From: Nonomuraea dietziae
GTDB lineage: Bacteria > Actinomycetota > Actinomycetes > Streptosporangiales > Streptosporangiaceae
Direction of reading: 5' to 3'
DNA: 64,000 nt
Assembly (NCBI RefSeq): GCF_014195505.1
Contig: NZ_JACIBV010000001.1
Coordinates: forward strand, 7,502,001-7,566,000
Every line of letters starts with the position of its first letter. Positions within the stretch are counted from its first letter, which is position 1. Both the position numbers and the translations under genes were made by a program. The notes under the pieces were generated by a model, which worked only from the letters and a program-made list of their open reading frames with translations, ran no database searches and was not told where the DNA came from. Shown here piece by piece: positions 1 to 64,000 of the stretch.

Positions 1-1369
1 CACCGACGCGGAGGTCGACGCGGCCGTCGAGGCGGCCCACGCGGCGGCTCCCGCCTGGCGTGCGGCAGCCAGGCCCGAGGTGCTGGAGGCGATCGCCTCC
101 GCGCTGGAGGCCAACGTCGAGGAGCTCTGGACGGTCGCCGACAGGGAGACCGCGCTCGGCGAGACCAGGCTGCGCGGCGAGGTGGCCCGCGCGGCCAGCC
201 AGTTCAGGCTGTTCGCCGAGGTCCTCAGGGACGGCGGCCACCTGGAGGCGGTCATCTCCCGCCAGGCGGACGTGCGCCGCATGAACCATCCGCTGCCCGG
301 CGTCGTAGGCGTCTTCTCGGCCTCGAACTTCCCCTTCGCCTTCTCCGTCGCGGGCGGCGACACCGCGTCGGCGCTGGCGGCCGGCTGTCCTGTCGTCGTC
401 AAGGCGCACCCGGCCCACCCGCTGACCTCCGAGCTGTCGGCCGGCGTGATCAGGTCCGCGCTGCCCGACCCCGCGCTGCTCGGCCTGGTCCACGGGCTCG
501 CCGCAGGCAAGCGCCTGGTGCAGCATCCCGACGTGGTCGCGGTGGGTTTCACCGGGTCGATCCCCGGTGGCAAGGCGATCCAGGCGCTCATCGACGAGCG
601 TCCTGAGCCGATCCCGTTCTTCGGTGAGCTGGGCAGCGTGAACCCGGTCGTCGTGCTGCCCTCGGCGGCGCGCGAAGGGCTCGCCTCCGGCTTCGCCGCC
701 TCGCTCACGCTCGGCACGGGCCAGTTCTGCACCAACCCCGGGCTGGTGTTCGTGCCGGACGACGCCGACCTGGTGGCCTCACTGGGTACGGCGGTGGCCG
801 GCAGCAGCGGTTCGGCCATGCTCAGCGAGCGGATCAGGCAGGGCTACCTCGACGGCGTCGAGCGCCTGGCCAAGCTCACCCTGCTGGCCGAGGGCGCGCA
901 GGGCGAGGCGGCGTGGGCCGTCGCGCCGCGCGTCTTCACGATCGACCTCGCGGCCTTCGCCGAGGGGCTGCCCGCGATCGCCGAGGAGTGCTTCGGGCCC
1001 TCGTCGATCGTGGTGACCTACGGGGACGCCGCAGAGCTCCCCTCGGTGCTGGAGCGCCTGGAGGGCTCGCTCACGGCCACCGTCCACGCCACCGACGTCG
1101 ACGAGGCGCGTCCCGTCGCCGAGGCGCTGGCGCGCAGGGCGGGCCGGCTGATCTGGAACGGCTGGCCGACGGGGGTCGCGGTGTGCTGGGCGATGCACCA
1201 CGGCGGACCGTGGCCGGCCAGCACGGCCCCCGCGCACACCTCGGTGGGCGCGATGGCGATCAGGCGCTGGGTGCGGCCGACGGCCTACCAGGGCTGGCCG
1301 TCGGAGCTGCTGCCGCCGGAACTGCGCGACGACAACCCCCTGGGCGTGCCGCAGCGCGTCGACGGCTGA
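1..1369 (+). CDS. NADP-dependent 2,5-dioxovalerate (2-oxoglutarate semialdehyde) dehydrogenase, 5'-truncated
   Basis: Aldehyde dehydrogenase superfamily; the frame is open from base 2, so the start lies outside the window. The general-base Glu lies in FFGELGS and the catalytic Cys in GQFCTN (codon 728-730), the form seen in 2-oxoglutarate-semialdehyde dehydrogenases. The enzyme would oxidise 2-oxoglutarate semialdehyde to 2-oxoglutarate in the cytosol, the last step of oxidative uronate/aldarate breakdown. It converges on a KdgD-type dehydratase whose product is exactly this semialdehyde, which makes the substrate assignment likely. A longer-chain or other aldehyde substrate cannot be excluded from the fragment. 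Confidence 0.88.
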   Translation, partial: TDAEVDAAVEAAHAAAPAWRAAARPEVLEAIASALEANVEELWTVADRETALGETRLRGEVARAASQFRLFAEVLRDGGHLEAVISRQADVRRMNHPLPGVVGVFSASNFPFAFSVAGGDTASALAAGCPVVVKAHPAHPLTSELSAGVIRSALPDPALLGLVHGLAAGKRLVQHPDVVAVGFTGSIPGGKAIQALIDERPEPIPFFGELGSVNPVVVLPSAAREGLASGFAASLTLGTGQFCTNPGLVFVPDDADLVASLGTAVAGSSGSAMLSERIRQGYLDGVERLAKLTLLAEGAQGEAAWAVAPRVFTIDLAAFAEGLPAIAEECFGPSSIVVTYGDAAELPSVLERLEGSLTATVHATDVDEARPVAEALARRAGRLIWNGWPTGVAVCWAMHHGGPWPASTAPAHTSVGAMAIRRWVRPTAYQGWPSELLPPELRDDNPLGVPQRVDG

Positions 1370-1370
1370 A

Positions 1371-1421
1371 CCGGCCGACAGAGCCGGCCGACAGAGCCGG
1401 CCGGCAGAACCGGCGACACGG
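1371..1421. repeat. 13-bp tandem repeat directly after the stop codon
   Basis: Unit CCGGCCGACAGAG occurs at 1371-1383 and 1384-1396, then degenerates at 1397-1409 and 1410-1421. It starts one base after the dehydrogenase stop codon and ends at the terminator hairpin. No function is evident; it resembles the 17-bp array at 30565. Confidence 0.75.
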
Positions 1422-1426
1422 ACGAA

Positions 1427-1470
1427 GGGGCCCGCGCGGGAGAGCCACCAGGCCCTCCCGCGCGGGCCCC
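1427..1470. terminator. Bidirectional hairpin terminator between convergent genes
   Basis: A perfect 16-bp stem (1427-1442 with 1455-1470) closes a 12-nt loop between the convergent dehydrogenase and kdgD genes. There is no long T-tract, as is usual for high-GC actinomycete terminators. Confidence 0.8.
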
Positions 1471-1496
1471 GCTGGTCCGGTGGGCCGGATCGCCGG

Positions 1497-2399
1497 CTAC
1501 CCGGCCAGCTCCAGGCCTGTGGCGATGATGCGTTCCAACGCGGCCACGTGCTCGGGCGTCGCGTCCACCAGCGGGGCGCGCACGCTGCCCGCGTCGAGCC
1601 CGCGCAGCCGTACGCCCGCCTTCACCAGCGACACCGCGTAACCCGGCACGAGGTCGCGCAGCTCGACCAGCGGCAGGTAGAACGAGGTCAGCAGCCGCTG
1701 GACCAGCACCTCGTCCCCGCCCGTCACCGCCTTGTAGAAGGCGAGCGCGATCTCGGGGGCGAAGGCGAACACCGCGCTGGAGTACAGGGGCACGCCGAGT
1801 CCCCTGTAGGCGGGGACCGTCAGCTCGGCCGTGGGCAGGCCGTTGAAGAAGGTGAAGTCGCGATCGGTCGCCTCCCGTACGCGCAGGATGATCCGCTGGA
1901 GCAGGTCGAAGTCGCCGAGGCCGTCCTTGAAGCCGATGACGCTGGGCAGTTCGGTCAGCGCGACGGCGGCCGTCGGGGTGAACCTGGCCGTGCCCCGCTG
2001 GTAGACGATGATCGGCAGGTCGGTGACGGCGGCGACCTGCCGTACGTAGTCGACCAGGCCCGTCGCGGGGGCTGTCACCAGGTAGGGCGGCATCAGCAGC
2101 AGGCCGTCGGCGCCGGCCTCGGCGGCGGCCCTCGCGCACGACTGCGCGAACGGGAGCGACCCGCCCGCGCCCGACAGGACTGGCGCATGACCGGAGGCGG
2201 CTGCGACCGAGGTGGAGACCACGGTGGCGTACTCGTCCAGGCTCAGAGCGTTGAACTCACCGGTGCCGCAGGCGGCGAACACCCCTCCGGCCCCCGCGGC
2301 GACCCCCTTGGCGACATGCGCGGCCAACGCCTGGCCGTTCACGGACCCGTCAGTATCGAAGGGGGTCACCGGGAAGAAGAGAACACCATCAAGACGCAT
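1497..2399 (-). CDS. kdgD: 5-dehydro-4-deoxyglucarate dehydratase, copy 1
   Basis: 300 aa, a full-length member of the DHDPS/N-acetylneuraminate lyase TIM-barrel family. The Schiff-base Lys is Lys158 in GFKDGLGD and the assisting Tyr is Tyr133 in VYQRG; the CGTGEF loop sits near residues 44-49. KdgD removes water and CO2 from 5-keto-4-deoxyglucarate to give 2-oxoglutarate semialdehyde. The convergent neighbour dehydrogenase consumes that product. It lies 30 bp downstream of the IclR regulator on the same strand and is probably cotranscribed with it. The start is supported by GGAGGA just upstream. A paralogue lies at 11692-12567; whether both make the same product is not visible. Confidence 0.88.
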   Translation of the reverse strand: MRLDGVLFFPVTPFDTDGSVNGQALAAHVAKGVAAGAGGVFAACGTGEFNALSLDEYATVVSTSVAAASGHAPVLSGAGGSLPFAQSCARAAAEAGADGLLLMPPYLVTAPATGLVDYVRQVAAVTDLPIIVYQRGTARFTPTAAVALTELPSVIGFKDGLGDFDLLQRIILRVREATDRDFTFFNGLPTAELTVPAYRGLGVPLYSSAVFAFAPEIALAFYKAVTGGDEVLVQRLLTSFYLPLVELRDLVPGYAVSLVKAGVRLRGLDAGSVRAPLVDATPEHVAALERIIATGLELAG

Positions 2400-2417
2400 T
2401 TTTCCTCCAGAAATGCG
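2395..2417 (-). promoter_or_regulatory. Hairpin that would hide the kdgD ribosome-binding site
   Basis: CGCATTT (2395-2401) pairs with AAATGCG (2411-2417). On the mRNA the loop holds the GGAGGA Shine-Dalgarno and one stem arm holds the ATG of kdgD. This could damp kdgD translation relative to iclR, but the stem is only 7 bp and AT-containing. Confidence 0.4.
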
Positions 2418-2429
2418 CCGGATGATGAT

Positions 2430-3176
2430 TTATCGGATGCCCTCCCGGCGCAGAGTGGCAGCGAACTTGCGGGTATGCCTGATGACGGCCTCGGCGATCC
2501 GCTCGATCTCTTCCTGAGGCAGCCCCGCGGGCATCGAGCAGCTGATGGCGTCGGTGGCGGGGATGCGGTAGTCCACGGCCACGGCCACGCAGGCGACGCC
2601 GGGGGTGCCCTGCTCGCGCTCGAGCGCGTAGCCTCGGGCGCGCACCTGGTCCAGCTCGTCGGTGAACTTGGTCAGGTCGGTGATCGACTGCTCGGTGAGC
2701 GCGGGCAGCGGATCCGGCAGCAGCGCCGCCACCTCGTCGTCGGTCAGCTGCGCCAGCAGCGCCTGGCCGAGCGCCGTGACACTGGCAGGAAGTCTGCGGC
2801 CCACCCTGGAGATCGCGTGCCTGTCGCGGGACTCCCTCGTCGCCAGGTAGAGCACGTGCCCGTCGTCGCGGCGGGCGAAGTGCACCGTGTGCCCGATCTC
2901 CTCGCGCAGGTCCTCCAGCGCGTCGTGCGCCAGCGGCAGCGCCGGGTCCTTGTCGAGGTAGGCGGTGCCCGTCAGCAGCGCGTGCGGCCCGATCCCGTAG
3001 GCCGAACTGCCCGTGTCGGCCTCGATCCACTTCAGCTCGACCAGCGTGCGCATCAGCGCGTGCAGGCTGCTGCGGGGGAAGCCGGTGCGCTTCTGAAGCT
3101 CCGACAGCGTCAGGCGTTCCGGTGAGGCGGCCAACGCCTCGAGGATCCGGACCGTCCGCTCCGCTGACTTGACCAT
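2430..3176 (-). CDS. IclR-family transcriptional regulator of uronate/aldarate use
   Basis: 248 aa from ATG 3176, which has GGAG six bases upstream and begins MVKSAERTVRILEALAA, the usual IclR N-terminus. In-frame ATGs at 3188 and 3212 exist, but the region upstream of 3188 is occupied by an operator-like palindrome. Residues 1-75 hold the winged helix-turn-helix (LSELQKRTGFPRSSLHAL as recognition region); the rest is the IclR effector domain that usually binds small carboxylates. It is placed between the importer operon and kdgD. The best guess is repression of importer, udh and itself, relieved by a uronate or ketodeoxy-acid; this is inference from context. Confidence 0.85.
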   Translation of the reverse strand: MVKSAERTVRILEALAASPERLTLSELQKRTGFPRSSLHALMRTLVELKWIEADTGSSAYGIGPHALLTGTAYLDKDPALPLAHDALEDLREEIGHTVHFARRDDGHVLYLATRESRDRHAISRVGRRLPASVTALGQALLAQLTDDEVAALLPDPLPALTEQSITDLTKFTDELDQVRARGYALEREQGTPGVACVAVAVDYRIPATDAISCSMPAGLPQEEIERIAEAVIRHTRKFAATLRREGIR

Positions 3177-3201
3177 CGAGGGCTCCATGGGTGCCAGAAT
3201 A

Positions 3202-3226
3202 ATGGATGCCATCCATATACATGGAC
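3202..3226. promoter_or_regulatory. Two overlapping operator-like palindromes upstream of iclR
   Basis: ATGGATGCCATCCAT (3202-3216) is a perfect inverted repeat around a central C. It overlaps TCCATATACATGGA (3213-3226), palindromic at 12 of 14 positions. The second, extended to 3229, matches the site before the binding-protein gene (6331-6347) at 13 of 17 bases, suggesting one regulator for both, most simply the adjacent IclR protein. Confidence 0.6.
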
Positions 3227-3228
3227 AT

Positions 3229-4089
3229 CTAACCCTTGATAGCGCCGCTGGTGAGACCCCGCATGAACTGCCGCTGGAAGGCCAGGAAGGCGATCACCGA
3301 CGGCAGCAGCGCCAGGAGCGAGGCGGCCAGCAGGATGCCGATGCCCACCTCCTCGTCCGAACGCAGCGAGCGCAGCGCGATGGGAAGTGTCCAGTGGCTC
3401 GACTCGTTGGCCACGATCAACGGCAGAAGGTACTGGTCCCAGATCATGGTGAATCCGAAGACACCGATCACGCCGAGCGCGGGCTTGCACAGCGGCAGGA
3501 TGATCGTGAAGAAGGTGCGCAGCTCGCCCGCGCCGTCGATGCGCGCCGCCTCCTCCAGCTCGACCGGCACCTCCTTCATGAACTCGGTCATGACGAGGAT
3601 GGAGAAGCCCCACGCGCCGACCGGCAGGATCATGCCCGCGTAGCTGTTGATCAGATTGGCGTGGATGAGCGGCATGTCGGCGAGCACCAGGGAGAGCGGG
3701 ATCGCGATGATCTCCTCGGGCAGCATCATCGTGGCCAGCATGATCAGCATGACGAACGTCATGCCCCTGAACTTCTTGCGGGCCAGCGAGTAGGCGGCGA
3801 AGACGCTCACGATCATCTGCAGCGCCAGACCGAACCCGACGACCACGAAGGAGTTGAACAGGTAGAGGTAGACGTTCTTGTCGGCGGCCTGGGTGAAGTT
3901 CTCCAGGGTGAACTCGTCGGGCCACAGCGAGAAGCTGGTCGGGTCGAGCGTCTTGCTGAACGCGCTGACCAGCAGCCCGACCAGCGGTCCCGTGAAGACC
4001 AGCACCATCACCGAATAGACGAGAACCTTCCCCGTCGTCGCCAGCGGACCCTTCTTCGCCTCCAGGCCGAGCGCGCTGTCGAATCTCAT
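3229..4089 (-). CDS. Sugar ABC transporter permease, MalG/UgpE type
   Basis: 286 aa with six predicted membrane segments. The cytoplasmic EAA loop is visible as ELEEAARIDGAGELRTFF, which docks onto the ATPase. No ATPase gene is nearby; such actinomycete importers commonly share an MsiK-type ATPase encoded elsewhere (known for the family, not visible here). ATG 4089 overlaps the upstream permease stop by 4 bp, so it is translationally coupled in the operon binding protein - permease - permease. An oligogalacturonide or uronate cargo is inferred only from neighbouring catabolic genes. Confidence 0.9.
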   Translation of the reverse strand: MRFDSALGLEAKKGPLATTGKVLVYSVMVLVFTGPLVGLLVSAFSKTLDPTSFSLWPDEFTLENFTQAADKNVYLYLFNSFVVVGFGLALQMIVSVFAAYSLARKKFRGMTFVMLIMLATMMLPEEIIAIPLSLVLADMPLIHANLINSYAGMILPVGAWGFSILVMTEFMKEVPVELEEAARIDGAGELRTFFTIILPLCKPALGVIGVFGFTMIWDQYLLPLIVANESSHWTLPIALRSLRSDEEVGIGILLAASLLALLPSVIAFLAFQRQFMRGLTSGAIKG

Positions 4090-5012
4090 GACGCCTGCCT
4101 TCTGCGCATCAGCTGGACCGAGACCGTGAGCACGAGCGTGGCGACGAACAGCACGATGCCGCCCGCCGCCGCGATGCCCAGCTCGCTCCGCTGGAAGCCG
4201 AGCTTGTAGATGAGGGTCATGAGCACCTCGGACGAGCCGTTGGGCCCTCCGTTGGTGAGCACGTAGACCTCGACGAACACCCGAAGGCCCCTGATGGCCG
4301 CCAGCGTGAACAGGATCCAGAAGACCGGCCGCAGCGCGGGCAGCGTGATGTGCCGCAGCCTGGACCAGGTGCTCGCCCCGTCCACCGCCGCCGCCTCGTA
4401 CAGGGTCCTGTCGATCCCGACCAGCCCCGCCAGGAAGATCATCATGTCGTACGGCGTGCCGCGCCAGATGCTCATCCCCATGATCGACCAGAGCGAGGTG
4501 TCCTCGCTGGCCAGGAAGGGCTGGGGCTCGATCGCCACCCAGCCGAGGATGGAGTTGAGCAGGCCGGTGTCGCCGGGGTGGTACATGATCCGCCACACCT
4601 CGGCCACCGCCGCCATGGTCGTGACCACGGGCAGGAAGGCGGCCGTCCTGACGAACCACAGGTAGCGGGCGGGGCCCTCGATCAGCAGGGCGAGCGCGAG
4701 GCCGAGAACGAGCGAGCCGACCGTCGTGCCCACCGCCAGCAGCACGCTGTGCCAGACGGCGCTGACGAACGCGTCGTCCGACATGATCGTGGCGTAGTTG
4801 TCCAGCCCCACCCACTCGTCGCCGAGGAACGGCTGGACCTTGAAGAAGCTCATCCTCAGGCCCTCGAACATGGGGATGAACTTGAAGTACAGGAAGAGGA
4901 TCAGCGCGGGGGCCAGGAAGAGCCACGCGACGGCGGTGCCGCGCCACCGCCCCCTGCCGGGGCGGCGACGCGGTTCCGTCCGCTGAGACGGCCGCTCGAG
5001 GGTGGTGGTCAC
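4086..5012 (-). CDS. Sugar ABC transporter permease, MalF/UgpA type
   Basis: 308 aa, six predicted membrane helices after a basic 30-residue N-terminus. The EAA loop reads TLYEAAAVDGASTWSRL. GTG 5012 overlaps the stop codon of the binding-protein gene (GTGA), and its own stop overlaps the next permease (ATGA). It is the second half of the translocation pore with the gene at 3229-4089. Confidence 0.9.
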   Translation of the reverse strand: MTTTLERPSQRTEPRRRPGRGRWRGTAVAWLFLAPALILFLYFKFIPMFEGLRMSFFKVQPFLGDEWVGLDNYATIMSDDAFVSAVWHSVLLAVGTTVGSLVLGLALALLIEGPARYLWFVRTAAFLPVVTTMAAVAEVWRIMYHPGDTGLLNSILGWVAIEPQPFLASEDTSLWSIMGMSIWRGTPYDMMIFLAGLVGIDRTLYEAAAVDGASTWSRLRHITLPALRPVFWILFTLAAIRGLRVFVEVYVLTNGGPNGSSEVLMTLIYKLGFQRSELGIAAAGGIVLFVATLVLTVSVQLMRRRQAS

Positions 5013-6316
5013 GATGCCTTCTGCGCCTGCAGTTCCGCGGTCAGCTTGGTGGCCAGGCCGTCCATGCCCGCCTTGACGTCGGCGCCGCAGTCGGCCCACA
5101 CGGCGTTGATGGCGTCGGCCGTGGTCTGCCTGATGGGCGCCCAGTTCGGCACGGGCGAGCTGTAGACGGCGTCGGCGTAGGCCTCCTGGAAGACCTTCCA
5201 CCGCGCGTCCGACCGCTCGGCCGCCATGTCCACGCCCTTGTGGACGGGCAGGCGCACGATCGCGCCCGGCGCGTCCTTGTTCATACCGATCCGCTGGCCC
5301 TCGGGGGAGACGGCGAACTCGGCGAACTTCTGCTGACCCTCCTCGTTGGCCGATCCGGCCATGAGGTAGACGTTCTCGCCCTCGCCGAGGGTGCCCGGAC
5401 CGCCGGAGGGGCCCTTGGGCACCTTGACGACCTCGATCTTGTCGGTGCCGATGCTCTTGACGAACCTGGCCAGCACGTAGGGCCCGACCAGGTAGATGCC
5501 GCCCTGGCCCTTCTCGAAGACCTCGTGGGTGACGGTCGTGTCGTTGCTGACCGCGCCGGGGTTGACGGTCTTGGCGACGCAGAACTGGTCCTGCAGCCAC
5601 TTGACCGCCTCGACGGTCTTGGGGTCGGAGACCGCGGGGGTGAACTTGCCGCCGCCCGCGTCGGTGAGGAAGTTGCCGCCGTTGGCGTAGATCAGCGAGG
5701 AGGCGTACCAGGACGCGTAGCCGCGCTTGGTGCCCGCAGGGGCGACGAAGCCGAAGGTGTCCTTCTGCCCGTTGCCGTCGGGGTCGTCCTCGGTGAAGGC
5801 CTTGGCCAGCTTGCCGAGATCGTCCCAGGTCTGCGGGGGCTCCAGGCCGACCTTCTCCCTCCAGTCCTTCCTGATGATCAGGGCGAAGGCCTGGGCGGAG
5901 AACGGCGCCGCGTAGTGCTTGCCGTCGCCGGCCGCCGCTGCCTGCCATGCGCGGTCGGCCAGCTGGTCGCCGCCCTTGAGCTTGGCCTTGTCGACCGGGC
6001 GCAGCCAGCCCTGCGACTGCATGTTGCCCAGCTGCGCGGTGTCGTTGATGACGATGTCAGGCAGGTTCTTCTGCGCCGCCTGCTGCTGCAGTTTGGTCTC
6101 GAAGTCGTCGAAGAGCGCGACGACCTTGGTCTTCACTCCGCTGGCCTTGGTGAAGGCGTCGGCCAGCTTCACGGCGGTCTTGGCCGAGTCGGAGTCGGGA
6201 GCCTGCCGGATCCAGATCTCCAGGGCGTCGTCGCCCGAACCCCCACCGGAGCCGCAGCCGGCCAGGGTGACGGCGAGCGCCGTGACAATCGCGGCCCCGA
6301 GCAGATGACGTGGCAT
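5009..6316 (-). CDS. Sugar ABC transporter substrate-binding lipoprotein (family 1)
   Basis: 435 aa. It has a lipoprotein signal peptide with lipobox LAGC (Cys21), a Gly/Ser linker, and a bilobal solute-binding fold. It captures the sugar outside the membrane and delivers it to the two downstream permeases. AGGAGG lies eight bases before ATG 6316, and a palindromic operator-like element lies immediately upstream, overlapping where the promoter must be. It is divergent from uronate dehydrogenase, so importer and first enzyme probably share control. The ligand is unproven. Confidence 0.9.
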   Translation of the reverse strand: MPRHLLGAAIVTALAVTLAGCGSGGGSGDDALEIWIRQAPDSDSAKTAVKLADAFTKASGVKTKVVALFDDFETKLQQQAAQKNLPDIVINDTAQLGNMQSQGWLRPVDKAKLKGGDQLADRAWQAAAAGDGKHYAAPFSAQAFALIIRKDWREKVGLEPPQTWDDLGKLAKAFTEDDPDGNGQKDTFGFVAPAGTKRGYASWYASSLIYANGGNFLTDAGGGKFTPAVSDPKTVEAVKWLQDQFCVAKTVNPGAVSNDTTVTHEVFEKGQGGIYLVGPYVLARFVKSIGTDKIEVVKVPKGPSGGPGTLGEGENVYLMAGSANEEGQQKFAEFAVSPEGQRIGMNKDAPGAIVRLPVHKGVDMAAERSDARWKVFQEAYADAVYSSPVPNWAPIRQTTADAINAVWADCGADVKAGMDGLATKLTAELQAQKAS

Positions 6317-6329
6317 CAGACCGCCTCCT

Positions 6330-6427
6330 GTTCACATATGTGGACATGTTTCGCGGATGTGTTTCGCGTTCATGTGAACGTAACGAGTGGCCTGGATCAC
6401 GTCAATATTCCATGGATGTGAATTCAC
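6330..6427. promoter_or_regulatory. Divergent promoter/operator region with three inverted repeats (importer / udh)
   Basis: Three dyads lie between the divergent binding-protein and udh genes. GTTCACATATGTGGAC (6330-6345) is palindromic at 14 of 16 bases. GTTCATGTGAAC (6368-6379) has perfect 5-bp arms around TG. GTGAATTCAC (6418-6427) is a perfect palindrome 25 bp before udh. The first shares 13 of 17 bases with the element before iclR. Arrangement and similarity fit IclR-type control of both directions. Confidence 0.6.
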
Positions 6428-6452
6428 GTCATATGCGTGTACAACAGTCCCC

Positions 6453-7247
6453 ATGCGAATCCTTGTCACCGGCGCCGCCGGCAAAGTCGGCACCCTGCTC
6501 CGCCCGCGGCTCGCCAGGGAGGGACGGATCGTCCGCCTGTCCGACGTGGTCCCGCTGGAGGCGGGCCCCGGCGAGGAGGTCGTGGTCGCCGACCTCGCCG
6601 ACGCCGACGCCGTGGCCGCCGCCATGAAGGGCGTCGACGCCGTGATCCACCTGGGCGGGCAGAGCCGGGAGCACCCCTGGGCCGACATCGTGCGGGCCAA
6701 CATGGACGGCACGTACGTGCTCATGGAGGCCGCCCGCCAGGAGGGTGTCGGCCACGTCGTCCTCATGGGCAGCCATCACGCGGCGGGCTTCCACACCCGC
6801 CCCGCCGACGGCTCGGAGCTGCCCGACTACGCCTTCCCCAGGCCCGACACCCTGTACGGCGTGAGCAAGGTCGTGATGGAGGCGCTGGGCAGCCTGTACC
6901 ACGACAGGTTCGGCATGAACGTGACGGTGGTCAGGCTCGGCACCTGCAACGAGGGCTCGGCCGACACCAGGGGCCTGTCCACCTGGATCTCACCCGACGA
7001 CTGCGCCCGCCTGATGGAGGCGGCGCTGACGGCGACCGGCTACCACGTGGTGTGGGGGGTGTCGGACAACACCCGGCGCTGGTGGTCGCTGGAGGAGGCC
7101 AAGGCGATCGGCTACGAGTCGCTGGACGACTCGGAGGCGCACGCGGGGCCGATCCTCGCCGAGCAGGGCGAGCCCGATCTGACCGAGCCGCTGCACCATC
7201 GGGCCGGCGGGGTGTTCACCCTGAACGAGCTCGGCGGCCGGTGGTGA
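6453..7247 (+). CDS. udh: Uronate dehydrogenase (NAD-dependent epimerase/dehydratase fold)
   Basis: 264 aa short-chain dehydrogenase of the extended type. The nucleotide-binding motif is GAAGKVGTLLRP at residues 7-18 and the catalytic pair is Tyr/Lys in YGVSK. Length and the GSHHAAGFH motif fit bacterial uronate dehydrogenase, which oxidises galacturonate or glucuronate to the aldarolactone with NAD+. ATG 6453 is chosen over upstream in-frame codons because those fall inside the operator region and the family begins MRILVTGAAG. It is divergent from the importer, and the pathway steps after it (enolase-superfamily enzyme, KdgD, semialdehyde dehydrogenase) are all in this window. Another sugar epimerase activity is a less likely alternative. 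Confidence 0.82.
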   Translation: MRILVTGAAGKVGTLLRPRLAREGRIVRLSDVVPLEAGPGEEVVVADLADADAVAAAMKGVDAVIHLGGQSREHPWADIVRANMDGTYVLMEAARQEGVGHVVLMGSHHAAGFHTRPADGSELPDYAFPRPDTLYGVSKVVMEALGSLYHDRFGMNVTVVRLGTCNEGSADTRGLSTWISPDDCARLMEAALTATGYHVVWGVSDNTRRWWSLEEAKAIGYESLDDSEAHAGPILAEQGEPDLTEPLHHRAGGVFTLNELGGRW

Positions 7248-7254
7248 CGGCGAG

Positions 7255-7283
7255 GGGCCGGTGATCGCGACGATCACCGGCCC
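7255..7283. terminator. Bidirectional terminator between udh and pectate lyase
   Basis: A perfect 13-bp stem (7255-7267 with 7271-7283) closes a 3-nt loop and is followed by TTCGGCTTC. It sits in the 53-bp gap between convergent genes. Confidence 0.8.
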
Positions 7284-7300
7284 TTCGGCTTCAGCCGCCG

Positions 7301-8677
7301 TCAGCCCGGCGCGGGCAGATCCAGCGCGGCGGGGCCGGCGTGCTCCAGCACCGTGCGCTTGACCAGGTTGGCGTTGACCAGCGGGCGGTAGGCGTAGACC
7401 TCGGCGGGGGCCCAGCCCACGTCAGTGGTGAACTCCAGCGCGGTCCACGCGGGCGGGGCGCTCCCCGCCGCGGCGGCCTTGGCCAGCTCGGCCGCCTTGG
7501 CCGCCTCGAACTTGCGCCTGGCCACGGCGACCACGTCGACGGGGCGGCCGTTGAACCAGGAACGCCTGTCGAAGAACCGGTGCGCGTTCCAGTTCTGGAC
7601 CACGATGTCCTGCGGCCCGTCGTACTCGAAGGCGTTGTGCTCGGAGTAGACCCTGGACTCGATGCCCAGGCCGAGGTAGTGGCTCGGACCGCCGAGGTCG
7701 TTGCTGACCAGGGGCTGCTCTCCGGTCATCGAGCCCCTGTAGTAGTTGTTGAAGACGTGCACGGCGCCGTAGCGGACGCGTGGCGAGCGCTGCGAGACGC
7801 CGTCGAAGAGGTTGCCGTAGTAGGTGACGCGCAGCTTGCCGCGATCCCTGTCGCCTCTGCCGTCGCCGGAGCCGACCAGCATGTTCTTGTCGTGGTTGAC
7901 GAAGCGGTTGTAGGAGACGGTGATGAGGTCGGAGCCGTCCTCGATGTCGAGCAGGCCGTCGTGGCGGTTGACCGGCTTGCCGTTGGGGCCGGTAGGAGCG
8001 TCCCTGTCGAGGCGCTGCCCATCGGTGAAGGCGCAGTGGTCGATCCAGATCCTGGAGCCCGTGACGATCCCGAACGCCTTGAAGCGGGCGTTCCACGAGC
8101 CGCTCTCCCCGTCACCGGGGTCCCAGCTGGTGAAGTGATCGATGGGCGACTCCAGCTCGAGGCCGCGCACGATGATGTTCGAGCCGGTGTTGACCGAGAG
8201 GAAGACGCCCTCGAGGCGGGCGTCGGCGCCGATGCCGAGCAGCGTGGTGTCGCTCGGCACGGTGAGCTGGATCTGCCGCTTCTGGTTGTTCGAGCCGGTC
8301 TGCCTGAGCCTGCGCATCTGGCCGCACCACGCGTGGGCCTGGTCGCTCCACACCTTGCCGCCGACGAAGCATGCCAGGTACTTGCCGAGGTCGTAGCCCG
8401 GCGCGTAGTCCTGCTCGCCGAGCAGGACGCCGTCGTCGGTCTGGTTGCCGTAGATCGTCCCGCGTACGTGGATCGTCTTGGGCCCGCCGGTGGCCAGGGC
8501 GTCCTTGAGCTCCTTGCGGGTGGTGACGACGTGGACAGGGCCGCCCGCGCCGCCGGTGGCGTGCTCGCCCCACCCGATGGGGCGGTCCGGATCGGGCAGC
8601 GGCGGGACGGCGTGCGCGGGTGGCGCCACGGCCAGCGCGCAGGCGAGTGCGGTGATCAGAGTGAGGGTGCGGCGCAC
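7301..8677 (-). CDS. Secreted pectate lyase-like polysaccharide lyase (PL1 type)
   Basis: 458 aa with a Sec signal peptide (positive MRR, hydrophobic core, cleavage near AHA-VP at residue 24). The body has right-handed beta-helix features and PL1-type motifs: WIDHCAF followed by DGLLDIEDGSDLITVSYN, and RSPRVRYGAVHVFNNYY, where the arginine acts as base in PL1 enzymes. It would cleave polygalacturonate outside the cell by beta-elimination. It lies 80 bp downstream of the Gfo/Idh-PmoA gene on the same strand, probably at the end of the operon that starts at 13462. It supplies oligogalacturonides for the two importers of this island. Confidence 0.87.
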   Translation of the reverse strand: MRRTLTLITALACALAVAPPAHAVPPLPDPDRPIGWGEHATGGAGGPVHVVTTRKELKDALATGGPKTIHVRGTIYGNQTDDGVLLGEQDYAPGYDLGKYLACFVGGKVWSDQAHAWCGQMRRLRQTGSNNQKRQIQLTVPSDTTLLGIGADARLEGVFLSVNTGSNIIVRGLELESPIDHFTSWDPGDGESGSWNARFKAFGIVTGSRIWIDHCAFTDGQRLDRDAPTGPNGKPVNRHDGLLDIEDGSDLITVSYNRFVNHDKNMLVGSGDGRGDRDRGKLRVTYYGNLFDGVSQRSPRVRYGAVHVFNNYYRGSMTGEQPLVSNDLGGPSHYLGLGIESRVYSEHNAFEYDGPQDIVVQNWNAHRFFDRRSWFNGRPVDVVAVARRKFEAAKAAELAKAAAAGSAPPAWTALEFTTDVGWAPAEVYAYRPLVNANLVKRTVLEHAGPAALDLPAPG

Positions 8678-8756
8678 GGTACTCCTTGAGAGGTCGGTGA
8701 GCCCGTACGGCTCTGGCGTCGCGGTGCCGTACGGGGGAAGGAGGAGGGTCAGCCGC

Positions 8757-10655
8757 TCACGCGACCCCGCCCGCCAGCTCTGCGGCGGCCGCCCTGTCGA
8801 GCCGACCGTCCGCCACGACGGTGACCACGCGCCTGCTCAGCGTGTGCGCGACCTCAAGAGGTCGCTCCCATGCCAGCGCGGGGCCCACGCCGGGATACTC
8901 CGACACCCTGACGAACCACGGGTCGGGAGGGCCGCACTGAACGAAGACCAGGCTCCACGCGTCGGACGCCATGGCCAGCCACCGCGTCACGCTTCCGTGG
9001 ACGTCGCTCTCGCCCTCGCCCTCGGCGGTGAACACCTCCAGGCGCGTGGAGGCCGCAGGCGCCCGCCAGAAGAACCCGCCGTATCCCGCGCCCGGCCTTC
9101 CCTTGCACGCCGAGCTCCTGATCTCCAACGGCTCGGCCACCGTGAGCGTGAAGGAGAAGTCCAGCGCCCACGCCTGCCCATGGGGGCGCGCCAGCACGGT
9201 TCTCTGCTCGCGCGCGACGGCCGCGCCGTCGGGCCCGAGCCAGGTCAGCGCCTCCCTGAACCCCTGCTCGAGCTCCTCGAAGACGTCGTGCCGCTGGTGG
9301 CCGTGGTCGTCGAGCCAGGTGGGCCCGCTGCCCTCGACGAAGGTCCTTCCGCCCCAGAAGTTCACGCCGCCGACGTCCGCGACGGCCAGGCTGACACCGA
9401 GGTGGTGGACGTGGTCGGCGGGGCGGAACTCGCTCACCTCCACGCCCCCGAGCGTCCGCACCGGATGCAGGTAGGGCCGGGGGGAGTCGGTGACGGGCAG
9501 CGCGGGCCTCCAGACGTACGAGGCCACGGGGGTCGTGCCGGCCCGCAGCTCCCGCCTGCCCGCCCACGGCGCGCCCAGCTCGGAGAACAGGGCCAGCCGC
9601 TCGGCGCTCAGGTCGGTCAGCTCCCTGACGCCTTCGACCTCGCGGCGGCCTGGGTGGATCCTCTGGTGCTCCTCCGCGATCGGCAGCGGGTCGGGCGCGA
9701 GCCGCACCGCCTCGAGGAACTCCATGAACGCCCCCGTCCTGGCCAGCGGAGCCAGGAGCTCGGCGCCGGTCGTGACGTGCTCGACCAGGTTCTCCAGCAG
9801 GTCCGCGCGCGGGTGGACGGCGCCGTCGAGCTCGTCGGTGGTGTAGACGAGCCGGGCCGTGCCGCCGGTGCCGTGCACGACCAGGTAGGGCTCGGTGCGC
9901 CCGGTGGCGCACAGCGTCACCGCCACCGTGATCACCCGGCCGTCGGCGAGCCTGATCCTGGCGGCTGAGGTGTCGTCCGCCTCGATCGGGTTGGCGTGGA
10001 AGAGCTCGAGCTCCACCGAGGCGACGGAGCCGAGCTCCTCGGCCCCCGCGGCCGCCAGCGCGGTGGCGGTCGCATGGGCGAAGGGGTTGGTGAGCGCGCC
10101 GTCCACCACGTCCTGGCCGTTCAGGCGGCGACGGCCGGACCACGGCGAGCGGGTGAAGTAGTCGGAGGGGCGCTCCCACGCCCCCGCCACCCCGATGCCG
10201 TGGATGTCGCCGAGCTCGCCGGAGGCGATGAGCTCGCGCAGCGCGGGCACGGCCGAGGAGCCGAGGCTCTGGAAGCCGACCTGGCAGCCGAGCCCGCTCT
10301 CCCGCTGGGCCGAGACGATCCGTTCGAAATCGGCGAGCGAGGCGGCGGGAGGCTTCTCCAGCAGGACGTGCGAGCCGGCCCGCAGGGCGGTGACGGCGAG
10401 GTCCGCGTGGGTGTTGATGGGCGTGCACAGGATCGTGATCTCGGCGCCCGTGCCCTTGACCAGCGCGGCGAGGTCGCCGGGGCCCGCCTGCTCCGGAGCG
10501 CCCAGACCGTGCAGCGTGGCGGCCTCCACGGGACGCACGTCGCAGATCCCCGCCAGCTCGACCAGGCCGCGCGCCGTGAGCCTGCGCAGGTTGTCCAGGT
10601 GCGAGCGGCCGTGGCCGTACGCGCCCGCGAGCACCACCCTCGTCACGCCGCCCAT
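8757..10655 (-). CDS. Gfo/Idh/MocA oxidoreductase fused to a PmoA-like (DUF6807) domain
   Basis: 632 aa, about twice a normal Gfo/Idh/MocA protein. Residues 1-340 hold the Rossmann domain (VVLAGAYGHGRSHL) with the family EKPP motif near residue 100 and the C-terminal sheet domain. Residues about 350-632 match the PmoA-like family in features such as RPYLHPVRTLGG and HHLGVSLAVADVGGVNFWGG. NAD(P)-dependent oxidation, reduction or lyase chemistry on a sugar acid is likely. The role of the PmoA-like part is unknown. ATG 10655 overlaps the enolase gene by 13 bp; GTG 10646 (GTGA overlap) is an equally plausible start. It shares an operon with kdgD copy 2. Confidence 0.78.
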   Translation of the reverse strand: MGGVTRVVLAGAYGHGRSHLDNLRRLTARGLVELAGICDVRPVEAATLHGLGAPEQAGPGDLAALVKGTGAEITILCTPINTHADLAVTALRAGSHVLLEKPPAASLADFERIVSAQRESGLGCQVGFQSLGSSAVPALRELIASGELGDIHGIGVAGAWERPSDYFTRSPWSGRRRLNGQDVVDGALTNPFAHATATALAAAGAEELGSVASVELELFHANPIEADDTSAARIRLADGRVITVAVTLCATGRTEPYLVVHGTGGTARLVYTTDELDGAVHPRADLLENLVEHVTTGAELLAPLARTGAFMEFLEAVRLAPDPLPIAEEHQRIHPGRREVEGVRELTDLSAERLALFSELGAPWAGRRELRAGTTPVASYVWRPALPVTDSPRPYLHPVRTLGGVEVSEFRPADHVHHLGVSLAVADVGGVNFWGGRTFVEGSGPTWLDDHGHQRHDVFEELEQGFREALTWLGPDGAAVAREQRTVLARPHGQAWALDFSFTLTVAEPLEIRSSACKGRPGAGYGGFFWRAPAASTRLEVFTAEGEGESDVHGSVTRWLAMASDAWSLVFVQCGPPDPWFVRVSEYPGVGPALAWERPLEVAHTLSRRVVTVVADGRLDRAAAAELAGGVA

Positions 10656-11695
10656 GTCAGCCCCAGCCCGGGGCGCCCTGCCGACCGCAGCGCGGCGCCC
10701 TCGATCACCACGGGGTACGGCTCGGCGAGCAGGCCGAGGTCGGCCAGCGACGCGTCCTCGACCAGCTCCACCATCGCGGGATGGTGCAACGTGAGGGCCA
10801 GCTGCCCCGACAGCTCCGTGAGCAGGTGCGGATGGACGGGGACGCCGAAGGTGCGGGCCAGCTCCGCGATCCGCAGGAACGGGGTGATTCCGCCGACCCT
10901 GACCACGTTGGGCTGGACCACGTCGCACGCGCCCGCGGTCAGCAGGTCGCGGAAGCCGTAGGTGGTGTAGACGTTCTCGCCCACCGCCACGGGGACATCG
11001 ATGCGGCGGCGCAGCTCCACGTGGGCGGCGAGGTCGTCGGCCTGCAGCGGCTCCTCGATCCAGTGCAGGTCGTACGGCTCGAGCGCGGCGATCGCGCGCC
11101 TGGCCCTGTGCAGGTCCCAGCGCTGGTTGGCGTCGATCATCAGGAGCGTGCCAGGACCGACGATCTCGCGCACCGTCGCGACCCGCTCGACGTCCTCCGC
11201 CAGGTCGGGCCTGCCCACCTTGACCTTGACGGCGGGCAGGCCCGCCGCCGCCCAGCGCTTGGCCTGCCCGGCCAGCTCGTCGAGCGAGTAGTGCAGGTTG
11301 ACGCCGCTGCCGTAGACGGGAACGCTCTCGCGGCGCGGTCCGAGCACGTTCACGAGAGAGTCCTGCCCGCAGCGCAGGTCCCAGAGCGCCAGGTCGATCC
11401 CCGCCAGAGCGATCGTGGTGATCCCTCCTGCCCCCGCCTCTCTCAGGTGCCGCCACAGCCGGTCCCAGACCAACTCGGGGTGGGCGGGCAGTCCGATCAG
11501 CGCCTCGCGGACGTCATGGTCGAGCAGGGCCCGCACGGCGTGCGCGCCGATCTGCGGCGTCCAGGAGAACCCGGTGCCCTTGCGCCCGTCGGCCAGCGTG
11601 ATCTTGCAGACGATCACATGGTTGTGCCGCACGTCCTCGCCCCACGGACGGCGCAGCGGCACCGACCTGAGCGTGGTCCTCAGGTCGGTGATCAT
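10643..11695 (-). CDS. Enolase-superfamily (mandelate racemase/muconate lactonizing type) sugar-acid enzyme
   Basis: 350 aa. Visible catalytic-barrel landmarks are VKVKVG (Lys on strand 2), LMIDANQRW, HWIEEPL and AVGENVY (metal ligands Asp/Glu/Glu), and HPHLLTEL near the end. In this pathway the step between aldarate or aldarolactone and 5-keto-4-deoxyglucarate is done by a superfamily member (galactarate/glucarate dehydratase or galactarolactone cycloisomerase), and this is the only candidate in the window. ATG 11695 overlaps the stop of kdgD copy 2 (ATGA). Which acid it takes cannot be read from sequence alone. Confidence 0.8.
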   Translation of the reverse strand: MITDLRTTLRSVPLRRPWGEDVRHNHVIVCKITLADGRKGTGFSWTPQIGAHAVRALLDHDVREALIGLPAHPELVWDRLWRHLREAGAGGITTIALAGIDLALWDLRCGQDSLVNVLGPRRESVPVYGSGVNLHYSLDELAGQAKRWAAAGLPAVKVKVGRPDLAEDVERVATVREIVGPGTLLMIDANQRWDLHRARRAIAALEPYDLHWIEEPLQADDLAAHVELRRRIDVPVAVGENVYTTYGFRDLLTAGACDVVQPNVVRVGGITPFLRIAELARTFGVPVHPHLLTELSGQLALTLHHPAMVELVEDASLADLGLLAEPYPVVIEGAALRSAGRPGLGLTWAA

Positions 11696-12567
11696 GCCGA
11701 TACCAGCCTGAGGCCGGTGCCGATCAGCTCGTCGAGCTCGCGCACGTGCTGGGGGGTGAGGTCGGTCAGCGGCGCCCTGACCGGGCCGACGTCCAGGCCC
11801 CGCAGCCGAAGCCCCGCCTTGACCAGGGAGACCGCGTAGCCGGGAACCCTGCTGCGCAGCTCGACCAGCGGCGCGTAGAACTCCTCCAGCAGCCGGTCGT
11901 GGCCGTTGAAGTAGGCGACGGCGATCTCGGGGGCGAAGGCGAACACCGCCGAGGAGTAGAGCTCGATGCCGAGAGCGCGGTAGGCGGGCATGGTCAGCTC
12001 GGCGGTCGGCAGGCCGTTGAAGAAGGTGAAGCCGGGGCCGATCTCCCTGCGCACCGCCAGCACGGTGCGCTGCAGCCTGTCGACGTCGCCCAGGCCGTCC
12101 TTGAGCCCGATCACGCCGGGGACGCGGGCCAGCTCCACCACCGTCTCGGGGTCGAGCACCACCGAGCCGCGCTGGTAGATGATCACCGGCAGCTCGGCGG
12201 CCACCGCGCGCACGTAGGCGGTGAACCCCGCTCCGGTGCCCTGAGCCAGGTAGGGCGGCATGAGGAGCAGTCCGTCCGCGCCGGCCGCGCGCGCGGCGCG
12301 CGCCTGCTCCAGCGCCGCGCCGAGCGGCCCGCCCGCCCCTGCCAGCACCGGCACCCTGCCCTGGACGGTGTCGGTCGCCACCGCTACGGCACGGGCGTGC
12401 TCGTCCTGCGACAGGGCGGAGAACTCTCCCGTGCCGCAGGCCACGAAGACAGCGCCGGGGTCGTTGGCCAGGCCCTTGCCGATGTGCTCGGCGAGCACGT
12501 CCTCCGCCAGCGCGCCTTCGGCGTCGAAAGGCGTCACGGGGAAGAACAGGACGCCGCTGAGATCCAT
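11692..12567 (-). CDS. kdgD: 5-dehydro-4-deoxyglucarate dehydratase, copy 2
   Basis: 291 aa, clear paralogue of the protein at 1497-2399: shared GVLFFPVTPFD start, CGTGEF loop, FFNGLPTAELT and SSAVFAFAPEIA. The Schiff-base Lys is Lys156 (GLKDGLGD) and the Tyr is Tyr131 (IYQRG). Same predicted reaction. It is embedded in the LacI-side operon (epimerase - kdgD - enolase - Gfo/PmoA - lyase), one base after the epimerase stop and overlapping the enolase start, whereas copy 1 sits in the IclR-side operon. Confidence 0.87.
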   Translation of the reverse strand: MDLSGVLFFPVTPFDAEGALAEDVLAEHIGKGLANDPGAVFVACGTGEFSALSQDEHARAVAVATDTVQGRVPVLAGAGGPLGAALEQARAARAAGADGLLLMPPYLAQGTGAGFTAYVRAVAAELPVIIYQRGSVVLDPETVVELARVPGVIGLKDGLGDVDRLQRTVLAVRREIGPGFTFFNGLPTAELTMPAYRALGIELYSSAVFAFAPEIAVAYFNGHDRLLEEFYAPLVELRSRVPGYAVSLVKAGLRLRGLDVGPVRAPLTDLTPQHVRELDELIGTGLRLVSA

Positions 12568-12568
12568 G

Positions 12569-13462
12569 TCAGATGCTCCCTTGAGAGAGTTCGGTGCGCC
12601 AGCTGCGCTTGGCCTGCCAGCCGAGGAGTCGTTCGGCCTTGGCGGAGGAGAAGGCGGGGGCGCAGCCGGTGAGAGCGGAGGCGAACTCCGCAGTGGAGGG
12701 GATGACCTTCGGCAGCAGCTCGGCCAGCGGCTCGCGGGCGAGGGCGTCCGCTGCGCCGGCGAAGAACACCTCGCCGTTGGGCAGGTCGGGCAGCCGGTCG
12801 AGGAGGGTGATCACCAGGTCGGCCGCGTCCCGCGCGTCGATGTAGTTGAACAGCGAGACGCCGGCGATGTCGGGCCTGTCCAGCCGCTCGGCCACGGTGT
12901 GGCCCGACTGGGTGGGTGCGCCTTCCCACTCCTCGGGGGCGATCACGAAACAGGGCCTGACGGCGGCCAGGCGCGTGGCGGCCGTGCGGGCGAAGGAGCG
13001 CATGGTCTCCTCGGCCACCAGTTTGGAGAGGCTGTAGGCGTTCCACGGCCTGGCCGGATGGGCCTCGTCGATGGGCAGGTAGTCGGGCGCCCAGCCGTTC
13101 GGCGAACCGTACCCGATGACGGTCGGGCTGCTGGCCACGATCACCTTGCCCACGCCGAGGGCCACCGCGGCGTCGCACACGTTGAAGGCCAGCTGCGTGT
13201 TGGTGCGGAAGGTCACCACGTCGCTCCGGCTGAACGGGGTGGCGATCGCGGCCAGGTGGACGACGGCGTCCGGGCGGAAGCGCGCGATCACCTCGTACGC
13301 CTCGCCCAGATCCGTCAGGTCGGCGGGTAGCTCGGCGGCGGCGTCGGCGGGGGTGCCCTGCGCCCTGTCCACGCCGATCACCTCGTGGCCTGCGGCGGCC
13401 AACGCGGACACGACGCTGCGCCCGAGGCGCCCCGCGCTCCCGGTGACAAGAGTTCTGCTCAC
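12569..13462 (-). CDS. NAD-dependent epimerase/dehydratase family sugar enzyme
   Basis: 297 aa extended short-chain dehydrogenase. Nucleotide-binding loop TGSAGRLGR lies at residues 6-14 and the catalytic YSLSK in mid-protein. GTG 13462 is preferred: AAGGGAAAG lies just upstream and the family starts at the Rossmann strand; the longer upstream frame would run through an operator. It is first gene of the leftward operon and divergent from LacI copy 1. Similarity to uronate dehydrogenase is weaker than for udh; an epimerase or sugar oxidoreductase acting on pectin-derived sugars is likely, exact substrate unknown. Confidence 0.75.
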   Translation of the reverse strand: MSRTLVTGSAGRLGRSVVSALAAAGHEVIGVDRAQGTPADAAAELPADLTDLGEAYEVIARFRPDAVVHLAAIATPFSRSDVVTFRTNTQLAFNVCDAAVALGVGKVIVASSPTVIGYGSPNGWAPDYLPIDEAHPARPWNAYSLSKLVAEETMRSFARTAATRLAAVRPCFVIAPEEWEGAPTQSGHTVAERLDRPDIAGVSLFNYIDARDAADLVITLLDRLPDLPNGEVFFAGAADALAREPLAELLPKVIPSTAEFASALTGCAPAFSSAKAERLLGWQAKRSWRTELSQGSI

Positions 13463-13504
13463 GGGTTGTCTTTCCCTTCTGGCAGCCCCGAGCGCGCTCA
13501 GGAC

Positions 13505-13518
13505 TGCAACCAGTTGCA
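13505..13518. promoter_or_regulatory. LacI-type operator before the leftward pectin operon
   Basis: TGCAACCAGTTGCA has perfect 6-bp inverted arms around CA, 42 bp upstream of the epimerase start. It has the form of LacI/GalR-family operators. Confidence 0.6.
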
Positions 13519-13656
13519 TGAAACACTGTCGGTGCCAGCCGGAAACGTCAAGAGCGCAATTTGATGCAGCCCGTTGACCTGGGTTCTTCGATGCCATTCG
13601 GGTCCCCGCCCGGCCGCAACCGGTCGCAGGATCGGAGGTATCTGGCCTGGTGAGGG

Positions 13657-13670
13657 TGCAACCGCTTGCG
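13657..13670. promoter_or_regulatory. LacI-type operator before lacI copy 1
   Basis: TGCAACCGCTTGCG has the classical central CG dyad of LacI-family operators (GCAA-N-CG-N-TTGC), 29 bp before the regulator start. It implies autoregulation. A weaker related sequence, CGCAACCGGTCGCA, lies at 13615-13628. Confidence 0.65.
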
Positions 13671-13699
13671 TTAGGGTGCGGCCGAGGGCTGGAGGCGTC

Positions 13700-14695
13700 A
13701 TGGCGGTGACGATCAGGGATGTGGCGCGGGCGTCGGGGGTGCATGTCTCGACGGTGTCGCGGACGTTCTCGGCTCCGCATCTGGTGAACGCGGAGACGCG
13801 TACGCGGGTGTTGGCGGTGGCTGAGGGGTTGGGGTATCGGCCTAATCGTGCGGCGCGGGCGTTGACGACGGGGCGGACGCATAATTTGGGGTTGATTGTG
13901 GCGGATATCGCGAATCCGTTTTTTCCGCCGTTGATCAAGGCTGCTCAGGCTCAGGCGCGGGAGCGGGATTATCACGTGTTCGTGGCGGACACCGATGAGG
14001 ATCCGTTGTTGGAGCAGGAGTTGATCGAGACGTTGTGCAAGCAGGTGGATGGGGTGTTGTTGTGTAGTCCGCGGTTGTCGAATCGGGTGATCGAGCGGTT
14101 GCGGGCGCAGGTGCCTTTTGTGGTGGTGAATCGTCGGTTGAAGGGTTTGACGACGGTGTTGATGGATGTGGGGCAGGGTGCGGGGGTGGCGGTGGAGCAT
14201 GTGGCGGGGTTGGGTCATCGCAGGATGGCGCTGCTGACGGGGCCGGCGGGGTCGTGGACCAGCGGAGAGATACGCCAGGCGGCCACCGACAGGACCGCCG
14301 AGCTGGGCGTGGAACTGACGGTGATCGGGCCGAACGAGCCGACCGAGCACGGCGGACTGGCCGCCGCCCAGGCGGTGGCGGCCTCGGGTGTGACGGCGGT
14401 GCTGTGCTACAACGACCTGGTCGCGCTGGGCCTGATCGAGGGGTTGAGGGAGCGCGGGGTGGACGTCCCCGGTGACGTGAGCGTCATCGGCGTGGACGAC
14501 AGCCTGCCAGGCAGGCTGAGCAGGCCGAAGCTGACCACGATCACGATGCCCACCGCCGCCGCGGGCCGCATGGCCGTCGACCTGCTGCTCGCCACCATCG
14601 CGGGCCCCGCCGCCGGCGCGCCTCCGCGCACCACCGTCAGGCTGGAGACCGGCCTGCTGATCAGAGAATCGACTCAGAGAGTGAGTTCATCGTGA
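13700..14695 (+). CDS. LacI-family regulator, mosaic copy 1
   Basis: 331 aa. The helix-turn-helix is TIRDVARASGVHVSTVSRTF at residues 4-23, followed by the hinge and periplasmic-binding-like effector core. ATG 13700 has GGAGG five bases upstream. Bases 13701-14238 match 21573-22110 with a single mismatch, and 14371-14508 match 22243-22380 exactly, without indels. Only the segment between the blocks (about residues 180-223) and the tail differ. The first block uses TTG, GAT, AAT and TTT codons rare in the neighbouring genes, while the rest is normal for the window, indicating recombination. It is likely a repressor of the flanking sugar operons via TGCAACCGCTTG-type sites; the effector is unknown. 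It is coupled to galM by a GTGA overlap. Confidence 0.9.
   Translation: MAVTIRDVARASGVHVSTVSRTFSAPHLVNAETRTRVLAVAEGLGYRPNRAARALTTGRTHNLGLIVADIANPFFPPLIKAAQAQARERDYHVFVADTDEDPLLEQELIETLCKQVDGVLLCSPRLSNRVIERLRAQVPFVVVNRRLKGLTTVLMDVGQGAGVAVEHVAGLGHRRMALLTGPAGSWTSGEIRQAATDRTAELGVELTVIGPNEPTEHGGLAAAQAVAASGVTAVLCYNDLVALGLIEGLRERGVDVPGDVSVIGVDDSLPGRLSRPKLTTITMPTAAAGRMAVDLLLATIAGPAAGAPPRTTVRLETGLLIRESTQRVSSS
13701..14238 (+). repeat. 538-bp near-identical block, copy 1 (partner 21573-22110)
   Basis: By eye it is identical to 21573-22110 except G14182 versus T22054. It covers the DNA-binding domain, hinge and first part of the effector core of the LacI gene. Base composition and codon choice are less GC-rich than the sequence on either side. 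Confidence 0.95.
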
Positions 14696-15648
14696 TATTT
14701 GGGACCACGCCCGCGGGCGACACCGTGGACCGGCACGTCCTGTCGAACGGCAGGATGCGCGCGGCGGTCCTGACCCTCGGCGCGATCGTCCAGTCGATCG
14801 AGCTGCCCGACGGCGGCGACGTCGTCCTCGGCCTGCCCACCGTGGCCGACTACCTCGAGCGCAGCCGTTACTTCGGCGCCGTGGTCGGCAGGTACGGCAA
14901 CCGCATCGCCAACGGCCGCTTCACCCTCGACGGTGTCACGTACCAGCTGCCGCTCAACAACAACGGCCACAGCCTCCACGGCGGGGAGCGCGGCTTCGAC
15001 AAGCGCCTCTGGCACGCCGACCCTGACGGCGAGCGGGCCGTCAGGCTGACCTACGTCAGCAAGGACGGCGAGGAGGGCTACCCGGGCACGCTCACCACCT
15101 CGGTCACCTACACGCTCACCGACGAGGACGAACTGCGCATCGACTACCACGCGACCACGGACGCGCCCACGGTGCTCAACCTGACCAACCACTCCTACTT
15201 CACCCTCGGCCGCCCCGCCGACGTGCGCGGGCACATCGTCACGATCGAGGCCGACCACTACCTCGACGTCGACGAGGGCAAGATCCCCCTCCCCGGCCCT
15301 CCCGCGCCCGTGCAGGGCACGCCGTACGACTTCACCGTCCCGACGCGCGTGGGCGACAGGCTGGACGGCTGCTACGACCACTGCTACGTCCTGCGGCCGG
15401 GAGGCGTGGTGCGCGTGGAGGAGCCGGTCAGCGGCAGGGCGATGGAGGTGACGACCACCGAACCTGGCGTGCAGTTCTACACCGGCCACATGCTGGACGG
15501 CGTCGCGACGCCGTACGACAGGTTCGCGGGTCTCTGCCTGGAGACGCAGCGCTTCCCCGACGCGCCCAACCGTCCCGACTTCCCCTCCGCGGTGCTGAGG
15601 CCGGGCGAGGAGCACCGCTCGACCACGGCCTACCGCTTCACCTGGTGA
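14692..15648 (+). CDS. galM: Aldose 1-epimerase
   Basis: 318 aa. It has galactose-mutarotase features: GRYGNRIANGRF near the N-terminus, NNNGHSLHGG with the first active-site His, LTNHSYFTLG with the second, and LETQRFPDAPN with the catalytic Glu. It interconverts alpha and beta anomers of aldoses released from oligosaccharides. GTG 14692 overlaps the LacI stop (GTGA), so regulator and enzyme are coupled. The adjacent ABC operon imports sugars that would need anomer equilibration. Confidence 0.9.
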   Translation: MIFGTTPAGDTVDRHVLSNGRMRAAVLTLGAIVQSIELPDGGDVVLGLPTVADYLERSRYFGAVVGRYGNRIANGRFTLDGVTYQLPLNNNGHSLHGGERGFDKRLWHADPDGERAVRLTYVSKDGEEGYPGTLTTSVTYTLTDEDELRIDYHATTDAPTVLNLTNHSYFTLGRPADVRGHIVTIEADHYLDVDEGKIPLPGPPAPVQGTPYDFTVPTRVGDRLDGCYDHCYVLRPGGVVRVEEPVSGRAMEVTTTEPGVQFYTGHMLDGVATPYDRFAGLCLETQRFPDAPNRPDFPSAVLRPGEEHRSTTAYRFTW

Positions 15649-15722
15649 GCTAGCCCCGCTCGACCTCGGGAACCGTGACGCGCCCGACTCTCGCGTCACG
15701 GTTCCCTCCGTGCTGCTTCCAC

Positions 15723-15736
15723 TGCAACCGCTTGTA
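15723..15736. promoter_or_regulatory. LacI-type operator before the second ABC operon
   Basis: TGCAACCGCTTGTA matches the operator at 13657-13670 at 12 of 14 bases, in the 270-bp non-coding stretch between galM and the importer. Both LacI copies have the same reading helix and should recognise it. Confidence 0.62.
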
Positions 15737-15852
15737 GCAACCGGGTCATATTTTCAAGATTGTTGGACCGCCGACATCTGACGGAAACGCGCTGACCTGC
15801 CTCGATCGTCGTAGCGATATATCGGTAACAGTGGGGTAACGCCTGCAAAGGG

Positions 15853-15888
15853 TTGACGTAACTTTCCTCGGCGCTATAGGAAAGCGCC
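15853..15888 (+). promoter_or_regulatory. Probable promoter of the second ABC operon
   Basis: TTGACG (15853-15858) and TATAGG (15875-15880) are separated by 16 bp. A 6-bp inverted repeat GGCGCT/AGCGCC (15870-15875, 15883-15888) straddles the -10 element and may be a further protein site or a 5' hairpin. Confidence 0.55.
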
Positions 15889-15919
15889 ATCCATTCACGT
15901 CACATCGGGAGGTCCCGTG

Positions 15920-15979
15920 ATGACGACTGAGTCAAAAAATGTCCGGGCTCGATCCATGCAGGGGCCCCGCCGTGGTTGA
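15920..15979 (+). CDS. Possible 19-residue leader ORF, or the true but frameshifted start of the permease
   Basis: ATG 15920 follows a strong GGGAGG (15908-15913) and reads MTTESKNVRARSMQGPRRG before a stop at 15977-15979. The permease reading frame has no comparable Shine-Dalgarno. The ORF crosses a run of six A (15934-15939). With five A it would enter the permease frame, so a sequencing or natural indel, or slippage, could explain it. Alternatively it ends 5 nt after GTG 15972 of the permease and couples translation. Confidence 0.35.
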   Translation: MTTESKNVRARSMQGPRRG

Positions 15980-16940
15980 TTCGCTGTCGTTGAAGTCCGC
16001 GGTCGCGACCGAGCCCCACGCTCCCAAGGGCAGGCGCAGGCGTACCGGCGTCAACCGCTCCCGTCGCGAGGCGCTGACGGCCTACGTCTTCCTGGCGCCG
16101 TGGTTCGTGGGCCTGTTCCTGATCACCATCGGTCCCATCGCCGCGTCGCTCTACCTGTCCTTCACCGACTACAGCCTCCTCGACGAGGCGAAATGGGTCG
16201 GGCTGGACAACTACACGACGATGTTCGAGCAGGACCCCAGGTTCTGGACGTCGCTGAAGGTGACCACGATCTACGTGGTCGTCTCGGTGCCCCTCCAGCT
16301 GGGCTTCGCCCTCGGGCTGGCGCTGCTGCTGGACCGCGGACTGCGGGGCCTGTCGTTCTACCGCTCGATCTACTACCTGCCCTCGCTGCTGGGCGGCAGC
16401 GTCGCGATCGCGATCCTGTGGCGGAAGATCTTCGGCGCCGACGGCCTGGTGAACTCGGTGCTCGGCCTCTTCGGCATCCAGGGCACCAGCTACGTCAACA
16501 ACCCCGACACCGCACTGGGCACGCTGATCCTCCTGCACGTCTGGACGTTCGGCGCCCCGATGGTCATCTTCCTGGCCGGTCTGCGGCAGATCCCGCGCAG
16601 CTACTACGAGGCCGCGGCCGTGGACGGCGCGACCACGCTCAGGCAGTTCAAGACGATCACCCTGCCGTTGCTGACGCCGATCATCTTCTTCAACCTCGTG
16701 CTCGAGGTGATCAAGTCGTTCCAGTCGTTCACGCAGTCGTTCATCGTGAGCAACGGCTCGGGTGGTCCCAACGACTCGACGCTCTTCTACACGCTCTACC
16801 TCTACGTCAACGGGTTCAAGGAGTACGAGATGGGCTACGCCTCGGCGCTGGCCTGGGTGCTCGTCCTCATCATCGCCGGTCTGACCGGGGTCAACTTCCT
16901 CGCGTCCAAGTATTGGGTCTTCTATGGCGACAGCAAGTAG
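15939..16940 (+). CDS. Sugar ABC transporter permease, MalF/UgpA type
   Basis: 333 aa from ATG 15939, or 322 aa from GTG 15972. Neither start has a good Shine-Dalgarno (see the leader ORF). A basic N-terminal stretch is followed by six predicted membrane helices and the EAA loop SYYEAAAVDGATTLRQF. It is the first gene of the operon permease - permease - binding protein - oxidoreductase - hydrolase - lacI copy 2. It overlaps the next permease by 17 bp. The ATPase is expected elsewhere in the genome. Confidence 0.88.
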   Translation: MSGLDPCRGPAVVDSLSLKSAVATEPHAPKGRRRRTGVNRSRREALTAYVFLAPWFVGLFLITIGPIAASLYLSFTDYSLLDEAKWVGLDNYTTMFEQDPRFWTSLKVTTIYVVVSVPLQLGFALGLALLLDRGLRGLSFYRSIYYLPSLLGGSVAIAILWRKIFGADGLVNSVLGLFGIQGTSYVNNPDTALGTLILLHVWTFGAPMVIFLAGLRQIPRSYYEAAAVDGATTLRQFKTITLPLLTPIIFFNLVLEVIKSFQSFTQSFIVSNGSGGPNDSTLFYTLYLYVNGFKEYEMGYASALAWVLVLIIAGLTGVNFLASKYWVFYGDSK

Positions 16941-17787
16941 GCGGCTGCCGGTCCTCTACCGGCGCCGCGTCACCAGGGGTGCCAAGCACCTGCTGCTCAT
17001 CGGCTTCGGCCTGATCATGCTCTACCCGCTGCTGTGGATGATCTCCAGCGCGCTCAAGCCGGAGGAGCTGATCTTCAGGGAGCCCGGACTGATCCCGAGC
17101 GAGATCACCCTCGAGAACTTCATCGAGGGCTGGACGGCGCTGGCCCACCCGTTCGGCTACTACATGTGGAACTCGGCCATCGTCACAGGGCTGTCGATCG
17201 TCGGCAACCTGGCCGCCTGCTCGATGGCCGCCTACGCCTTCGCCAGGCTGAACTTCCCGATGAAGAAGTTCTGGTTCGCGATCATGCTGGGCTCGATCAT
17301 GCTGCCCCTGCACGTGGTGATCGTCCCGCAGTACATCATGTTCTCCAAGCTCGACATGATCAACACGGTGTGGCCGCTGATCCTGCCGAAGTTCCTGGCC
17401 CACGACTCCTTTTTCATCTTCCTGATGGTCCAGTTCATCAGGACGCTGCCGCGCGAGCTCGACGAGGCGGCCTCGATCGACGGAGCCGGATACTGGCGCA
17501 CGTTCTTCCGCGTCATCCTGCCGCTCTGCACCCCCGCGCTCGCCACCACGGCGATCTTCACCTTCATCTGGACGTGGAACGACTTCCTGAGCCAGCTGCT
17601 CTATCTCAACAACCCCGACAACTTCACCGTTCCCGTGGCGCTGCGCACCTTCCTGGACTCCAGCGGTGAGTCGTCATGGGGGCCGATGTTCGCCATGTCG
17701 ATCATCGCGCTCGGCCCGATCTTCGGCTTCTTCCTGGCCGGCCAGAAGTACCTGATCCGTGGTGTGGCCACCACGGGTCTCAAGTAG
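16924..17787 (+). CDS. Sugar ABC transporter permease, MalG/UgpE type
   Basis: 287 aa with six predicted membrane segments. The EAA loop reads ELDEAASIDGAGYWRTFF. It starts inside the preceding permease gene. It partners the 15939 permease to form the pore for the binding protein encoded 43 bp downstream. Confidence 0.9.
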   Translation: MATASRRLPVLYRRRVTRGAKHLLLIGFGLIMLYPLLWMISSALKPEELIFREPGLIPSEITLENFIEGWTALAHPFGYYMWNSAIVTGLSIVGNLAACSMAAYAFARLNFPMKKFWFAIMLGSIMLPLHVVIVPQYIMFSKLDMINTVWPLILPKFLAHDSFFIFLMVQFIRTLPRELDEAASIDGAGYWRTFFRVILPLCTPALATTAIFTFIWTWNDFLSQLLYLNNPDNFTVPVALRTFLDSSGESSWGPMFAMSIIALGPIFGFFLAGQKYLIRGVATTGLK

Positions 17788-17830
17788 TCCTCTTCACCCC
17801 CTGCGAACGATCAAGAGGAAGGACGGAGAG

Positions 17831-19102
17831 ATGCGCTCTCTCAAGACCACGGCTCTGCTCGCGGCGGCCGCGATGGCACTGGCGGCCTGCGGCGGAGGCG
17901 GCAGCGGCGGCGACGCCTCCGGCGACAAGGTCAAGCTGCGCTTCTCCTACTGGGGCAGCGACTCCAGGCAGAAGCTCACCGAGCAGGTCATCGCCGCGTT
18001 CGAGAAGAAGAACCCGACCATCGACGTGGTCGGGGAGTTCTCGGACTGGCCCAGCTACTACGAGTCGCTGGCCACCAAGGTGGCCGCCAACGACGCCCCC
18101 GACGTGATGACCATCGAGATCCGCGGCCTGGCCGAGTACGCGGGCCGCGGCGCGCTCTCCGATCTCACCGGCAAGGTCAACACCGCCGACCTCGACCCTC
18201 AGGTGCTGGCCTCGGGCAGCGTCGACGGCAAGCAGTACGCCATCCCCACCGGCGTCAACGTCTTCTCGATGCTGGCCAACAAGGCGACCATCGAGAAGGC
18301 GGGCCAGAAGCTCCCCGACGACAAGACCTGGACGTGGGACGAGTTCGTCAGCCTCTCCCAGAAGATCACCGCGGGGGGAGACGGCTCGGTCTACGGCGCC
18401 GAGTACAACTTCAACCCCGCCTACCTGACCATCTTCGCCGCGCAGCGCGGCGAGAAGTTCTACGACAACGGCAAGATCGGCATCACGCCCGACACGCTCA
18501 AGGCGTGGTGGGCGACCTTCACCAAGCTCATCGAGACCAAGGGGTCGCCCGACGCGGCGAAGATGGGTGAGATCGCCGCGGCGGGCCAGGAGCAGTCGCT
18601 GATCGCCACCAACAAGGGCGCCTTCGGCATGTGGTGGAGCAACCAGCTCGGCGCGATGGCCAAGTCGTCGGGGCAGGAGCTGACCCTGCTGCGCCTGCCG
18701 AAGCTGCCCGACGCGACGAACGCCGGCATGTTCCTGCAGCCCGCCATGCACTGGACCGCCTCCAGCAAGAGCGAGCACGCGGCCGAGGCGCACAAGTTCA
18801 TCGACTTCCTGATCAACGACCCCGAGGCGGGCGGCCTGCTGCTGAGCGACCGCGGACTGCCGATCAACTCGAAGGTCCTCGAGGCGATCAAGAGCAAGCT
18901 GCCCCCCGCCGACCAGCAGACGCTGACCTTCCTCGACTCGGTCAAGAGCGAGCTGTCCCCTGTGGTCGTGCCGCCCAAGGGCGGCTCGAAGATGGAGGAC
19001 ATCCTGAAGCGCTACTCCGAGGCCGTGACGTCGGGCCAGCAGAGCCCCGACGAGGCCGCCACCAAGCTGCTCGAAGAGGCCAACGCGGCCCTGGCGGGCT
19101 GA
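17831..19102 (+). CDS. Sugar ABC transporter substrate-binding lipoprotein
   Basis: 423 aa. The signal peptide ends in lipobox LAAC (Cys20), followed by a Gly/Ser linker and a family-1 solute-binding fold (RFSYWGSD at the mature N-terminus; repeated Trp-rich patches such as MWWSN). ATG 17831 follows a purine-rich GGAAGGACGGAG; the in-frame upstream region lies in the previous gene. The substrate is probably a plant-cell-wall oligosaccharide, judged from operon partners. A strong hairpin follows the gene. Confidence 0.9.
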   Translation: MRSLKTTALLAAAAMALAACGGGGSGGDASGDKVKLRFSYWGSDSRQKLTEQVIAAFEKKNPTIDVVGEFSDWPSYYESLATKVAANDAPDVMTIEIRGLAEYAGRGALSDLTGKVNTADLDPQVLASGSVDGKQYAIPTGVNVFSMLANKATIEKAGQKLPDDKTWTWDEFVSLSQKITAGGDGSVYGAEYNFNPAYLTIFAAQRGEKFYDNGKIGITPDTLKAWWATFTKLIETKGSPDAAKMGEIAAAGQEQSLIATNKGAFGMWWSNQLGAMAKSSGQELTLLRLPKLPDATNAGMFLQPAMHWTASSKSEHAAEAHKFIDFLINDPEAGGLLLSDRGLPINSKVLEAIKSKLPPADQQTLTFLDSVKSELSPVVVPPKGGSKMEDILKRYSEAVTSGQQSPDEAATKLLEEANAALAG

Positions 19103-19116
19103 CGATCACCTTCACC

Positions 19117-19144
19117 GCCGTACGGCTCGCTCGAGCCGTACGGC
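19117..19144 (+). terminator. Hairpin after the binding-protein gene
   Basis: A 12-bp perfect stem (19117-19128 with 19133-19144) and 4-nt loop lie between the binding-protein and oxidoreductase genes. In a continuing operon it probably acts as an attenuator or 3'-end stabiliser, favouring high binding-protein mRNA. Confidence 0.65.
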
Positions 19145-19163
19145 ACACCCATCGGGGAGACAG

Positions 19164-20450
19164 ATGAGATACGGCATCGCAGGACTCGGGCACCGCGCCC
19201 AGATGTACGTCGGCGCGCTGACGGGAGACTGGAGCGACACCGGCGAGATCGTCGCCTTCTGCGACACCAACCAGACCAGGATGGACTACTACAACGAGCT
19301 CGTGGGACGGCCGGTGCCGTGCTTCGGGCCCGATGACTTCGCCGCGATGCTGGAGCTGTGCGACGCGGTGATCATCACCACCGTGGACGCCACGCACGCC
19401 GCCTACGTCTGCGCGGCGCTGGACGCCGGCAAGCACGTGATCGTGGAGAAGCCGCTCACCACCGACGCCGCAGGCTGCGCGGCGATCGCCGCCGCCGCCG
19501 AGCGGAGCACGGCCTCCCTGATCGTCACCTTCAACTACCGCTACTCGCCGCGCAACTCCGCGGTGCGGCGCCTGCTCATGGACGGCGCGATCGGCGAGGT
19601 CACCTCCGTCCACTTCGAGTGGGCGCTGGACACCATCCACGGCGCCGACTACTTCCGCCGCTGGCACCGCGACAAGGCCATCTCGGGCGGCCTGCTGGTG
19701 CACAAGTCCACCCACCACTTCGACCTGGTGAACTGGTGGCTGGCCGCCGCCGCGCGCAGCGTGTACGCCCAGGGCGAGCTGCGCTTCTACGGGGCGCAGA
19801 ACGCCAAGGCCAGAGGCATGACGGCCAGGCCCGAGCGCGCTCATGGCGCGCCCGAGCTCGGCAGCGACCCCTTCCTGCTCGACCTGTCCGCCGACCCGAG
19901 GCTCAAGCGGCTCTACCTGGACGCCGAGCACGAGGACGGCTACCTGCGCGACAGGGACGTCTTCAGCGAGGGCATCACGATCGAGGACAACATGGCGGTC
20001 CTGGTGCGCTACGACAGCGGCGCGATGCTCACCTACTCGCTGAACGCCCACGCGCCGCACGAGGGCTACCGCGTCGTGTTCAACGGCACAGGAGGCAGGA
20101 TCGAGCTGGAGGTGTGCGAGCGGTCGTGGACCTCCCCGCACGCCGCGATCGACCCGAGCGCCTCGTCGAAGGAGCACGCGGCGGACTCGTGGGAGCGGCT
20201 CACGCTGCACCGGCACTGGCAGCAGCCCGGCGAGATCCCGATCGAGCAGGGCGAGGGCGGGCACGGCGGCGGCGACAGGCTCCTGCTGAACGACCTCTTC
20301 CGAGGGGCGGGCGACGACCCCCTCGCCCGGCAGGCCGGCTACGTCGACGGGATCCGCAGCGTCCTGGTGGGCGCGGCGGCCAACGAGTCGATCCGCTCGG
20401 GCAGGGCGGTCCTGCTGGCCGAGGGCGGCACGCGCATGGCTGACAGCTGA
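19164..20450 (+). CDS. Gfo/Idh/MocA-family oxidoreductase
   Basis: 428 aa. Rossmann start RYGIAGLGHRAQMY, family motif EKPLTTD near residue 96, and a C-terminal domain with HKSTHHFDLVNWW, where the HxxxH pair is typical of active sites in this family. It likely acts NAD(P)-dependently on a sugar or sugar acid in the cytosol. GGGGAGA precedes ATG 19164. It follows the importer and precedes an alpha/beta hydrolase, so it probably processes the imported sugar. The substrate is not predictable. Confidence 0.85.
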   Translation: MRYGIAGLGHRAQMYVGALTGDWSDTGEIVAFCDTNQTRMDYYNELVGRPVPCFGPDDFAAMLELCDAVIITTVDATHAAYVCAALDAGKHVIVEKPLTTDAAGCAAIAAAAERSTASLIVTFNYRYSPRNSAVRRLLMDGAIGEVTSVHFEWALDTIHGADYFRRWHRDKAISGGLLVHKSTHHFDLVNWWLAAAARSVYAQGELRFYGAQNAKARGMTARPERAHGAPELGSDPFLLDLSADPRLKRLYLDAEHEDGYLRDRDVFSEGITIEDNMAVLVRYDSGAMLTYSLNAHAPHEGYRVVFNGTGGRIELEVCERSWTSPHAAIDPSASSKEHAADSWERLTLHRHWQQPGEIPIEQGEGGHGGGDRLLLNDLFRGAGDDPLARQAGYVDGIRSVLVGAAANESIRSGRAVLLAEGGTRMADS

Positions 20451-20453
20451 GCC

Positions 20454-21581
20454 GTGCCCGGCCCTCTCGACTCGAGTCGCCTGCGACACCTCGGCGACTT
20501 CTCCGGGCTCGCCGAGATCGCCATGACGCAACGGCAGCTGTTCCCCCCACCGGCCCCTGACCTGCGCGACAGGGCGCGCGACGCGCTGGGCGTGCTCGCT
20601 CTGACCGCCGCGCACGTGCGCACCGAGCGAACCTGGACGGCGGGCGAGCTGTCGGGGGAGGAGGTCTCGTGGGAGGTCGGATTCGGTCCGAGGACACACG
20701 CCTACGTGCTGCGCCCGAGGCGCGCCGCGGACGGCGTGCTGCCCGGCGTCGTCGCGCTGCACTGCCACGCGGGGATGAAGTGGGCGGGCAAGGAGAAGAT
20801 CGCCGACGGCCCCGAGGGTCCCTCACCCGAGGTCGCCAGGCTGAGAGCCACGCTCTACGACGGCAGGGCATGGGCGGCGGAGCTGGCCCTGCGCGGGTTC
20901 ACGGTGCTGGTGCCCGACGTGCTCGGCTGGGGCAGCCGCAGGTTCCCCGCCGCCGACATGCCGGACGGCGTGCCGGACGACCTGGACGCGCCGCTCAGCG
21001 AGGCCGACCGTTACGACGTGGCGGCCGCCCGCCACGAGCACGTGCTGGCCAAGTACTGCACCGTGCTGGGCACCTCGTACGCGGGCGTCGTCGCGGGGGA
21101 GGACCTCGCCGCGGCGGCCTACCTGCGCTCGCGTCCCGACGTCGGTGCCGTCGGCTGCGCGGGCCTGTCGGGCGGCGGGCTGCGGGCCGCGCTGCTCGGA
21201 GCCTTCGACCCCGACGTCGAGGCGGTGGCGGTGGTGGCCATGATCTCCTCCTACCGCGACCTGCTCGACGGCTTCGTGGCCCGCCACACCTGGATGTTGT
21301 ACCCGCCGGGGCTGTCCCGGCTGTGCGATCTTCCTGACCTGGTCGCGAGCGGCGCTCCGAGGCCGTTGCTCGTCTGGTACGGCGAGCGCGACGAGATCCT
21401 GCCGCTGAGCGGGATGCGGCGGGCACATGCGATGATCGCGGCACACTATCGGCGGGCTCCGGCCGGCTACACAGGGGTCTTCGCCGACGCGGGGCACAGC
21501 TTCGGCCTCGTCGCGCAGGAGCGGGTCTTCGGCTGGCTCGCCCGCCATTTGAAAGCAGACGGAGGTACGGCGTGGCGGTGA
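20454..21581 (+). CDS. Alpha/beta hydrolase, dienelactone-hydrolase/abhydrolase type
   Basis: 375 aa from GTG 20454, three bases after the upstream stop. Nucleophile elbow GLSGGG with Ser239; acid in GERDEILP and His in DAGHSFG complete the triad. No signal peptide, so it is cytoplasmic. Such enzymes remove acetyl or other ester groups from sugars; de-esterification of imported oligosaccharides is a reasonable inference. Its last codons overlap the start of lacI copy 2 by 10 bp. Confidence 0.8.
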   Translation: MPGPLDSSRLRHLGDFSGLAEIAMTQRQLFPPPAPDLRDRARDALGVLALTAAHVRTERTWTAGELSGEEVSWEVGFGPRTHAYVLRPRRAADGVLPGVVALHCHAGMKWAGKEKIADGPEGPSPEVARLRATLYDGRAWAAELALRGFTVLVPDVLGWGSRRFPAADMPDGVPDDLDAPLSEADRYDVAAARHEHVLAKYCTVLGTSYAGVVAGEDLAAAAYLRSRPDVGAVGCAGLSGGGLRAALLGAFDPDVEAVAVVAMISSYRDLLDGFVARHTWMLYPPGLSRLCDLPDLVASGAPRPLLVWYGERDEILPLSGMRRAHAMIAAHYRRAPAGYTGVFADAGHSFGLVAQERVFGWLARHLKADGGTAWR

Positions 21582-22588
21582 CGATCAGGGATGTGGCGCG
21601 GGCGTCGGGGGTGCATGTCTCGACGGTGTCGCGGACGTTCTCGGCTCCGCATCTGGTGAACGCGGAGACGCGTACGCGGGTGTTGGCGGTGGCTGAGGGG
21701 TTGGGGTATCGGCCTAATCGTGCGGCGCGGGCGTTGACGACGGGGCGGACGCATAATTTGGGGTTGATTGTGGCGGATATCGCGAATCCGTTTTTTCCGC
21801 CGTTGATCAAGGCTGCTCAGGCTCAGGCGCGGGAGCGGGATTATCACGTGTTCGTGGCGGACACCGATGAGGATCCGTTGTTGGAGCAGGAGTTGATCGA
21901 GACGTTGTGCAAGCAGGTGGATGGGGTGTTGTTGTGTAGTCCGCGGTTGTCGAATCGGGTGATCGAGCGGTTGCGGGCGCAGGTGCCTTTTGTGGTGGTG
22001 AATCGTCGGTTGAAGGGTTTGACGACGGTGTTGATGGATGTGGGGCAGGGTGCTGGGGTGGCGGTGGAGCATGTGGCGGGGTTGGGTCATCGCAGGATGG
22101 CGCTGCTGACAGGCCCGCAGTCCTCCTGGACCAGCGAGGAGATGCTGGCCGCCGCCACGCTCGCCGCCCGCGAGCGCGACATCGAGCTGGTGGTGATGGG
22201 GCCGAACGAGCCGACCGAGCAGGGCGGCCTGGCCGCCGCGCGGGCGGTGGCGGCCTCGGGTGTGACGGCGGTGCTGTGCTACAACGACCTGGTCGCGCTG
22301 GGCCTGATCGAGGGGTTGAGGGAGCGCGGGGTGGACGTCCCCGGTGACGTGAGCGTCATCGGCGTGGACGACAGCCTGCCCGGCAGGCTCAACAGGCCGA
22401 AGCTCACGACGATCACGATGCCCACCGCCGCCGCGGGCCGCATGGCCGTCGATCTGCTCCTGGCCGCTGTCAACGCGGGTGACGCGGGCACGCCCACGCT
22501 CGCCAGGCTGGAGACCCACCTGGTCGTACGCGAGTCGACCGCAGCGCCCGCCCGTGACGGAGGACGCTCCATCCTGACCCCGACATAA
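21572..22588 (+). CDS. LacI-family regulator, mosaic copy 2
   Basis: 338 aa from GTG 21572 with GGAGGT five bases upstream, starting inside the hydrolase gene. Residues 1-180 are identical to copy 1 (the one base change is silent). The effector-core segment of about residues 180-223 and the last 45 residues differ. It should therefore read the same operators but may sense a different ligand. Codon use shifts sharply near base 22110, from TTG/GAT/AAT-rich to the local GC-rich dialect. It is last gene of the operon it probably controls. Confidence 0.9.
   Translation: MAVTIRDVARASGVHVSTVSRTFSAPHLVNAETRTRVLAVAEGLGYRPNRAARALTTGRTHNLGLIVADIANPFFPPLIKAAQAQARERDYHVFVADTDEDPLLEQELIETLCKQVDGVLLCSPRLSNRVIERLRAQVPFVVVNRRLKGLTTVLMDVGQGAGVAVEHVAGLGHRRMALLTGPQSSWTSEEMLAAATLAARERDIELVVMGPNEPTEQGGLAAARAVAASGVTAVLCYNDLVALGLIEGLRERGVDVPGDVSVIGVDDSLPGRLNRPKLTTITMPTAAAGRMAVDLLLAAVNAGDAGTPTLARLETHLVVRESTAAPARDGGRSILTPT
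21573..22110 (+). repeat. 538-bp near-identical block, copy 2 (partner 13701-14238)
   Basis: Direct repeat of the block in lacI copy 1 at a constant offset of 7872 bp, one mismatch seen. A second identical stretch (22243-22380 with 14371-14508) keeps the same offset. There are no terminal inverted repeats or target-site duplications, so it is not an insertion element. Confidence 0.95.
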
Positions 22589-22644
22589 GGGATATCGGCG
22601 AGCCTCCACGCCATCGCCCCCGTCTCCGACGTACCTTTGGCATC

Positions 22645-25146
22645 ATGGCCACCCGTACGCCGAAAAGCGCATCGAAGGGGCCGGCGAAGCGGTCGACCTC
22701 GTCACGCTCGACTCCGGCCAAGCGGACGACCGCCCAGTCCTCCGCGAGACCCAAGGCGAAGACGACGGCGTCGGCCCGCAGACCCCCCGCCACCCACCAG
22801 GACCCGATCAGCTGGGTCTTCACCATGATCGGCAAGCTGATCGTGGGGCTGTGGATGCTGGTGGCCAACGGCATAGGAGGAGCCGCCAGAGCCCTGGGCA
22901 ACCAGGCGCGCGAACTCGACCCCGTGCACAGACGCGACGGCGTGGGGCTGGCGGTGCTGGCCGGCGCCATCGTGCTGGCCGCCATGACCTGGCGACAGTC
23001 CAGGGGCGCGGTCTCCGAAGTCGTCAACGCCGTCGCGCACGGCGTGTTCGGCTCGCTGGCGTGGGCGATCCCGCTGCTGCTCGGCCTGCTGGCCTGGCGC
23101 TTCCTGCGCCATCCCGACCAGAACGCCGACACCGGCCGCATGGTGATCGGCTGGGGCGCGCTGCTGACCGGCGTGCTCGGGGTCATCCACGTGGTCAACG
23201 ACGTGCCGTACCCGGCGGGTGACTCCACTGACGGCATGGACAAGGTGTCGGCCGCCGGTGGCATGGTCGGCTTCATCGTCTCGGCCCCGCCCGCCAGCAT
23301 CCTGCCCGCGTGGGTGACGATCCCGCTGCTGCTGCTCCTGTCGGGATTCGGCGTGCTCGTGATCACCGCGACGCCCGTGCACAGGATTCCCGAGCGGCTG
23401 GGCGAGCTGCGGCACATGCTGTTCGAGAAGAGCGGCACGCCCAAGCAGGGCGAGCAGGTCAGGAAGCGGGTCAGGAGCAAGAAGCCCGACCTGCCCGACG
23501 GCGTGAAGCCGTACGACACACCGGTGATCGCCGAGAAGGACAAGCACTCTCCCGAGATCGTGCCCGGCCTGGTGGACGACGAGCCGCAGGAGGCCCCCGA
23601 GCCGCCGAAGCCGGTCGTGGCCGCGGCGCCCGAGCCGACTCCCGCGCCGCGCAAGGTCGAGCAGCTGGTGCTGTCGCCGCAGGCGGGGCCGTACATCCTG
23701 CCCGACCTGCAGTCGCTGAGCGCCGGCAGCGCGCCCAAGCAGGAGACCAAGGCGAACAAGACGGTGGTCAACGCGCTGACCAGCGTGCTGGAGCAGTTCA
23801 CCATCGACGCGCAGGTGATCGGCTTCACCAGAGGGCCGACCGTCACGCGCTACGAGATCGAGCTCGGCCCCGCCGTGAAGGTGGAGAAGGTCACCGCGCT
23901 CACCAAGAACATCGCCTACGCGGTCAAGTCGGCCGACGTGCGCATCCTCTCCCCGATCCCCGGCAAGTCGGCGATCGGGGTCGAGATCCCGAACGCGGAC
24001 AAGGACCTGGTGGCGCTCGGCGACGTGCTGCGCTCGCAGGTCGCGCAGGCCGACCACCACCCGATGATCGTCGGGCTCGGCAAGGACGTCGAGGGCCGCA
24101 CCATCGTGGCGAACCTGGCCAAGATGCCGCACCTGCTCATCGCGGGCGCGACGGGCGCGGGCAAGTCCGTCTGCGTCAACGGCCTGATCACCTCGATCCT
24201 GCTGCGCGCCACGCCCGACGAGGTGCGCATGGTGCTGGTCGACCCCAAGCGCGTGGAGCTGTCGGTCTACGAGGGCATCCCCCACCTGATCACCCCGATC
24301 ATCACCAACCCGAAGAAGGCCGCCGAGGCCCTCGAGTGGGTGGTGGGGGAGATGGACCGCCGCTACGACGACCTGGCCGCCAGCGGCTTCAGGCACGTGG
24401 ACGAGTTCAACAAGGCGGTGCGCGCGGGCAAGCTGGTGCCGCCGCCCGGCAGCGAGCGGGTCTACCAGCCCTACCCCTACCTGCTGGTGATCGTCGACGA
24501 GCTGTCCGACCTCATGATGGTCGCCCCCCGCGACGTGGAGGACTCCATCGTCCGCATCACCCAGCTGGCCCGCGCGGCCGGCATCCACCTGGTGATCGCC
24601 ACCCAGCGGCCCTCGGTGGACGTGGTCACCGGTCTGATCAAGGCCAACGTCCCCTCCCGCCTGGCCTTCGCCGTCTCCAGCCTCACCGACTCGCGGGTCA
24701 TCCTCGACCAGCCCGGCGCCGACAAGCTGATCGGCCAGGGCGACGCGCTGTTCCTGCCGATGGGCGCCAGCAAGCCGATCCGCCTGCAGAACGCCTTCGT
24801 CTCCGAGAAGGAGATCGCCGGGATCGTCGCGCACTGCAAGCAGCAGATGCAGGCCGAGTACCGCGACGACGTGGCGGCGGTCGCGGTCAAGAAGGAGATC
24901 GACGAGGAGATCGGCGACGACCTCGACGTGCTCATCCAGGCCGCCGAGCTGATCGTCACCACCCAGTTCGGCTCCACCTCGATGCTGCAGCGCAAGCTCA
25001 GGGTCGGCTTCGCCAAGGCGGGCAGGCTGATGGACCTGCTGGAGTCGCGTGGCGTGGTCGGGCCGAGCGAGGGATCCAAGGCTCGCGAGGTGCTGCTGAA
25101 GCCCGACGATCTGCCCGGACTGCTGGCCGACTTGCGCGGGGAGTGA
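22645..25146 (+). CDS. ftsK: FtsK/SpoIIIE DNA translocase
   Basis: 833 aa. A basic N-terminus and four predicted membrane helices (about residues 60-240) are followed by a proline/charged linker and the motor domain with Walker A GATGAGKS (residues 501-508) and Walker B VIVDELSDLM. The C-terminal FtsK-gamma winged helix (about 760-830) reads polarity sequences. It pumps chromosome ends through the closing septum. Length and domain order are typical. It heads the conserved cluster with rodZ-like, rimO and pgsA. Confidence 0.96.
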   Translation: MATRTPKSASKGPAKRSTSSRSTPAKRTTAQSSARPKAKTTASARRPPATHQDPISWVFTMIGKLIVGLWMLVANGIGGAARALGNQARELDPVHRRDGVGLAVLAGAIVLAAMTWRQSRGAVSEVVNAVAHGVFGSLAWAIPLLLGLLAWRFLRHPDQNADTGRMVIGWGALLTGVLGVIHVVNDVPYPAGDSTDGMDKVSAAGGMVGFIVSAPPASILPAWVTIPLLLLLSGFGVLVITATPVHRIPERLGELRHMLFEKSGTPKQGEQVRKRVRSKKPDLPDGVKPYDTPVIAEKDKHSPEIVPGLVDDEPQEAPEPPKPVVAAAPEPTPAPRKVEQLVLSPQAGPYILPDLQSLSAGSAPKQETKANKTVVNALTSVLEQFTIDAQVIGFTRGPTVTRYEIELGPAVKVEKVTALTKNIAYAVKSADVRILSPIPGKSAIGVEIPNADKDLVALGDVLRSQVAQADHHPMIVGLGKDVEGRTIVANLAKMPHLLIAGATGAGKSVCVNGLITSILLRATPDEVRMVLVDPKRVELSVYEGIPHLITPIITNPKKAAEALEWVVGEMDRRYDDLAASGFRHVDEFNKAVRAGKLVPPPGSERVYQPYPYLLVIVDELSDLMMVAPRDVEDSIVRITQLARAAGIHLVIATQRPSVDVVTGLIKANVPSRLAFAVSSLTDSRVILDQPGADKLIGQGDALFLPMGASKPIRLQNAFVSEKEIAGIVAHCKQQMQAEYRDDVAAVAVKKEIDEEIGDDLDVLIQAAELIVTTQFGSTSMLQRKLRVGFAKAGRLMDLLESRGVVGPSEGSKAREVLLKPDDLPGLLADLRGE

Positions 25147-25223
25147 CCCCTGCGCACCCTTGCCCCCGGTTACTGATTGAATATGGGTAACTACGCAACG
25201 TCGGGGGCGGGGAGGCGTTCGTC

Positions 25224-25994
25224 GTGAACGAACAGACCATCGGAACGGTGCTGGCCGAGGCCAGGCACACGGCAGGGCTGACTGTCGCGCAGCTGAGCGG
25301 CGTCACGAAGATTCGAGAGGCGCTGCTGTACGCCATCGAGCGGGACGACTTCTCACTGTGCGGGGGCGATTTCTACATCAGGGGCCACATCAAGGCCATC
25401 TCCAAGGCGGTCGGGCTCGACCCCGAGGCCATGGTCCATCTCTACAACGAACAGCACGGCGGGCTGCCGAGGCCGGTGAAGGCCGCGACCGTCTTCCAGA
25501 GCAGCAAGGGCGTCAAGCTGCGCGAGCGCGGCTCACCCAACTGGACCATGGCGCTGGGCGTCGCGCTGGCCATCGTGGTCGTCTTCGGGGTCGTCAAGGT
25601 CATGGGCGGCACGGGGCAGATCCCCACGGCCGAGATCACACCCGTGTCCTCCTCGGGGCCGACCGTGCCGCCGAACGCGCCCATCCGGCCTGCTCCGGCG
25701 CGCCGTACGGCGGCGCAGTCGACGCAGAACGACAGCGACCTCGTCGTGGTGAAGGTGAAGGCGAACCGCTCGTCCTACATCAACGTGCGCGACTCGGAGG
25801 GCAAGCGCCTCTTCGCCGGCACGCTGAGGGCGGGCAGCAGCGACACCTGGACGGCCAAGACGGGGCTCAATCTGGTGCTGCGTGACGCGGGGGCGGTCTC
25901 GCTGCAGGTCAACGGAAGGAACCTGGGCACACCGGGAGCCAGCGGCGAGTTGGTCAGGCGCTCCTACGGTCCGGCGACGCCTCGTCCGAGGTGA
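25224..25994 (+). CDS. RodZ-like helix-turn-helix membrane protein
   Basis: 256 aa from GTG 25224. The N-terminal helix-turn-helix (residues about 5-70, LAEARHTAGLTVAQLSGVTKIREALL) is of the RodZ type. One membrane helix lies near residues 108-125, then a proline/threonine linker and a C-terminal DUF4115-like beta domain (VKANRSSYINVRD). RodZ relatives link cytoskeleton or cell-shape machinery to the membrane. Its location between ftsK and rimO is conserved in actinobacteria. Confidence 0.87.
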   Translation: MNEQTIGTVLAEARHTAGLTVAQLSGVTKIREALLYAIERDDFSLCGGDFYIRGHIKAISKAVGLDPEAMVHLYNEQHGGLPRPVKAATVFQSSKGVKLRERGSPNWTMALGVALAIVVVFGVVKVMGGTGQIPTAEITPVSSSGPTVPPNAPIRPAPARRTAAQSTQNDSDLVVVKVKANRSSYINVRDSEGKRLFAGTLRAGSSDTWTAKTGLNLVLRDAGAVSLQVNGRNLGTPGASGELVRRSYGPATPRPR

Positions 25995-26050
25995 CTAGTG
26001 CGGGGGAGGTGCGACGGTAGTGGCCAAGTGCCGATACCGTAGTGTCCACC

Positions 26051-27460
26051 ATGTCATCCCGCCGAACCGTATCGCTGATCACTCTGGGCTGCGCGCGCAA
26101 CGAGGTCGACTCCGAGGAGCTCGCCGCGCGACTCGACGCTGCCGGTTGGCAGCTGGGTGACGACGACCCAGACGTCGTCGTCGTCAACACCTGCGGCTTC
26201 ATCGACTCGGCGAAGAAGGACTCCATCGACACGCTGCTGGCCGCGGCGGACTCGGGCGCCAAGGTGGTCGCCGCGGGCTGCATGGCCGAGCGCTATGGCA
26301 ACGAGCTGGCCGAGGCGTTGCCCGAGGCCAGCGCGGTCATCTCCTTCGACGACTACACCGAGATCGGCGAGCGCCTCGACGACGTGCTCGCCGGCAAGGC
26401 GCTCAAGCCGCACACGCCGCGCGACCGCCGCACGCTGCTGCCCATCTCGCCCGTCGAGCGCGCCTCAGCCGCCAAGACCAACATCCCGGGCCATGGCGAC
26501 CTGCCGGCGGGCCTGGCGCCGGCCAGCGGTCCTCGCGTGCTGCGCAAGCGGCTCGACGAGAGCCCTGTGGCCTCGCTGAAGCTGGCCTCGGGCTGCGACC
26601 GCCGCTGCTCGTTCTGCGCCATCCCCGCCTTCCGCGGCGCCTACGTCTCGCGTGCGCCCGAGGAACTGCTCGCCGAGGCCGACTGGCTGGCCCACCGCGG
26701 GGTCAGGGAGCTGGTCCTCGTGAGCGAGAACTCCACCTCCTACGGCAAGGACCTGGGCGACCTGCGCGCCCTGGAGAAGCTGCTGCCGCAGCTGGCCGCC
26801 GTCGAGGGCATCGAACGGGTGCGCGCCAGCTACCTGCAGCCCGCCGAGCTGCGCCCTGGGCTGCTCGACGTCATCGCCGCCAGTGAGGGCATCGCGCCCT
26901 ACTTCGACCTGTCCTTCCAGCACGCCAGCGGCACCGTGCTGCGCAGGATGCGGCGCTTCGGCGACCCCGAGCGCTTCCTCGGCCTGCTGGAGCAGATCAG
27001 GGCCAAGGCTCCAGAGGCGGGCGTGCGCTCCAACTTCATCGTGGGCTTCCCCGGCGAGACCGACGAGGAGTTCGGCGAGCTGGTCGGCTTCCTCGAGGAG
27101 GCCAGGCTCGACGTCATCGGCGTCTTCGGCTACTCCGACGAGGACGGCACCGAGGCGGCGACGTTCGAGTCGAAGGTGGCGCAGGAGGTCGTCGACGAGC
27201 GGGTGCGCATCCTGACCGAGCTGGCCGAGGAGCTGACCTCCCAGCGCGCGGAGGAGCGCATCGGCACCGAGGTCGACGTGCTGATCGACGAGGACCTCGG
27301 CGACGGCGGCTACGAGGGCAGGGCCGCCCACCAGGGCCCCGAGGTCGACGGCTCCGTCACCGTGCAGGGCATCGGTCTGGTTCCCGGCCAGATCGTCAGG
27401 GCGGTCGTGATGGACGCCGAGGGGGTCGATCTGATCGCCCGGATCAAGGCCGGTCCATGA
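26051..27460 (+). CDS. rimO: Ribosomal protein uS12 methylthiotransferase
   Basis: 469 aa from ATG 26051. An in-frame GTG at 26042 adds only three residues. The N-terminal UPF0004 domain has three cysteines (TLGCARN, NTCGF, AAGCMAE) for the auxiliary iron-sulfur cluster. The radical-SAM CxxxCxxC is [10 protein letters not shown], and the C-terminal TRAM domain closes the protein. It methylthiolates an aspartate of ribosomal protein S12. The stop overlaps pgsA (ATGA). Confidence 0.95.
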
Positions 27461-28029
27461 CCCCTGACGAGCGCCGCGTGGTAAGTCCGTGGAACATCGC
27501 CAACGTCCTCACGGTCCTACGGTTGGCGCTCGTCCCCTTCTTCGTGATCTGCCTGTTCCTGCCGGGCGACGGGTGGCGGGTGGCCGCCCTTGTCGTGTTC
27601 GGCGTGGCCTCGCTCACCGACCATCTGGACGGCGAGCTGGCCAGGCGTTACCACCTGATCACCGACTTCGGGAAGATCGCCGACCCGATCGCCGACAAGG
27701 CGCTCACCGGCGCGGCGCTGGTGAGCCTGTCGGTACTCCAGGAGCTGCCCTGGTGGGTCACGCTCGTGATCCTCGCCCGCGAGCTCGGCATCACGGCGCT
27801 GCGGTTCGTGGTGATCAGGCACGGGGTCATACCGGCCAGCTACGGCGGCAAGGTCAAGACCGCCCTGCAGATCGCCGCGATCGTGCTCTACCTCCTGCCC
27901 GGGGTGCCGGACGTGCTGCGCTGGGTGGTCATGGGGGCCGCGCTGGTCGTGACGGTCGTCACGGGAGCCGACTACGTCGTCCGCGCGATCAGGCTGAGGC
28001 AGGTGGCCAAGCGGGCCAGAGCGGAGTGA
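27457..28029 (+). CDS. pgsA: CDP-diacylglycerol--glycerol-3-phosphate 3-phosphatidyltransferase
   Basis: 190 aa membrane enzyme. The CDP-alcohol phosphotransferase signature is present as [10 protein letters not shown] followed by [11 protein letters not shown], with all four aspartates. It makes phosphatidylglycerol phosphate, the precursor of phosphatidylglycerol and cardiolipin. Start coupled to rimO by ATGA; cinA begins 4 bp after its stop. Confidence 0.94.
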
Positions 28030-28033
28030 GCCG

Positions 28034-28537
28034 ATGAGAACCGACGTGCTCGGCGCCGAAGGCGTCATCCGCCTCCTGATCGGCCAGGGCGCGACGCTCG
28101 CGGTGGCCGAGTCGCTCACCGGCGGTCTGCTCGGGGCGACCTTCACCGCGATGGGCGGCGCCTCCGCGGCCTTCAGGGGCGGCGTCATCTCCTACGCCAC
28201 CGATCTGAAGCGCGAGCTGCTGGCCGTACCGGGAGAGCTGCTCGAGAGGGAGGGGGCGGTGCACCCCGAGGTGGCCGCGGCGATGGCGCGGGGGGTGGCC
28301 AGGCTCTGCGGCGCCACGTACGGCCTGGCGGTCACCGGGGTGGCAGGACCCGACCCGCAGGACGGGAAGCCGGTCGGCACCGTTCACGTGGCGCTGAGCG
28401 GCCCTGAGGGCCAGATCTGGCACCGCGAACTGGCTCGCGGAGGGTCGCGAGGACGCATCAGGGAGAGGACCGTGGACGAGGCTGTAGATCTCCTCGCAGG
28501 TGTGCTGAAGGCGAACATGGGGGAACATTCCGGGTGA
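28034..28537 (+). CDS. cinA: CinA-family nicotinamide-nucleotide amidohydrolase
   Basis: 167 aa, the C-terminal CinA domain alone (PncC type). Signatures AESLTGGLLGA, GGVISYATDLK and GVAGPDPQDGKPVGTV are present. It hydrolyses nicotinamide mononucleotide to nicotinate mononucleotide in NAD recycling. It is in an operon with pgsA. Confidence 0.93.
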   Translation: MRTDVLGAEGVIRLLIGQGATLAVAESLTGGLLGATFTAMGGASAAFRGGVISYATDLKRELLAVPGELLEREGAVHPEVAAAMARGVARLCGATYGLAVTGVAGPDPQDGKPVGTVHVALSGPEGQIWHRELARGGSRGRIRERTVDEAVDLLAGVLKANMGEHSG

Positions 28538-28584
28538 TTACCGTGTTACGTCCCGAGCGAACATGCGAACCACGGTCTGACGCG

Positions 28585-28607
28585 GTGTCGGTGGATACAG
28601 GTACGGT
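28585..28607 (+). promoter_or_regulatory. RecA-independent DNA-damage (PafBC/RecA-NDp type) promoter
   Basis: GTGTCGGTG (28585-28593), 8 bp, then TACGGT (28602-28607). The published actinobacterial motif is TTGTCRGTG-N8-TANNNT, so all specified bases but the first match and the spacing is exact. Transcription would start near 28614, where a GTG codon lies. Confidence 0.65.
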
Positions 28608-28793
28608 GGAGCTGTGAGTGAGGTCCGTGAGCCATCTGCAAGCCCCGCGAGCCAGGCTGGCGGGCCCAACGATCCGCGCAGGCGCCCGATGATGACGGCG
28701 AGGAGTATGTACGAAGCGAAGAAGAAAAACGGGCGGCACGATCCGATCGCGCATGGCACGGTGAAGACCACCGCGCCGGGGAGGGAGCGACAG

Positions 28794-29150
28794 ATGATTC
28801 TGCTGCGTCAGCTTCTTGGAGACGTTCTGAGGCGGCTGCGGGTGCGGCAGGGACGCACCCTTCGCGAGGTGTCGACGCTGGCGCGCGTGTCTTTGGGCTA
28901 CCTGTCCGAGGTGGAGCGTGGTCAGAAGGAGGCATCCTCCGAGCTGCTTGCCTCGATCTGTGGTGCTTTGGGTGTCCCCCTGTCGCAGGTGTTGCGTGAG
29001 GTTTCCGACCAGTTCGCGCTGGCGGAGCTCCAGGCCGCTCCTGTGCTCGCGGACGTTCCCGAGCGCGAGCGCCTGCCGCTGTCGGAGACAGTGCCAGGGT
29101 CGATCTCCGACTCGGTCTTCCCCGAAGTCAAGGACATGGTCGCGGCCTGA
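28794..29150 (+). CDS. clgR: ClgR-like Xre-family transcriptional regulator
   Basis: 118 aa from ATG 28794, which has GGGGAGG nine bases upstream. The helix-turn-helix spans residues about 5-65 ([21 protein letters not shown] with ERGQKEASS after it), nearly invariant in ClgR proteins, which activate clp protease genes. The tail ends VKDMVAA, an Ala-rich C-terminus that in ClgR proteins allows ClpP-dependent turnover. The frame stays open up to GTG 28614, giving a possible 178-aa form translated from a leaderless mRNA of the upstream promoter. Position after pgsA-cinA is conserved in actinobacteria. Confidence 0.9.
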
Positions 29151-29163
29151 GCGCCGGTGGGGC

Positions 29164-29943
29164 TCAGTCCCGCTGGCAGTGGTCACACCACAGGATGAGG
29201 CGTTCCTGCGGTCGTGATCCCATTTCTCCTCGCCTGATGCGAGATCCGCATCGGCGGCAGGGTCTGCCTGCCCTGCCATAAACCCACGTCTCGTAGCCAC
29301 GGCGGCGATCACCCGTGGTGACCGTGCTCGCGTGGTGCTTGTTGGCCTCCAGCAGCCGCCGCGCCAGCGAGACCAGGCCGTCGAGGTCATCGATGCCCCC
29401 GACGGGACGCCAGGGCGACACCCCCCTAAGAAACAGTGTCTCGGCGCGGTAGATCGTGCCTATCCCTGCGAGATTGCGCTGGTCGAGCAGCGCCTCCCCG
29501 ATCGTCGTGTCCTGATGCTCCCGCAGCCGCCGCACCGCCTCCGCCTGATCCCAGCCAGGGCCGAGCAGATCGGGGCCGAGGTGGCCGATCACCGTGTCCT
29601 CCCTCTCGGTCCTGAGCAGATCCACCATGCCCAGCCTGACACCCACGGCCTGCCACTCGGCGTTGGCGAGCACGAGCCTGACCAGGTCACCGCCCGGCAT
29701 GCGGCGGCCCTCCGGCATGACCACCCAGCGGCCGTCCATGCGCAGGTGCGTGTGGATCGTCAGGCCGCCCTCGACCCTGGTGAGCAGGTGCTTGCCGTAC
29801 GAGGTGGTCTCCAGGACCGTACGGCCGGTCAGATCGGCGGTGGCGTGGCGCGGCACCCGGAAATCGGACCTGGTCAGCGCGCGGCCGTCGAGCGCCTCCC
29901 GCAGCCGTCGCGCGGTCCTGTAGACGGCGTCACCCTCGGGCAT
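29164..29943 (-). CDS. nei: Fpg/Nei-family DNA glycosylase (endonuclease VIII type)
   Basis: 259 aa. It begins MPEGDAV with the catalytic Pro2 and Glu3. The helix-two-turn-helix contains LLDQRNLAGIGTIYRAE, and a C4 zinc finger (CRRCG ... CDHC) ends the protein. It excises oxidised bases and cuts the abasic site. It overlaps the TetR gene by 14 bp and is convergent with clgR. Confidence 0.92.
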   Translation of the reverse strand: MPEGDAVYRTARRLREALDGRALTRSDFRVPRHATADLTGRTVLETTSYGKHLLTRVEGGLTIHTHLRMDGRWVVMPEGRRMPGGDLVRLVLANAEWQAVGVRLGMVDLLRTEREDTVIGHLGPDLLGPGWDQAEAVRRLREHQDTTIGEALLDQRNLAGIGTIYRAETLFLRGVSPWRPVGGIDDLDGLVSLARRLLEANKHHASTVTTGDRRRGYETWVYGRAGRPCRRCGSRIRRGEMGSRPQERLILWCDHCQRD

Positions 29944-30532
29944 GCGCGCTCACCCACGTGTCCACGAGCGCGGTGAGTTCGTCGAGGGCTGCCTCCACCC
30001 TCGGACGGTCCCCGGTCGTGAGGAAGTCGTTCATCAGCCCCGCGTAGGCGGCGTTGACCAGCGTGGAGATGCGCAGCGCGTCGGCCGAGGGGACACCGCG
30101 CTCACACAGCAGCTCTGCCACGAACGCCGACCGGTCGGCCAGCAGTCCTGGCACGTGTCCCGCGAGACGGCCCCCCGCAGCCAGTCCCTCGATCTCGCGG
30201 ATGAGCCTGGCGACGGGGAGGTTGTCCTCCTGGAGCTGCCAGTCCCATGTGCGCCTGACGATCGTGCCGACGCTGTCGTCGCCCTGCCATCCTGGGAGCT
30301 CGCGCAGCCAGGCGCGGTGGCGGGCGTCGAGGCGCTCCATGGTCGCCGACAGGAGCTCCTCCTTGTCGGCGAAGTGGTGGGTGAGAACCCTGGTGCTCTT
30401 GCCCAGGTGCTCGGCCAGCGGACGCATGGACAGCGTCGACAGGCCATGATCGGCCAGGTAGTCGACGATGGAGTCGAGCAACTCGGCCCGCCGCCGTGGA
30501 TCCGCCGTCCTCGCCACACCCTCCCCCTTCAC
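29930..30532 (-). CDS. TetR/AcrR-family repressor
   Basis: 200 aa from GTG 30532, supported by GAGGAGG six bases upstream. The N-terminal helix-turn-helix (TLSMRPLAEHLGKSTRVLTHHF) is followed by a helical ligand domain. It is divergent from the MFS gene at 30858, whose promoter carries an inverted repeat, so it is probably the local repressor of that exporter; the inducer is unknown. Confidence 0.85.
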   Translation of the reverse strand: MKGEGVARTADPRRRAELLDSIVDYLADHGLSTLSMRPLAEHLGKSTRVLTHHFADKEELLSATMERLDARHRAWLRELPGWQGDDSVGTIVRRTWDWQLQEDNLPVARLIREIEGLAAGGRLAGHVPGLLADRSAFVAELLCERGVPSADALRISTLVNAAYAGLMNDFLTTGDRPRVEAALDELTALVDTWVSAHARG

Positions 30533-30564
30533 CGCACGCCTCCTCGGGCCTTGTGAGCTTCCAG

Positions 30565-30743
30565 TCTCTCGCGCCCCTGGGAAACGCGCGCCCCTGGGAA
30601 GTGCGCACCCGAGACAGCCGCGCCTCCAGGAATGCGCTTGTGAAATCCGCTCCTTCAGGAAATCCGCTCCTTCAGGAAGGCCGCTTCTCCGGTAAGCCCG
30701 CCCCTCCAGTAAGCCCGCTCCCCTAGGAAGTCCGGGCCCCGGG
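30565..30743. repeat. 17-bp intergenic tandem array
   Basis: The unit AAATCCGCTCCTTCAGG is exact at 30643-30659 and 30660-30676. Four diverged units of the same phase follow at 30677, 30694, 30711 and 30728, and older degenerate units precede it from 30565. It fills most of the 325-bp gap between tetR and the MFS gene. No ORF or promoter is seen inside it. Confidence 0.85.
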
Positions 30744-30809
30744 AAGCGAGCCCCCGCGGGAGTGGGGGGCCTCGGCAGGGCCTCTCGTTCGCGGAGCAGT
30801 ATGAGGGTG

Positions 30810-30839
30810 ACGAGTGTTACCTTATAGGGAAACGCTCGT
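30810..30839. promoter_or_regulatory. TetR-type operator of the MFS exporter
   Basis: ACGAGTGTT (30810-30818) and AACGCTCGT (30831-30839) are inverted repeats with one mismatch around a 12-bp AT-rich centre, 18 bp before the MFS start. GTTACCTTATAGG and GTTACCCTTATGG form an overlapping direct repeat. Confidence 0.6.
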
Positions 30840-30857
30840 TACCCTTATGGAGGCATC

Positions 30858-32069
30858 ATGAGCCGCGCCTGGCCGGCGGCGCTGGTTTTCACCACGTTCA
30901 CCTTCGCCACCGACGACTACGTGGTGGCCGGGGTGCTGCCTGAGATCGCCGCCGCCCTCAGGGTGAGCGAGGCGGCGGCCGGTCAGCTGGTCACCGCCTT
31001 CTCCCTGGCCTTCGCGCTGGCCGCGCCCGTCGCCTCGGTCGTGACCGCCACCTGGCCGCGCAGGAGGCTGATGTTCTGGGCGCTGCTGGTGTTCACGGGG
31101 GCCAACGGCGCGGCCGCCCTGGCGACGTCGTACGCCGCCCTGATGGGGCTCAGGGTCCTGGCGGCGCTGGCGGCGGCCGCCGTCGTGCCCGCGGCGTACG
31201 CGATCGCCACCTCCCTGGCTCCTGAGGGCAGGCAGGGCCGCTATCTGGCGCTGGTGATGGGCGGGCTCACCGGTTCACTCGTGCTCGGCGTGCCGATCGG
31301 GACCTGGGTCGGCGGCGCGTACGGCTGGCAGGCCACCTTCGCACTCGGCGCGCTGATGGGTCTGATCTCGCTGGTGGCGGTGATGGCGACGCTGCCCGAC
31401 GCGCCCGCTCAGCCCGCCATGCCGATCAGGGCCCGCCTCGCGCCGCTCGGCAGGGCGCCCGTGCTCGCGGGGCTGTTCGGCGTGACGGCCATCGTCCTCG
31501 GCAGCATGATGGTCATGACCTACCTCGCGCCCTTCCTCCGCGACCTGGCGGGCACCGGCCCCGCCGAGCTCGGCGTGGTGTTCGCGGTCGCGGGCGTGGC
31601 GGGACTCGCCGGTGGGCAGCTCGGCGGCAGGGCCGCCGACAGGTGGGGCGCCGACAGGGCGCTCCTTGTCGGGGTCACGGCGTTCACCGTCGTGATGGCC
31701 GCGTTCGTCGCCTGCTGGCTGCTGCGCCCGCTGCCGCTGCTCGGGCTGCTGCCGCTGCTGCTGGTGTGGGCCGTCGCCTCGTGGTGGATCCCGCCGCCCG
31801 CGCAGGCGCGCCTGCTGGCGCTGGCGGGAGAGGCGGGACCGCAGGCGCTCGCGCTCAACAGCAGCGCCGTGTACGTGGGGGTGTCGGCGGGCGGCGCCCT
31901 GGGCGGCCTGCTGATCGAGGGGTACGGCCCCGGCGCGCTGCCGGTCGGCGCCGCCGCCGCGGAGCTCGTGGCGTTGCTGTCGTTCTGGTGGGCGAGCCGT
32001 CAGTCCCAGGCGGCGGGGTCGGCGGCGAGCGAGCGGACCCGCTCGGGCAGCGCGCCGGTGGCGACCTGA
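30858..32069 (+). CDS. MFS transporter (drug/metabolite exporter type)
   Basis: 403 aa, about 12 predicted membrane helices. FATDDYVVAGVLPEIA in helix 1 is typical of the DHA1/AraJ-like exporters. ATG 30858 has GGAGG nine bases upstream. Expression is probably controlled by the divergent TetR protein. The 3' end overlaps the convergent Rrf2 gene by 70 bp. The substrate is unknown. Confidence 0.88.
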   Translation: MSRAWPAALVFTTFTFATDDYVVAGVLPEIAAALRVSEAAAGQLVTAFSLAFALAAPVASVVTATWPRRRLMFWALLVFTGANGAAALATSYAALMGLRVLAALAAAAVVPAAYAIATSLAPEGRQGRYLALVMGGLTGSLVLGVPIGTWVGGAYGWQATFALGALMGLISLVAVMATLPDAPAQPAMPIRARLAPLGRAPVLAGLFGVTAIVLGSMMVMTYLAPFLRDLAGTGPAELGVVFAVAGVAGLAGGQLGGRAADRWGADRALLVGVTAFTVVMAAFVACWLLRPLPLLGLLPLLLVWAVASWWIPPPAQARLLALAGEAGPQALALNSSAVYVGVSAGGALGGLLIEGYGPGALPVGAAAAELVALLSFWWASRQSQAAGSAASERTRSGSAPVAT

Positions 32070-32449
32070 TCGAGCGTGACCTCCTCCAGGATGGCCCGCT
32101 CGGTGGCGCGCAGGGCGATCCATACCTGCTGCAGCGACTCGGCGGGCCCCCGGTAGCCCACGTGCTCGGGACGCTCGCCCCTGACGTTGGCCAGCGGGCC
32201 GTCGACCGCGCGGATCACGTCGGCCAGCGAGATCTCCGCGGCGGGACGCGCGAGCACGTAGCCGCCCTCAGGCCCTCGCTGCCCGCGCACGAGCCCCGCG
32301 CGGCGCATCTGGAGCAGGATGTTCTCCAGGTACTTGGGCGGCATGTCCTGCTCTTTCGCCAGCTCGCCCACGGTGGTCGGGCCGGCGCCTGCTGCGGCGA
32401 GTTCAGCGGCGGCACGGAGGGCGTAGTCGACACGAGCGGAAAGGCGCAT
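32000..32449 (-). CDS. Rrf2-family transcriptional regulator without cluster cysteines
   Basis: 149 aa. It begins MRLSARVDYALRAAAEL with winged helix-turn-helix and GPEGGYVLARP wing. Many Rrf2 proteins (IscR, NsrR, RsrR) hold an Fe-S cluster through cysteines; this one has no cysteine at all, so it must sense something else or act constitutively. Only 8 bp separate it from the phosphodiesterase-like gene on the same strand. Confidence 0.88.
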   Translation of the reverse strand: MRLSARVDYALRAAAELAAAGAGPTTVGELAKEQDMPPKYLENILLQMRRAGLVRGQRGPEGGYVLARPAAEISLADVIRAVDGPLANVRGERPEHVGYRGPAESLQQVWIALRATERAILEEVTLDQVATGALPERVRSLAADPAAWD

Positions 32450-32457
32450 GTTGTCGA

Positions 32458-34791
32458 TTATCCCTCCTGGTCAACACTGGTTATGCGCAGGGCGGCCATC
32501 ACGGGCAGATGATCCGAGCACGGCAGGCGCGGCACGTCCGCCGATTCCACCCGCACCCCGCCGGTGACCAGCACATGATCGATGCGCTCCACCGGAGCGT
32601 CGGCGGGCGAGGTGGCGGGATTTCCGAGCGCGATCAGTGGGTCCGACAGCCCTGCCGACTCCAGCACCCGCATCTCCGGATCCCCCGGACGGGTGTTGAG
32701 ATCGCCCGCCAGCACCACGGGACGCCGTCCGCCCGCGGACAGGTCGCGCACGAGCGCGGCCACCTCGGGAGCCTGCCCCGGAGGAGACTGCAGGTGGGTG
32801 TTGACGATGCCCACCTCGTTTCCGCCGACCTCGATCACCGCCGTCTGGGCCTGGGCGCCCGTCGGGTAGCCGTGCTTGCCCAGCGGGTGCGAGACGACCT
32901 GCCTGACCGGCAGGTTCGTCAGCAGCGCGTCGCCCCACACCTGGTCGGCGGCCGGGGCGAAGTAGGCCCGCAGGCCCAGGCCGCGCGCGATCCTGTCAAG
33001 GTCGTCGTGGCCGCCGTTGAGCAGCCAGCCCCTGTCGACCTCGCTGAGCAGCACCACGTCGGGGCGCTTGGCCGCGGCCCACGCGGTGATGTCGTCCAGC
33101 GAGAGCCTGCCGTCAAGGCCGAAGCCCATCCTGATGTTGTAGGCGAGGAGCGTGAACGACGAACCCTCCTTGGGCTGGACGGCGGGTGCGCTCCGCCATC
33201 CGGCCGCCAACGAGAGCCCGGTGAGCACCACGGCCGCGACCACCGGCCGCCACAGACCGGCGAGCCGCCACAGACCGGCGAGCCGCCACAGACCGGCGAT
33301 CCGCCGCAGACCGGAGAACTGTGCGGCCGCCCTGCGGGCTGGAACGCCGGGCCGCACTCCGCCTGCGCCGCCCACGCCCTCGGCGCCGCCGCGGAGGGTC
33401 TCGCCGGTGCCGGTGCCGGCGGCGGCGTCCGCGGTGGAGGCGTCGGTGTCGGTGTCGGCGGAGGTGTTGGTGTCCGCGGCGGTCGCGGTGGCGGTGGGGG
33501 CGGTCACTTCGGCGACCTCAGGGGCGCGGGTGGCGTCGGTGGTGTCGAGGGTCTTCGGGGTGCGCAGGGCGGAGGTGACGCCTACGAGGGCCGCGGCGAC
33601 GGCCACGGCGGTGGCGACGAGGCCGTTGGGGAAGCCGAGGTCCAGGTCGTAGGCCGCGTAGTAGCCGAACACACCGACCAGGAACACCAGCCCGCCGCCC
33701 AGCACCCCCGCCCCCGGCCGTACGGCGGGCGGGCCTGGCCGGGCGGCCACGGCCAGCAGGCCGCCGACGCTCAGGGGGACGAGCTGGCCGTGTCCGGTGG
33801 CGAGCATGAGGACCGTGCCCGCGACGAGGAGGGCGGCCAGGAGCAGGGCGGCTCGCTTCGAGGACACGGGACGGGCCGCGAGCCACACCATGAGCGCCAC
33901 GCTCAGCCCGAACGACCCGAGCCCCAGCGCAGCCTCGCCCAGGGGCAGGCCGTGCCATGCGGCTGTCGACAGGCCCGCGCTCATGCCGACGAGCAGCAGC
34001 GAGGGGCCGAGCAGGAACCACGCGGCCCCTGGGGCGAGCTCCCCTGACCCTGGGGCGACCTGCGAGAACGATGAAGGCTCCCGACCGGGGGCGTGACCGC
34101 CGGGCGCCGCTTGTCCGCCCGCGCCAGACGGGCTCTGCGCCCGAGCGCCGGTTGAAGGAGCCAGCGGGCCGGGGAAGGCGGGAGGGCGGAGGAGGGCGGC
34201 GAAGGCCGGAGAGCGGAGGAGGGCGGCGAAGGCCGGAGAGCGGAGGAGGGCGGCGAAGGCCGGAGAGCGGAGGAGGGCGGCGAAGGCCGGAGAGCGGAAG
34301 AGCGCCGCGAAGGCGGGAGGGTGGAGAAGGGCCGCGAAGGCGGCGCTCAGGGTCAAGGTGGCGAGCCAGGGGAGGGGGCCGTCGCGCCAGACGAGGTCCA
34401 CGCCGTCAAGCAGCAGGTGGACCGTAACGGCGAACGCCAGCCCTGCCGCGATGCCCGTCGGGACGGCCGCGCGGGGAAGGGTACGGCTGCAGCCGTACAG
34501 GAAGAAGAGAGCGGCGCTGACACCCGCCGAGGCGAGCGCGAGCTGGGGTGTGCCGCCGTCGAAGGCCTGCAGGCCGAGTCGGGCGGCGACGAGGACGGCC
34601 GCGCCGCCCATCAGCGACCAGCGGGGGCGCAGCAGGGGCGCGAGGCAGGGCAGCACGAACCACAGGGCGGCGTAGAGGCCCATGAGTTCGGCGGGGGTCT
34701 CGCCCGCGCGGCCGAAGAGCGTGATCAGGGAGGGAAGGAAGACGCGCAGCACGTCGATCAGCAGCGCCAGGCCTAAGGCGAGCAGGAGCAT
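32458..34791 (-). CDS. Multipass membrane protein with C-terminal endonuclease/exonuclease/phosphatase-fold domain
   Basis: 777 aa. Residues 1-440 hold about ten hydrophobic segments interrupted by a nine-residue repeat (RSPAFAALL, six copies). A threonine/alanine/aspartate-rich region and LAGLWR repeats follow. Residues about 545-775 are an EEP domain with metal and catalytic landmarks LAYNIRMG, LLSEVDRGW, GDLNTRPGD, RIDHVLV and SDHLPVMA. The outline resembles eukaryotic Cwh43/PGAP2IP proteins in lipid or GPI remodelling, so a phosphodiesterase acting on a lipid or extracytoplasmic substrate is possible, but function is unproven. It is divergent from a ROK gene. Confidence 0.82.
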   Translation of the reverse strand: MLLLALGLALLIDVLRVFLPSLITLFGRAGETPAELMGLYAALWFVLPCLAPLLRPRWSLMGGAAVLVAARLGLQAFDGGTPQLALASAGVSAALFFLYGCSRTLPRAAVPTGIAAGLAFAVTVHLLLDGVDLVWRDGPLPWLATLTLSAAFAALLHPPAFAALFRSPAFAALLRSPAFAALLRSPAFAALLRSPAFAALLRPPAFPGPLAPSTGARAQSPSGAGGQAAPGGHAPGREPSSFSQVAPGSGELAPGAAWFLLGPSLLLVGMSAGLSTAAWHGLPLGEAALGLGSFGLSVALMVWLAARPVSSKRAALLLAALLVAGTVLMLATGHGQLVPLSVGGLLAVAARPGPPAVRPGAGVLGGGLVFLVGVFGYYAAYDLDLGFPNGLVATAVAVAAALVGVTSALRTPKTLDTTDATRAPEVAEVTAPTATATAADTNTSADTDTDASTADAAAGTGTGETLRGGAEGVGGAGGVRPGVPARRAAAQFSGLRRIAGLWRLAGLWRLAGLWRPVVAAVVLTGLSLAAGWRSAPAVQPKEGSSFTLLAYNIRMGFGLDGRLSLDDITAWAAAKRPDVVLLSEVDRGWLLNGGHDDLDRIARGLGLRAYFAPAADQVWGDALLTNLPVRQVVSHPLGKHGYPTGAQAQTAVIEVGGNEVGIVNTHLQSPPGQAPEVAALVRDLSAGGRRPVVLAGDLNTRPGDPEMRVLESAGLSDPLIALGNPATSPADAPVERIDHVLVTGGVRVESADVPRLPCSDHLPVMAALRITSVDQEG
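33246..33317. repeat. 18-bp in-frame tandem repeat inside the EEP gene
   Basis: GCCGCCACAGACCGGCGA is exact at 33246-33263, 33264-33281 and 33282-33299, with a diverged fourth unit. It encodes the hexapeptide LAGLWR and does not break the frame. Confidence 0.9.
34174..34335. repeat. 27-bp in-frame minisatellite inside the EEP gene
   Basis: Six head-to-tail 27-bp units; those at 34201-34227, 34228-34254 and 34255-34281 are identical and the outer ones are diverged. Each encodes the nonapeptide RSPAFAALL in a membrane-region loop. It has no spacer structure, so it is not CRISPR. Confidence 0.92.
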
Positions 34792-34827
34792 GAGCCATCC
34801 TCACGTCCTGCGGGTCATCAGGCAAGA

Positions 34828-34843
34828 GGGCTAAGCTTTGCCC
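34828..34843. promoter_or_regulatory. Palindrome abutting the ROK1 start codon
   Basis: GGGCTAAGCTTTGCCC is palindromic at 14 of 16 bases and ends at the base before GTG 34844. It could be an autoregulatory operator or an mRNA hairpin that controls initiation. Confidence 0.45.
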
Positions 34844-36004
34844 GTGGAGCGACGTCCTGGTGTGCCCAGGTTGCTGAGGGAGATCAACGACCGGGCCGCG
34901 CTGGAGCTGCTGCTCGACACCGGGCCGATGACGCGCGGGCAGATCGGTGATCTGACGGGCCTGTCCAAGGTGACCGCCTCCCAGACGCTCGCCAGGCTGG
35001 AGGAGCGCGGGCTGGTCGAGGTGGTCGGCGAGCAGGCCGGTGGAAGGGGCCCCAACGCCGCTCTCTACTCGGTGGTGCCCTCCAGCGCCTACGTCGCGGG
35101 GCTCGACGTCGGTCCCGAGCTGGTCTCGACCGCGATCGCCGACATCCATGGCCGCACGATCGCCGAGGTGACCGTCGCGCCCAACGGTCACGACGACCCC
35201 GTCTCCGTGGTGCACAGCGCGGTCGTCAAGGCCTGCCGCAGCGGCAAGGTGAGCCTGGCCAAGCTGCGCGGCGTGGTGATCGGCACGCCTGGCGTGGTCG
35301 ACCCCCGCAGCGGCGACGTGCGCTTCTCCTTCGACCTGCCGGGCTGGCACGAAGGCATCCACGAGGCGCTGGCGGGAGACCTCAAGCGCGAGGTCACGAT
35401 CGAGAACGACGTCAACCTGGCCGCCCTGGCCGAGCGCGCCGCGGGCGCCGCCAAGGGCGTCGACGACTTCGTGCTGCTCTGGGCGGGGCGAGGGCTCGGT
35501 CTCGCGGTGATGCTCGGCGGCAAGCTGCACAGGGGGCGGTCGGGCAGCGCGGGTGAGATCGGCTACCTGCCGGTTCCTGGGGTGCCGCTGGCCGAGGACA
35601 TCAGGGCGGTGCCAGGGCGGCTGCCGTCGCTGGCGGGCGGTCTGCAGTCGCTGGTCAGCGCCGAGGCGGTGGCCGAGCTCGCCAGGGGGTACGGCTACGA
35701 CGGCGTCGCCCAGGCCGTCGCCGACGGTGCGAGGGGCGAGCCGCTGCTCGACGAGATCGCGCACCGGCTCGCGCTGGGGGTGGCGTCGGTGTGCGTGGTG
35801 CTCGACCCCGGGCTCGTCGTCCTGGCCGGTGACGTGGGGAAGGCCGGGGGAGCGGCGCTCACGTCCCGCGTGGAGGAGGCCGTGGTCAGGATCTGCCCGA
35901 TCAGGCCCGAGGTGGTCACCACCGCGGTGGAGGACAACCCGGTGCTGCGCGGCGCGGTCCTCGCCGCCCTCGACCAGGCCCGCGAGGAGATCTTCGCCTC
36001 CTGA
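34844..36004 (+). CDS. ROK-family transcriptional regulator 1
   Basis: 386 aa. GTG 34844 is chosen because VERRPGVPRLLREIND lines up with the start of the ROK paralogue at 41154; TTG 34838 is an alternative. The winged helix-turn-helix (residues about 10-75, LTGLSKVTASQTLARLEERG) is followed by a sugar-kinase-like ROK domain with IENDVNLAALAE. The zinc-site cysteines of NagC/Mlc-type ROK proteins are not evident. It likely senses a phosphorylated or free sugar. A palindrome directly precedes the start. Confidence 0.87.
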   Translation: MERRPGVPRLLREINDRAALELLLDTGPMTRGQIGDLTGLSKVTASQTLARLEERGLVEVVGEQAGGRGPNAALYSVVPSSAYVAGLDVGPELVSTAIADIHGRTIAEVTVAPNGHDDPVSVVHSAVVKACRSGKVSLAKLRGVVIGTPGVVDPRSGDVRFSFDLPGWHEGIHEALAGDLKREVTIENDVNLAALAERAAGAAKGVDDFVLLWAGRGLGLAVMLGGKLHRGRSGSAGEIGYLPVPGVPLAEDIRAVPGRLPSLAGGLQSLVSAEAVAELARGYGYDGVAQAVADGARGEPLLDEIAHRLALGVASVCVVLDPGLVVLAGDVGKAGGAALTSRVEEAVVRICPIRPEVVTTAVEDNPVLRGAVLAALDQAREEIFAS

Positions 36005-36148
36005 CCCCGGAGACCGAACCGCGAGAACCGGTCCCCGAGAGCCCGATCTCCGAGAGCCCGGGAGCCCGGCCTCCGAGAAGCCTGGAATCCGGCCCCCCCA
36101 GATGCGGGCCCCGAGCGTCCGGCCCCCGAGAATGCGGAGAATCCCAGG
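36005..36148. repeat. Degenerate intergenic repeats between ROK1 and the GH3 gene
   Basis: The 144-bp gap between convergent genes is made of diverged 15-17-bp motifs of the form CCGAGAGCCCG / CCGAGAAGCC / CCGAGCGTCCGG. It is reminiscent of the arrays at 1371 and 30565. Short inverted repeats could end transcription, but no clean terminator stem is seen. Confidence 0.5.
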
Positions 36149-37582
36149 TCAGGCGGTCAGGAGTTCGACGGCGGCCTGGGCGTTGGCGCGGGCGGCGCCG
36201 TACGTCGCGATGTAGGCGGCGCTCTCGGGACGCCAGATCGGCAGCCCCATCTCGATCACCGTGGTGTCGGCTCTCGCCGCGACCAGGCGAGAGACCAGCG
36301 TCCTGCTCTCCTCGTAGCGGTGGGCGTCCTTGACGACCACCACCAGCGACCGTCCGGCGGCGCGCTCGAGCAGCTCCTCGGCGTCGGCGTCGGACGGCTT
36401 GACGCGCACGGTCTCGGCCGAGGGCAGGGCCAGCCCCCAAGGGACGTCGCCGACGGCGATCGTGGGCGGGGTGTCGATCTCGATCACCAGCGGGTTCAGC
36501 AGGGTGGCGGTGGCGCCCGTGACGGTGACCGCCCTGCGGGCCGCGTCCAGGCCGACGACGCTCGCCTCGGCGGCGCCCGCCGTGCCGGAGCCGAACCAGG
36601 CGCGCAGGTCGGCGACCCTGGCGGCGGCCTCCTCCAGCCGGGACAGCGGCAGCCGTCCTTCGCCCACGGCGGCGACGATCTCCGCGATGATCTGCCTGAC
36701 GTCGTCGTAGGTCGGCAGCGGGCCCAGGCACAGCAGGTCGGAGCCCGCGGCCAGCGTGCGCACGGCGCCGCCGGCGAGACCGACGCTCTTGGTGATCGCG
36801 TGCATGTCGAGCGCGTCGGTGACGACCACGCCGTCGTATCCGAGCTCACCTCTGAGGAGCTCGGTCAGCGCGGCGGCCGAGAGGGTGGCGGGCTGGTCGC
36901 CGGTGATCACGGGAACCGCGACGTGCGCGGTCATGACGGACTTGGCGCCCGCCTTGATCGCGGCATGGAACGGCACCAGCTCGCGCTCGCGCAGCACGTC
37001 GAGCGGCACGTCGACCACCGGCACCGCCAGGTGGGAGTCCACGCGGGTGGCGCCGTGGCCGGGGAAGTGCTTGACACAGGCGGCGACGTTCACCGACTGC
37101 AGGCCCTGGAGGGCGGCGACGGTGTGCCTGGCGACGAGGGCGGCGTCGTTGCCGAACGAACGGGTGCCGATCACCGGGTTGTCGTCGGCGGTGTTGACGT
37201 CGGCGTCGGGCGCCATGTCGAGGTTCACGCCGCAGGCGGCCAGCTCGGAGCCGATCGCCCGGTAGACGCGGTAAGTCAGCTCGACGTCGTCCACGGCGCC
37301 GAGGGCGGCGTTGCCCGGGTAGGGGCTGCCGATGTGGTAGGCGAGGCGGGTGACGTCGCCGCCCTCCTCGTCCAGCGAGATGACGGGCTCTCCCGCGGCC
37401 TTCAGCGCGGTGGTGAGAGCGCTCAGCTGGGCGGGGTCGGCGACGTTGAACCCGAAGAGCGTGACGCCGCCGAGGCCGGCCTCCAGCTCGCGCAGGACCC
37501 AGTCCGGGGCCGTGGTGCCCTGGAAGGCGACGAGCAGCGTGCCGGCCGCGAGACGGCGCAGCCCCCGATCACTCTGGCTCAT
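36149..37582 (-). CDS. nagZ: Glycoside hydrolase family 3 protein, beta-N-acetylhexosaminidase (NagZ) type
   Basis: 477 aa. The NagZ signature KHFPGHGATRVDSH gives the substrate-binding Lys-His and catalytic Asp/His loop. The nucleophile is in VVTDALDM. A C-terminal accessory domain (about residues 350-477) follows. No signal peptide is visible. It would release GlcNAc from chito-oligomers or muropeptides inside the cell. It sits downstream of an ABC importer on the same strand, separated by two hairpins, which suggests import followed by intracellular cleavage. Confidence 0.85.
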   Translation of the reverse strand: MSQSDRGLRRLAAGTLLVAFQGTTAPDWVLRELEAGLGGVTLFGFNVADPAQLSALTTALKAAGEPVISLDEEGGDVTRLAYHIGSPYPGNAALGAVDDVELTYRVYRAIGSELAACGVNLDMAPDADVNTADDNPVIGTRSFGNDAALVARHTVAALQGLQSVNVAACVKHFPGHGATRVDSHLAVPVVDVPLDVLRERELVPFHAAIKAGAKSVMTAHVAVPVITGDQPATLSAAALTELLRGELGYDGVVVTDALDMHAITKSVGLAGGAVRTLAAGSDLLCLGPLPTYDDVRQIIAEIVAAVGEGRLPLSRLEEAAARVADLRAWFGSGTAGAAEASVVGLDAARRAVTVTGATATLLNPLVIEIDTPPTIAVGDVPWGLALPSAETVRVKPSDADAEELLERAAGRSLVVVVKDAHRYEESRTLVSRLVAARADTTVIEMGLPIWRPESAAYIATYGAARANAQAAVELLTA

Positions 37583-37681
37583 CTTGGAACTCCCCTTTTG
37601 GCGGTCAACCCCTCCCGTCTCCCTTGATGGGGCTCTTGCGGGGAGTGGGTGCGAATGGACGATGGTCTGTGGCAGGGAGCC

Positions 37682-37781
37682 GGTACGGCCCGCGAGCCCG
37701 CGGTCCGGGACGCGGGCCGTACCTCCCTGCAGGTGGGCAGGGCCGGGTACGGCCGCCGCGCGGGTGGTGCGGCGGCCGTAC
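37682..37781 (-). terminator. Two tandem hairpins between permease and GH3 genes
   Basis: Stem 1 pairs 37682-37694 with 37711-37723 (13 bp). Stem 2 pairs 37747-37759 with 37769-37781 (13 bp). Both are perfect. They would terminate or partly attenuate the ABC transcript before the GH3 gene. Confidence 0.7.
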
Positions 37782-37798
37782 GAGCACCTGTGGGTCGG

Positions 37799-38650
37799 TC
37801 AGCCCTTCACGGCGCCGGCCACCAGGCCGGAGACCATGCGGCGCTGGACCAGAAGGAAGAAGATGACGACCGGGATGGTCATCAGCGTCGAGCCGGCCAT
37901 GATGGCACCCCAGTCGACGCCCTTCTGCCCGAAGAAGTACTGGAGCGCGACCGGCATCGTGTAGCCCTCTGAGCTGGACATCAGGTAGAGCGCGAAGACC
38001 AGGTCGTTCCATGCGGTGATGAAGGAGAAGATGCTGGTGGCCACCAGACCGGGGGCGACGAGCGGGAAGAGCACCTTCCAGAAGGTGGTCATCCGGCTGG
38101 CGCCGTCGATCCAGGCCGCCTCCTCCAGCGTCTTGGGCACCGCGGCCACGAAGGTCCTCAGCATCCAGATCCCGAAGGGGAGGGTCACCGCCACCTGGGC
38201 GACGATGATGCCGAGCAGCTGGTCGCCGAGGCCGACGCGCCTGATCATCACCGAGAGCGGGATGAGCATGGCCTCGGCGGGCAGCATCTGCACCACCAGC
38301 AGGGTGATGAGGAAGCTCCCACGGCCCCTGAACCTGAACCTGGCGATGGCCGTCGCCGACAGCAGCGCGAACAGCGAGCCGATCAGCACCGTGCCGAGCG
38401 CCACGATCGCGCTGTTGCGCAGGTAGAGCCAGATCGAGTTGTTGGCCACGCCCTCGGTCAGCACCCGCGAGAAGTGCTCGAGGGTGAAGCTGGTCGGGAA
38501 CGGGATGAACTCGGTGGTGAAGATCTGGTCGTTGGTCTTGAACCCGGTCGAGACCATCCAGTACACCGGGAAGATCGCGTAGAGGAAGACGAGGACTCCG
38601 GCGGTGTTCAGCAGGATCCTGCCGAGCCTCTTGCGCTGTGCCGGACTCAC
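37799..38650 (-). CDS. Sugar ABC transporter permease, MalG type
   Basis: 283 aa from GTG 38650, which overlaps the upstream permease stop (GTGA). Six predicted membrane helices; EAA loop TLEEAAWIDGASRMTTF. It is the last gene of the importer operon before the tandem hairpins. The GH3 gene and ROK regulators nearby suggest amino-sugar or chito-oligosaccharide cargo. Confidence 0.9.
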   Translation of the reverse strand: MSPAQRKRLGRILLNTAGVLVFLYAIFPVYWMVSTGFKTNDQIFTTEFIPFPTSFTLEHFSRVLTEGVANNSIWLYLRNSAIVALGTVLIGSLFALLSATAIARFRFRGRGSFLITLLVVQMLPAEAMLIPLSVMIRRVGLGDQLLGIIVAQVAVTLPFGIWMLRTFVAAVPKTLEEAAWIDGASRMTTFWKVLFPLVAPGLVATSIFSFITAWNDLVFALYLMSSSEGYTMPVALQYFFGQKGVDWGAIMAGSTLMTIPVVIFFLLVQRRMVSGLVAGAVKG

Positions 38651-39654
38651 ATCTCCTCCTGCTTCACGATCTGCCTGACGTAGAACACCGTGATGATCAG
38701 CAGGATGATCGTCAGCACGATGGAGATGGCCGCGCCCGTGCCCATCTTGGGCGGCGGCTTGAAGGCCTCGGCCACGGCGTACATCGACAGGTTGAACGCC
38801 TCGCGGTTGGTCGGGCCGTTCAGGAGGATGTGCAGCTGCGTGTAGACCTTGAAGTCCCAGATGATGGACAGGACGGTCAGCACGGCGAAGACGGGCTTCA
38901 GCAGCGGCAGCGTGATCTTCCTGAAAGTGCGCCAGGCGCCCGACCCGTCGACCCTGGCGGCCTCGTAGAGCTCGTTGGGAATGCCCTTGAGCCCGGCGAG
39001 CACGGACACCGCGATGAACGGGAAGCCCGCCCACACCACGCAGAAGACCAGGACGACGTAGACGGTGAACGCGTCGTTCAGCCACGGCTCGCCGGTCCAG
39101 TCGGCGCGCCCGAAGACCGCCTGCGACAGCCAGTCGGGCAGCAGGTTCAGCGCCCAGTTGATGATGCCGGAGTCGGCGTCGAACAACGACCGCCAGATGG
39201 CGGCCTGGGCGACCGGCGGGATGGCCCAGGCGAACATGCAGCCGATGACCACGAACAGCGACATCTTCTTGCCCAGCTTGTGCAGCAGGACGCCGACCGC
39301 GGTGCCGACCACCAGGGTGAGGGTGACGGCGATCGAGGCGAACACCACGGTGTTGCGCAGCGAGGTCCAGAAGATCTCGGTGGCGAGGACCTTCTCGAAG
39401 TTGGCCCATCCGACCCACTCGGCGGCCTTGCCGCGGATCTGGGCGATGCCGAACTTCTGGAAGGAGATGATGACCAGCTGCACCATCGGGTACAGCAGGA
39501 GCCCGGCGATCACCAGCAGGCCGGGCACGAGCAGGACGTACGGGATGGCCCAGTTGGGAAGCCCGCTGGCCCTCGGGGGCCCGCCCGGCCGCTTTCGGCG
39601 GCGCCCCGGGGCGGAGGAGCCTCCGCCCCGTGCGACCGTGGTCGTGTTCGCCAT
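38647..39654 (-). CDS. Sugar ABC transporter permease, MalF type
   Basis: 335 aa with a basic, glycine/proline-rich 30-residue cytoplasmic N-terminus, then about six membrane helices. The EAA loop reads ELYEAARVDGSGAWRTF. Its start codon lies 2 bp after the binding-protein stop. It forms the pore with the 37799 permease. Confidence 0.9.
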   Translation of the reverse strand: MANTTTVARGGGSSAPGRRRKRPGGPPRASGLPNWAIPYVLLVPGLLVIAGLLLYPMVQLVIISFQKFGIAQIRGKAAEWVGWANFEKVLATEIFWTSLRNTVVFASIAVTLTLVVGTAVGVLLHKLGKKMSLFVVIGCMFAWAIPPVAQAAIWRSLFDADSGIINWALNLLPDWLSQAVFGRADWTGEPWLNDAFTVYVVLVFCVVWAGFPFIAVSVLAGLKGIPNELYEAARVDGSGAWRTFRKITLPLLKPVFAVLTVLSIIWDFKVYTQLHILLNGPTNREAFNLSMYAVAEAFKPPPKMGTGAAISIVLTIILLIITVFYVRQIVKQEEM

Positions 39655-39656
39655 GA

Positions 39657-40988
39657 CTACTGGTTCAGGATCTCTTCGATTTCCTTGTTGGCGTCAGCGA
39701 GAGCCGTGGCTGTGTCCTTCTTGCCCTCGATGACCGCCCTTGCCGCGTTCTGGAGCACGGCCTTGGTCTCGTTGGCCTCGGTCCAGTTCGGGTCGGCGGG
39801 GAACGCCTTGGCCTTGGCGAAGGCGCGGGCGAAGGGGCCCTGCACCGGGTCCTCGGCGAGCGCGGCCAGCGTGTCGGGGTAGATGGGCAGCAGGCCGCCT
39901 TCCTTGGCGTACCTGTCGGCCCAGGTCTTGCTGGTGGCCAGCTTCAGGTACTCCTTGCCCAGGTCGGCCTGCTGGGTGCTGCCCCAGAGCGCGATGTCAT
40001 TGCCGCCGAAGAAGGACGGGGCCTCGCCGCCGGCCTTGGCGGGAAGCGGGAAGAAGGCGAGCTTGTCGCCCTTCAGCTTGCCCTTGGAGTCGACCTCGAT
40101 GCCGGGCAGGTCCCAGCCGGCGGTGAGGTACATGCCGACCTTGTTGTTGGCGAAGCGCTTGCGGATGTCGACCGTGTTCTGCGTCAGGCGCGACTTGCCT
40201 GACAGGCCTTCGGTGACCAGGCTGGTGTAGGTCTCGAAGCCCTTGGCGAAGGTGGGGTCGCTCACCTTGCCGACCCACTTGTCGCCCTCCTTGACGGCGT
40301 ACTCGCCGCCCTCGGCCCATGCGAAGGCGCCGAGCAGGTGGTTGGCGTCGGAACCGCCGTTGAAGGCGAAGCCGTCGACGTCGGCGCCCTTCTTGGCCTG
40401 GATCTTCTTGGCCGCGGCGACGAGCTCGTCCCAGGTCTTCGGGACCTCGATCTTGAGCTCCTTGAACCAGTCGGCGCGGTAGAGGACCGCGCGCGCACCG
40501 GCGCCCCAGGGCAGGCCGTACACCTCGTTGTCAATGGTCTCGAGGCCGAACAGGTTCTTCGGGATCGCGGCCTGGTCGCCCGCGTGCGCGATGTCGGTGA
40601 TCGGCGCGAGCGCGTCCTGGCTCTGCCACAGCGGCACCTGGTCGTTGCCGATCTCGGTGACGTCGGGGCCCGTGCCGGTCGCGGCGGCGGCGAACTTGTC
40701 GTTCACCTGCGGCCAGGGGATCCACTCCAGCTTGACGTCAGCGCCGGTCTGCTTCTTGAACTCGGCGTTCAGCTCTTCCATGTACTTGGCGGCGGCGGGG
40801 TTGCTGTCGCCGAGGCGCCACACGGTGAGGGTCTTGCCGGCGTACTTGGGGCCTGCCTCGGAAGCGGCGGCCGAGCCGGAGGCGGCAGGCTCGGCGGTCT
40901 TCGTGGGCTCACTCGAGCCACAGGCGGCCAGACCCAGGGCCAGAGCGGCGGTGGTCGCCGTGGCGGCCGTGATCTTCGCGATCTTCAC
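39657..40988 (-). CDS. Sugar ABC transporter substrate-binding lipoprotein
   Basis: 443 aa from GTG 40988 (AGGGAGAA upstream). Lipobox LAAC (Cys23), Ser/Thr/Ala-rich linker, then TVWRLGDSNPAA and a family-1 solute-binding fold. The longer frame upstream would run into the intergenic operator and lacks a signal-peptide start. It is divergent from ROK2 with a shared 165-bp control region. Confidence 0.9.
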   Translation of the reverse strand: MKIAKITAATATTAALALGLAACGSSEPTKTAEPAASGSAAASEAGPKYAGKTLTVWRLGDSNPAAAKYMEELNAEFKKQTGADVKLEWIPWPQVNDKFAAAATGTGPDVTEIGNDQVPLWQSQDALAPITDIAHAGDQAAIPKNLFGLETIDNEVYGLPWGAGARAVLYRADWFKELKIEVPKTWDELVAAAKKIQAKKGADVDGFAFNGGSDANHLLGAFAWAEGGEYAVKEGDKWVGKVSDPTFAKGFETYTSLVTEGLSGKSRLTQNTVDIRKRFANNKVGMYLTAGWDLPGIEVDSKGKLKGDKLAFFPLPAKAGGEAPSFFGGNDIALWGSTQQADLGKEYLKLATSKTWADRYAKEGGLLPIYPDTLAALAEDPVQGPFARAFAKAKAFPADPNWTEANETKAVLQNAARAVIEGKKDTATALADANKEIEEILNQ

Positions 40989-41095
40989 TAGGGTTCTCCC
41001 TTCCCGGCTAACGCGTCGGGGGTTGCGCTCATTCGATGCCGTAGAGACCACCGAAGCCTTGATCGCCGGCCTCGGTTGACTGCTGCTAAACTAAC

Positions 41096-41108
41096 AAGAA
41101 ACTTTCTT
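41096..41108. promoter_or_regulatory. ROK-type operator between importer and ROK2
   Basis: AAGAAACTTTCTT is a perfect 13-bp palindrome, overlapped by a second imperfect dyad TTTCTTAAAAGAAA (41103-41116). It lies 46 bp before the ROK2 start in an AT-rich patch of an otherwise GC-rich intergenic region. Confidence 0.65.
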
Positions 41109-41153
41109 AAAAGAAACGGGCGTTAGCGGATCGTGACGAGAGGAGGGGCGTCC

Positions 41154-42314
41154 ATGGCGCGGAACCCGGGAACCCCGCAGTTGTTGCGCAGACTGAACGA
41201 CCGCACGGCGCTGGAACTCCTTCTTTCCGAGGGGCCACTCACCCGTGCTGAGCTGGGGGAACGCACAGGGCTCTCCAAGGTAACCGCAGGCCAGCTGTTG
41301 TCCCGACTGGAGGACAGGGGCCTGGTCGAGGTGGCGGGGCAGCGCGCGGGAGGCAGGGGTCCTCACGCCGCGCTCTACGGCGTCGTTCCCTCCAGCGCGT
41401 ACGTCGCGGGCCTGGAGGTGCTGCCCGAGAGCATCACCGTGGGTGTGGCCGACATCACAGGAAGAATCGTGGTCGAGGTCACTGTCGATCCCTCCGACGG
41501 GCGCGACCCGGTCAGGACGGTGCGCAACGCCGTCCAGAGGGCCTGCGACACCGCCCATATCGGCATGTCCCAGCTGCGCGCCTTCGTCATCGGGACCAGG
41601 GGCGTGGTCGATCCGCGCACCGGCGACGTGCGTTTCTCCTATGACCTGCCCTCCTGGCACGTCGGCGTGCTGGCCAGCCTTCGCGAGCGGCTCGGCGCCT
41701 CGGTCACGATCGAGAACGACGTCAACCTCGTCGCGCTGGCCGAGTACCGCCACGGCGCCGCCGTGGGCCACGACGACTTCGCCGTCGTCTGGGCGGGTGT
41801 CGGGCAGGGCCTGGGCGTCATGCTCGGCGGACGCCTGCACAGGGGCATCACCGGCGGCGCGGGCGAGATCGGCTGGCTGCCCGTGCCGGGCGAGCCGCTG
41901 CCCGTCGACGTCTCCCACCCGCAGTCGGGCTCCTTCCAGCGCCTGGTCGGCCAGGAGGCGCTGGCCGGCCTGGCCGACCTCTACGGCGTCGCGGGCGCCA
42001 CCGCCGCCGACCAGGTCCGTACGGCCACCGCCACCGGCAACGACGCCTACCTGAAGGAGGTGGCGGGACGGCTGGCCGTCGGGGTGGCCGCCATCGCCGT
42101 GGTGCTCGACCCCGGGCTGATCGTGCTCAGCGGCGACCTCGGCCGCGCGGGAGGCCCCGCCCTGGCCGAGCGGGTGGAGCAGGCCGTCGCCAAGGTGTGC
42201 CCGAGCCAGCCGCGCGTGGCCGCCACGGCGGTGGCGGGCAACCCGGTGCTGAGAGGCGCGCTGGTCGCCGCGCTGGAGCAGGCCCGTGAACAGGTTTTCT
42301 CTGACACTGTGTGA
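41154..42314 (+). CDS. ROK-family transcriptional regulator 2
   Basis: 386 aa from ATG 41154 with GAGGAGGGG upstream. The winged helix-turn-helix (RTGLSKVTAGQLLSRLEDRG) is very close to that of ROK1, and the same VGGRGPHAALY-like wing follows. The C-terminal ROK domain has IENDVNLVALAE. It is probably the repressor of the divergent importer operon and of itself. Related sites in the NRPS divergent promoter make it a candidate regulator of that cluster too. Confidence 0.88.
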   Translation: MARNPGTPQLLRRLNDRTALELLLSEGPLTRAELGERTGLSKVTAGQLLSRLEDRGLVEVAGQRAGGRGPHAALYGVVPSSAYVAGLEVLPESITVGVADITGRIVVEVTVDPSDGRDPVRTVRNAVQRACDTAHIGMSQLRAFVIGTRGVVDPRTGDVRFSYDLPSWHVGVLASLRERLGASVTIENDVNLVALAEYRHGAAVGHDDFAVVWAGVGQGLGVMLGGRLHRGITGGAGEIGWLPVPGEPLPVDVSHPQSGSFQRLVGQEALAGLADLYGVAGATAADQVRTATATGNDAYLKEVAGRLAVGVAAIAVVLDPGLIVLSGDLGRAGGPALAERVEQAVAKVCPSQPRVAATAVAGNPVLRGALVAALEQAREQVFSDTV

Positions 42315-42326
42315 GAATTTTCGACT

Positions 42327-42977
42327 ATGCGCGACATCGTGTTGATCTCTGATCCCAGGGTGGCTGCCATCCCCGTGCGCGAGTGCGGGGAGCCGCTCGT
42401 GGACGTCCGGGGCAGGCTGCGGGTCGACTCGCGGCTGGCCGACGTGGACGGCGCCTACGCGCACCTGCGCTCGGGGCTGCTGGAGCGTCTGGAGAAGGTG
42501 GCGCTGCCCGAGGGCTACGAACTGCTGATCGTCGAGGGCTACCGGCCGATCACGACGCAGCGCACGTACTTCGAGGAGTACAAGACGCGGCTGCTCATCG
42601 ACTTCCCCGACCTGTCGGCCGACGAGGCGCACGCGGCGGCCAGCAGGTACGTCTCGCCCGTCGAGGTCGCCCCGCACACGGCGGGGGCCGCCGTCGACCT
42701 GACGCTGTGCTCGCCCGACGGGGTGGAGCACGACATGGGCACGGCGGTCAACGACAACCCCGAGGAGAGCGAGGGCGCGTGCTACACGGCCGCGGCCACC
42801 ATCTCCGCGCAGGCCAGGGCGAACCGCGAGATCCTCGTGGCGGCGCTGGAGTCGGTGGGGCTGGTCAACTACCCGACCGAGTGGTGGCACTGGTCCTACG
42901 GCGACCGTTACTGGGCGATGTCCACGGGAGCCCCGCACGCCCTCTACGGGCCGACGAGCTTTCCTCCCGCCTCCTGA
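42327..42977 (+). CDS. VanX-like D-alanyl-D-alanine dipeptidase (M15 family)
   Basis: 216 aa. The zinc site is readable: His117 and Asp124 in PHTAGAAVD, and Glu185/His188 in EWWHW, matching the metal and catalytic residues of M15D dipeptidases. No signal peptide, as in VanX. It would hydrolyse D-Ala-D-Ala in the cytosol, either for wall recycling or glycopeptide resistance; no vanH or vanA is nearby. It starts 12 bp after ROK2 on the same strand and overlaps the convergent tailoring gene by 34 bp. Confidence 0.85.
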   Translation: MRDIVLISDPRVAAIPVRECGEPLVDVRGRLRVDSRLADVDGAYAHLRSGLLERLEKVALPEGYELLIVEGYRPITTQRTYFEEYKTRLLIDFPDLSADEAHAAASRYVSPVEVAPHTAGAAVDLTLCSPDGVEHDMGTAVNDNPEESEGACYTAAATISAQARANREILVAALESVGLVNYPTEWWHWSYGDRYWAMSTGAPHALYGPTSFPPAS

Positions 42978-44797
42978 GCCTCGGGCGGGTGCGCGGGGCC
43001 GATCCGGTGCAGGCGCAGCGGGTCACCGGGTCCCGCCGTGACGAGGAGCCCCGCGTGGGCGGTGAGCGCGCGGCCGGGCGCCGTGCCGTACGCCTCCCAC
43101 GCTCTTCCCGGGACACGGGTGTGGAGCGCGCCCGCGTCGTCGAGGGAGAAGAGCCTGCCGTTCATGCCGGCCAGTGACACCGCGCCCGCCGAGAGGCCGT
43201 CGGGCTCCCATTCCGCCGCCCCGAAGGGCAGCCGCCACAGCGCGCCGTCCCCTGTCGCGACGTAGAACGCGCAGTCCGCGACCGCGAGGCCGACCGCGTG
43301 CGCGGGAGCGGGGCCGACGCGGCGCCAGCAGTCGTCCTCCCTGGCGACCAGGGCGCCTGAGGACGTCACGCCGTACAGGCCGACGCCCATCCCGCCGGCC
43401 GCCTCCCGGGGCACGGCCAGGGCCCTGACCTCCGAGGGGCCCGACAGCGGCTGCCAGGACAGGTTCTGCCCGCACAGCTCACGGCACAGCAGCGCACCCG
43501 AGCCGTCCACGGCGTGGAGGACGCGTCCGAGCACCGCGAGACCCCGCACGTCCGCGACGGGGCCGATCACCTCCCACGAAGGTCGGCGCTCGCCCGACAG
43601 CCGGTCGAGGACGTTGCGGGTGACACGCTCCACGACGGGGTCGTGCAGGGTGTTGCCCCAGTTGACGGTGGCCGAGGTGAAGACGGTGCCGAGGCCGCTG
43701 GTGAACACGCCCATGGTGGCCGCGCCGCCCTGGCCGTAGGCGCTCCAGTGCCGCAGGTCGGCGGTGGCGAGCACGACGAAGCTGGACGGCGTGCCGTCCA
43801 GGGAGGTCGCCCTGGGCACGCCGCGCACCTCCTCGTACTCGGCGGCGTCGGTCTCGTAGCCCAGGCAGCCCTGGCCGAACTTGTCGCCGTCGGTCAGCCC
43901 CGTGCCCTCGAAGGCCCAGTGGCCCGCGAAGCGGGCGGTGTAGGACTCCTCGAGCATGCGCGGCATGTGCTCGCCCCACGCCCCCGCGCCCGCCCTGAAG
44001 CTGACGCCGGTCAGCGTGTTCTCGGGGCGGCCGGCCGCCGACCACTCGACCGTGGCCAGGCGCGGGTCGGCGACGGGGTCGGACAGCGGGTCGCGGTGGC
44101 AGACCATGGTGCGGCCGCCGTCCTCCAGCCGGATCTGCCACCAGGCGGTGTTGCCGGAGAAGAAGGCCACGTTGCCGCCTCGCCGCACGAACTCCTCGAC
44201 GGCGTCGCGCATGCCCGCCGACCAGTACTCGTCGTGCCCGTTGACCACCAGCAGCCGGTGGCGGGACAGCAGGCCGAGGCCGTCGTGCAGGTCGAGGTTG
44301 GAGCAGTAGGCCACCTCGTAGCCCGCAGGACGCAGCCAGCGCGTCAGGCCCTCCTCCCAGCGTTCGGGCGGCGGGCCGCCGCCCGGCCGGTCGAAGCTGA
44401 CCGTGGAGGCGCGGGTGGGCGACTCGGTCCAGTAGACGCTCTGGTCGGGCTCGCCCGCCCTGTTGTAGGCCTGCCAGGTGGTGAAAGGCACGCTGACCAG
44501 GATCGGCGCGGTCGGCTCCGCCTCCCGTACGACGAAGTGGACCTCGTTGTCGGGACAGGGCGCCCCGCCCGGCAGCGAGCGGGGCCACGGCTCGGCGGGG
44601 CCGAAGCGGGCCACGTAGAGCGAGCTCGGCCACTCGCGGGGGATCTCCAGCGACCAGCGGGCGCCGGCCGGCCCCGTGTGGACGACGCGGTCGTCGGTGG
44701 CGTCGCTCACGACCACGGGCGAGGGACGGTCGAGCACGAACTCCAGCGTCTCGCCCTGGGCGAGGGAGGTCGCGAGAGCGTAGGCGCGCACGGTCAT
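42944..44797 (-). CDS. N,N-dimethylformamidase beta-subunit-like protein with C-terminal propeller-like repeats
   Basis: 617 aa from ATG 44797, overlapping the condensation-domain gene stop (ATGA). Residues about 1-400 resemble the large subunit of N,N-dimethylformamidase: VPFTTWQAYNRAG, YCSNLDLH, VVNGHDEYWS and FFSGNTAWWQ. Residues about 410-617 contain short Trp/Gly repeats suggestive of a beta-propeller (VRGLAVLGRVLHAV, VRALAVPREA, VGLAVADCAFYVA). The family hydrolyses a formamide C-N bond using iron. Coupling to NRPS genes suggests a peptide-modifying amidase or related tailoring enzyme; this is inference. Confidence 0.72.
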   Translation of the reverse strand: MTVRAYALATSLAQGETLEFVLDRPSPVVVSDATDDRVVHTGPAGARWSLEIPREWPSSLYVARFGPAEPWPRSLPGGAPCPDNEVHFVVREAEPTAPILVSVPFTTWQAYNRAGEPDQSVYWTESPTRASTVSFDRPGGGPPPERWEEGLTRWLRPAGYEVAYCSNLDLHDGLGLLSRHRLLVVNGHDEYWSAGMRDAVEEFVRRGGNVAFFSGNTAWWQIRLEDGGRTMVCHRDPLSDPVADPRLATVEWSAAGRPENTLTGVSFRAGAGAWGEHMPRMLEESYTARFAGHWAFEGTGLTDGDKFGQGCLGYETDAAEYEEVRGVPRATSLDGTPSSFVVLATADLRHWSAYGQGGAATMGVFTSGLGTVFTSATVNWGNTLHDPVVERVTRNVLDRLSGERRPSWEVIGPVADVRGLAVLGRVLHAVDGSGALLCRELCGQNLSWQPLSGPSEVRALAVPREAAGGMGVGLYGVTSSGALVAREDDCWRRVGPAPAHAVGLAVADCAFYVATGDGALWRLPFGAAEWEPDGLSAGAVSLAGMNGRLFSLDDAGALHTRVPGRAWEAYGTAPGRALTAHAGLLVTAGPGDPLRLHRIGPAHPPEAQEAGGKLVGP

Positions 44798-46029
44798 GCG
44801 GTAGCCGTCTCCACCAGCAGGGACTCCAGGTCGAGCAGGTAGCGCTCGATGTCCGGCCTGGACAGGTAGCGGGTGTCGGCGGTCAGGGAGACGCCCTCCG
44901 TCGTGACGTGCACGCAGAAGCGGCAGTCGAGGTTGTCCTGGCTCAGCGGCCAGGTCAGCGTGGTCTGCGCCCGCGCCTTCTCGATCTCGTCGGGCTCGCA
45001 CGCGGCGGGCCCGGGATCGGCGAAGCGCAGGTCGTTGAAGCAGCAGTGCGGGTGCACCCGCTCGCCGCGCCGCGCGCTCTCCGCCCGGACGATCATGGCC
45101 CGGTCGGCGGGATCGTGATAGGCGCTGCGGTAGGCGCGCAGAGCGGCCGGACCCGCAGCCCTCAGCGCCTCGGCGAAGGGCAGGCCCACCTCCAGCGTGA
45201 ACAGGCCCTCCATGGCCAGCGTGCTGACGACGGCCATGGTGTCGCGCCTGAACCTGTTGCTCACGATCGGCAGCACCGCGCTGATCTCCTGGCCCGTGTG
45301 GCGCCCCGCCAGCTCGGCCACCGCCGCGAGCAGGACCGTCGAGGTGGAGGCGCCGTGGGCGGCGGCGATCGAGCGTACGGCCAGGTCGAGCGCGGGCGAG
45401 TGGAGCAGGGCGCGCCAGATCGGCGGGTCGGAGCCCTTCGCGGGCGTGGGGAACATGGTGGCCGCGATCCGCCGGTGCTCGCGCTCCCAGTGCGCGGCGG
45501 CGGCCGTGGCGACCCGCCGTCCCTGCTCGCCCTGCTGCCAGAGGGCCAGGTCGAGCGCTCGCGGCGCGGGCGCGGACGGCGGCCTGCCCAGCAGCAGCAT
45601 GCGCAGGTCGCGCACCGCGACCTCGGCTCCTGCCCCGTCGGCGGCCAGGTGGCAGAACAGCAGCGTGACGTGGGTGACCCTGTCGCCGTCGGTCGTCAGG
45701 CCCACCCGCAGCGGCCACTCGCGCTCGTAGTCGAACCTGGTGGCCGCCGGCGCGCCGAACGTGACGGGCAGCCGCCCCGTCCTCTCCAGCCTCTGGTACG
45801 GCTCCCGCCGCGCCCCCAGTCTGGTCCTCAGCGAGCCGTGCCGCTCGACCAGCGCCCTCACGGCGGCGAGCACCTCGGGCACGCTCCTGTCGCCTGGGAC
45901 CTTCACCACCCTGTCGAAGTTGAAGTAGTGATCGTCGGGCTCGGTGTGCAGGATCGCCTCCCAGATCGCCCGCTGGCCCCACGTCAGCGGCGCGGTTCCC
46001 TCGTCGGGACCGGCGAACTCGACGATCAT
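44794..46029 (-). CDS. Free-standing NRPS condensation domain
   Basis: 411 aa. The active-site motif reads CHLAADG (residues 126-132). The catalytic second His (His127) and structural Asp/Gly are kept, while the usual first His is Cys. The C-terminal half has the condensation fold (PIVSNRFRRDT, QDNLDCRFCVHV). It likely joins an acyl or peptidyl carrier substrate to an amine, possibly using the free carrier protein encoded just upstream (4-bp overlap). A release or transfer role is also possible. Confidence 0.82.
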   Translation of the reverse strand: MIVEFAGPDEGTAPLTWGQRAIWEAILHTEPDDHYFNFDRVVKVPGDRSVPEVLAAVRALVERHGSLRTRLGARREPYQRLERTGRLPVTFGAPAATRFDYEREWPLRVGLTTDGDRVTHVTLLFCHLAADGAGAEVAVRDLRMLLLGRPPSAPAPRALDLALWQQGEQGRRVATAAAAHWEREHRRIAATMFPTPAKGSDPPIWRALLHSPALDLAVRSIAAAHGASTSTVLLAAVAELAGRHTGQEISAVLPIVSNRFRRDTMAVVSTLAMEGLFTLEVGLPFAEALRAAGPAALRAYRSAYHDPADRAMIVRAESARRGERVHPHCCFNDLRFADPGPAACEPDEIEKARAQTTLTWPLSQDNLDCRFCVHVTTEGVSLTADTRYLSRPDIERYLLDLESLLVETATA

Positions 46030-46262
46030 CGGCTGGACAGGCGTCCGGCCAGGAGGTCCAGGTCGTCGAGTAACTCCAGCCCGTCCTCCGTGAGATCGAC
46101 CTCGACGCCGAACTCGCTCTCGATCGCGTCGATGAGGCGCATCTGCCCCACGGAGGTCAGACCGAGCGCCGTCAGCGGCACGGTCGCCCGCAGGGCCTCC
46201 TGCGCGGTCAGCGCGCCGTCGGAGGACTCTTCGACCAGCTCGGCGAGTCTTTCCTTGATCAT
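46026..46262 (-). CDS. Free-standing peptidyl/acyl carrier protein
   Basis: 78 aa four-helix carrier. Ser37 in LGLTSVGQM is the expected phosphopantetheine site. ATG 46262 overlaps the synthetase stop and its stop overlaps the condensation gene (ATGA both sides), so the three are translated as a chain. Acidic composition is typical. Confidence 0.87.
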   Translation of the reverse strand: MIKERLAELVEESSDGALTAQEALRATVPLTALGLTSVGQMRLIDAIESEFGVEVDLTEDGLELLDDLDLLAGRLSSR

Positions 46263-49200
46263 GTCAGCTCCCTGGCGAGGCGTTCGGCCTCCTCGTCGGA
46301 CATCTGGTCCAGCTCCGCCACCAGCAGGTCCTCGACCGTCCCGGCCAGGCCCTCGACCGTCGGGCTCGCGAACAGCGCTCTGATCGGGACGTCCAGGTCG
46401 ATCGCGGCCCTGATCCTGGCCACCACGCGGACGGCCAGCAGGCTGTGCCCGCCGAGCGCGAAGAAGTCGTCGTGCGCCCCCACCTTCTCCAGGTCGAGGA
46501 CCTCGGCGAAGACGGCCGCCACCAGGTGCTCGGCGTCGCCGTCCGGCGCCCTGTACTCCGCCCTCGCCGCCTCGGGCTCGGGCAGCGCGGCCCTGTCCAC
46601 CTTGCCGTTGGGGGTCAGCGGAAGCGCGTCGAGGCGCACCCACCGCGTGGGCACCAGGTACGGCGGCAGCGTCGCGGCCGCGTGGTCGCGCAACTCGCCG
46701 AGGTCGGCCTCGCCCACGACGTAGCCGACCAGCGTCTCGCCCTTCGCCGTCACCGCGGCGGCGCCGACGTCGGGGTGGGTCATGAGCGTGGCCTCGACCT
46801 CGCCGGGCTCGACCCGCTGACCCCTGATCTTCAGCTGGTCGTCGAGGCGGCCGAGGAACTCCAGCTGCCCGTCGGGCCGCCATCTGACCCTGTCGCCCGT
46901 CCGGTAGACCCGCTCGTGGGCGCTGTCCTGTGGGGCGTCGGTCTCGGTAAGGAGGATCCTGTCGCCGGTGAAGGGCACGAAGCGGTCCGCGGTGAGGTCG
47001 GGGCGGCCGAGATAGCCGCGGGCCACGCCCTGCCCTCCGACGCACAGCTCGCCAGGAGCGCCGGACGGGACCAGGCGCCCTACGGCGTCGACCACGTAGG
47101 CGGTGGTGGCGGCGATCGGGCGGCCGATGGGCGGCACGCCCCTCGAGGCGTCGAGCGTGGTGGCCGTGGCGATGACGGTGGTCTCCGTCGGGCCGTAGGT
47201 GTTGACCAGCCTGACGCTCAGGCCGAAGCGCTCGTGCCAGCGGGCCACCGCGGAGGCGTGCGCCTGCTCGCCGCCGAGGATCACCAGGCGCAGCGTCGAG
47301 GGCCAGGCGACCGCGTCGATCTGGTCGACGAGGTGGTGCCAGTAGGCCGTGGGCAGGTCGAGGACCGTCACGCCCTCGAGGTGGTCGGGCAGGCTGAGCC
47401 CGCCGTCGGGCAGGACGACGACGTGGGCGCCGCTGGACAGCGCGGGATAGATCTCCTCGGCGTGGGTGTCGAAGCCGAGCGAGGCGAACTGCACCACCCT
47501 GTCGCCCGGACGCAGGCCGTACTCCTCCGCCATCCAGTCGACGCGGGCGGCCAGGTTGCGGTGGTCGACGACGACGCCCTTGGGCTCGCCCGTCGAGCCA
47601 GAGGTGTACAGCACGTAGGCGATCTCGGCGGGCGGCACGGGGGTGAGGGGCGCGGTGGGCTCGCAGGTGTGGGCCAGCGGGGTGCCCTGCGGCAGCCGGT
47701 CGGCCAGGTCGGGCGAGGTGAGCACGAGCGTCGCGCCGCTGTCGGTCAGCAGGTGCGCCAGGCGGGCGGTCGGGTGGGCGGGGTCGAGCGGCAGGTAGGC
47801 GCCGCCCGCTCGCCACACCGCGAGCAGCGCGGCGACGGCGTCGACGCCCCGGCCGAGGCAGACGCCCACCAGGTCGCCCCGCCGTACCCCCTTGCTCTGG
47901 AGGAGCCCGGCCAGCTCGGTGACCCGCAGGTCGAACGAGGCGTAGTCGAGATCGCCCACCGCGGGCAGCCCCGCGTGCCCGAGGACGGCCCGCGCCACCC
48001 TGTCGGGCACGGTCGGCGCGTCGAAGGATCCCGGGGGTGGGACCGGTTCCTCCCGCGTGACCGGTGAGGGCCGGTCGGAGAGGGAAGCGGGAGGAACCGG
48101 CCGGCTCGGTGCGGGACCCCGCCCCCACGCGCGCAGCAGGGCGAGGTCGTCGGGGGACAGCAGCTGGGGCGGCAGACCTGGGTCCTGGCACAGGAGGCGT
48201 TCCAGCCTGCGGGCCAGCGCCTGCACCGTGTCCGCGTCGAACAGGGCGGCGTCGTAGGACAGGACGAGCAGCAGCTCGTCGGGGTCCTGCCAGGCCTCCA
48301 GCATGAGGTCGAACTTGACCTGCGCGAACCCGTGGGGGAACGGCGCGGCCTCCAGCCCGGCGAAGGCGGCGGGCGTGCGGCCCGCGTCCTGGGTGTGCAG
48401 GATGGCCATCGTCTCGAACGAGGGCGCGCGCTCCAGCGGCGCTCCCTGGTGGGCGAAGGCGTCCACGACCGTGGCGCGGGTCCGCTCCACGAGCTCGCCG
48501 AAGGTGGGCGAGCCTGTCAGGTCGCCGCGGATCACGAGCGTGTCGGCGAAGTAGCCGACCACGCCCTCCAGGAGGGCGTCGTCGCGGCCCGAGGTGACGG
48601 TGGCCACGCAGACGTCCGTCAGGCCGCTCTGCGCGGCGAGCACGGCCTGGTAGGCGGCCATCAGCGTCATGAACATCGTCACGCCCGGCGTCCTGCTGAC
48701 CGCTTCGACCGGCAGCGTGAACGTGTGGAAGGCGGCCTGGCGCGGCGCGCCGGTGCGCGGCCTGTCGGTGGGCAGGTTCAGCGGCGGCTGACCCGCGAGC
48801 CGCTCCCTCCAGTAGTCGTCCATGGAGTCCTGGCCGAGCTGCCAGCGGGCGACGTCGCCGAACTGCAGGGGCGGCTCGGGCGGCCGCTCGCCGGAGTAGA
48901 GGAGGGCCAGCTCGTCGATCAGGATGTTGAGCGACCAGCCGTCGCCGAGGATGTGGTGCAGCACGACGCACAGCACGTGGTCCTCGGGACCGACGGGGAC
49001 GAGCGTCACCCTGAACGGCGGGGCGCAGGCCAGGTCGAAGGGGGCGTTGACGCGCTCGGCCACCAGCCGCTCGGGCTCGCCCGCGACGATCTCGAAGGGC
49101 ACCGGGCCAGGGGGCTCGACGACGATCACGGGCACGCCGTCCACCTCGGGGAAGCGCGTGCGCAGGCTCTCGTGCCTGGCGGCCAGCGCGTCCACGGCCA

Positions 49201-52200
49201 GGCGCAGCGCCGCCACGTCGAGCGGGCCGCGCAGGCGGCGCACGATCCACATGTTGTAGGCGGCGTCGCCGGGGTCGAGCCGGTGCAGGAACCACAGCCG
49301 CTCCTGGGAGCGGGAGAGCGGGACGGCCGCGCCCTGGGGACGCCGGCGAGGCCGGTCATCGGCGGGGCCGGGGGAGTCCTGCGCGGCGTCGAGAAGGGCG
49401 GCCATCGCCTCGACGGTCGGGCGCAGGAACAGCTCGCGGACAGGCACCCGTCCTGGCAGGCGGGAGGTGACGACGGTGGCCAGCAGGGAGTGCCCGCCGA
49501 GCGCGAAGAAGTCGTCCTCCGCGCCGACGTCCGCGACGCCGAGCACGTCGGCGAAGACCCGCGCGACCAGGAGTTCGTGCGGCGTCCTCGGCGGAGTGGA
49601 GGCCGGGACCGCCGACGCCTCGGGCGAGGGGAGGGCCTTGCGGTCCACCTTGCCGTTGGGCGTGAGGGGCAGGGCGTCGAGCTCCACCACCACCGAGGGC
49701 ACCATGTAGCCGGGCAGCTGGGCGGCGGCGTGCTCCCGAAGCCCCTCCGCCTCGCCGACGACGTAGGCCACGAGCAGGTCGTCGCGGACGGCGGTGACGG
49801 CCTGCCGCACGCCGGGCCGCGACTCCAGTACCGTCTCGATCTCGCCCAGCTCGACCCGGTGGCCGCGCAGCTTCACCTGGTTGTCGGTCCTGCCGAGGAA
49901 CTCCAGCGTGCCGTCGGGCAGCCAGCGGACCAGGTCACCCGTGCGGTAGACGCGCTCGCCCGCGTGCTCGGTGAACCGCTCGGCGGTCAGGTCGGGCCTG
50001 CCCAGGTAGCCGGTGGCCAGGCCCGCGCCGCCGATCAGCAGCTCGCCTGGGACGCCGAGGGGCGCGTCGACGTGGACGGTCGTGTTGGCGATCGGGCGGC
50101 CGATCGTCACCCTGGCGGGATCGGAGGGCACCTCCCACGCGGTGGACCAGATGGTCGTCTCGGTCGGGCCGTACATGTTGACGAGCCTGCCGACGCGCGA
50201 GCGCAGCTCGGCGGCCAGCTTCGGCGGCAGCGGCTCGCCGCCCGCCAGCGCGGTCACCGGGGGCAGCTCCCCTGTGAGCAGCACCCGCCAGCCCGAGGGC
50301 GTGGCCTGGACGTGCGTGACGCCCGTCGTCGTGATCAGCCGCGACAGCGCGGCGCCGTCGCGGGCGGTGTCGGCGTCGGCGATGACCACCGTGCCCCCCG
50401 TGACGAGCGGCAGGTACAGCTCCAGCGCGGAGATGTCGAAGGAGAGCGAGGTGAGCGCCAGCCAGACGTCGGAGGGCGCGGACCCCACGAGCGAACGCAT
50501 CGCGAGCAGGAAGTTCGTCAGCGCCCTGTGCGGGACGACCACGCCCTTGGGGCGGCCCGTGGAGCCCGAGGTGTAGAGCACGTAGGCGGTGTCGCCGGGG
50601 AGCGGCCTGACGACGTGCGGCGCTCCCGAGGGGAGCTCGTCGGTGAGGACGAGCGCCGCACCCGAGTCCTCCAGCACGTAGGAGACGCGGGCCTGCGGGT
50701 AGTCGGGGTCCACCGGCAGGTAGGCGGCGCCCGCCATGGCCACGCCGAGCAGCGCGACCAGCATGTCAGGACCGCGCGAGAGCCGTACCGCCACCAGGGA
50801 GCCCGTGCCGACGCCCCGCTCGGCGAGCGCGCCCGCCAGGACCGCCGCCCTCTCTGTCAGCTCGCGGTAGGTCAGCGTGGTGTCGCCGCAGACCACCGCG
50901 ACCGCGTCAGGACGGGCGTCAGCGCGCTCCAGCACCATGTCGACGAGGGTGAGGGGCGGCAGCTCCGCGGCTGTGTCGTTCCACGAGGCCAGCAGGGCGC
51001 GCTCGGAGGCAGGGGTCAGCTCCAGCTCGGCGACCGGCGACGACGGATCGGCGACGATCGACGAGACCAGGACGGCGAAGCGCTCCATCATGCGCTCGGC
51101 GGTCGCGCGCTCGAACAGCTCCTCGCTGTAGATGGCCACTCCGAGCAGGCCGCCGTCGTCCTCGGCGTACAGGTCGAGCGACAGGTCGAAGCGCGCGGGA
51201 TGCCAGCCCAGCGGGAACGGCTCGGCCTCCAGACCCGGCAGCGGATCGGCGATCTCGCCGTGCGTGTGGAGCGCGAACATGGTCTGGAACAGCGGGGTCC
51301 TGCTGAGGTCGCGCTGGAGGCCGAGCGCGCTGACCAGCCGCTCGAACGGCACCTCCTGGTGCGCCAGCGCCTGCAGCACGGTCTTCCTCGTCCGGCGGAG
51401 CAGCTCGGCGAAGCTCGGCTCGCCCGACAGGTCGCACCTCAGCACCAGCATCGTCGACAGGTAGCCGACCACCCGCTCCAGCTCGGTGCTCGTCCGCCCC
51501 GCCGAGGGCGTGCCCACGCAGAAGTCGTCCTGTCCGCTGTGCCGCGCCAGCAGCACCTGGTAGGCGGCCAGCAGCACCATGTACGGCGTGCACCGCGCGC
51601 TCCTGGCCAGCTCGGCCACCCCGGCGACAAGCTCGGGAGCCAGCCTGAACAGCACCTCGCCGCCCGCCGTGCCGCGCTGCGGAGGGCGCGGCCTGTCGGT
51701 TGCCAGCTCCAGCACCGGCGCCCCCGCCAGCCGCTCGGCCCACCACTCCTCCTCGGCCGCGAAGTCACGAGGGGCGGGGTTGAACGGGGGAGGGGCGGCG
51801 GGCAGCGGCCTGCCCGCGTAGCAGGCGGCGACCTCCTCGCGCAGCACGTTGAACGACCAGCCGTCGCCGTTGATGTGGTGCAGCACCACGCACAGGACGT
51901 GCTCGCGCGGCCCGAGCGGGATGACGCTCACCCTGAAGGGAGGTCGCCCTGCCAGGTCGAAGGGGGCGTTGGTGCGCTCGGACACCAGCTTGTCCGGATC
52001 GCCCTCGACCACCTCGAAGGCGATGCGGCCTGGAGGCTCGACGACCGCCACGGGGCGCCCGTCCACTTCGGGAAAGCGGGTGCGCAGCGCGTCGTGCCTG
52101 GCGGCGACGGCGGTGAAGGCCGCCTCCAGCCTGGTGAGGTCGAGCTCTCCGCGCAGCCTGTAGGCGTAGGCGGTGTTGTACGAGGGGTCGTCAGGATCGA

Positions 52201-52246
52201 GTCGATGGAGGAACCACAGGCGCTCCTGGGCGGACGAAAGCGTCAC
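46259..52246 (-). CDS. Bimodular nonribosomal peptide synthetase, C-A-PCP-C-A-PCP
   Basis: 1995 aa from GTG 52246 (GGGGGAAGGG upstream). A TTG at 52318 would add 24 residues, but those use TTA, AGA and other codons rare here and cover a promoter-like site. Order: C1 (HHINGDG near residue 123), A1, PCP1 (DDFFALGGHSLL), C2 (HHILGDG), A2, PCP2 (DDFFALGGHSLL); no thioesterase. Reading the ten A-domain pocket positions by hand gives D-I-L-Q-L-G-M-I-W-K for A1, very close to the known glycine code. A2 gives D-T-E-D-I-G-T-V-I-K, which I cannot assign; acidic residues at pocket positions 3 and 4 hint at a basic side chain. It is the first gene of the leftward arm. Confidence 0.9.
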   Translation of the reverse strand: MTLSSAQERLWFLHRLDPDDPSYNTAYAYRLRGELDLTRLEAAFTAVAARHDALRTRFPEVDGRPVAVVEPPGRIAFEVVEGDPDKLVSERTNAPFDLAGRPPFRVSVIPLGPREHVLCVVLHHINGDGWSFNVLREEVAACYAGRPLPAAPPPFNPAPRDFAAEEEWWAERLAGAPVLELATDRPRPPQRGTAGGEVLFRLAPELVAGVAELARSARCTPYMVLLAAYQVLLARHSGQDDFCVGTPSAGRTSTELERVVGYLSTMLVLRCDLSGEPSFAELLRRTRKTVLQALAHQEVPFERLVSALGLQRDLSRTPLFQTMFALHTHGEIADPLPGLEAEPFPLGWHPARFDLSLDLYAEDDGGLLGVAIYSEELFERATAERMMERFAVLVSSIVADPSSPVAELELTPASERALLASWNDTAAELPPLTLVDMVLERADARPDAVAVVCGDTTLTYRELTERAAVLAGALAERGVGTGSLVAVRLSRGPDMLVALLGVAMAGAAYLPVDPDYPQARVSYVLEDSGAALVLTDELPSGAPHVVRPLPGDTAYVLYTSGSTGRPKGVVVPHRALTNFLLAMRSLVGSAPSDVWLALTSLSFDISALELYLPLVTGGTVVIADADTARDGAALSRLITTTGVTHVQATPSGWRVLLTGELPPVTALAGGEPLPPKLAAELRSRVGRLVNMYGPTETTIWSTAWEVPSDPARVTIGRPIANTTVHVDAPLGVPGELLIGGAGLATGYLGRPDLTAERFTEHAGERVYRTGDLVRWLPDGTLEFLGRTDNQVKLRGHRVELGEIETVLESRPGVRQAVTAVRDDLLVAYVVGEAEGLREHAAAQLPGYMVPSVVVELDALPLTPNGKVDRKALPSPEASAVPASTPPRTPHELLVARVFADVLGVADVGAEDDFFALGGHSLLATVVTSRLPGRVPVRELFLRPTVEAMAALLDAAQDSPGPADDRPRRRPQGAAVPLSRSQERLWFLHRLDPGDAAYNMWIVRRLRGPLDVAALRLAVDALAARHESLRTRFPEVDGVPVIVVEPPGPVPFEIVAGEPERLVAERVNAPFDLACAPPFRVTLVPVGPEDHVLCVVLHHILGDGWSLNILIDELALLYSGERPPEPPLQFGDVARWQLGQDSMDDYWRERLAGQPPLNLPTDRPRTGAPRQAAFHTFTLPVEAVSRTPGVTMFMTLMAAYQAVLAAQSGLTDVCVATVTSGRDDALLEGVVGYFADTLVIRGDLTGSPTFGELVERTRATVVDAFAHQGAPLERAPSFETMAILHTQDAGRTPAAFAGLEAAPFPHGFAQVKFDLMLEAWQDPDELLLVLSYDAALFDADTVQALARRLERLLCQDPGLPPQLLSPDDLALLRAWGRGPAPSRPVPPASLSDRPSPVTREEPVPPPGSFDAPTVPDRVARAVLGHAGLPAVGDLDYASFDLRVTELAGLLQSKGVRRGDLVGVCLGRGVDAVAALLAVWRAGGAYLPLDPAHPTARLAHLLTDSGATLVLTSPDLADRLPQGTPLAHTCEPTAPLTPVPPAEIAYVLYTSGSTGEPKGVVVDHRNLAARVDWMAEEYGLRPGDRVVQFASLGFDTHAEEIYPALSSGAHVVVLPDGGLSLPDHLEGVTVLDLPTAYWHHLVDQIDAVAWPSTLRLVILGGEQAHASAVARWHERFGLSVRLVNTYGPTETTVIATATTLDASRGVPPIGRPIAATTAYVVDAVGRLVPSGAPGELCVGGQGVARGYLGRPDLTADRFVPFTGDRILLTETDAPQDSAHERVYRTGDRVRWRPDGQLEFLGRLDDQLKIRGQRVEPGEVEATLMTHPDVGAAAVTAKGETLVGYVVGEADLGELRDHAAATLPPYLVPTRWVRLDALPLTPNGKVDRAALPEPEAARAEYRAPDGDAEHLVAAVFAEVLDLEKVGAHDDFFALGGHSLLAVRVVARIRAAIDLDVPIRALFASPTVEGLAGTVEDLLVAELDQMSDEEAERLARELT

Positions 52247-52265
52247 TAGCCCTTCCCCCGAATCT

Positions 52266-52278
52266 GGAAAGGTTCTTA
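52266..52278. promoter_or_regulatory. ROK-like site upstream of the NRPS
   Basis: GGAAAGGTTCTTA, 20 bp before GTG 52246. It matches the site at 52395-52407 at 12 of 13 bases, and the equivalent window matches the reverse complement of the palindrome at 41096 at 10 of 13. Confidence 0.45.
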
Positions 52279-52394
52279 ACTGTTCGGGAGTCAACCACGG
52301 ATCTTGACCTGCCCGCAAGGCCCGATAAACACGGGGTTTGCGCTCTTGTCACCTCTCCGTGACCGTGTAAGACTGTCGGCCGTCCGGTGGGTAA

Positions 52395-52407
52395 GGAAAG
52401 TTTCTTA
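52395..52407. promoter_or_regulatory. ROK-like site upstream of the rightward NRPS arm
   Basis: The sequence AGGAAAGTTTCTT (52394-52406) matches the reverse complement of the ROK2/importer palindrome (41096-41108) at 12 of 13 bases. A TATTTT (52412-52417) beside it is a plausible -10 element for the gene starting at 52430, so a bound protein would block that promoter. Confidence 0.5.
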
Positions 52408-52429
52408 TCAGTATTTTCGGGGGTCTGTC

Positions 52430-53812
52430 GTGAGCGTGACCCTTCCTGATCTGCTGCGGGAGCGGGCCAAGGCCGACCCCGAGCGGGTGGCGATGACCGT
52501 CCACGGTGCCGGGTCGCTGACCTTCGGCGAGTGGGAACGCCGCTCCGCAGGCGTCGCGGCGGGGCTCGGCGTCGAGCCCGGCGACCGGGTGGGCCTGGTG
52601 TTCGGCAACGGCGACTGGCTGGAGTACGCGGTCGCCTTCCTCGGCGTCGTCAGGGCGGGGGCCGTGGCCGTCCCTCTGTCGGACCTGCTGGCCGGCGCCG
52701 ACGTGGAGGCGATGCTGGCGCACTGCGGCGCGTCCAGGACGCTTCGCCCAGGGGCGTTACCCTTCGCGGAGGGCTCGGCACCCGACCCTCCGCGCCCGCG
52801 CGACCTCGCCCAGATCCTCTACACCTCCGGCACCACGGGCAGGCCCAAGGGCGTCGCGGCCAGCCATGCCAACCTGGGCTACGGCTGCGGCGGCAGGCGC
52901 AGGCCCTTCACGCACAGCGCGCACCTGGCGCACGCCTTCCCGATCGGCACGAACGCGGGCCAGTGGATGCTCGTCAACGCTCTGGACGCCCATCCGCAGG
53001 TCGTGACGTTACCCAGATTCACCCCCGGCAGGTTCGCCGGGCTGATCGAGCACTACAGGGCGGGCACGGTCTTCCTCGTGCCGGCCATGGCCATCGAGAT
53101 GCTCTCCGCCCGCGTCCACCACAAGCACGACCTGTCGAGCGTGCTGCTGCTCGGCTCGGCCGCCGCGCCGCTGCCCTCGCAGGTCGCCGTCGACCTCGGC
53201 ACCGCCTTCGGCAACGCCACGATCGCCAACTACTACACCTCGACAGAGGCCGCGCCCGCCCAGACCGTGATGCTCTTCGACCCCGACAGGCCCGCGAGCG
53301 TCGGGCGGCCCGCCTCGGGCGGCGCCGTCAAGATCGCGACGGCCAAGGGCGACCCGCTGCCGCCCCGCGTGACCGGCGAGGTGTGGATGCGCTCGCCTGC
53401 CGTCACCCGCACCTACTACGGCGACGCGCAGGCCAGCGGCGAGGTGTTCAGAGGCGGCTGGGTCCGGATGGGCGACCTCGGCTACCTCGACGACGACGGC
53501 TACCTCTACCTGGTCGACAGGGAGAGCGACGTGATCAAGTCGGGCGCCTACAAGGTGTCGACGATCCACGTGGAGGACGTCGTCCACCAGCATCCGGACG
53601 TGGTCGAGGCGGCCGCGTACGGCGTGCCGCACCCCACGCTCGGCAAGGCCGTCGAGGTGGCGGTGGTCGGCCCCGTGGCCCACGAGGAGCTGCGGATCTT
53701 CCTGAAGGGGCGGCTGGCCCCGCACGAGCTGCCCGCCAGGCTCGTCACCCTCGACGCCCTGCCGCGCAACCAAGGCGGCAAGGTCGACAAGCGGAGGTTG
53801 AGGCATGACTGA
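52430..53812 (+). CDS. Free-standing acyl/aminoacyl adenylate-forming enzyme
   Basis: 460 aa from GTG 52430. ANL-superfamily motifs: ILYTSGTTGRPKGVA (P-loop), YYTSTEAAPAQ, GDLGYLDDDGYLYLVDR and NQGGKVDKRRL with the C-terminal catalytic Lys. It is shorter than a typical acyl-CoA ligase. It overlaps the C-PCP gene by 8 bp and probably loads that carrier, which lacks an A domain. It could instead activate an aryl or fatty acid. Substrate cannot be predicted. Confidence 0.85.
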   Translation: MSVTLPDLLRERAKADPERVAMTVHGAGSLTFGEWERRSAGVAAGLGVEPGDRVGLVFGNGDWLEYAVAFLGVVRAGAVAVPLSDLLAGADVEAMLAHCGASRTLRPGALPFAEGSAPDPPRPRDLAQILYTSGTTGRPKGVAASHANLGYGCGGRRRPFTHSAHLAHAFPIGTNAGQWMLVNALDAHPQVVTLPRFTPGRFAGLIEHYRAGTVFLVPAMAIEMLSARVHHKHDLSSVLLLGSAAAPLPSQVAVDLGTAFGNATIANYYTSTEAAPAQTVMLFDPDRPASVGRPASGGAVKIATAKGDPLPPRVTGEVWMRSPAVTRTYYGDAQASGEVFRGGWVRMGDLGYLDDDGYLYLVDRESDVIKSGAYKVSTIHVEDVVHQHPDVVEAAAYGVPHPTLGKAVEVAVVGPVAHEELRIFLKGRLAPHELPARLVTLDALPRNQGGKVDKRRLRHD

Positions 53813-55169
53813 GGTGTCACCCGCCCAGCACGGGATCTGGATCAACGAGCGGGCGGGCGCCTGGTCGGCGTACCACATGCCGCTGGTGATCAGGTTCGGG
53901 GCGCCCGTCGACGAGGGGGCGCTGGCCAAGGCGGTCGCCGCACTGGTCGAACGGCATGCGCTGCTGGGCGCGGCCTTCGAGGAGCGCGACGGCCTGCCGT
54001 CGCTGGTGCCCGCCGCCGAACCGCCCTACCTCGCGCGTGAGGAGGTGAAGGGCCCCTTCGACCTGGCCAAGGGACCGCTCGTCAGGTTCGCGCTGCAGGG
54101 CGACGAGCTGAGAGTCGAGGCGCACCACGCGGTCTTCGACGGTCAGTCCAAGGAGGTGCTCGTCGCCGACCTGCTGGCGCTCTACAGGGGCGAGGTCCTG
54201 CCCCCGCTACCCCCTCTCGCGCCGAGCGAAGCGCCCGCTGAGGAGGCTCGCGCCTCCTGGGCCTCCAGATGGCGCGCGCCCGAGGAGGTGGTGGTGCCAG
54301 GGGGAGTGCTGCGCTCGCGGCGCGCGAGCCCGGGGCGCGTGCTGGAGTTCTCGCTCGACGTGCCGGAGGCCGAGGGGCTGACCAGGTTCGAGGTGGTGCT
54401 CGCCGCGGTGCACGCCGTCCTCGCCTCGTACGGCAACGCCGCCCCCGTCACGGCGATCGACCTGTCCACCCGCGCCCCCGGCCAGGAGGGCCACATCGGG
54501 CCCTTCGTCACCGAGCTGCCCGTCTTCTCCGCCCCCGAGCACGGGACCCCCTTCGGGCGGTTCGCCCTGGCGCTGCGGGCCGAACTGCGCGAGGTCTACC
54601 GGCACCGGCAGGTCCCCCTCGCCAGAGCGATCCCCGGGCTGAGGCCGCACGCCGCGCTCGCACCCGTGTCGGTCAGCTACCGGCGCGGAGGGTACGACGA
54701 TCGCGTGGAGTGGCTGGCCTTCAACCAGGCCGTGCGGGGCGCCCTGCAGCTCCAGCTCCTCGACAGGCCCTCCGGGCTCGTCGCCAGCCTGCGCCACGAC
54801 CCCGACGAGCTGCCCGATCCCGAGCGGGTCGTGGCCGACCTGCGCTCCTGGCTGTCAGGAGACCTCTCCCGCCCGCTGAGCACGACGCAGGCCCCTCAGC
54901 CCGCCCCCGCGCCCGTGGCCGCCGACTCGGGGCAGGAACGGCGGGTCGAGGGCGATCCGCTCCTCGCCGGCATCACCGCGATCTGGGAGGAGGTGCTCCA
55001 GATGTCGCCGATCGAGCCGTACGACGACATCTTCGACCTGGGCGGGCACTCCCTCACGATCACGCAGATCATCGCCCGCATGCGCAAGCGCCTGGACGTC
55101 GAGGTCGAGCTGGACGACTTCTTCGACAACCCGACCATCGCGGGCGTCATCGGAGTGATCAGGCAGTGA
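53805..55169 (+). CDS. NRPS condensation-PCP didomain protein
   Basis: 454 aa. The condensation domain has HHAVFDG (His107, His108, Asp112, Gly113). A proline/alanine linker near residues 365-385 leads to a carrier domain with DDIFDLGGHSL, Ser416 being the phosphopantetheine site. No adenylation domain; the neighbouring ligase is the likely loader in trans. Its stop overlaps the E1-alpha start (GTGA), so the carrier and the dehydrogenase complex are co-translated. Confidence 0.87.
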   Translation: MTEVSPAQHGIWINERAGAWSAYHMPLVIRFGAPVDEGALAKAVAALVERHALLGAAFEERDGLPSLVPAAEPPYLAREEVKGPFDLAKGPLVRFALQGDELRVEAHHAVFDGQSKEVLVADLLALYRGEVLPPLPPLAPSEAPAEEARASWASRWRAPEEVVVPGGVLRSRRASPGRVLEFSLDVPEAEGLTRFEVVLAAVHAVLASYGNAAPVTAIDLSTRAPGQEGHIGPFVTELPVFSAPEHGTPFGRFALALRAELREVYRHRQVPLARAIPGLRPHAALAPVSVSYRRGGYDDRVEWLAFNQAVRGALQLQLLDRPSGLVASLRHDPDELPDPERVVADLRSWLSGDLSRPLSTTQAPQPAPAPVAADSGQERRVEGDPLLAGITAIWEEVLQMSPIEPYDDIFDLGGHSLTITQIIARMRKRLDVEVELDDFFDNPTIAGVIGVIRQ

Positions 55170-56026
55170 TCGACGCCGACCTCTCCCGCATGCTCGTGAT
55201 CCGCGCCTTCGAGCGCACCCTCCTCGACCTGTACGGCAGGGGCCTGGTCAACGGCACCACCCACACCTGCCTCGGGCAGGAGTACGTCCCCGTCGCCATG
55301 GAGGGGCTGCTCGACCCGGCCGACCACGTCTTCAGCAACCACCGGGGACACGGCCACTACCTGGCCCGCTTCGACGACCCCGAGGGCCTGCTGGCCGAGA
55401 TCATGGGCCGCGAGGGCGCGGTGTGCGCAGGGGTGGGCGGCAGCCAGCACATCCGCCGCGACCGCTACCTGTCCACCGGCGTCCAGGGGGAGAGTCTGCC
55501 GGTGGCGGCGGGCGTCGCGCTCCATCTCAAGCGCGCCGAGCCCGGCCGCCTGGCCTGCGCCTACATCGGTGACGGCACGTTCGGCGAGGGCGCGGTGTAC
55601 GAGGCGCTGAACCTGGCCGCGCTCTGGGCGCTGCCCCTGCTGGTGGTGGTCGAGAACAACGGCATCGCCCAGTCCACGCCCACCGACAAGCACCTGGCGG
55701 GCACGATCGCGGGGCGCGCCGCGGCCTTCGGCCTCCCGCACGAGCTGGTCGAGGGCGCCGACGTGGACGACATCAGGGCCAGGCTCGCGCCGCTCGTCTC
55801 CGGTGTGCGGGCGGGCAGGCCCGCCGTGGTGGAGTTCGTCACCCACAGGCTCGGTCCGCACAGCAAGGGCGACGACACCAGGCCCGCGCACGCCGTCGGC
55901 GTCGACTGGCGGGACAAGTACGCCTCCCCGCGGCTCGACCGGCTCGAAGCGGCCGCCGTGTCGAGGATCGAGGCGGTCGCCGCCGACGTGATCGCCCGTC
56001 CGCTGTCACGGTGGGAGGCGCGATGA
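55166..56026 (+). CDS. 2-oxoacid dehydrogenase E1 component, alpha subunit
   Basis: 286 aa from GTG 55166. Thiamine-diphosphate motif GDGTFGEGAVYEALN ending in VVENN; HRGHGHYLA and GVGGSQH are typical of pyruvate/acetoin-type E1-alpha. With the beta subunit it decarboxylates a 2-oxoacid and passes the acyl group to the E2 lipoyl arm. Being inside an NRPS operon it probably makes a special acyl unit for the peptide rather than serving central metabolism. Confidence 0.88.
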   Translation: MIDADLSRMLVIRAFERTLLDLYGRGLVNGTTHTCLGQEYVPVAMEGLLDPADHVFSNHRGHGHYLARFDDPEGLLAEIMGREGAVCAGVGGSQHIRRDRYLSTGVQGESLPVAAGVALHLKRAEPGRLACAYIGDGTFGEGAVYEALNLAALWALPLLVVVENNGIAQSTPTDKHLAGTIAGRAAAFGLPHELVEGADVDDIRARLAPLVSGVRAGRPAVVEFVTHRLGPHSKGDDTRPAHAVGVDWRDKYASPRLDRLEAAAVSRIEAVAADVIARPLSRWEAR

Positions 56027-56988
56027 GGGTCGCGGAGAACCTCAACGCGGCGCTCCACGAGCTGATGGCGGCCGAGCGGAACCTCTACCTGCTCGGCGAG
56101 GACGTGGCCGACCCCTACGGCGGCGCCTTCAAGATCACCCGAGGGCTGTCCACCCGCTTCCCCGGCAGAGTGATGTCCACGCCGATCAGCGAGAGCGCCA
56201 TCACCGGCGTCGCCGCGGGCCTGGCGCTGTCGGGCGACGCGGCGATCGTCGAGATCATGTTCGGCGACTTCGCCACGCTCGCCTTCGACCAGCTCCTGAA
56301 CTTCGCCGCCAAGTCCGTCTCCATGTACGGCTCCCGCGTCCCCATGCGCATGGTCGTGCGCTGCCCCGTCGGCGGCGGCAGGGGCTACGGCCCTACGCAC
56401 AGCCAGAGCCTGCAGAAGCACTTCGTCGGCATCCCCGGCCTGGCGCTGTACGAGATGTCGCCCTTCCACGACAACCTCGCGGTCCTCACCGAGATGCTGG
56501 CGCGCGAGGAGCCCTGCGTCCTGTTCGAGGACAAGGTCCTCTACACCAGGCCCATGCACGCCGTGCCCGAGCCGTTCTCCCTCGCGGTCGAGAACGGCGT
56601 GGCGAGGGCCTTCCTCGACGAGCGTCCCGACTGCGTGGTCGTCGCGCCAGGGGGCAGCGCTCCCATGGTGCTGGCGGCGATGCGCTCGCTGCTGCTCGAG
56701 GAGGAGATCGTCTGCACGCTGGTGGTGCCCTCCCGCCTGTACCCGTTCGACGTGGAGCTCCCCGACGCGCGGCGCGTCTTCGTCGTGGAGGAGAGCACCG
56801 CGGGCGGGACCTGGGGCGCCGAGGTCGCCCACCAGATCCACCAGCGGCACTGGGGACGGCTGGCAGGCCCCGTCACCCTCGTCCACTCCGCCGACTCCGT
56901 CATCCCCACCGCCGCCCACCTGGAGGAGTCGGTGCTGGTCTCGGAGCGGACGGTCCATCGCGTGATCATGGAGACGCTCCGTGGCTGA
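56023..56988 (+). CDS. 2-oxoacid dehydrogenase E1 component, beta subunit
   Basis: 321 aa from ATG 56023 (GGGAGG upstream), overlapping E1-alpha by 4 bp. Transketolase-like pyrimidine domain (LLGEDVADPYGGAFK, PISESAITGVAAG) and C-terminal domain (VVVAPGGSAPMVLAA). Completes the alpha2beta2 decarboxylase. Confidence 0.9.
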   Translation: MRVAENLNAALHELMAAERNLYLLGEDVADPYGGAFKITRGLSTRFPGRVMSTPISESAITGVAAGLALSGDAAIVEIMFGDFATLAFDQLLNFAAKSVSMYGSRVPMRMVVRCPVGGGRGYGPTHSQSLQKHFVGIPGLALYEMSPFHDNLAVLTEMLAREEPCVLFEDKVLYTRPMHAVPEPFSLAVENGVARAFLDERPDCVVVAPGGSAPMVLAAMRSLLLEEEIVCTLVVPSRLYPFDVELPDARRVFVVEESTAGGTWGAEVAHQIHQRHWGRLAGPVTLVHSADSVIPTAAHLEESVLVSERTVHRVIMETLRG

Positions 56989-58036
56989 GCTGCGCGTGCC
57001 GAAGCTGAACACCAACGACAGCGAGTACCTGCTGGTGGAGTGGCTGGTCCAGGACGGGGACTCGGTCCACGAGGACGACCTGGTCGCCCTGGTCGAGACC
57101 TCCAAGGCGGCGGAGGAGCTGCCCGCCGACGCCACGGGCGTGCTGCGCCACCGGGTGGCCGCGGGCGCCTGGTGCCGTCCCGACCAGGTGATCGCCACGA
57201 TCGGCGGAGATGCGGCGGTCGCGCGCCCCGAGCCTGCCTCGCCGCCCGCCGCAGCCGGGCGGCCCGAGCCCTCGGCCGCGCGGGACGGCCTGCCTCTGGT
57301 CACCGCCCCCGCCCAGGCGTTCGCCGACGAGCACGGCGTCACCGGCGAGCAGCTCAGGGAGCTCGGGCTCAAGGTCGTCAGGAAGGCCGACCTCGAACGG
57401 CTCCTCGGCCACGTGCGCGACCTGCCGAAGGCGCAGCGGGCCGTCGCCAGGGCCGTGGAGCTGTCCCACAGCACCATCCCCGCCGCCTACCTGGCCGTCC
57501 GCATGGACCTGGCGGGGGCGATCGAGCACGCCAAGGCCGAGACCAGGACCGTCAGACGCCCTATCGGGCTGGCGGAGATCTTCGTCCAGGCCGTGGCGGG
57601 GCTGCACGAGCGCTTCCCGCTCTTCTTCGCCACCCTCGAGGGCGACCGGATCCGCCTGTCCAGGACCGCCGACATCGGCGTCACGCTCGACCTCGGCGAG
57701 GGCCTCTACGTGCCCGTGCTGCACGACGCGGGCGGCCGTACCACCAAGGAGCTGGCCAGCGCACTGATGCGTCACCGCCTGGCCGCCACCACCGGCGACT
57801 TCAGGCCCTCCGACCTCAGCGGCGCCAACTTCGTCGTCACCCTGCACACCGAGGGGGGCGTGGTCATGGCGATCCCGTTCGTCTTCCCCGGCACCGCCTG
57901 CGCGCTGGCCGTCACCGCCCCGGGGCAGGACGGCGGCGCCGACATCGGCCTGGCCTACGACCACCGGCTGATCAACGGCCGGGAGGCCGCACTCTTCATG
58001 CACGCACTCAAGGCCGCCGTCGAAGGGCTGAGCTGA
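56981..58036 (+). CDS. 2-oxoacid dehydrogenase E2, lipoyl acyltransferase
   Basis: 351 aa from GTG 56981, overlapping E1-beta by 8 bp. The lipoyl domain covers residues 1-78 with Lys42 in ETSKAAE (the usual motif is ETDKA). A short subunit-binding-like segment lies near 105-135, and the acyltransferase domain ends in YDHRLINGREAALF, where the usual DHRxxDG Asp is Asn. It moves the acyl group from lipoate to CoA, or possibly to a carrier protein. No E3 gene is present; the housekeeping E3 may serve. Confidence 0.87.
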   Translation: MAELRVPKLNTNDSEYLLVEWLVQDGDSVHEDDLVALVETSKAAEELPADATGVLRHRVAAGAWCRPDQVIATIGGDAAVARPEPASPPAAAGRPEPSAARDGLPLVTAPAQAFADEHGVTGEQLRELGLKVVRKADLERLLGHVRDLPKAQRAVARAVELSHSTIPAAYLAVRMDLAGAIEHAKAETRTVRRPIGLAEIFVQAVAGLHERFPLFFATLEGDRIRLSRTADIGVTLDLGEGLYVPVLHDAGGRTTKELASALMRHRLAATTGDFRPSDLSGANFVVTLHTEGGVVMAIPFVFPGTACALAVTAPGQDGGADIGLAYDHRLINGREAALFMHALKAAVEGLS

Positions 58037-61000
58037 TGTCCGCCGTGGATCTGTCCGGAGCCAAGAGGGAGCTGCTGCGACGCAGGCTGCAAGGCGCGAA
58101 GGCGGCCGAGAGCATCCCCCGCCGCCCCGAGGGCAGTCAGCCTCCCCTGGCCCCCGCCCAGGAGCCGCTGTGGTTCATGGAGCACCTCACGCCAGGCACC
58201 GCCACCTACACCCTCACCACCGCGGTACGGCTGCGCGGCCCGCTCGACGAGGAGCGCCTGCGCGCAGCGCTCGACGAGCTGCCGAGAAGGCACGAGAGCC
58301 TGCGGCACCGCTTTCCCACCAGCGAGGACGGCCTGCCCGCCGTCCACGTGGCCGAGGAGAGCGAGGCGCCGCTCGCGCTCGCCACGGCGGCCGACGACGA
58401 GGAGGCGCTGGCCCTGATCGACGCGGCCGCCGCGGTGCCGCTCGACCTGGCGGAGGGACCGCTGCTCAGGGCGCTCGCGGTGTCCATCGGGGGCGCCGAG
58501 CACGTGCTCGCGCTGCTGGTGCACCACATCGTGGCCGACGGGCAGTCGGCGCAGCTGCTCATGCGGGACCTCCTGGCGCTCTACAGGGGCGAGAGCCGGG
58601 AGGCGCCGACCGTCAGGTACGGCGACGTCGCGCTGTGGCAGAGCGAGCGCTCCTTCGAGCGCGAGCTGGCCTACTGGCGCGGACGGCTCGACGGGCTGCC
58701 GCGCGTCGAGCTGCCCCTCGACAGGCCGAGGCCCGCCGCGCAGTGCCTCGAAGGGGCCACCCACGTGCACGAGCTCGACCCCGAGCTGGTCGAGCGCGTG
58801 ACCGTTCTCGGCAGGAGTCACGGCGCGACGCCGTTCATGACCCTGCTGGCCGCCTTCCACGTGCTGCTGGCCAGGCTCTCGGCCCAGGACGACGTGGCCG
58901 TGGGCACCCCCGTGGCAGGCAGGACCCGCCCCGAGCTGGACGACGTGGTCGGCATGTTCGTCAACACGCTCGTGCTGCGCGCCGACCTGGAGGACGACCC
59001 GAGCTTCGCCGACCTGCTCGGCAGGACGAGAGAGCTGGTCGTCGACGCCCTCGACCACCAGGAGCTGCCCTTCGCCAAGCTGGTCGAGGCGCTCGGCGTG
59101 CCGCGCGACCCGAGCAGGCAGCCGCTGGTCGACGCGCTGTTCTCGCTGCACGACCTGGCGGCGGGCGAGGACGACTTCCCGCTGCGCCCCGGCTCGGCCC
59201 GCCACGACCTCGAGCTCTACGTCGTCCCCAGCGGCGAGGGGCTGGCCTGCGCGTTCACCTACAAGACCACGCTGTTCTCCGCCCCCACGATCGCCAGGAC
59301 GGCACGCCACTTCGAGGCGCTGCTCAGGGCGGCCGTCACCGACCCCTCCACGCCGGTGAGCCGCCTCTCCCTCGGCGACGTCTCCGAGATCGAGGCGTGG
59401 AACGCGACGGCGGCCGACTTCCCAGGCCTGACCCTGCACGCCCTGGTCGAGGAGCAGGTGGCGCGGACCCCCGACGCGGTGGCCGTCACCTTCGAGGGCC
59501 AGTCGCTGACCTACAGGCAGCTCGACGAGCGCGCCAACCAGATCGCGCACAGGCTCGCGGGGCTCGGCGCGGGCGGGCTGGTCGCCATCTGCGCCGAGCG
59601 CTCGCTCGAACTCGTCGCGGGCCTGCTCGGCATCCTCAAGGCGGGCGCCGCCTACGTGCCGCTCGACCCGTCGTACCCGCAGGACAGGCTGACGTTCATG
59701 CTGGCCGACGCCGCCGCGCCCGTCGTGCTCACCCAGAGCGCGCTGATCCCGCTGCTGGCCTCGGGCGGCGCGACCATCCTGCCGCTCGACAACCCCCAGG
59801 TCTGGGACGGCCTGCCCACCGCGCCACCCGACGTCGCCCAGGGCGAGGCGGCGTACATGATCTACACCTCGGGCTCGACGGGCAAGCCGAAGGGCGTGCC
59901 CAACGGCCACCGCGGCATCGTCAACCGTCTCGACTGGATGCAGAAGCGCTACCGGCTCACCGCCGACGACGTGGTGCTGCAGAAGACCCCCGCGGGCTTC
60001 GACGTCTCGGTGTGGGAGTTCTTCTGGCCGCTGATCTCCGGCGCCCGTCTGGTCCTGGCCGCGCCCGACGGCCACCGCGACCCCGCCTACCTGCGTGACC
60101 TGATCAACGCCGAGCGCGTCACCACGCTGCACTTCGTGCCGTCCATGCTGGCGATGTTCCTGGCCGAGGAGGACGTGGACACCTGCGCCTCGCTGCGCAC
60201 GATCATCTGCAGCGGCGAGGAGCTGCCCGTCGACCTGGCCGTCCGCTGCCTGCGGACGCTGCCGGCCGAGCTGCACAACCTGTACGGCCCGACAGAGGCG
60301 GCCATCGACGTCTCGTCATGGCAGTGCACCCTCGAACGGCTCGAGGGGCGGGCCACCGTGCCCATCGGCTCGCCCATCCAGAACATCACCCTGCACGTCC
60401 TGGACAGGCACGGCGCGCAGGTCCCCGTCGGCGTGCCGGGCGAGCTGCACATCGGCGGCGTCGGCGTCGCGCTCGGCTACCACGACCGCCCCGCGCTGAC
60501 CGCCGAGAGGTTCTCCGGCGGGCGCTACCGCACCGGCGACGCCGCCCGCTGGCTGCCCGACGGCACCATCGAGTTCCTCGGCCGCCTCGACGACCAGGTC
60601 AAGCTGCGCGGCCTGCGAATCGAGCTCGGCGAGATCGAGACGGCGCTGCGCGAGAAGGCGGGGGCCACCGAGGCCGTCGTCGTCGTGCGCGCCGACCAGC
60701 TGGTCGCCTACCTGGTGGGAGGGCCGTCCGAACCCGCCCAGGTCAGGGCCGCGATCAGGGGATTCCTGCCGGAGTACATGCTGCCCTCGCTGTTCGTCCG
60801 GATGGAGGCGCTGCCCCTCACCCCGAACGGCAAGCTCGACCGCAAGGCGCTGCCCGAGCCCGTCCTGTCGGCCGACGCGGTCTACGCCCCTCCCTCGACG
60901 GAGGCCGAGAGGGCCGTCGCCGAGGTCTGGGCCGAGGTGCTCGGCGCTCCACGAGTGGGCATCGACGACGACTTCTTCGACCTCGGAGGCCACTCGCTGC

Positions 61001-63309
61001 TGGCCATCCAGGTCGTGGCGAAGCTGCGCAAGGCGGGGATCGGCCCCGTCGGCCTGGTCGACGTGTTCACCTACAGGACGGTGCGGGAGCTGGCCGCCTT
61101 CGCCGCCTCCGCCGAGCAGGGCGCGAGGCCGTTGCTCCAGCGGCTGACCCCGCCGAGAAGCGCGACGGTCAGCTACGTCTGCGTGCCGTACGGGTCGGGC
61201 AGCGCCATCGTCTACCAGCCGCTGGCCGACGCCCTCCCCGCCGACCAGGCGCTCTACGCGCTGGCCATCCCCGGCCACGACATCGGCCTGGACGAGGAGC
61301 CGATGGACTTCGACGAGCTGGCGGCCAGGACGACCGAGGAGATCCTGCGCATCGAGGGCCCCCTGGTGATCTACGGGCACTGCGGGGTCGGCGCGGCGCT
61401 CGCCGTCGAGCTGGCCAGAAGGGTCGAGGAGGCGGGGCGTGAGGTCGAGGCGCTCTACATCGGGGCGATCTTCCCCTTCGCCAGGCCGCGGGGCTGGCTG
61501 CGGTTCGGACTGATGGACCGGCTGCGCTCCAGCCAGACCGACATCAACAGGCTGAAGGCCCGCGGCGTCGACCTGGAGGAGCTCGAACCCGGCGTCGCCG
61601 ACCGCATCATCGCGACCATGCGGCACGACTCCAAGGCCGCGGAGAAGTACTTCACCTCGCTCTTCCACGCCGACGACAGGCCCAGGCTGCGCGCCCCGAT
61701 CATCTCGGTGATCGGCGAGCGCGACCCCGCCACCGACTACTACGAGGAGCGCTACACCGAGTGGGGCTTCCTCAGCGACACCACCGCGCTGGTCGTCCTG
61801 GACGAGGGCGGCCACTACTTCCTGCGCTACAGGGCCGACGAGCTGGCCGCTGTGCTGCGCACCCACCGGCGCCTCGAGGCGGGTGACCGTACGGGGAGCT
61901 GGTGGGTGCACGCCGTCTCCACCGCGGCGGACGCGGCCGCGGCGCCCTCGCGCGACGAGGTCGCGCCCAGCATGCGGCGCTTCCTCACCATCGCCTCGGG
62001 CCAGCAGCTGTCGATGATCGGGTCGGCGCTCACCGGATGGGCGCTGCCGATCACGATCCTGGTCGACTCGGGCTCGGTCACGCAGTTCTCCATCCTGGCC
62101 GTGCTCAACCTGGCAGGGCTGCTCATCTCACCGCTGGCGGGCGCGATCGTCGACAGGGGTGACAGACGCAGGGTGCTGGTCGTCGCCGACCTCTGCGCGG
62201 CGGGCATCCAGGCGGTGCTCGCAGGGCTGATCTTCTTCGGCGACCTCCAGCTCTGGCAGATCTACACCCTGATCGTCGCCCTCTCCGTCGCCACCAGCTT
62301 CCAGCGCCTGGCCTACACCTCGGCCGTGCCGCAGCTGGTGCCCAAGCGCTACCTCGGACACGCCGTCGGCGTCACCCAGATGACCAACGGCGTCGCCCAG
62401 CTGATCGTGCCGCTCATCGCGGCGGGGCTGCTGGCCTGGATCGGGCTCGGCGGCATCGTGGTCATCGACGTGATCAGCTACGCCTTCGCCCTCGCCGTGG
62501 TCCTGCTCGTCCGCTTCCCCGACACACTGCCGTGGCGGCCGCGCGAGCCGCTGGCCACCGAGATCCGCCAGGGCTTCGCCTACACCTGGCACTCGGGCGG
62601 CCTGCGGGCGATGCTCGGCTGGTTCGCCGTGCTCAACATCTTCCTGTCGCCACTCCTGCTGCTGGTCTCGCCGCTGGTGCTGTCCTTCGCCACCCTGCGT
62701 GACGTCAGCGTGGTCTCGGTGGTGACAGGGCTCGGGGCGCTGCTCGGCGGGCTGACCATGGCGCTGTGGGGCGGCCCCGCCAGGCGCAGGTTCAGAGGGG
62801 TGCTGCTGGCCACCGTGGCGATCGCGGCGGGCAGCGTGCTCACCGGGCTCGCGCCCTCGCTGGTGTTGATCGGCGCGGGGGCGTTCGCGATCACGTACTT
62901 CCTGACCCTCATGAACGGCATCTACTCGCTGATCGTGCAGATCAAGGTGCCCTACCGCTACCACGGCAGGGTCTTCGCGCTGAACACCCTCGTCGCGTGG
63001 TCGACGCTGCCGATCGGGATGGGACTGGTCGCGCCGCTCGGCGCCGCGCTGTTCGACCCGCTGATGGCCGAGGGCGGCGCGCTCGCCTCCACGGTGGGCG
63101 CGGTGATCGGCGTCGGACCCGGGCGGGGGATCGCCCTGCTGTACCTGGTCTGCGCGGTCGGCATGCTGGCGGTGGTCGCGGGGGCGCTGCGGGTGGGGCG
63201 GCTGGCCCGCTTCGACACCGACGTGCCCGACGCGCTGCCGGACGACCAGGTGGGCGTGGAGACGATCACGGCGAGAACGGCGGAGCGAGCCGCTACGTCA
63301 GGCGTTTGA
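58036..63309 (+). CDS. NRPS C-A-PCP-TE fused to an MFS exporter
   Basis: 1757 aa. C domain with HHIVADG (His163/His164); A domain with pocket code D-V-W-H-I-S-L-I-D-K, close to the known serine code (Asp656, Trp660 at its start); PCP with Ser987 in LGGHSLL. The thioesterase at about 1030-1280 has nucleophile motif GHCGVG (Cys1116, not Ser), Asp1230 and His1260. From about residue 1313 to the end is a complete MFS transporter (about 12 helices, SGQQLSMIGSALTGWALP). The one-base start overlap with E2 (TGATG) couples it to the operon. No frameshift or stop breaks the TE-MFS junction, so the fusion is real in this sequence. It likely finishes, releases and exports the peptide. Confidence 0.92.
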   Translation: MSAVDLSGAKRELLRRRLQGAKAAESIPRRPEGSQPPLAPAQEPLWFMEHLTPGTATYTLTTAVRLRGPLDEERLRAALDELPRRHESLRHRFPTSEDGLPAVHVAEESEAPLALATAADDEEALALIDAAAAVPLDLAEGPLLRALAVSIGGAEHVLALLVHHIVADGQSAQLLMRDLLALYRGESREAPTVRYGDVALWQSERSFERELAYWRGRLDGLPRVELPLDRPRPAAQCLEGATHVHELDPELVERVTVLGRSHGATPFMTLLAAFHVLLARLSAQDDVAVGTPVAGRTRPELDDVVGMFVNTLVLRADLEDDPSFADLLGRTRELVVDALDHQELPFAKLVEALGVPRDPSRQPLVDALFSLHDLAAGEDDFPLRPGSARHDLELYVVPSGEGLACAFTYKTTLFSAPTIARTARHFEALLRAAVTDPSTPVSRLSLGDVSEIEAWNATAADFPGLTLHALVEEQVARTPDAVAVTFEGQSLTYRQLDERANQIAHRLAGLGAGGLVAICAERSLELVAGLLGILKAGAAYVPLDPSYPQDRLTFMLADAAAPVVLTQSALIPLLASGGATILPLDNPQVWDGLPTAPPDVAQGEAAYMIYTSGSTGKPKGVPNGHRGIVNRLDWMQKRYRLTADDVVLQKTPAGFDVSVWEFFWPLISGARLVLAAPDGHRDPAYLRDLINAERVTTLHFVPSMLAMFLAEEDVDTCASLRTIICSGEELPVDLAVRCLRTLPAELHNLYGPTEAAIDVSSWQCTLERLEGRATVPIGSPIQNITLHVLDRHGAQVPVGVPGELHIGGVGVALGYHDRPALTAERFSGGRYRTGDAARWLPDGTIEFLGRLDDQVKLRGLRIELGEIETALREKAGATEAVVVVRADQLVAYLVGGPSEPAQVRAAIRGFLPEYMLPSLFVRMEALPLTPNGKLDRKALPEPVLSADAVYAPPSTEAERAVAEVWAEVLGAPRVGIDDDFFDLGGHSLLAIQVVAKLRKAGIGPVGLVDVFTYRTVRELAAFAASAEQGARPLLQRLTPPRSATVSYVCVPYGSGSAIVYQPLADALPADQALYALAIPGHDIGLDEEPMDFDELAARTTEEILRIEGPLVIYGHCGVGAALAVELARRVEEAGREVEALYIGAIFPFARPRGWLRFGLMDRLRSSQTDINRLKARGVDLEELEPGVADRIIATMRHDSKAAEKYFTSLFHADDRPRLRAPIISVIGERDPATDYYEERYTEWGFLSDTTALVVLDEGGHYFLRYRADELAAVLRTHRRLEAGDRTGSWWVHAVSTAADAAAAPSRDEVAPSMRRFLTIASGQQLSMIGSALTGWALPITILVDSGSVTQFSILAVLNLAGLLISPLAGAIVDRGDRRRVLVVADLCAAGIQAVLAGLIFFGDLQLWQIYTLIVALSVATSFQRLAYTSAVPQLVPKRYLGHAVGVTQMTNGVAQLIVPLIAAGLLAWIGLGGIVVIDVISYAFALAVVLLVRFPDTLPWRPREPLATEIRQGFAYTWHSGGLRAMLGWFAVLNIFLSPLLLLVSPLVLSFATLRDVSVVSVVTGLGALLGGLTMALWGGPARRRFRGVLLATVAIAAGSVLTGLAPSLVLIGAGAFAITYFLTLMNGIYSLIVQIKVPYRYHGRVFALNTLVAWSTLPIGMGLVAPLGAALFDPLMAEGGALASTVGAVIGVGPGRGIALLYLVCAVGMLAVVAGALRVGRLARFDTDVPDALPDDQVGVETITARTAERAATSGV

Positions 63310-64000
63310 CCAGGTCGGGAAGGATCGCGGCGAGCAGGCTCAGCCGTGCGTGGGTCTGCTCGCGCTCGTCGGTGCCGGCGCGCCGCATGAAGTCCAGGTA
63401 GCCGCGGACCCAGCCGCCGAACACCCACGGCTCGGAGGGGATCACCCCGCCGCCCGACCGGTAGCCCTCGACGACGGCGTCGAAGCGGTCGAGGTCGACG
63501 TCGCCGCCCAGCCGCGCCGACCAGTCGAGGGCGACCCCCGCGGCCTCCTGCTCGGCGACGTACGCGCCGGCGGTGTCCCAGTCGATGAGCGCCAGGCTGC
63601 CGTCGGCGCGCAGGAGGGCGTTCTTCGGGTGCAGGTCGCCGTGGGAGCCGACCATGGTGCCCAGACCCTCGGGGCGCTCGGTGTCGGCCCGCAGCCGCGC
63701 GAAATCCTCACCCTCCCCGGAACCGCCGTCGAGCAGACCGTCTGCGCCTGCGCCGGTGTCGGGCGCGTCGCCTGCGCCTGCGCCGGGGTCGAGCGCGCCA
63801 CCTGCGCCTGCATCTGGGTCGACCAGGGCGCCGGAGCCTGCGCCTGGGGCGGGTGGGCCGTGCGAGCCTGCACCGGGGCCAAGCGGGCCGCTGGAGCCTG
63901 TGCGGTGGACGGTGGCCAGCAGGGCGCCCATGCGGCGGCACAGTGCGGGGGTGAGGTCGTCGATGCCGGGCGCGCGGCCGTCCAGCCAGCGGTGCACGCG
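63293..64000 (-). CDS. Aminoglycoside-phosphotransferase-fold kinase, 5'-truncated, with internal minisatellite
   Basis: The C-terminal part of an APH/choline-kinase-fold protein; the frame continues past the window edge. Catalytic loop GSHGDLHPKN and metal-binding LIDWDTAG are intact. Just before the catalytic loop sits a Gly/Ala/Pro insertion of ten-residue repeats (about 60 aa) encoded by a 30-bp array, unusual in this family. Substrate unknown (aminoglycoside, homoserine or other alcohol). It overlaps the end of the NRPS-MFS gene by 17 bp on the opposite strand. Confidence 0.8.
   Translation of the reverse strand, partial: RVHRWLDGRAPGIDDLTPALCRRMGALLATVHRTGSSGPLGPGAGSHGPPAPGAGSGALVDPDAGAGGALDPGAGAGDAPDTGAGADGLLDGGSGEGEDFARLRADTERPEGLGTMVGSHGDLHPKNALLRADGSLALIDWDTAGAYVAEQEAAGVALDWSARLGGDVDLDRFDAVVEGYRSGGGVIPSEPWVFGGWVRGYLDFMRRAGTDEREQTHARLSLLAAILPDLVKRLT
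63722..63901. repeat. 30-bp in-frame minisatellite in the kinase gene
   Basis: About six diverged 30-bp units with core GAGCCTGCGCC; on the coding strand they specify ten-residue units such as GALDPGAGAG and GPPAPGAGSG. The period is strict, so the frame is preserved. Confidence 0.85.

Follow-up and report, generated by a model that had tools for sequence, protein, structure and literature searches.

In trees of thioesterase (TE) sequences, the release TE of a non-ribosomal peptide synthetase (NRPS) encoded in a 64,000-nucleotide stretch of the Nonomuraea dietziae genome (the window) belongs with ObiF1 and SulM, and stands apart from the Ser type I and Ser type II TEs. The domains of this NRPS, its catalytic triad, its serine code and its place in the ObiF1/SulM clade are established at the level of sequence. 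The best single guess, rated somewhat short of an even chance, is that an acyl-peptidyl-serine is moved to Cys1116 and that the seryl hydroxyl then closes a β-lactone; a serine β-lactone product is plausible, though unproven.

The NRPS starts at ATG 58036, which overlaps the stop of the preceding gene, and combines a condensation (C, residues 37–446), an adenylation (A, 472–816), a carrier (T, 960–1022), a TE (1048–1275) and an MFS (1323–1656) domain, as delimited by Pfam. The condensation motif HHIVADG and the carrier motif LGGHSL are both intact. The features of the gene are as follows.

58036 to 63309, plus strand: NRPS C-A-T-TE-MFS, 1757 aa, single frame (Pfam)
59449 to 60483, plus strand: adenylation domain, serine code DVWHISLID (Pfam; code by alignment)
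61177 to 61860, plus strand: Cys thioesterase domain, residues 1048–1275 (Pfam PF00975, E 1.1e-19; best PDB relative ObiF1)
61375 to 61392, plus strand: nucleophile elbow GHCGVG, Cys1116 codon at 61381–61383 (motif; alignment)
61723 to 61725, plus strand: Asp1230, triad position II (aligned with the Asp of ObiF1 and SulM)
61813 to 61815, plus strand: His1260, triad (motif; column of the ObiF1 His)
62002 to 63003, plus strand: C-terminal MFS exporter domain, in frame with the NRPS (Pfam MFS_1, MFS_3)

Positions 61363 to 61815 correspond to residues 1110–1260 (numbered from ATG 58036), and the triad named in the original prediction, Cys1116 in GHCGVG with Asp1230 and His1260, is present residue for residue. 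Asp1230 and His1260 share alignment columns with the Asp and His of ObiF1. Asp1230 lies at the late position (II), as in ObiF1, SulM and type II TEs, and Ala1144 occupies the usual type I Asp position of NRPS TEs. The traits of an ordinary type I NRPS TE (Ser nucleophile, position I Asp) are therefore absent, Cys1116 and Ala1144 being found instead, as are those of a type II editing TE (stand-alone, Ser), because this TE sits between the T and MFS domains and uses Cys. RifR and BorB, which are type II TEs, resemble it in position II Asp and overall fold, but are stand-alone members of the Ser family and form a separate clade.

ObiF1, which makes the β-lactone of obafluorin, has Cys1146, Asp1254 and His1284, with Gly1173 at the old Asp place, where larger residues reduce activity (passages of PMC6668435). 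It resembles the NRPS TE in having Cys after His, position II Asp, a small residue in place of the type I Asp, and a last residue that carries a β-hydroxyl. ObiF1 differs in that it is a five-domain NRPS without an MFS domain, that its elbow is GxCxG without an insertion, and that its substrate is β-hydroxy homophenylalanine rather than the Ser predicted here; a β-lactone has been demonstrated for ObiF1 only. SulM, which makes the β-lactam of sulfazecin, shares Cys, position II Asp and the clade, but acts on sulfamated diaminopropionate rather than Ser, and the Gln-Cys-Asn motif of SulM-type β-lactam TEs is replaced by His-Cys-Gly in the NRPS TE. ObiF1 Asp1254 and SulM Asp2926 are catalytic (passages of PMC6668435 and PMC11298585), and, according to passages of the SulM paper, position II Asp occurs among NRPS TEs in ObiF1 and SulM only (PMC11298585). 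The lid Arg is Arg1190 in ObiF1 and Arg2858 in SulM. Arg1164 of the NRPS aligns with an Arg of SulM; ObiF1 is gapped there, although the two residues pair up when read by eye without gaps.

Sequence searches of the PDB with phmmer (15 distinct sequences at E 0.01) place ObiF1 first (E 3.8e-33), followed by BorB (3e-20) and RifR (3e-12), with SulM at 7e-10. Foldseek concurs on a low-confidence AlphaFold model built from three sequences (mean pLDDT 59), with ObiF1 at 2.2e-14, SulM at 3.2e-10 and BorB at 4.1e-10.

In a 94-row tree of 91 Cys rows and three type II rows (the RifR row carries Ala at the nucleophile), all Cys TEs split from the type II rows (support 100/100), a single clade unites the 82 TE-MFS rows (96/87), and ObiF1 pairs weakly with a TE that lacks the MFS fusion (L078, 93/59). 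A 59-row tree drew 34 rows from the 91 Cys TEs, kept all three type II rows and added 22 of 34 PF00975 sequences picked by hand (17 GHS type II-like, 3 GWSFG and 2 GFCIG). In this tree, the position II Cys TEs, including ObiF1 and SulM, lie on one side of a branch supported at 95/83 (95% of 200 bootstrap trees) and are sister to the Ser type II TEs; ObiF1, L078 and the TE-MFS rows group at 98/95, and SulM groups with four others at 97/80. Grouping with ordinary TEs, one outcome that the original prediction had named as counting against it, was not seen. The exact sister of ObiF1 is weakly resolved (L078, 91/43), and the exact placements of SulM and of several single rows are unsure, since these are on long branches. 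In the tree of the SulM paper, as given in passages of it, ObiF1 and SulM group with type II enzymes (PMC11298585), and they are sister to these in the tree built here.

Cysteine in a TE is not as such rare. The source genome has seven PF00975 matches at E 1e-5, of which four use Ser and three use Cys (two GFCIG proteins and the NRPS TE). The two GFCIG TEs fall among the GWSFG type I rows of the 59-row tree, which makes more than one origin of Cys probable. The motif scan of the PF00975 set included one probably false motif (L144) and skipped the TE of the window (L127) owing to its longer elbow.

Related TEs were sought in 98 genomes, in many of which scoring was limited to 26 first-look candidates; the resulting total of at least 96 matches at E 1e-26 or better (window included) may be short of some. 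Matches at E 1e-25 or better occur in at least 45 of the 54 genomes of the same genus (G000–G053, the window's included), and one further genome of the same family (G057) has one. By 16S, the source genome is 98.2% identical to Nonomuraea gerenzanensis (Streptosporangiaceae, Streptosporangiales) but 91.0% to the matching Streptomyces record, which rules out a Streptomyces origin, and the same-genus genomes are on this basis taken to be the Nonomuraea group. The 96 matches and two named Streptomyces loci (L021, L022) gave 98 TEs, and the nucleophile is Cys in every one of them (83 by alignment, 15 by motif). An in-frame MFS domain follows the TE in 93 of the 98 (80 of 83 and 13 of 15), the exceptions being L078, L080, L081, L170 and L171. 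Plasmid records add members from Streptomyces clavuligerus and Embleya that also have a Cys TE plus MFS; an N. gerenzanensis record is absent from the matches in that collection, where near relatives of the window were possibly omitted. A scan of genome contigs confirmed only two loci. Judged by alignment and motif, the Cys nucleophile is a trait of the clade, and the exporter fusion is family-wide, whatever the last residue.

Both generalities weaken the original prediction, which had taken the cysteine and the tethered exporter as pointers to a strained ring from which the cell needs protection: because each is family-wide, neither alone indicates such a ring, and cysteine as a sufficient sign of one is rejected. 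The invariant cysteine also bears on simple hydrolysis, by which the product would end in a free serine and the Cys would be a frozen clade trait, an unlikely outcome. It is favored by the invariance of Cys in 98 of 98 TEs regardless of the last residue, by a Ser terminus also being compatible with hydrolysis, and by ObiF1 C1146S, which yields the hydroxy acid only, so that the fold is able to hydrolyse (passages of PMC6668435). However, the retention of Cys across a clade sister to Ser type II TEs would fit a non-hydrolytic use of the thioester, and a Cys-to-Ser variant of BulbE hydrolysed far more than the wild type (passages of PMC11536411).

The elbow of the NRPS TE (GxCxxG) is one residue longer than GxCxG. 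The longer form, GHC[GA]xG, is found in every one of the 57 rows of the subclade that contains the window's TE (100/100) and in none of the other 37 rows of the 94-row set; ObiF1, SulM, RifR and the remaining rows outside the subclade have an elbow one residue shorter, which in ObiF1 and SulM is the five-residue GxCxG. GHCGVG also occurs in 3 of the 15 loci read by motif. The absence of the insertion from ObiF1 and SulM counts against extending the β-lactone reading from them to this TE.

The A codes were read by alignment at what we take to be the code positions within the A domain; a second reading was identical, and the tenth residue (usually Lys) is assumed. The code adjoining the TE, DVWHISLID, predicts serine, as the original prediction had it. 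Published codes include DVWHLSLVDK and DVWHFSLVDK for serine, DLYNLSLIWK and DLYNMSLIWK for cysteine, DILQLGMIWK for glycine and DLTKVGHVGK for aspartate or asparagine (passages of PMC12283262 and PMC3795760); DFTKIGHVGK is termed aspartate-like here by resemblance only. Among the first 83 loci, the last codes are Ser in 22 (including L080 and L081, whose A domain does not adjoin the TE), Cys in 12, aspartate-like DFTKIGHVGK in 19, Gly-like in 7 and other in 23. In the 57-row elbow subclade, the terminal codes are Ser (21), aspartate-like (20), Cys (12) and others (4), the Ser and aspartate-like tallies including Embleya L104 and S. clavuligerus L103, and all glycine-coded rows lie outside this subclade. 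In the alignment, all 20 Ser-coded rows counted and all 12 Cys-coded rows of the subclade have Arg at residue 1164, as do 16 of 19 aspartate-like rows; the glycine-coded rows (7 of 7) have Thr there. A search of the open-licence PMC literature with six A codes, two being required, returned no matching paper.

A glycine residue cannot form a β-lactone. Cys and position II Asp span the whole clade, including the 7 of 83 loci with a glycine-coded terminal module, and so are no proof of side-chain closure; if the glycine code is right, the clade does something other than β-lactone closure at least there. Such relatives, needing another mode of release, lend some weight to a macrolactone or macrolactam, in which a hydroxyl or amine at some other point of the chain would attack the Cys thioester, for example one in the acyl part or in a building block delivered by the E1/E2 proteins of the cluster; a hydroxylated unit could come from the acyl ligase, the carrier protein and E1/E2. 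This outcome is somewhat unlikely. A precedent is BulbE, the TE of bulbiferamide, an indolylamide macrocycle, which shares with the NRPS TE a Cys nucleophile and a position at the end of an NRPS and is able to macrocyclise, a further reason why Cys does not of itself mark a strained ring (passages of PMC11536411). However, BulbE Asp988 is 27 residues past Cys and is taken here, from the published numbering, as position I, unlike Asp1230, and both characterised position II Cys TEs, ObiF1 and SulM, form four-membered rings (passages of the papers cited above); BulbE is outside the trees built here.

The MFS domain matches Pfam MFS_1 (E 1.4e-17) and MFS_3, "Transmembrane secretion effector" (E 9.1e-13), both above the cut-off, and TIGR00900, an H+ antiporter model, at E 5.8e-53, but below the NCBI cut-off. 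MFS_3 is the family to which the enterobactin exporter EntS belongs. A serine module joined to such an exporter is what would be expected if the chain were passed to an outside nucleophile, or oligomerised as EntF does with serine. This is quite unlikely: EntF-type TEs have position I Asp (passages of PMC6668435), and no catechol-synthesis names are found among the nine other cluster genes scanned by Pfam. Searches of the open-licence PMC literature on NRPS/MFS fusions found nothing relevant, and neither the TE-MFS family nor its product was found reported among the papers listed, a point against the β-lactone reading. The product name "non-ribosomal peptide synthetase/MFS transporter" is in use at NCBI, and the fusion as an annotation is therefore probably not new.

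In the operon of overlapping genes that the NRPS ends (52304–63309, plus strand), it is preceded, in order, by genes for an acyl ligase, a C-T protein, E1 alpha, E1 beta and E2 (Pfam); further genes of the cluster are divergent.

42944 to 44797, minus strand: N,N-dimethylformamidase beta-like protein (Pfam DMFA2_C, E 4.4e-74; in 5 of 5 closest clusters)
44794 to 46029, minus strand: stand-alone condensation-like protein (Pfam; 5 of 5)
46026 to 46262, minus strand: small carrier protein, 78 aa (5 of 5)
46259 to 52318, minus strand: two-module NRPS C-A-T-C-A-T, divergent (Pfam; homologues next to the other four clusters)
52304 to 53812, plus strand: AMP-binding acyl ligase (Pfam; 5 of 5)
53805 to 55169, plus strand: C-T didomain protein (Pfam; 5 of 5)
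55166 to 56026, plus strand: E1 alpha-like protein (Pfam; 5 of 5)
56011 to 56988, plus strand: E1 beta-like protein, thiamine diphosphate dehydrogenase (Pfam; 5 of 5)
56981 to 58036, plus strand: E2-like protein with lipoyl motif ETSKA and acyltransferase motif DHRLING (Pfam; 5 of 5)

The two-module NRPS has the A codes DILQLGMIW (glycine) and DTEDIGTVI (no assignment). The ten-gene set is present in all five members of the closest clade, namely the source genome, G006, G014, Streptomyces fragilis and S. abyssomicinicus; as these are three Nonomuraea-group and two Streptomyces genomes, the set spans two orders, a distribution suggestive of transfer between them. No immunity gene is seen among the ten shared genes, and the argument from a tethered exporter to self-protection is weak. 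An APH-like phosphotransferase (63293 on) was rejected as an immunity gene of this cluster, since only G006 of the four other clusters has one adjacent; in G014, S. fragilis and S. abyssomicinicus, scans of one or two flanking genes showed other families. A link to azaserine through S. fragilis was likewise rejected, as AzsO, the NRPS published for azs, has the organisation Cy-A-CP and lacks a TE (passages of PMC10445470). Searches of the open-licence PMC literature on DMFA-like genes in NRPS clusters yielded nothing relevant among the papers listed.

More widely, 17 clusters combine, within the fetched stretch, a TE-MFS NRPS with an acyl ligase at least 49% identical to that of the window. 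Their last codes are Ser in 10, Cys in 6 and aspartate-like in one (L103, S. clavuligerus), the last counting against the β-lactone reading; an E2 homologue adjoins five of the six Cys-coded clusters (L085, L088, L096, L098, L101; none seen at L097), and E1 genes are seen in the closest five only.

In the pathway proposed for a β-lactone, the NRPS would serve a short acyl-peptide assembly line as its release module, with an A domain predicted from its code to load serine. By analogy with ObiF1 and SulM chemistry, the acyl-peptidyl-serine would pass from the carrier to Cys1116, aided by His1260 and Asp1230, and the acyl-cysteine thioester would be captured intramolecularly, most likely by the terminal serine hydroxyl. 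The product would be an N-acyl-peptidyl serine β-lactone, in which the four-membered ring size is putative, and it would presumably be handed over to the fused MFS domain for export. This closure is favored by ObiF1 being the best solved sequence relative (the fold search agrees, on a weak model), by the single clade with ObiF1 and SulM, by position II Asp together with the small Ala1144 where type I TEs have Asp, by the serine code in all five members of the closest clade, and by the Ser or Cys codes of 16 of the 17 acyl-ligase clusters, each of which brings a β nucleophile; such near-restriction fits side-chain closure, without showing it. What stands of the original prediction is thus the kinship with ObiF1 and SulM and the serine code, and what does not is the step from cysteine to a strained ring.

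The actinomycete TE-exporter group with the enlarged elbow is frequent in Nonomuraea and also occurs in Streptomyces and Embleya.

A broader proposal, rather unlikely as it stands, is that this large group releases four-membered rings, with a Ser β-lactone in clusters such as that of the window and a Cys β-thiolactone in the sister clusters. The ObiF1/SulM clade is common in one genus, where it is nearly always fused to an exporter and is paired with several terminal residues. The matched Ser- and Cys-coded clusters, together with the elbow insertion, would provide a direct test of which features of a Cys TE decide among ring closure, macrocyclisation and hydrolysis.

The catalytic Cys1116 of the thioesterase (TE) in the window's NRPS is directly followed by an inserted residue:

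61384-61386, Gly1117, inserted directly after the catalytic Cys.

This one-residue insertion is present in all 57 TEs of the subclade (57/57, including that of the window), and it may affect the oxyanion hole.

Cys TEs placed near that of the sulfazecin beta-lactam synthetase SulM occur in other layouts, one of which is a plasmid-borne gene at locus L107:

7097-10714, (+), A-T-TE with a GHC motif.

Trees place this TE near SulM, and the neighbouring genes encode ATP-grasp, argininosuccinate lyase-like and PLP enzymes; the locus is possibly a small strained-ring or diaminopropionate pathway. An A-T-C-T-TE layout with a Cys TE and without MFS is found in Vibrio (L105, on a plasmid) as well as in genomes from the same genus as the window (L080, L081, L171). 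The TEs of L105, L080 and L081 also lie near SulM in the tree, and the A-domain codes of L080 and L081, read by alignment, specify serine.

The NRPS operon of the window also contains the following set:

55166-58036, E1 alpha/E1 beta/E2 genes.

No E3 gene was found among the scanned genes. A candidate parallel is the glycolyl-loading pair NapB/NapD of naphthyridinomycin.

A phosphotransferase gene is convergent to the NRPS:

63293 to beyond the window end (open frame continues), (-), APH-like.

Among the four other closest clusters, this adjacency is found only in G006, of the Nonomuraea group. Separately, seven Ser-coded NRPSs (L044, L045, L049, L050, L052, L053, L055) extend about 300 aa beyond the C-terminal MFS domain:

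143-1252 of L044, (-), Ser-coded NRPS with the post-MFS extension (domain scan).

The scan, of L044 alone, identified this extension as an APH-family phosphotransferase domain (E 9.2e-32); the other six are similar to it in C-terminal length.

The whole ten-gene cluster (window 42944-63309) occurs both in the Nonomuraea group and in two species of Streptomyces (L021/L120, L022/L121), which suggests that it moved between orders by transfer.
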